DNA of 17,419 nucleotides from Oscillospiraceae bacterium. GTDB taxonomy: Bacteria; Bacillota; Clostridia; Oscillospirales; Ruminococcaceae. The DNA is taken from contig JAITFV010000058.1 of assembly GCA_031281115.1 (NCBI GenBank), forward strand, positions 1 to 17,419. Direction: 5' to 3'. The notes under the pieces are model-generated. The model made no database searches, was not told the origin of the DNA, and saw nothing but the letters and a program-made list of their open reading frames with translations. A program made the position numbers and the translations under genes. Below, one piece after another: positions 1 to 17,419 of the stretch; position 1 is the first letter of the stretch; the number at the start of each line of letters is the position of its first letter.

Positions 1-57
1 TTGTACATTGCGTATTGACAACAATGGTGCGATATGTTAATACTGCGCTGAACAGCA

Positions 58-1218
58 TTAATCACTCGCCGGCGCAATTTCAACCGGCTTTGAATTCTTT
101 TGTTTTTCCTTCTTCTCGACGTATTCTTCTAAAAGCGTTTTCAGAACATTCATCGTAGGAACACCGAAAATCATTCCCGGAACGCCGCCGACAGCTCCGC
201 CTATAGTGATTGCGATAATCACAAGGACGGGGCTGATTTTGAAGGATGTGCCCATAATTTTAGGATTAATGAAGTTGCCGTCAATCTGCTGCGTAATAAG
301 CAGTATAATCGCGGTAATCACGCCGATTTCCCAGCCTTGTTCAAACATTATAATCAGCGTTGCGATAATTGAGCCGAAAATCGAACCGAAGTACGGGATT
401 ATATTCAACACGCCGAGCATTATACCGAGAACAAGCGCGTAGGAGGAGCCAATCAGGAAAAATTCAATAGTCACGATTGTGCCGAGTATAATTGAATCAA
501 GCACCTGACAGCTTATAAATTTGCGGAAACTTAAGTCAATAAGGCGAACATATTTAAGTGCTCTGCCCTGCCTTTTCTCGTTACTCATCGCGCTTATAAG
601 CCGCTTGAAAAAATCCCTCATGCGGTTGTATTCAAGTAGGAAGTAAATCGTTGAAACAATCGTCAGAATCGTTGTAAACAAGCTTCCGAAAAGCCACATT
701 CCCACGCCTCCGGCTGTGCCGATGAGGTCAATATTCCCCCCGCCGAAGCTGTCGAAAATGCCTTCAAACGAAACGCCGCCCTGCGTGAAAACATCTAATT
801 GCTCGTCAATTCCCATAGTTTGAACCAATGGTATGCGTTTAATTGCATTAATCGCCTGGTCGATATAATCAGGCATGAGTGCAATTAACTGCGATACATT
901 TTCGTACACCATCGGAATAAACAGGCTTACGCCGAGAACAAGCACGGATATAACTATAGCTAAGATAACGAGAACGCTCACGCTCCGGGCGATTTTTTTC
1001 ACCCATTTATATTTAATCTTCAGTATTTTATGTTCAAGCCACGAAACGGGGATATTTATGCAGAAAGCAACAACAAACCCGATAAGAAACGGGCTGACAA
1101 TACTTATGATTCCTCCGAACCAACGCGCCACCGATTCAAAATCGAACAGCATTTTATACGCCAGCAGAACGAAGATTGCAAGGAAAAGCAGGTGTATGTG
1201 TTTAAGTATGTTTTTCAT
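58..1218 (-). CDS. AI-2E family transporter (YdiK/PerM-like membrane protein)
   Basis: A 386-residue multi-pass inner-membrane protein of the AI-2E transporter family. Members are proposed exporters or exchangers: some were linked to autoinducer-2 and others to Na+/H+ exchange, so the substrate here is unknown. Hydrophobic helices lie near residues 8-24, 36-56, 77-103, 170-195 and through most of the last 150 residues. The family hallmark is the LNIIPYFGSIFGS segment late in the protein, followed by INPKIMG and the Gly-rich GGAVGGVPGMIFGVP loop. Length matches the family. The ATG at 1218 is the first usable start, since a stop lies upstream in frame. Its only Shine-Dalgarno-like stretch (GGAG, minus strand 1238-1235) is about 16 bases away, inside a possible hairpin, so translation may be structure-dependent. 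It is separated from the gene cluster upstream by its own promoter. Family assignment is firm, substrate is not. Confidence 0.93.
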   Translation of the reverse strand: MKNILKHIHLLFLAIFVLLAYKMLFDFESVARWFGGIISIVSPFLIGFVVAFCINIPVSWLEHKILKIKYKWVKKIARSVSVLVILAIVISVLVLGVSLFIPMVYENVSQLIALMPDYIDQAINAIKRIPLVQTMGIDEQLDVFTQGGVSFEGIFDSFGGGNIDLIGTAGGVGMWLFGSLFTTILTIVSTIYFLLEYNRMRDFFKRLISAMSNEKRQGRALKYVRLIDLSFRKFISCQVLDSIILGTIVTIEFFLIGSSYALVLGIMLGVLNIIPYFGSIFGSIIATLIIMFEQGWEIGVITAIILLITQQIDGNFINPKIMGTSFKISPVLVIIAITIGGAVGGVPGMIFGVPTMNVLKTLLEEYVEKKEKQKNSKPVEIAPASD

Positions 1219-1371
1219 ACGGGAGTGAGCGGGTCTCCATAAGAACCGCTACCATCCTCTCTTATACTAAAATCCAACCGCAAATGAGTTACGCAAGAAG
1301 TCTATTGGATTTTAGGGATGGCGCTGCTGCGACAGCGCGAAACCCTGTTATAACAGTATTAATTCGTTACT
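1219..1371 (-). promoter_or_regulatory. Structured 5' leader of the AI-2E gene
   Basis: The predicted transcript carries about 150 untranslated bases with several hairpins: gcgctg/cagcgc (1321-1326 with 1333-1338), extended by aggg/ccct (1314-1317 with 1343-1346); a 9-bp aaaatccaa/ttggatttt stem (1269-1277 with 1305-1313); and, over the translation start region, two interleaved stems (1239-1244 with 1260-1265, and 1228-1232 with 1246-1250) that would compete or form a pseudoknot. The GGAG at 1235-1238 sits in the loop of the last one. I could not match it to a known riboswitch class. That it is regulatory is inference. Confidence 0.45.
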
Positions 1372-1377
1372 TTCCCC

Positions 1378-1406
1378 ATTATAACCGCCTTTTCCAATTT
1401 TGTCAA
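1378..1406 (-). promoter_or_regulatory. Perfect-consensus SigA promoter for the AI-2E gene
   Basis: On the minus strand TTGACA (1406-1401) and TATAAT (1383-1378) are separated by exactly 17 bp, matching both boxes of the SigA consensus. Transcription would start near 1371 and read through the structured leader into the AI-2E gene. It lies 2 bp beyond a 23-bp inverted repeat. Confidence 0.8.
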
Positions 1407-1407
1407 G

Positions 1408-1459
1408 TATAATCGTTTAAATTGAAACTGTGGAACAGTTTTCAATTTAAACGATTATA
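1408..1459. repeat. 23-bp inverted repeat next to the AI-2E promoter
   Basis: Arms at 1408-1430 and 1436-1459 are complementary along 23 bp with one bulged T and a 5-base loop (tggaa). It sits just downstream of the ComFB-like gene and abuts the -35 box of the next promoter. It could end the upstream operon, though no clear U-tract follows on the minus strand, or it could be an operator. The arms contain CAATTTAAAC, which also occurs before the GGDEF gene. Confidence 0.7.
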
Positions 1460-1492
1460 TTTCTTGGCAATCCCTAAATTTAAAACGGGTTC

Positions 1493-2095
1493 TTATTCAT
1501 CATGAAACGGCTTTTTATTCGCTGCGATACAGATTTTCGCTAATATTCTTATAATCTCCGGCCGGCGTTCTTTAATGAGCCGGTTTACTTCAGCTTCGTC
1601 TGTGTCGCTCACGACCCGCACATACATCGGCGGCATAGAATCCATCGCGCTGTTAATAATTCCGCGCAGGCACTCGTCGCAGGCGCAGGCATTGAAACGC
1701 TCCACTGCCGTACCGAGCTGTTCTGTTATAAGCAGAAGAGGTACGCTCACAATCTGCCGCTCGGTTGCCGAGCGTGTGAAAACCTTAGGTTCGCTCTCTT
1801 CGGCTGCTTCAGCGGCAATCGCCTTTAAAGCGGGGTTTTCTTCGGCAGGTTCGGAAAGTTTTTCAATTTTCATATGTTTGACGATGGTTTTGCGTCGGTG
1901 CTTGCGGGGCAGCGGGTCAGGGGCTTCGGGAACTTCCGGTTCAAATGCAGGGTTCACCGCTCCCGGAGAATCGCCGGATTCATGCGGCCCGGATTTTTTC
2001 GGCAGAACGCCGCCCGCAGCGTTCCCTGCATTTTCCGGCAAACTTTTCAGATTCAAAAGTTTCAGCACATTCGAGGTTTTGTTATTCCTGGGCAT
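1493..2095 (-). CDS. ComFB-like domain protein with disordered N-terminus, ParA partner candidate
   Basis: A 200-residue protein. Residues 1-110 are low-complexity, rich in Pro, Ala and Glu, with a basic patch (RKHRRK, 64-69). The C-terminal part (about 115-195) resembles the late-competence ComFB domain: Cys137, Cys139 and Cys142 form CxCxxC, followed by a helix and SMPPMYV (153-159), the counterpart of ComFB's C-x-C-x-x-C ... LPPxYV. ComFB proteins are small, can bind a metal through these cysteines, and members in cyanobacteria have been reported as cyclic-di-nucleotide receptors. The ATG follows the ParA stop codon with no gap, so the two are almost certainly co-transcribed and translationally coupled. 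The disordered N-terminus joined to a folded domain recalls ParA partner/adaptor proteins. The domain call is by eye and moderately sure; the partner role is inferred from gene arrangement. Confidence 0.72.
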   Translation of the reverse strand: MPRNNKTSNVLKLLNLKSLPENAGNAAGGVLPKKSGPHESGDSPGAVNPAFEPEVPEAPDPLPRKHRRKTIVKHMKIEKLSEPAEENPALKAIAAEAAEESEPKVFTRSATERQIVSVPLLLITEQLGTAVERFNACACDECLRGIINSAMDSMPPMYVRVVSDTDEAEVNRLIKERRPEIIRILAKICIAANKKPFHDE

Positions 2096-2926
2096 TTAAA
2101 CAACATCCTCCGGACGCGGATACTTGCGTGGTCTGCCGCGCCCTAATTTTTTCTCTACCCGCTTCGGTTTCTCGATACCGAGGATTTCGCAGGTGAGGTC
2201 GCGGAACTCTGCCGCCGATTTGGAGCGGGGCGCGTAGTCTATAATAGTTTTGCCGTGTGCGGGGGCTTCAGCCAAGGTCACGCTTTTAAGTATTTTTGTT
2301 TCAAATACATCAGTGTCAAGCTGCTCCGCAACAAGGCTTGAAAGCTCCTCAACTTCTTTCGTAAGAATAAGCCGCGGGTTATATTGATTAAGCAGAATCC
2401 CGCGCACTTCAAGCGCGTTGTTGAAGTACTTCTTGACGGCGAAAATCGTTTCTTTGAGCTGCGAAAGCCCTTGAAGACTCAATATTTCCGGAATCATCGG
2501 AATTACTAACCAGTTTGCCGCAGTGTAGGCATTGATTGTAAGAATCGAAAGTGCGGGCGGCGTGTCGATAACAATATAATCATAATCGGCAGCTAATTGG
2601 TCAAGCTGGTCTTTGAGGATATGCTCCCTGCCGATTGAGGTAAGCTCAAGTTCCGCGCCTGAGAGCAGAATATTTGAGCAGACAACGTCGCAACTCTCGG
2701 TGTGCCGGATGACGTCATAGAGGTCAACCTCGCCTTTGAATACATTATATATAGTATAGGCGTCCTCGGATTCCGCGCCGAGCGAGAAGCTCAAGTTCCC
2801 CTGCGGGTCTAAGTCTATTGCAAGGACTGATTTGCCCATCGCAGACAGACACCCGCAAATCCCCGCGCAGACTGTCGTTTTCCCGACGCCGCCCTTTTGG
2901 TTTGTTACCGCTATAATCTTTGCCAT
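2096..2926 (-). CDS. ParA/Soj-type ATPase with AT-hook-like C-terminal tail
   Basis: A 276-residue ParA/MinD-superfamily ATPase. The deviant Walker A is KGGVGKTT (11-18), with signature Lys11 and catalytic Lys16; the A' motif DLDPQGN is at 38-44 and Walker B YIVIDTPP at 117-124. The ending SVTLAEAPAHGKTIIDYAPRS is typical of ParA/Soj. Such ATPases dimerise on ATP, bind DNA non-specifically, and move plasmids, chromosome origins, chemoreceptor clusters or other cargo with a partner protein. Unusually, the protein continues past the fold with a basic tail, LGRGRPRKYPRP (261-272), whose RGRP core resembles an AT-hook. The next gene starts directly at its stop codon, the position where a ParA partner is usually encoded. 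There is no ParB or FlhF gene nearby. The start has AGGACGG upstream. Cargo is unknown; roles in flagellar or receptor placement are possibilities only. Confidence 0.92.
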   Translation of the reverse strand: MAKIIAVTNQKGGVGKTTVCAGICGCLSAMGKSVLAIDLDPQGNLSFSLGAESEDAYTIYNVFKGEVDLYDVIRHTESCDVVCSNILLSGAELELTSIGREHILKDQLDQLAADYDYIVIDTPPALSILTINAYTAANWLVIPMIPEILSLQGLSQLKETIFAVKKYFNNALEVRGILLNQYNPRLILTKEVEELSSLVAEQLDTDVFETKILKSVTLAEAPAHGKTIIDYAPRSKSAAEFRDLTCEILGIEKPKRVEKKLGRGRPRKYPRPEDVV

Positions 2927-2943
2927 TTTTTACCGTCCTGTAA

Positions 2944-3014
2944 GGCGCGATGCCCACACCGCGCCGTTGAATTAGCAGAAAAACGCCATTACGGTGCGAC
3001 GTGGGCATCGCGCC
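2944..3014. repeat. Long-range 14-bp perfect inverted repeat between GGDEF and ParA genes
   Basis: ggcgcgatgcccac (2944-2957) is matched exactly in reverse complement at 3001-3014, with partial further pairing inside (ccgcgccgt against acggtgcga). It fills the gap between the GGDEF stop and the ParA ribosome binding site. No U-tract follows, so it is not a textbook terminator. It could be an mRNA processing or stability hairpin, or a dispersed palindromic element. Confidence 0.7.
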
Positions 3015-3023
3015 GCACATCAA

Positions 3024-5030
3024 TCATATTGAGTGCATTAATTCCGTCAACACGCTATCCTCGGGATTATAAATATGGAAGTTGCATTTGCCGTTCTTCT
3101 TGACGAAATACATCGCTTCGTCGGCGGCGGCAAGCACGGTTTCGTTATCTCTGCCGTGGTCGGGGGTAATCGCGATTCCGAGGCTCGCCTTAATTTTAAG
3201 CGTTACGTTGTGCTTCTCGGCATGATAACCTTTGTCGAACATCTCAAGCACGGCTGTCGCTAACTTGTCGATATTGTTCAATGTCTGCTCTTCCGTTACG
3301 CACATAACGAACTCGTCACCGCCGAAACGCCCTGCAAAGCCCGCACTCCCGAGTTTGTCTTTAATAATATCCGCGACGGTCTTGATGATTTCGTCGCCGG
3401 TATCGTGACCGTAGGTATCGTTGATGAATTTAAAGTCGTCAACGTCTATGAATATAACGCCGACGCGGCTGGTTGCGCTTCTTGTAATTTCCGATTGCAG
3501 CTCCCGCATGAAAGTATTGCGGTTGAAAAGCCCGGAGAGGAAGTCATAGCTTGCGCGCTCGGACAGCTGCAGGGAGAGCAGCTTTTCGCTGTTGATGTTA
3601 GTAATAACGCCGATTACCCTGAGCAACTCGCCCAAGCGGTCAAGTACGCAGTGCGAGCGCACGGAAATCCATATCATGCTCCCTGTTTTAGTCTCAACCT
3701 GATACTCGCCGTTCATAGAGTCTAAATTCCTGAACAGTTTGTTTATATCAACGCTGTAGCGCTCGGCATCTTCCTTCTCCATCAGCGATTCAATGAATCT
3801 GCCGTTGGTAAGGGTTGCGCGTTCGGTTTCAATCTCGAACATTTCCATAAAGTTATCCGAAACAAACAGCACCTGCTTCTTAAAGTCCCACTCGAAGAGC
3901 ATATTATCGGACAGCTCGGAAATCGTTCTGTGCATTTCTCCGCTGATTAATACCTCATCAAGCATTTCATTGAAGGATTCCGAGATATAGGCATATTCGT
4001 CCGTGCCTTTAACGTCAAGACGCTCGTTCATGTCGCCCTCGTTGATTCTGCGCATCTTTATAACTATGTCGTGCAGAGGGATTGTAACACGGCGTATGGT
4101 TCCGAGCGCGAATAAAACGAACAGAACAGACACGACCGCTACTACACTGACGATTATAATCATAGGCAGCGGGAAGGTGTCAATTTCCGATACAGGGAAA
4201 GTTCCGTACCAGAACCAGCCGTTCTTGATATTATTCTTGTTGCCGTTTATTGTGCCGTATGCGCCGATGTAAGTCGCGGAGTCAATGGTTCCTGAATCCA
4301 CATCGCGTCTGACAGTAGTAATCGTGTTTGATATAAGTTCGTTGAGAGGGGGCGAGTTTGCCTGCCCTTGACGGACTACAGGTGAGTTGTCAATCCAAAG
4401 CGCGGTGCCTTTTCTGTCGGTAACAAAAAAGTTTCCTTCGCCCGCGAATAAGTCTCTGGTTCTGAGGTAATCCTTAAAAATTTCCGTTGAGTAAACCATG
4501 CAGATATAACCGAGGATAACCTCATCCTCATTTATATGGGTTAGAACAAAGAAAGTATTTTCACCGCCGTAGTTGGGGTCGGCTATGGTTATATTGGATA
4601 TCAGCGTTTCGCTTCTGCTGAGTTCTTCCGCTTCGGCAAAGGCGCCGAAATGCGCTCCCGCGTTCTCAAAAGCATCAATGCGAACGGTTCCGTTTACGTC
4701 GATAATTATAACATTAAGCAGATGGGGACTCGCGGCAGTAACACTGTCAAACAAACGAACAACCTCGTCACGGACAGCATTAAAGTTCCCGCCGGCTGTG
4801 AGTTTGATTTCCTCAAACCGTGCAAGCGAATGCAACGATATTGCACACTCATCCACCACAACATCAAGCCCGACCGCTTGCGCGTAGCTCAATGCGTGAA
4901 CCTCGGCTGTAGTGACCTGCGTATGCTGCTGAGCCGCCGCCGAAACACCGGTGAAAACCGCGGCACCCGCCGGAATCAGAATCGTGGCTAACAAAACTAC
5001 GCTCAGCAGCGGTTTTAATCCTATCTTCAT
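3024..5030 (-). CDS. Membrane diguanylate cyclase: extracellular sensor-HAMP-PAS-GGDEF
   Basis: A 668-residue signalling protein. A membrane helix (about 7-28) is followed by an extracytoplasmic region (30-287) resembling a double Cache sensor, a second helix (288-312), a HAMP linker (about 313-365), a PAS domain (about 370-480) and a GGDEF domain (about 490-655). The catalytic motif RFGGDEF (568-574) is intact, and the FIDVDDFKFINDTYGH block (527-542) supplies the expected metal and nucleotide contacts, so it should convert two GTP into cyclic di-GMP. The inhibitory RxxD site normally five residues before GGDEF is absent (GSAG there), suggesting no product inhibition through that site. No EAL domain is present. 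It has a strong Shine-Dalgarno (AAGGGGG) and lies 70 bp after the PilZ gene and 97 bp before ParA, so all may be one operon. The ligand is unknown. Confidence 0.93.
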   Translation of the reverse strand: MKIGLKPLLSVVLLATILIPAGAAVFTGVSAAAQQHTQVTTAEVHALSYAQAVGLDVVVDECAISLHSLARFEEIKLTAGGNFNAVRDEVVRLFDSVTAASPHLLNVIIIDVNGTVRIDAFENAGAHFGAFAEAEELSRSETLISNITIADPNYGGENTFFVLTHINEDEVILGYICMVYSTEIFKDYLRTRDLFAGEGNFFVTDRKGTALWIDNSPVVRQGQANSPPLNELISNTITTVRRDVDSGTIDSATYIGAYGTINGNKNNIKNGWFWYGTFPVSEIDTFPLPMIIIVSVVAVVSVLFVLFALGTIRRVTIPLHDIVIKMRRINEGDMNERLDVKGTDEYAYISESFNEMLDEVLISGEMHRTISELSDNMLFEWDFKKQVLFVSDNFMEMFEIETERATLTNGRFIESLMEKEDAERYSVDINKLFRNLDSMNGEYQVETKTGSMIWISVRSHCVLDRLGELLRVIGVITNINSEKLLSLQLSERASYDFLSGLFNRNTFMRELQSEITRSATSRVGVIFIDVDDFKFINDTYGHDTGDEIIKTVADIIKDKLGSAGFAGRFGGDEFVMCVTEEQTLNNIDKLATAVLEMFDKGYHAEKHNVTLKIKASLGIAITPDHGRDNETVLAAADEAMYFVKKNGKCNFHIYNPEDSVLTELMHSI

Positions 5031-5064
5031 TTTTTCCCCCTTAGTTTATTTATACTAAACGTCC

Positions 5065-5086
5065 AATTTAAACAGCGATTTAAATT
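5065..5086. repeat. Short inverted repeat upstream of the GGDEF gene
   Basis: AATTTAAA (5065-5072) and TTTAAATT (5079-5086) flank a 6-base loop in the gap between the PilZ and GGDEF genes. The left part, CAATTTAAAC (5064-5073), also occurs in the inverted repeat at 1408-1459. It is AT-rich, so chance is possible; a shared operator is a guess. Confidence 0.4.
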
Positions 5087-5100
5087 CAAAAATAAAACAA

Positions 5101-5829
5101 CTATACAATATGGCTGACATCTACGATTTCGTCGGCTCCCGCGAGTTCTTCCGCGCGCTTTCTCATTTGAACCTGATTAATATATTTCGCCACCACTTCT
5201 TCCTGCCTTGCGTTCATGAAAAGGAAGCTGCAGCCGTAGCCGATTGCTTTTCCGCTGTCGTTGGTTTTCACCCGTAAGACCTTTGCCACGAACTCCATAC
5301 CCCCGACAACTTCGGTTATTACGAGAGCTGTTACATCGTCTTTTTGCAGTTCAACCATATCGCTCGCCCCGAGAAAAACCCCGCCGATATTAATATCCTG
5401 TATAATGAACGGAATATGCGGGTCTAAGTCAACATACTTTGCTCCGCGCGTTATTGAAGTCAGCATACACGGGATTTCTAATGCGATTTTATAGAAACGG
5501 CGGCGGTCGGGCATTAGTTCGGCTTCCACCTGATTCAGCGTGAGATTAAGCTGCTGCTCGGTTGAAACGGCGATATGCGCCGGCAAACTGAATCTTTCGC
5601 CTGCTCTCGTGTGAGCAATTACAGATACGCTTGCGTTTCGTGCAAAAACAGGCAGATTCTTGCCTTTTATAAGAATCGTTTCATTCGGCTTAAAACGTTC
5701 GTCCTCTTTCACGATACTTTGCGGAAAGGTGAAATTCTTCGTCAAAGTTAAAAGCGCGCGCCCCTTAAAAGTGCAGATTTCTATTTTAATAACCTTGTTT
5801 TTATCAAGGACTTTATCAAGAACAGGCAC
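5101..5829 (-). CDS. PilZ-domain protein, YcgR/YpfB-like
   Basis: A 242-residue protein with the YcgR-like plan: an N-terminal beta-rich domain (about 1-100) then a PilZ domain (about 108-220). The PilZ entry motif is RRRFYK (109-114) and the second motif is DINIGG (145-150). Family consensus is RxxxR and D/NxSxxG, so both are slightly altered: Lys instead of the last Arg and Asn instead of Ser. YcgR and YpfB bind cyclic di-GMP and slow flagella by contacting the motor, so this is a plausible brake given the flagellar operon on the other side of the divergent region; binding here is inferred. The start is GTG (5829-5827), preceded by a G-rich Shine-Dalgarno. A good promoter at 5875-5903 precedes it, making it the first gene of the minus-strand cluster. 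Confidence 0.85.
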   Translation of the reverse strand: MPVLDKVLDKNKVIKIEICTFKGRALLTLTKNFTFPQSIVKEDERFKPNETILIKGKNLPVFARNASVSVIAHTRAGERFSLPAHIAVSTEQQLNLTLNQVEAELMPDRRRFYKIALEIPCMLTSITRGAKYVDLDPHIPFIIQDINIGGVFLGASDMVELQKDDVTALVITEVVGGMEFVAKVLRVKTNDSGKAIGYGCSFLFMNARQEEVVAKYINQVQMRKRAEELAGADEIVDVSHIV

Positions 5830-5874
5830 TCCGCCACCCCCCGCAAAAAATGATTAAAAACTCTCTCATATCAA

Positions 5875-5903
5875 AGTATACTATAAAACAAAAAATAAAT
5901 CAA
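5875..5903 (-). promoter_or_regulatory. SigA-like promoter for the PilZ-GGDEF-ParA cluster
   Basis: On the minus strand TTGATT (5903-5898) and TATACT (5880-5875) are 17 bp apart, placing the start about 40 bp before the PilZ GTG codon. No other promoter as good was seen before the GGDEF or ParA genes, so it may drive all four genes up to the hairpin at 1408-1459. Confidence 0.6.
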
Positions 5904-5964
5904 TAGATTTACTCATATTTTTGTTGATTTAGATGTTAAAGATAAAATGCAATTTCTTCCTTTA

Positions 5965-5989
5965 ACAGTTTTTTCGCGAAAAAAGCTGT
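5965..5989. repeat. 25-bp near-palindrome in the divergent control region
   Basis: The core TTTTTTCGCGAAAAAA (5969-5984) is a perfect palindrome, extended by ACAG on the left (5965-5968) and CTGT on the right (5986-5989) with one extra G. It overlaps the -35 region of the plus-strand promoter. The symmetric form and place suggest a binding site for a dimeric regulator; a bidirectional hairpin is the alternative. Confidence 0.5.
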
Positions 5990-6015
5990 ACAAATCCTTT
6001 TTTTTGTTGTATAAT
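5987..6015 (+). promoter_or_regulatory. Probable promoter for the 6080 membrane protein gene
   Basis: TGTACA (5987-5992, 4 of 6 consensus) and a perfect TATAAT (6010-6015) are separated by 17 bp. A start near 6022 would give a leader of about 55 bases before the gene at 6080. The -35 overlaps the near-palindrome. Confidence 0.5.
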
Positions 6016-6079
6016 AAATAATATTTATATTAAAATCTAAAATTGACTTTAAAACAGGAATTAGGAATCAGGGGGGAAA

Positions 6080-6796
6080 ATGCGGAGCTTTTTCCATGCG
6101 GAAACGCAGAAATACGCAAAAAGACGCAAGTACATATTATGGCTGACACTGCTGCCGCTTTTTCAAGCCTCATTAATCGCCGCGCTCATCGTAATTGTAA
6201 ACTTCCGCGCCTTCCACGAAAAAGGCTATCATTTAATTGCTCTTCGCGGCATAACGGCAGCGGGGGCAGCGGGTACATTGGTGTTTTTTGCCGTTTTTAT
6301 TATTACGGAACTGTTAATAAAACGGAACGCCCGCTATACTTTTTTTGAAATAGCGGAGAAAGCAATTATTTTCAGCCGCTACGACGGGGATTATATAAGC
6401 CGCGGCAAGCGGGTTGTAAGCCGGAAACTTTATATAATTCCGCTGTCTGCTCCGACGAAAACAGGCTATAGCGAGAAAAAGCGCAGAATCTACATAGAAA
6501 ACGAACAAATCAGAGAGTACTGCGATTCAAGCGAACGGCTCAATTATAAGCTTTTGGACGGCTTCCCCGAGTTCGAGAGCTGGTGGTATAATCAAAACGG
6601 CTTTAAAATCCTGCCGGCGATTAAGATTCCGGAAACATTTGCGGGTACTGACACAGAAAAATTATGCAGGAGCATCGCCGAAGCAAAAAGAAATTTCGAC
6701 AACGCGCCGAAGCCCAAACCGCACGTACATAAGGAAGCTGATTTTGTCAGGCGCAGACGGGCTTTTGAGAAATTAAAAAGCTTTCAGAATTACTAA
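6080..6796 (+). CDS. Uncharacterised two-helix membrane protein
   Basis: I do not recognise this 238-residue protein. A basic N-terminus (KYAKRRKY) is followed by two hydrophobic helices (about 19-41 and 57-80), then about 155 cytoplasmic residues. The start of this soluble part (YTFFEIAEKAIIFSRYDGDY, from residue 86) has the look of a bacterial PH-like beta-sheet segment attached to two helices, but the likeness is weak. The C-terminal 50 residues are charged and may be helical (KPKPHVHKEADFVRRRRAF). The ATG has a strong Shine-Dalgarno (AGGGGGGAAA) directly before it. The gene lies alone between the cyclic-di-GMP cluster, which points away, and the flagellar operon, which has its own promoter 70 bp downstream. 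A link to motility is only positional. Confidence 0.8.
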   Translation: MRSFFHAETQKYAKRRKYILWLTLLPLFQASLIAALIVIVNFRAFHEKGYHLIALRGITAAGAAGTLVFFAVFIITELLIKRNARYTFFEIAEKAIIFSRYDGDYISRGKRVVSRKLYIIPLSAPTKTGYSEKKRRIYIENEQIREYCDSSERLNYKLLDGFPEFESWWYNQNGFKILPAIKIPETFAGTDTEKLCRSIAEAKRNFDNAPKPKPHVHKEADFVRRRRAFEKLKSFQNY

Positions 6797-6864
6797 AAAA
6801 AGGAAGAACCTCGAAATTTATCGAAAAAGATTTTAAATTTTATCAAAAAGTTGACGAAAAAGGG

Positions 6865-6893
6865 TTGAAAATTACTATATCTTGTGTTATAAT
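6865..6893 (+). promoter_or_regulatory. SigA-type promoter of the flagellar operon
   Basis: TTGAAA (6865-6870), 17 bp, then TATAAT (6888-6893): five of six and six of six matches. The start near 6900 leaves a leader of about 45 bases to the flgB ATG at 6945. No SigD/sigma-28 boxes were seen. As in Bacillus, the early operon would be read by the housekeeping factor. Confidence 0.75.
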
Positions 6894-6944
6894 GTTTTAT
6901 ATGTGCATTTATACGCAATGCCGCGAGAGGGAGGACAAGCTTAT

Positions 6945-7319
6945 ATGTCAGGTTTATTTAATACTACAGCGTTCAGGGTTGTTGAGCAGGGCATAAGCAT
7001 AATGGCTGAGAGCAACCGGATTATTGCCCAGAACATATCCAACAGCGACACGCCCGGCTATAAAGCCAAGTATCTGTATTTTGAGGGGATTCTCCGCGAC
7101 AGGATGAATATGAGAGAAACCGAGAGGTTCAGAAAAGAACTCCACATAGGCACGGCGATGTACATAGACGAGAAAACAAAAGGGCAGCCCGACGGCAATA
7201 ATGTTTGCAATGATACGCAGCAGGCGCTGTTCGCGAAGAATCAAATCCGTTATAATGCGCTGATTAATCAGCTTAACTCAGAGTTTGAATTGTTGCGTAC
7301 AGCAATGCGGCGGAACTAA
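6945..7319 (+). CDS. flgB: Flagellar proximal rod protein FlgB
   Basis: A 124-residue proximal rod component exported by the flagellar type III system and assembled on the MS ring adaptor. The N-terminal rod-protein helix motif is clear: AESNRIIAQNISNSDTPGYKAK, matching the axial-protein signature NIAN-x-x-T-x-GYK. The C-terminal helix (FAKNQIRYNALINQLNSEFELLRTAM) is also typical of FlgB. I chose the ATG at 6945, which has a strong Shine-Dalgarno (GAGGGAGGA) about 9 bases upstream; an in-frame TTG at 6882 would lie inside the promoter -10 region. FlgB heads the fla/che operon in Bacillus and here too it is the first gene after the promoter. Confidence 0.95.
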   Translation: MSGLFNTTAFRVVEQGISIMAESNRIIAQNISNSDTPGYKAKYLYFEGILRDRMNMRETERFRKELHIGTAMYIDEKTKGQPDGNNVCNDTQQALFAKNQIRYNALINQLNSEFELLRTAMRRN

Positions 7320-7336
7320 AGCAGAACATCTGCTTT
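7318..7336 (+). repeat. Hairpin at the flgB stop codon
   Basis: AAAGCAGA (7318-7325) pairs with TCTGCTTT (7329-7336) around a 3-base loop, starting within the flgB TAA codon. No strong U-tract follows, so it is more likely an mRNA stability or partial attenuation element than a terminator. Confidence 0.5.
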
Positions 7337-7363
7337 CAATAATCGGTGCAATGAGGTGAAATT

Positions 7364-7849
7364 ATGGCTTTTTTATCATATCTTGACATATCTGTTTCGG
7401 CGATGGCGGCGCAAAGGCTTCGCATTGAAGTAATCGGGCATAACGTTGCGAACGCCTCGAACACCCGCACCGCCGGCGGCGAAGCATACAGGCGGCAGGT
7501 TGTTGTGTTCGGGGAGAACAGACCTTTCGCGAACTTACAGCCCGGCAAAAACTACGTCAGAAACCCGAATTTCAGTAATATGCTTGAAATGACGATGGCG
7601 CAGCGGCGTCAAAGGCAGATGGCGGGCGTACAGGTGATGAGAATTGCGGAAGACCCGACGCCTTTAACGCCGGTGTTCGACCCTGCGCACCCGCACGCGA
7701 ACGAGGAAGGTTATTACTTTATGCCGAACGTGGACCTCGCCACCGAGCAGATGGACGCGATGGCGGCGACCCGCTCTTATGAAGCAAATCTGACAATATT
7801 CGACGAACTGAAAAACATGGCGACAAGAGCCCTGACGATAGGCAGATAA
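7364..7849 (+). CDS. flgC: Flagellar proximal rod protein FlgC
   Basis: A 161-residue rod protein. The N-terminal axial motif SVSAMAAQRLRIEVIGHNVANASNTRT and C-terminal helix VDLATEQMDAMAATRSYEANLTIFDELKNMATRAL are classic FlgC: both ends form the coiled-coil that packs the rod. It is a little longer than the usual 130-150 residues because of the middle segment. ATG at 7364 follows AGGTG with good spacing. FlgB and FlgC together form the proximal rod on FliE, encoded next. Confidence 0.96.
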   Translation: MAFLSYLDISVSAMAAQRLRIEVIGHNVANASNTRTAGGEAYRRQVVVFGENRPFANLQPGKNYVRNPNFSNMLEMTMAQRRQRQMAGVQVMRIAEDPTPLTPVFDPAHPHANEEGYYFMPNVDLATEQMDAMAATRSYEANLTIFDELKNMATRALTIGR

Positions 7850-7888
7850 TAATTACTAATTAGTAATTAGTAATTATTAATGTACAAT
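7847..7888. repeat. Heptameric AT-rich repeat array between flgC and fliE
   Basis: Starting at the flgC stop codon, six 7-bp units run in register and each ends in AAT: TAATAAT, TACTAAT, TAGTAAT, TAGTAAT, TATTAAT, GTACAAT. The same 7-bp period and AAT ending occur in the array at 9916-9971. Confidence 0.6.
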
Positions 7889-7916
7889 GTTGGTGAAGAA
7901 AGGACTAAATGAAAAT

Positions 7917-8222
7917 ATGATTAATCAGATTCAAACGATTCAGCCGCTCGGAACCGTACTCGGCAGCCAAAATACACAAGCCGCCGATGTAAGCATTAAT
8001 GCGCCGAATTTCCTTGACGTGTTCAAGAGCATAGTCGGCGGCGCGGCAGATACCCATGCGCAGAAGTCGCAGGATATGCTCGACCTCATGCTCGGCAATG
8101 TTGATGACCTTGAGCGGATTTCAGCTAATCAAACCAAGGCGCAGGTTGCCCTTGAATTATTGGTTAATACGAGAAACGTCACGCTTGAAGCATACAACGA
8201 AATAATTAAAATGTCGATTTAA
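7917..8222 (+). CDS. fliE: Flagellar hook-basal body adaptor FliE
   Basis: A 101-residue protein that joins the MS ring to the rod and is needed early for export through the flagellar type III gate. The C-terminal helix (TKAQVALELLVNTRNVTLEAYNEIIKMSI) carries the FliE signature ending in AYxEIxxM. The start at 7917 (MINQIQTI) has AAAGGA about 12 bases upstream and gives the normal family length; an in-frame ATG at 7887 sits in the repeat array and lacks a Shine-Dalgarno. The order flgB-flgC-fliE is conserved across Bacillota. Confidence 0.93.
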   Translation: MINQIQTIQPLGTVLGSQNTQAADVSINAPNFLDVFKSIVGGAADTHAQKSQDMLDLMLGNVDDLERISANQTKAQVALELLVNTRNVTLEAYNEIIKMSI

Positions 8223-8264
8223 GTTGAATCATATTTGTACATTGTATGAAAGGTTGTATACATA

Positions 8265-9914
8265 ATGGACAAGGCAAGAGCAGGGCTTAAAAAGTTCGGC
8301 GTCACCGTTAAGGAAAAATGGAGCGGGGCGAATAAAAACACGCGCATAATTACGCTGGCTGTGGCTGCATCTATGATTGCGGCTTTGATTGTGCTGATTG
8401 CGCTTTCGGGTCGCGCCGATTTTGAAGTGCTTTACGCCGGCGTTTCCGCAGAGGAAATCAGCGAGATTACATCTGCGCTCAGCACCCTGGGCATACAGGC
8501 GAGAATAGACGGCTCGACCGTGAGCGTACCGAGAGATACGGTTGACAGTGCGCGTATGCAGCTTGCGATTCAAGGCTTCCCGAAATCTACATACAACTAT
8601 AATATATGGAACGAGGGCGTGGGAATGTTCTCGACCGACGCCGAAAGACAGGAAATACAAAGGCAGCAGTTAGAGCAGAACATCAGAGCGACACTGCGGA
8701 GCCTGACCCCTATTCAGGACGCGCTCGTAACCGTGCATCCGGCAGAACAAAGACCTTATGTTATGTCTGTGGACAGGCTGCCCGCAAGAGCGAGCGTAAT
8801 GCTTACGATTCATCAGGGTGTGCGGCTCAACTCGGCGCAAATTGAGGGTATATACCATTTAGTGCAGATGTCTGTACCTGAGCTTAGGAGGGAAAATCTG
8901 ACCGTTGCAAACCAGGACGGCATAACGCTCATTGCAGACGATGCAAACAATGCGGAAGCGAATCTCGCGCTCGAAATGCAGAGAATGAATATGCAGTTCG
9001 AGTTTCAGAGAACGATGGAAAACAGACTCCGCTCTTCGGTGGAAGACCTGCTCGCCGGCACTGTGAGAGATTTCCGCGTTGCTGTAAATGTAAGGCTTAA
9101 CTTCAGCGAATGGGAAAGCCAGTCCCGCGAATATGAGGGCGCGAACATTGATGAAATCGGCTTTCAGCACGGCATTGTGGATTTTGAGGAGCGATTGGTC
9201 GCGTGGAACGCCATAGATGCGGAGGGCGGCTTGGTGGGTATGACGGTTGACGCTGATATTTCGCCCGGTTCTCCTACGTGGGTCGGCGGCGAAGGCAGTG
9301 AGGCATATTTTGAACGCTCGGAAAGAACACAATACTTGGTAAATCAATACGATACATTTGCACGTTCCAACGGCTTTGACATTGATATGATAAACGTAGC
9401 TGTGCAAATTGACGAGGGCGCGCTTACGCAGGACCAAATCGATGAATACAGAATGCTGCTTGCGAACACGGTCGGCACGGAAATGGCTTATGTAAGCGTA
9501 AGACCGACAAACTTCCTGCTTGAAGCGCCGTTACAAATTACCGGACCTCCGCAGGGTTCGCCGGTCAGAAATATGCTTATATTCATCATCATCTCGCTTG
9601 GTGCGCTGTTAATCATACTCTTCATGCTCGCGATTATGTCGAGCGGCTCTAAGAAGAGGAGGCTCATCCGCGCTAAGGCGACCGCTTATCAGGGAGCGGG
9701 CGCAACGCCGGCTTTCGATGATATAGGCATGGGTTACAATACCTTTGAAGCGCCGCAGGACGAAGAACGCGAGGAAATCAAGCTTCAGTCGCTCCTCGGC
9801 GAAGGCGAAGGACAAACAAGAGATGCGCTGCTCAAGAATGAAATCCGTGAATTCGCTAAAACTAATCCCGATATAGTTGCACAGTTAATCAGAACGTGGA
9901 TACGCGAAGGGTGA
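8265..9914 (+). CDS. fliF: Flagellar MS-ring protein FliF
   Basis: A 549-residue ring-forming membrane protein, the first structure of the basal body, which houses the export gate. It shows a membrane helix at about 27-48, the YscJ/FliF ring-building domains (from about 50; note the FEVLYAGVSAEEISEI start and RASVMLTIHQGVRLNSAQIEGI), a long middle beta-collar region, a second helix at about 437-459 and a cytoplasmic tail. The final 25 residues (REFAKTNPDIVAQLIRTWI) are the conserved FliG-binding segment. Length is as expected. The ATG at 8265 follows AAAGG by about 11 bases. fliG follows 87 bp later, with a repeat array in between. Confidence 0.97.
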   Translation: MDKARAGLKKFGVTVKEKWSGANKNTRIITLAVAASMIAALIVLIALSGRADFEVLYAGVSAEEISEITSALSTLGIQARIDGSTVSVPRDTVDSARMQLAIQGFPKSTYNYNIWNEGVGMFSTDAERQEIQRQQLEQNIRATLRSLTPIQDALVTVHPAEQRPYVMSVDRLPARASVMLTIHQGVRLNSAQIEGIYHLVQMSVPELRRENLTVANQDGITLIADDANNAEANLALEMQRMNMQFEFQRTMENRLRSSVEDLLAGTVRDFRVAVNVRLNFSEWESQSREYEGANIDEIGFQHGIVDFEERLVAWNAIDAEGGLVGMTVDADISPGSPTWVGGEGSEAYFERSERTQYLVNQYDTFARSNGFDIDMINVAVQIDEGALTQDQIDEYRMLLANTVGTEMAYVSVRPTNFLLEAPLQITGPPQGSPVRNMLIFIIISLGALLIILFMLAIMSSGSKKRRLIRAKATAYQGAGATPAFDDIGMGYNTFEAPQDEEREEIKLQSLLGEGEGQTRDALLKNEIREFAKTNPDIVAQLIRTWIREG

Positions 9915-9915
9915 C

Positions 9916-9971
9916 GGACAATTAACAATGGACAATTGACAATGGACAATTGACAATTGACAATGGACAAT
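9916..9971. repeat. Eight-unit heptameric tandem repeat between fliF and fliG
   Basis: Eight contiguous 7-bp units each end in ACAAT: GGACAAT, TAACAAT, GGACAAT, TGACAAT, GGACAAT, TGACAAT, TGACAAT, GGACAAT. It starts 2 bp after the fliF stop and ends about 15 bp before the fliG Shine-Dalgarno. The units are short imperfect palindromes in pairs (CAATTG). Such arrays change length easily by slippage, which would alter the spacing but no coding frame. Confidence 0.85.
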
Positions 9972-10001
9972 TAGATAGAATTATTAGGGGGTGTGTGAAT
10001 T

Positions 10002-11018
10002 ATGCCTGCTGCTGAGGGCGGAACTATTACCAATATGCAAAAAGCGTCTCTCGTGCTGTCTTCAATCGGCACAGAAAACGCCTCTTTGGTGTTCAAAAAT
10101 TTTTCGGACGACGAAATAGAAAAGCTGACACTTGAAGTCGCGAAGAACGATTACTGGCCTATGGAAATCGTGGAGGAAGTGCTTAACGACTTCTATGAAC
10201 TCTGCCTGACGCAGAAATTTATATCCGAGGGCGGCGTTGACTATGCGCGCGAAATACAAGAAAAAGCTTTCGGGCAGCAGCAGGCGGCGGCGCTGTTTGA
10301 AAAGATTACCAAGCAGCTTAAAACAAAGGCGTTCAGTTTTGTGCGGAAAGCTGACTATAAGAACCTGCTCGCAATCGTGCAGAACGAGCACCCGCAGACA
10401 ATCGCGCTTATTCTGTCTTACGCGAGAAGCGACCAGGCTTCGGCGATTTTGTCGGAGCTTCCGAAAGACGTGAGAATAGAAGTAGTTGAGAGAATCGCGA
10501 AGATGGACTCTGCCTCTCCCGATGTCGTGCGTTCAATTGAAGCGACGCTGGAGAAGAAGTTCGCAAATCTTATTTCTGCGGAAAGCATGGACGTGGGCGG
10601 CATTAACTACATTGCGGATGTTCTGAACTCTGTAGACAGAGGAACAGAAAAACAAATCTTCGACGAACTCGCCCAGCGCGACCCGAAGCTCGCAGACGAA
10701 ATCAGGCAGAAGATGTTCGTGTTCGAGGATATAATGATGCTCGACGATATATCAGTTCAGGCGTTCCTCAAGGAAGTCGACCCGAAAGACCTTGCAGTCG
10801 CGATTAAAGGCTCAACCTCGGAAGTTGCCGATTCCATATACCGCAATATGTCCCAGCGCGCAAGAGAGAGCTTGCAGACAGACGTCGAATATCTGCATAA
10901 TGTCCGTCTCCGCGACGTGGAAGAGTCACAGCAGCGCATAGTTGCCGTTATAAGGCGGCTTGAGGAAGACGGCGTCTTAACGATTTCCAAGGGCGGAGCA
11001 GACGAAATTATTTCATAA
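10002..11018 (+). CDS. fliG: Flagellar motor switch protein FliG
   Basis: A 338-residue rotor protein that binds FliF through its N-terminal domain, FliM through the middle, and the stator MotA through the charged C-terminal domain. The middle-domain motif EHPQ is at 129-132 (NEHPQTIALILSYA). The C-terminal region has the expected charged helix (RNMSQRARESLQTDVEYL and RLRDVEESQQRIVAVIRRLEEDG), which carries the torque residues. Length is exactly that of the family. ATG 10002 follows AGGGGGTG by 8 bases. Confidence 0.97.
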   Translation: MPAAEGGTITNMQKASLVLSSIGTENASLVFKNFSDDEIEKLTLEVAKNDYWPMEIVEEVLNDFYELCLTQKFISEGGVDYAREIQEKAFGQQQAAALFEKITKQLKTKAFSFVRKADYKNLLAIVQNEHPQTIALILSYARSDQASAILSELPKDVRIEVVERIAKMDSASPDVVRSIEATLEKKFANLISAESMDVGGINYIADVLNSVDRGTEKQIFDELAQRDPKLADEIRQKMFVFEDIMMLDDISVQAFLKEVDPKDLAVAIKGSTSEVADSIYRNMSQRARESLQTDVEYLHNVRLRDVEESQQRIVAVIRRLEEDGVLTISKGGADEIIS

Positions 11019-11057
11019 CTCCGTAATTATTAATTGATATAAAATGGTGGTTTTTGA

Positions 11058-12035
11058 ATGTTTCAGCAAAGCAGTAAGTTTGTATTTATTCCCGGGCATA
11101 AGGCAGAAAATCCTAATCCTGCCGCCGGGAATATCGTCATGCGCCGGGTCGAGGGGATGAATACAGGGGAGGAATTCGCGGCAAGACCCATACTGAGACC
11201 GGGCATTAAACCCGGCGGGAATGCGGGGCGTAACGCCCTCGGCGCGCCGGAATCACCTCCGGAAGAAATTCAAGAACCTGAAGTCCCTCTAAACGCGCAG
11301 GAGCAGCTTCTTTTACGCAAGGAAATCATCACGCAGTATGATGCGCTCCGTCAGCAGTATATTGCAGAGGGTGAGAAAGCAAAGTTTGACGCGCAGGAAT
11401 GGGCGCAGAGATTAGTCGAAACCACTGAAAACGACATTCGGAACCTCTATAATAAAAACGAGCAGGATTGCGCAGTGAAGCGCAAAGATTCTGAAGAGCA
11501 GGGCTACAAAGACGGTTACGAAAAAGGTTTTTCCGAAGGCAGCGAAAAAGGCTACGAAGAGGGCTACAGCAAAGCGCACGGCAAATGCGAGGGAACCTTA
11601 AAAGAGCTGCTTGGTATATTGGAACAAATAGACATCGAACGCGAGAGGTATTTTAAAGAATACGAGAACCGCCTTTTTGATACTATATTTACTATAGCGA
11701 ATAAAATCACCGTTGACAGCCTTAAACAAAAAGACAAGACAGTGATTACCAAAATGCTTCGTGAAGCCGCGAAAGTCTTCCGTAACTCCGAGTATGTGAA
11801 AGTTACGCTGTCAAAGCTTGATACCGAGCAGTGCGGGACGGCGGGGCTTGACACCATGCGGGAAATCTTCCGCGAAGCTCAGCACATAGAGTTTGAAATA
11901 GTCAAAGATGCGCCTGAGGGTACGCTGATTCTCGACAACGGCAGCGAAATAACCGACGCGGGCGTCGCGACGCAGCTGATGATGATTGAAAAATTAGGCA
12001 AAGGCAAGTTTAGGGATAAGGCGGAGGAAGAGTAG
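11058..12035 (+). CDS. fliH: Flagellar export regulator FliH
   Basis: A 325-residue stator-like subunit that dimerises, binds the export ATPase FliI and docks it at the C-ring. A Pro/Gly-rich N-terminal region (about 1-75) leads into a long helix with a glycine zipper: GYKDGYEKGFSEGSEKGYEEGYSK, where Gly149, 153, 157, 161, 165 and 169 repeat every four residues. GxxxG runs with aromatic residues next to glycine are a FliH hallmark. The C-terminal FliH/HrpE domain (from about 190) ends in the conserved TLILDNGSEITDAGVATQLMMIEK. It is longer than the roughly 210-250 residues of many FliH proteins, through the N-terminus. Shine-Dalgarno GGTGG precedes the ATG. Confidence 0.92.
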   Translation: MFQQSSKFVFIPGHKAENPNPAAGNIVMRRVEGMNTGEEFAARPILRPGIKPGGNAGRNALGAPESPPEEIQEPEVPLNAQEQLLLRKEIITQYDALRQQYIAEGEKAKFDAQEWAQRLVETTENDIRNLYNKNEQDCAVKRKDSEEQGYKDGYEKGFSEGSEKGYEEGYSKAHGKCEGTLKELLGILEQIDIERERYFKEYENRLFDTIFTIANKITVDSLKQKDKTVITKMLREAAKVFRNSEYVKVTLSKLDTEQCGTAGLDTMREIFREAQHIEFEIVKDAPEGTLILDNGSEITDAGVATQLMMIEKLGKGKFRDKAEEE

Positions 12036-12047
12036 GAGGAAAATGAT

Positions 12048-12242
12048 ATGGCAAGCGGCACAGAAATCAGAACAGCGCAAAAAGAAAAATTGTTTGATTT
12101 ATTAAAACTTAAAAAAGTTTTGGAAAAAAATAATGCCTCAATCAACCTTGATGCGTTGAGTGAATTAATAATCAGAACCAAAGCTTCTATGGAAGCGGAA
12201 GACGTAGCTTATGTCGAAAAAATGATAGCAGAGCTGAAATAA
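12048..12242 (+). CDS. Small coupled gene of unknown function between fliH and fliI
   Basis: A 64-residue protein I cannot assign. It is charged, apparently all-helical (KEKLFDLLKLKKVLEKNN, LDALSELIIRTKASM, AEDVAYVEKMIAELK) with no membrane segment. A strong Shine-Dalgarno AGGAGG (12034-12039) overlaps the fliH stop and is 8 bases from the ATG at 12048. Its TAA stop shares its last A with the ATG of fliI, so translation should be coupled. Bacillus has no gene at this position. Being locked between the two export-ATPase genes suggests a role with FliH/FliI, perhaps a small chaperone or cofactor; that is inference. Confidence 0.8.
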   Translation: MASGTEIRTAQKEKLFDLLKLKKVLEKNNASINLDALSELIIRTKASMEAEDVAYVEKMIAELK

Positions 12243-13546
12243 TGGATTTAAACAGCTTTAACAAAGAACTTAAAACTTACGATTCTTACCGCAATATGGG
12301 TAAGATTGAAAAAATAATCGGAATGACGATTGAGGCGAGCGGCCCGATTTGCAACATCGGTGATGTTTGCCGCATTTTCAGCAAGGATATGCACAGCCAT
12401 GTTTTCGCGGAAGTCGTGGGCTTTAATTCCGAGAACGTACTGCTCATGCCTTATACCGACATCGAGGGAATAGGTCCGGGCAGCATTGTTGATAATACCG
12501 GCGAGAAACTGATGGTGAAAACCGGCGAAAGTCTAATCGGGCGCATTATTGATGCAATCGGTACGCCTATTGACGGCGGCGGCGAAGTCGAATACACGGG
12601 TGTAATGCCGATTTCGGGGATTCCCGTAAATCCGCTGACCCGCCCGAAAATAGCGGAGCCTATTGAACTCGGCATAAAAGCAATCGACGGTGTCATGACG
12701 CTCGGAAAAGGGCAGAGAATCGGTATTTTTGCGGGTTCCGGCGTGGGGAAATCCACATTGATGGGCATGGTAGCGAGAAAAGTCAAAGCCGACCTGAACG
12801 TAATCGCGCTCGTGGGAGAGCGTGGGCGTGAGGTGCGTGAATTTATAGAAAACGACCTCGGCGACGAGGGAATGGCGCGCTCTGTGGTTGTAGTCGCGAC
12901 GGGCGACCAGCCTGCAATGATGCGCAATAAATGCCCGCTGACTGCGACCGCGATTGCTGAATATTTCATGCGGCAGGGCAAAGATGTACTTTTGATGATG
13001 GACAACCTGACACGTTTCGCTATGGCGCAGCGTGAAGTCGGGCTGTCTATAGGTGAGCCGCCGATTGCGAGGGGATACACGCCGTCGATTTATTCCGCGC
13101 TGCCGAAGCTTTTGGAGCGTGCGGGCTGCTTCGAGAAAGGCAGTATCACGGGAATTTATGCGGTTTTGGTTGAAGGCGACGATACCAACGAGCCGATAGC
13201 CGACACTGTGCGCGGAATTATAGACGGGCATATAGTTTTATCGCGGAAAATAGCGGCAAGGAACCATTATCCCGCTATTGATATATTAAACAGCGTTTCA
13301 AGGCTTATGGTGCTTGTCACGCCGCAGGCACATCAGGACTTGGCGAACAGGCTTCGTAATCTGCTCGCGCTTTATGAAGCGAACGCAGACCTTATTGCAA
13401 TCGGTGCATATAAAGCGGGGACAAACCCCGCGCTTGACGAAGCAATCAGCAAAATAAATGCAATCAACGGCTTCCTCACTCAAAGAATCAAGGAATCGTT
13501 TGATTTAGATGAAACTGTTAAATTGTTGGAGCAGGTGGTCATGTAG
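12242..13546 (+). CDS. fliI: Flagellum-specific export ATPase FliI
   Basis: A 434-residue F1-beta-like hexameric ATPase that powers, with the proton gradient, unfolding and export of flagellar parts. Walker A is GIFAGSGVGKST (161-172, Lys170) and the Walker B aspartate is Asp254 in VLLMMDNLTRFAMAQREV. The sequence GLSIGEPPIARGYTPSIYSALPKLLERAG is diagnostic of the FliI/SctN family. Length is normal. Its start overlaps the stop of the 64-codon gene (TAATG), and fliJ begins 6 bp after its TAG. The context (fliH before, fliJ after) is the usual export module. Confidence 0.98.
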   Translation: MDLNSFNKELKTYDSYRNMGKIEKIIGMTIEASGPICNIGDVCRIFSKDMHSHVFAEVVGFNSENVLLMPYTDIEGIGPGSIVDNTGEKLMVKTGESLIGRIIDAIGTPIDGGGEVEYTGVMPISGIPVNPLTRPKIAEPIELGIKAIDGVMTLGKGQRIGIFAGSGVGKSTLMGMVARKVKADLNVIALVGERGREVREFIENDLGDEGMARSVVVVATGDQPAMMRNKCPLTATAIAEYFMRQGKDVLLMMDNLTRFAMAQREVGLSIGEPPIARGYTPSIYSALPKLLERAGCFEKGSITGIYAVLVEGDDTNEPIADTVRGIIDGHIVLSRKIAARNHYPAIDILNSVSRLMVLVTPQAHQDLANRLRNLLALYEANADLIAIGAYKAGTNPALDEAISKINAINGFLTQRIKESFDLDETVKLLEQVVM

Positions 13547-13552
13547 GGTGCG

Positions 13553-14002
13553 ATGAAAAAATTTGAGTTTTCTTTAGCGAAATTAAAAACCTACAAAGAG
13601 CGTATGCTTGAAGCCGAAAAAAACAATCTCGGGATTCTGCGGCGCGAGCTTGTCATCTTACAGGGGCAGCTGCAGGATATTCTCGACAACATAAAAGATA
13701 AGAACGCAGAACTCGCCGAAAAGATGGTGAAAGGCATTACGCCGGTAGACATAGCGGTACGGAAAAGGTTTATTACTTCGCGCAAGCAGGATGCGTCTTT
13801 AAAGCAAATCGAAATCGTCCGGAAAGAAGACGAAATCGTGCGACAACTTGAGGTCGTGTTAGAATTACAAAAAGAAGTCGCCTCGTTAGAGAAGTTAGAG
13901 GAAGGTCAGCTTGAGGAGTACCGCGCATTAGAACTCAAGGAAACCGAGTTGTTTATTGATGAATTTATGACTAACGCAGACTTTAGGAAGCAAAAAAGCT
14001 AA
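13553..14002 (+). CDS. fliJ: Flagellar export chaperone FliJ
   Basis: A 149-residue protein predicted to be a long antiparallel coiled coil: heptad-like hydrophobics run through 25-60 and 95-135 with charged residues between. It starts with the typical FKF-like MKKFEFSLAKLKTYKERM and has the IRKRFI/AVRKRF turn segment mid-protein. FliJ inserts in the FliI ring like F1-gamma and carries empty chaperones. Position directly after fliI, and size, fit. Shine-Dalgarno lies inside the fliI end (GGAG/GGGTG). Sequence is poorly conserved in this family, so the call rests on context and shape. Confidence 0.88.
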   Translation: MKKFEFSLAKLKTYKERMLEAEKNNLGILRRELVILQGQLQDILDNIKDKNAELAEKMVKGITPVDIAVRKRFITSRKQDASLKQIEIVRKEDEIVRQLEVVLELQKEVASLEKLEEGQLEEYRALELKETELFIDEFMTNADFRKQKS

Positions 14003-14005
14003 AAT

Positions 14006-14015
14006 TTCGACAAAA
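14006..14015 (-). promoter_or_regulatory. Possible Spo0A (0A) box upstream of the fliK promoter
   Basis: TTCGACAAAA is the exact reverse complement of the 0A box TTTTGTCGAA. A second, 9-of-10 match (TTTTGTCAAT on the minus strand, 14058-14049) covers the -35 box 43 bp later. The region is AT-rich and one decamer can occur by chance, and no Spo0A gene is in view. Confidence 0.3.
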
Positions 14016-14049
14016 TTTATATAAAATTTGTAAAAATTGCGAGTAATTA

Positions 14050-14078
14050 TTGACAAAAGGGCATTTTTTGTGTATAAT
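14050..14078 (+). promoter_or_regulatory. Perfect-consensus promoter upstream of fliK
   Basis: TTGACA (14050-14055), exactly 17 bp, TATAAT (14073-14078). It lies in the 192-bp gap between fliJ and fliK and would give fliK, flgD and flgE transcription independent of the flgB promoter. A start near 14085 falls just before a short leader ORF. Confidence 0.8.
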
Positions 14079-14097
14079 CGGAAGAAGGTGGGTAAAC

Positions 14098-14127
14098 ATG
14101 CACCATTTTTGCTATTTTTGTTTTTAA
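14098..14127 (+). CDS. Putative 9-residue leader peptide ahead of fliK
   Basis: ATG-started mini-ORF encoding MHHFCYFCF then TAA, preceded by AAGGTGG with 6-base spacing. It is rich in His, Cys and aromatic residues. It is followed by a small hairpin (14135-14159). Because the expected transcript begins near 14085, the Shine-Dalgarno would lie at the very 5' end of the promoter-derived mRNA, though read-through transcripts from fliJ would include it fully. The form recalls leader-peptide attenuation; no known case with this peptide comes to mind. Confidence 0.35.
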   Translation: MHHFCYFCF

Positions 14128-14134
14128 TTTATGT

Positions 14135-14159
14135 TATTAAGTCTTAAAATGGCTTAATA
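14135..14159 (+). repeat. Small hairpin between leader ORF and fliK
   Basis: TATTAAG (14135-14141) pairs with CTTAATA (14153-14159) over an 11-base loop. It is AU-rich and weak. It lies 8 bases after the stop codon of the leader ORF and 20 bases before the strong fliK Shine-Dalgarno AGGAGG (14180-14186). Confidence 0.35.
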
Positions 14160-14194
14160 TATATTAAATTTCATGCAGGAAGGAGGTGTATGAA

Positions 14195-15850
14195 ATGATG
14201 GTGAGCATAAACATTACCCCGCAAGGTATTCCGCAAGCCCCGCAATGCGCAGGATTCGGTGAAATTTCGGAAGCATACGGTGAAGAAGGCTTCGGAGAAT
14301 GTGTTAAACTGGCGATTACGGAGTTAGGACGGCAGGAAACAGGCTGTGCGCCAAAAATGTTTTATGAAAAAGGTACAGTAACGGAAGCCCCCGAATTTAT
14401 TCCGAAGCCGAAACAGAAGCAAGATTGCGGCGAAGAAGAGCAAATCCTCGCAAGCTGTTTACTCAGCATGGCGATACCGGCAGTAATTGACGAAAAACCG
14501 AAAATTGCCGAACTTGAAACTGTGGTAAAGCCGCAAGCGCATACCGCCCCCCCCGAATTACCGGAGATGTCTGCAGAACGCGATGTAAACAGCGCACCGC
14601 AGCCCCCCGGGAACACAGAAATTCCCGGACAGGCAGGACCCGAAACCCCGGAACCCGTAAAATCTGAAACAGCGCAGGTTTCCGAAACGCCGGAAATAGC
14701 GGGGGCAAAAGCGCCCGAACCCGCAACACCGGAACCTGTTAAGTCCGAAACAGCGCAAGTTACGGCAGAAGAAACGCTTCGGTTCGCTGATTCGTCAGAG
14801 CCAAAAGTATTCGCAGCGGAAAGCGGAGAAGCAATTGCTGAAAACCCGGAAGCGGTTCACCCGCAGGGCTATGTACAGCCGGAAACTTATAAAGCTTCCG
14901 AAACCGCGCAAATACTTACTGCCGAATTCCACGGAACAGCAAAGCAAACGCAGCTCCCGAAAGCGGAAGCGCAGCATGTAAGGAGCGGGATTATTTACAG
15001 CGAAAAGCCCGCAGAAACAGCCGAAATACCGAAGCATACTGTTACGCAGATTCCGCAGGAAGCAAAAGAGTTCCTTGAAAAGTTCGGCGAAGTCAAGTTT
15101 GCGGCAGAAAACGGAAAGAGCGCGGAAATAACGGCAGAACCGGTAAAGCCCGAAGAAACCTTGAAAGTATGGGAAACAATACAAAAGGCACATGTTGAAA
15201 TCAAGGAAAAGCCGGAAGAGCTTAACGAGCTGCTCGAAAAGTTTAAGGCGCAGAATCACGGGAAAACAGAGAAACTTGAAAAAACGGAAAAACCCGCAGA
15301 AATGCCTAAAACCCAAGAAACAGCGAAAACTTCCGAAACAACGAAAATTCACGATATACCGAAAACTCCCGAAACTCTGCAAATTTCTGCAACAACTCAC
15401 TTTGAGCCGAAATCTGTAATCCCCGAAAAAGCCGACTTGCCGCAGCTGCCGAAAAGCACAATTACACAGGTCAGTGAGCAGATTTTAGCGAAGATGGCAA
15501 CCGCAAAAAACGGCACGACTGCCTTCGAGATGATTTTAAATCCCGCCGAGCTCGGTAAAATCTCGGTAAAAATTGTGGTTCAGGCGACAGGAACGGCGGT
15601 CGAAATTACCGCAGAAAAGGCAGCCACTGCGCAGCTTCTGCAAAATTCAGCCGATAAAATCGGTTTCGCGCTTGAAAGAAGTGATGCAAAACTCGAAAGT
15701 TTTGTTGTAAACGTTGAAACCAAGCAGGATTACAGCGAGCAACGCGAAAATCGGAACGATAACCGCGGCGAACAGCAGCAGCAAGATTCTGATGAAGCAG
15801 GCGAAGAAGAACAGGGCATCAGTTTCGCGGAGCTGTTACAGGCAGGTTAA
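14195..15850 (+). CDS. fliK: Flagellar hook-length control protein FliK
   Basis: A 551-residue secreted ruler that measures hook length and switches export specificity. The C-terminal hook-length domain (about 434-515) is recognisable: FEMILNPAELGKISVKIVV, then VEITAEKAATAQLLQNSADKIGFALE and LESFVVNVE, as in PF02120. Residues 110-430 are low-complexity, rich in Glu, Lys, Thr, Pro and Ala, as expected of an extended ruler. PEPVKSETAQV occurs twice, 27 codons apart (14648-14680 and 14729-14761), showing internal duplication. A Gln/Asp/Glu-rich tail ends the protein. I chose the ATG at 14195, 8 bases after AGGAGG; an in-frame GTG at 14186 overlaps that site. The gene sits between fliJ and flgD as in Bacillus, but without the ylxF gene in between. 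Confidence 0.92.
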   Translation: MMVSINITPQGIPQAPQCAGFGEISEAYGEEGFGECVKLAITELGRQETGCAPKMFYEKGTVTEAPEFIPKPKQKQDCGEEEQILASCLLSMAIPAVIDEKPKIAELETVVKPQAHTAPPELPEMSAERDVNSAPQPPGNTEIPGQAGPETPEPVKSETAQVSETPEIAGAKAPEPATPEPVKSETAQVTAEETLRFADSSEPKVFAAESGEAIAENPEAVHPQGYVQPETYKASETAQILTAEFHGTAKQTQLPKAEAQHVRSGIIYSEKPAETAEIPKHTVTQIPQEAKEFLEKFGEVKFAAENGKSAEITAEPVKPEETLKVWETIQKAHVEIKEKPEELNELLEKFKAQNHGKTEKLEKTEKPAEMPKTQETAKTSETTKIHDIPKTPETLQISATTHFEPKSVIPEKADLPQLPKSTITQVSEQILAKMATAKNGTTAFEMILNPAELGKISVKIVVQATGTAVEITAEKAATAQLLQNSADKIGFALERSDAKLESFVVNVETKQDYSEQRENRNDNRGEQQQQDSDEAGEEEQGISFAELLQAG

Positions 15851-15874
15851 TTCTTCTTGAAAGGAGGAACGCAC

Positions 15875-16639
15875 ATGAGCGTAAACAGCACACAAAGCAT
15901 TGCCGAGAACAGAGAACGGTTTGCACGATATTTCACGAATCAGGATAAAGACGCATTTTCGATGGAGAACTTTTTTAATCTGCTGATGGCGGAGATGGCG
16001 AACCAGGACCCGCTTGAACCGATGAGTAACACGGATTTTATCGGAAACTTAGCGAACTTCACGGCATTGAAAGCACAGCAGGACGCGCTCTACTATCAAA
16101 ACGCGAATTACGCGCAGTCGTTAGTGGGCAAGACCGTAACAGTACCGGTAACGGACGGCTCGGGTCTAAGGTTTGCAAGCGGAATAGTTACATCAATGCA
16201 GGTAACGGACGGCGAGTTCAGCGTTAAGGTCAATGGCAAGAATCACCCGCTCTCAAGCATAATGGAAATTCTGCCGACCCAAAACCCCTACACGATTAAC
16301 GGAAACGAAGGCGCATACGCGGCCGCGCTCATCGGCATGAAAGTAACGGTAGTCGGAACCAGCGATACAGGTTTAAGAATTACCGAAACAGGTATCGTCC
16401 GGCGTTTTGAGGTCAGGGACAACGAAATCAGTATAATCATCGGCGACTTATCCTACCCGCTTTCAAGCGTACTCAGGGTTGAAGCACCGGACGCGGCAGA
16501 CCCCGGCGATGACGACAACTGGGAAGGCGGAGGTTCCGCAGATGCACCGCCCGCACCGCCGTCGGCAGGAGAACCCGACTCCGACTTAGTGGCAGAACTT
16601 GAGAATTACACGGAGGGATTAGGTCAGCTAATTTATTAG
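15875..16639 (+). CDS. flgD: Flagellar hook assembly (cap) protein FlgD, with duplicated domain
   Basis: A 254-residue hook-cap protein that folds FlgE subunits at the growing tip. The N-terminal signature NLLMAEMANQDPLEPMSNTDFIGNLANFTALKAQ (35-68) is diagnostic. After it come two similar blocks of about 52 residues: 81-132 (SLVGKTVTV ... GIVTSMQV ... PLSSIMEI) and 150-202 (ALIGMKVTV ... GIVRRFEV ... PLSSVLRV). Related FlgD proteins usually have one such Tudor-like segment, so this looks like an internal duplication. The C-terminus has an acidic, Pro/Gly-rich linker (205-238) and a short conserved-looking end, ENYTEGLGQLIY. ATG 15875 follows AAGGAGG by 7 bases. Confidence 0.94.
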   Translation: MSVNSTQSIAENRERFARYFTNQDKDAFSMENFFNLLMAEMANQDPLEPMSNTDFIGNLANFTALKAQQDALYYQNANYAQSLVGKTVTVPVTDGSGLRFASGIVTSMQVTDGEFSVKVNGKNHPLSSIMEILPTQNPYTINGNEGAYAAALIGMKVTVVGTSDTGLRITETGIVRRFEVRDNEISIIIGDLSYPLSSVLRVEAPDAADPGDDDNWEGGGSADAPPAPPSAGEPDSDLVAELENYTEGLGQLIY

Positions 16640-16654
16640 AAAGGAGTGGCAAGG

Positions 16655-17068
16655 ATGCTGTTAAATGACTTTCTTAAACTGCGCGGTCAGCAAATAAACG
16701 TAAATAAACCGCAAGAAGCGCAGAATTTACCGAACACTTCCGCGGCTCCTCAGATTAACGAGCAAGGTCAGTCTTTCGCGGATGCGTTGAAAGCAAAGCT
16801 TGAAAAAACAAGCGCAATTGAATTTTCTAATCATGCAATCCGCAGGCTCGACAGCAGGAGCGTAGACATCGACGAGAACGGCAAGCTCGAAAGGCTCAAC
16901 AAAGGCGTGGAGATAGCCGCTGAAAAAGGAAGCAACGAAACTTTAATCTTAGTGGATTCCACCGCGTTCATCGTAAATGTCAGAAATAACAAAGTCATTA
17001 CAACCATGGAAATGGAAGAACTAAAAGGCAACGTATTCACAAATATCGACTCAACAGTTATAATGTAA
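16655..17068 (+). CDS. Conserved flagellar operon protein (TIGR02530-like)
   Basis: A 137-residue protein resembling the flagellar operon family usually found between flgD and flgE in Clostridia and Bacillus. The signature region is IEFSNHAIRRLDSRSVDID (about 52-70), then LERLNKGVEIAAEKGSNETLILVDSTAFIVNVRNNKVITTMEMEELKGNVFTNIDSTVIM, whose KGxxExLIxxDxxAFIV and VFTNIDS parts I recall as hallmarks. The molecular role is unknown; hook assembly or its control is inferred from position. The first 40 residues are poorly structured. I chose ATG 16655, 8 bases after AAGGAG; an in-frame GTG at 16646 overlaps that site. Confidence 0.88.
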   Translation: MLLNDFLKLRGQQINVNKPQEAQNLPNTSAAPQINEQGQSFADALKAKLEKTSAIEFSNHAIRRLDSRSVDIDENGKLERLNKGVEIAAEKGSNETLILVDSTAFIVNVRNNKVITTMEMEELKGNVFTNIDSTVIM

Positions 17069-17093
17069 ATAATTAAATAACAGCCGGCGAACC

Positions 17094-17211
17094 GAATGAA
17101 TAATTGAAAATCATTCATTCCAAACATTGGTCCCTAACGGGAAATGTTCTCTGCCTTGACTGACTGACAGGCAGAAACGAACTGATAATTATCAACTTTC
17201 AATTATCAGTT
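17094..17211 (+). repeat. Four consecutive hairpins upstream of flgE
   Basis: In the 178-bp gap before flgE four stems follow one another: GAATGAAT/ATTCATTC (17094-17101 with 17113-17120); AACATT..TCCC/GGGA..AATGTT (17123-17134 with 17139-17148); TCTGCCT/AGGCAGA (17150-17156 with 17169-17175); AACTGATAATT/AATTATCAGTT (17180-17190 with 17201-17211). None is followed by a U-tract. The flgE Shine-Dalgarno AAAGGA (17230-17235) lies after the last one, outside all stems. Confidence 0.65.
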
Positions 17212-17246
17212 GTTCGTTCGGCGCATGAGAAAGGACTTTATCACTT

Positions 17247-17419
17247 ATGATGAAATCGCTTTTTTCCGGCGTTTCCGGACTTAAAAACCACACCGTAAGA
17301 ATGGACGTTATAGGCAACAACATCGCAAACGTCAACACCATGGCTTACAAAGCAAACACTGTTACTTTCAGGGATGTTTTCTATCAGACACGCAGCTTCG
17401 CTTCCGCAGGCGACAACGT
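17247..17419 (+). CDS. flgE: Flagellar hook protein FlgE (partial, runs off the window)
   Basis: Only the first 57 codons are present. The N-terminus [45 protein letters not shown] carries the axial-protein signature (GNNIANVNT) and is nearly the standard FlgE start. FlgF/FlgG share this signature, but position after flgD and the flagellar operon protein points to FlgE, the hook subunit. AAAGGA lies about 12 bases before the first of two consecutive ATG codons. The gene has a long structured gap upstream. Confidence 0.9.

Follow-up and report, generated by a model that had tools for sequence, protein, structure and literature searches.

The closest described counterparts of the gene pair analysed here are ATPases of the ParA/MinD superfamily and the proteins that act with them. 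FlhG, which works with FlhF, is likewise a P-loop ATPase of this superfamily encoded with flagellar genes; it is of the MinD type and carries a C-terminal membrane-targeting helix. In the McdA/McdB, PomZ/PomX and ParA/ParB systems, which serve carboxysomes, division and DNA, respectively, the ParA is found beside a partner whose N-terminus is a short basic peptide; McdB, PomX and ParB further possess a flexible stretch and a separate domain for cargo or for dimerisation. Known ParA/MinD partners are reported to activate the ATPase through such a short N-terminal peptide, in which a positively charged residue is essential (accessible parts of PMC13170346 and PMC10241942). ParC/ParP and PpfA/TlpT are examples of ParA-type positioning within a motility gene set, with a partner that is CheW-like or a chemoreceptor. 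A separate group of proteins includes ComFB of B. subtilis and CdgR of cyanobacteria. According to the accessible text of PMC4381287, B. subtilis ComFB binds zinc, the fourth ligand being Cys or His, and has N4, E7, D33, N40 and Y46 at its dimer interface. Furthermore, a cyanobacterial ComFB has been reported to bind both c-di-AMP and c-di-GMP (PMC12313861, in part), and CdgR to act through the transcription factor DevH (PMC13075795, in part).

The DNA studied here (the window, 17,419 nucleotides) is an entire contig of a 2.18 Mb assembly that is 87 % complete. On its minus strand, genes for a PilZ-domain protein, a GGDEF protein, a ParA-type ATPase and a 200-aa protein follow one another in this order, and they are divergent from plus-strand flgB-flgC-fliE-fliF-fliG and further flagellar genes. 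The features are as follows.

5101..5829, minus strand: PilZ-domain gene, upstream of ParA (Pfam PilZ, 31.6 bits, over the cut-off)
3024..5030, minus strand: diguanylate cyclase gene (HAMP-PAS-GGDEF), upstream of ParA (Pfam, over the cut-off)
2096..2926, minus strand: ParA-type ATPase gene, 276 aa, with the deviant Walker A KGGVGKTT (Pfam AAA_31, 178.4 bits)
2099..2152, minus strand: basic C-terminal tail of ParA with GRGRPRK, which we take to be AT-hook-like (sequence comparison)
1493..2095, minus strand: gene of the ComFB-domain partner, 200 aa, its ATG abutting the ParA stop (ORF; profile comparison)
2054..2080, minus strand: N-terminal motif KTSNVLKLL of the partner, codons 6-14, proposed ParA-contact peptide (alignment conservation)
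1766..2053, minus strand: variable linker of the partner, codons 15-110 (length and sequence free to vary in alignments)
1496..1765, minus strand: ComFB-like domain of the partner, codons 111-200 (hhalign range; Pfam ComFB at 123-187, 17 bits, below the cut-off)
1670..1687, minus strand: CxCxxC (C137, C139, C142), three of four likely Zn ligands (alignment)
1502..1504, minus strand: H198, candidate fourth Zn ligand (alignment)
6882..17068, plus strand: divergent flagellar cluster starting flgB-flgC-fliE-fliF-fliG (Pfam, FliG_C and gene order)

In the flagellar cluster, flgC and the last ORF are named by Pfam, fliG by FliG_C, and the rest by gene order and appearance. A preliminary description of this DNA had placed the start of the 200-aa ORF directly behind the ParA stop and had assigned GGDEF and PilZ genes to the same cluster. 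Indeed, the stop TAA (2098-2096) abuts the ATG (2095-2093), and each of the two other genes scores over its own Pfam cut-off; the order PilZ-GGDEF-ParA recurs in three other loci (L035, L050 and L059). Three further features of the window were noticed in passing: a 238-aa ORF (6080-6796, plus strand) just before flgB, which has no confident Pfam family and has relatives close to the pair in several genomes; an AT-rich inverted repeat at 1405-1462, with 23-nt arms that are 96 % complementary and a 12-nt loop, between the ComFB-like gene and an AI-2E transporter gene; and a sigma-70-like promoter matching at 12/12 positions (1406-1378, minus strand), which overlaps the edge of the repeat and is directed at the transporter gene.

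The ATPase matches Pfam AAA_31 far above the cut-off of 27 bits, and its Walker A positions K11-T17 (KGGxGKT) are conserved in at least 90 % of 33 aligned rows, while no ParA-type model of NCBIfam is matched over its cut-off. The closest solved chains are a ParA family protein (8ray) and Soj (6iub/1wcv), by which the window ParA is of the ParA/Soj type rather than of the MinD type to which FlhG belongs. At the positions that we take to be the DNA-binding residues of Soj, one Arg position is Lys or Arg in 25 of 27 and in 22 of 26 ParAs, two others near the EAPSH motif are lost, and other basic positions occur nearby. Where FlhG has its membrane-targeting helix, the window ParA ends in the basic tail; GRGRPRK occurs also in the same-genus ParA L059 and is absent from L006.

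The partner resembles McdB, PomX and ParB in its build, and differs from them in having a ComFB domain at its C-terminus. Its N-terminal half is of low complexity and partly basic, as the preliminary description had it. The same description had compared the C-terminal domain with ComFB, a comparison for which the single sequence gives little: it scores 17 bits against Pfam ComFB (PF10719), below the curated cut-off of 25, phmmer with it alone found no ComFB in the PDB, and NCBIfam has no family for it. Comparison of profiles bears the assignment out. hhalign of the window clade against canonical ComFBs gives a probability of 99.0 % (E 9.2e-18, 89 columns), and a profile of 33 homologues matches 4wai_A, a chain of B. 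subtilis ComFB (E 1.5e-8), and, weakly, the c-di-GMP receptor chain 8hja_A (E 0.023); 27 of the 33 homologues match ComFB at E 0.01 or better (best 2.7e-20). Like ComFB and CdgR, most of these proteins have CxCxxC and a late His or Cys: C137, C139 and C142 are invariant and H198 nearly invariant in the 33-row alignment, and the set is present in the window protein and in 15 of the 17 members of its clade. The cysteines are gone in the two others, L059 and L206, so that this clade shows a ComFB domain in decay. A canonical ComFB of 109 aa (L001) is encoded elsewhere in the window's own assembly.

The preliminary description further proposed that the ParA is encoded next to the protein it acts with, an arrangement that should then recur in relatives. 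A search with the partner protein gave matches in 37 of 148 family genomes, and in all 29 homologous loci of other genomes examined first, a ParA lies upstream on the same strand (in one, L026, a contig end cuts it down to 67 aa); here as below, genome and locus counts refer to related genomes and not to independent events. In a wider set, 35 of 40 loci hold the pair, L059 included, and the others are four canonical ComFBs (L064, L065, L066 and L069) and the contig-end locus L068. A profile of 33 partners (A1; L045, L059 and L060 are absent from it and from A2, with L045 included in A3) detected a ComFB in 10 of the 15 flagellated genomes missed by the single-sequence search, with ParA upstream in 8 of these 10. 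At the level of the phylum, A1 finds matches at E 1e-5 in 218 of 398 genomes, most of them short canonical ComFBs. When 30 of these phylum loci were examined, ParA was upstream in the window, L218 and L244, and not in the 27 canonical loci; in these loci of other families of the phylum, no ParA was present within ~1.5 kb (for L234, within 341 bases upstream). Chance adjacency is ruled out by the comparison of 29/29 paired loci with 0/27 canonical ones. Of the best 80 loci that the ParA alignment retrieved from named genomes, the top seven (L110-L116) have a ComFB-like ORF directly downstream, and in the remaining 73 no such ORF is detected at E 1e-3; the seven belong to Intestinimonas, two unclassified Bacillota/Firmicutes, Oscillibacter, two Lachnospiraceae and an Erysipelotrichaceae record. 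Altogether, 53 of the 91 distinct ComFB-domain ORFs collected have a paired-type ParA directly upstream. The ParA and the ComFB-domain protein are thus a conserved module, and they are very likely functional partners, as judged from this conservation.

What distinguishes the paired ComFB proteins from the canonical ones, besides the ParA gene, is the start of the protein. Two types of N-terminal motif were found, the SKT type of the window, (S/T/N)KTxx(V/I)(L/M)x(L/I)(L/M), and the IDK type, IDK(E/D)xM(F/Y)xKIMP, each followed by a variable linker and then the ComFB domain; in one IDK-type partner of 606 aa (L060:1901-3718) the linker is repetitive and rich in Lys, Ala and Ser. All 53 ParA-paired ComFB ORFs have a motif, 51 by pattern and two (L111 and L059) by eye, and 37 of the 38 ComFB ORFs without ParA have none, counts that describe the data, since the patterns were written after the data had been seen. 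The exception is the contig-end locus L026, whose start, 'NKLDKESMFNRLMP', is of the IDK type by eye. K6 and T7 are invariant in 15 rows of the window clade. The window partner thus shows a sequence feature of activating partners, an N-terminal peptide with a conserved Lys, and since known partners activate ParA/MinD ATPases through such peptides, we propose that the motif is a ParA-contact peptide. In a tree of 98 ParAs (a short search with 53 paired ones and 45 others, namely every second of L117-L189 plus 8), the 53 paired sequences share one branch (SH-aLRT 100) with two unpaired ParAs on long branches, L074 and L117, which are placed beside the IDK group. The motif types (27 SKT, 26 IDK) require one change each on this tree, with a support of 92 for the SKT branch and of only 38 for the IDK split.

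L074 comes from the window's own genome (contig C247; L074:1489-2545) and is a mobile-element-like ParA with a 101-aa partner and an adjoining phage-type integrase. One end of the partner is ribbon-helix-helix-like and its N-terminus resembles the IDK motif, and the partners of L249 and L250 are alike by eye, the L250 partner having only a sub-cut-off match to a Pfam ribbon-helix-helix family; the ParAs of these mobile elements are related to the paired ones, but the C-terminal part of their partners is not ComFB. That such ParAs are among its nearest relatives would fit an ordinary partition ParA, of the chromosome or a mobile element, with an incidental neighbour. The genome, however, has its own Soj beside Spo0J (L073), by which partition of plasmid or chromosome as the main role was rejected, and the pair recurs stably in many genera and is linked to flagella; we regard this reading as extremely improbable. 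The ParA superfamily of the genome comprises, besides the window ParA, this Soj and the mobile-element ParA, three weaker ATPases. Homology between the partner tails and those of the mobile-element partners looked good by eye, and the tests were weak: an HMM search gave no match at E 10, and L074, L249 and L250 ranked 128, 22 and 117 among 8199 ORFs, with L117 at 1159. An origin in which one docking tail was kept while cargo domains were exchanged is a lead that these sequences may offer.

The distribution of the module follows that of flagella. FliG_C was found in 52 of the 148 family genomes, including all 37 genomes of the first partner search, and the pair is present in 45 of the 52 FliG-positive genomes (36 complete ones from the first search, a truncated one in G016, and 8 from the profile search), versus 1 of the 96 FliG-negative ones (Fisher p 2.7e-29, uncorrected for kinship). 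The single FliG-negative genome with a pair, G047, is an assembly of 73 % completeness in which flgM-flgN adjoin the pair. No pair was detected in 7 of the 52 FliG-positive genomes, so the pair is not essential for having flagella; in two of them (G023 and G053) there is a ComFB without ParA, and in five (G062, G064, G068, G087 and G093) the ComFB profile has no match. Any ComFB profile match occurs in 48 of the 148 genomes, 47 with FliG and G047. It may be noted separately that canonical ComFB is likewise confined to FliG genomes in this 148-genome sample, G047 apart.

The flanking sequences were inspected for 53 pairs (the window excluded and L278 included), and 40 of them have a gene for flagella or chemotaxis there, the names of representatives being checked with Pfam; what is labelled FlhB in L043, L116 and L288 is a short C-terminal FlhB-like ORF, and for L288 this is the sole label. 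Loci of the window-like clade are flanked by flgB-flgC-fliE-fliF, those of the IDK clade usually by a divergent flgM-flgN-flgK-flgL-DUF6470-fliW-csrA block, and those of more distant taxa by fliD, fliS, cheC, cheD or flgF/flgG. An assignment of the sister-clade neighbours as greA-lysS-dusB proved wrong, since Pfam identifies them as flgM, flgN, FlgK, flagellin-type FlgL, DUF6470, FliW and CsrA. As a side observation, flgL and fliW are regularly separated by DUF6470 in IDK loci (L039:13378-13998, and the same place elsewhere). The 13 pairs without a flagellar label in their flanks are L033, L037, L040, L042, L045, L049, L050, L056, L058, L061, L063, L280 and L284; six of them (L033, L037, L042, L050, L056 and L061) have PilZ within 2.2 kb. 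By co-distribution, the ParA-ComFB module goes with flagella rather than with carboxysomes, division or DNA.

These neighbourhoods also bear on what the pair may do for the flagellum. It might position chemosensory arrays, as ParC/ParP or PpfA/TlpT do, since cheC, cheD, cheW or an MCP gene is near L041, L111, L112, L113, L115, L285 and L198; the commonest neighbours, however, are flgM-flgN-flgK-flgL or flgB-flgC-fliE and not che genes, and the partner has neither a CheW-like nor a receptor domain, which makes this quite unlikely. Alternatively, the pair might regulate flagellar expression or assembly without positioning, in the manner of FleN or of DevH/CdgR. The linkage to flgM, fliW and csrA, the PilZ/GGDEF neighbours and the reported action of CdgR through DevH (PMC13075795, in part) would all agree with such a role, but a Soj-type ParA with an activating-type N-terminal peptide on its partner fits a cycling ParA, and we consider pure regulation unlikely.

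The placement of flagella by the usual proteins seems to be missing where the pair occurs. Among the matches listed (37 candidates), none in the 52 flagellated genomes is over the cut-off of the FlhF model TIGR03499, the best score (88.2 of 174.15 bits) coming from positions where FtsY and SRP54 would match too, and 2 of 14 control genomes have an FlhF over the cut-off. FlhG was assessed by gene order after flhA and not by a model of its own: in 9 of 9 flagellar loci (G132, G114, G124, G051, G113, G136, G140, L112 and L115), flhA is followed directly by fliA and then by flgF and flgG, and these loci contain no ParA-like ORF besides the ComFB-paired ones, so that, unlike FlhG, the ParA of the pair does not follow flhA. 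Of four relatives, with the ATPases of G114 typed in part, G132 and G002 encode a MinD-like ATPase, under the MinD cut-off, outside the flagellar genes, and none is evident in G136. A paper on the motility loci of Roseburia and Eubacterium has no FlhF, FlhG or ComF in its main text, as far as this is accessible (PMC3720852). With FlhG judged by gene order, the pair thus seemingly occurs where the usual flagellum-placing proteins are missing.

The preliminary description had gone further and suggested that the partner of the window senses c-di-GMP, a claim that the residues of its ComFB domain leave unsupported. In 37 canonical ComFBs, the hallmarks corresponding to the dimer interface are present almost throughout (NxxE in 36, Asp at +8 in 34, Asn at +15 in 35 and Tyr at +21 in 35). 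The IDK-type partners of the sister clade largely keep them (n=27; NxxE 27, Asp 21, Asn 27, Tyr 27), and the other SKT partners do so in part (n=10; NxxE 8, Asp 10, Asn 4, Tyr 10). In the window clade they are mostly lost (n=15, the cysteine-less L059 and L206 being left out; NxxE 3, Asp 2, Asn 3, Tyr 6), and the Tyr is the sole one kept in the window protein; canonical ComFB and CdgR, on the other hand, lack both the ParA neighbour (0/27) and the N-terminal motif. We infer that nucleotide binding has probably been lost in the window clade, whereas the retained hallmarks make cyclic-dinucleotide control possible in the sister clade. The window domain could itself be a c-di-GMP receptor gating ParA, considering that ComFB/CdgR proteins are reported to bind c-di-GMP and c-di-AMP (PMC12313861 and PMC13075795, in part), that GGDEF and PilZ genes stand in the cluster, and that GGDEF genes are present in 37 of the 37 pair genomes found first. 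Against this, the clade is mostly without the hallmark residues, and PilZ and/or GGDEF adjoins ParA in 14 of its 16 other loci (the exceptions being L054 and L283), so that these neighbours could carry the input; we hold a receptor of this kind to be very unlikely, and c-di-GMP input in the window clade may enter through PilZ/GGDEF instead.

Taking these results together, we favour, with modest confidence, the reading that the pair is a ParA positioning module which has two components and belongs to the flagellar regulon, acting on a flagellar cargo and standing in for FlhF/FlhG. Judging from the family, ParA-ATP dimers would bind the nucleoid, and the Lys motif of the partner would dock on the ParA dimer and stimulate ATP hydrolysis, like the peptides of ParB, McdB and PomX. 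A long flexible linker would join this motif to the zinc-bound ComFB domain, which would dimerise and hold a flagellum-linked cargo; a role of the partner as a cargo adaptor can fairly be inferred. By repeated binding and release along gradients of ParA, the module would then set where flagella stand or how many there are, or do the same for a complex of the basal body, of export or of chemotaxis. In the sister clade, the intact ComFB domain may gate the cycle with a cyclic dinucleotide, an input that in the window clade may have been taken over by the adjoining PilZ and GGDEF genes. A more far-reaching scenario would be that a plasmid-type ParA was recruited to the flagellar regulon of Clostridia when its activating tail received a ComFB domain, and that, in bacteria without FlhF/FlhG, cyclic dinucleotides decide the place or number of flagella, acting directly where ComFB is intact and through PilZ/GGDEF in the clade of the window; as a joint claim this is tentative, and we think it rather doubtful.

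The link to flagella, the conserved N-terminal motif and the absence of FlhF are new beyond the preliminary description. In the open-access literature we found no description of a ParA-ComFB flagellar system, the only match for ComFB, ParA and flagella dealing with competence in B. subtilis, and the accessible parts of papers on FlhF/FlhG or ParA with flagella in Lachnospiraceae and Firmicutes contain no such system. A preprint reportedly treats ComFB as a widespread receptor family and may discuss its neighbours. With the two genes in hand, flagellum placement in motile Clostridia without FlhF/FlhG becomes directly testable. The module would give a class of 'orphan' ParAs a partner protein, a kind of cargo and a short motif for docking, and N-terminally tailed ComFB domains a job other than competence; it would also show how one ParA core can be re-used through a swap of the cargo domain of its partner.
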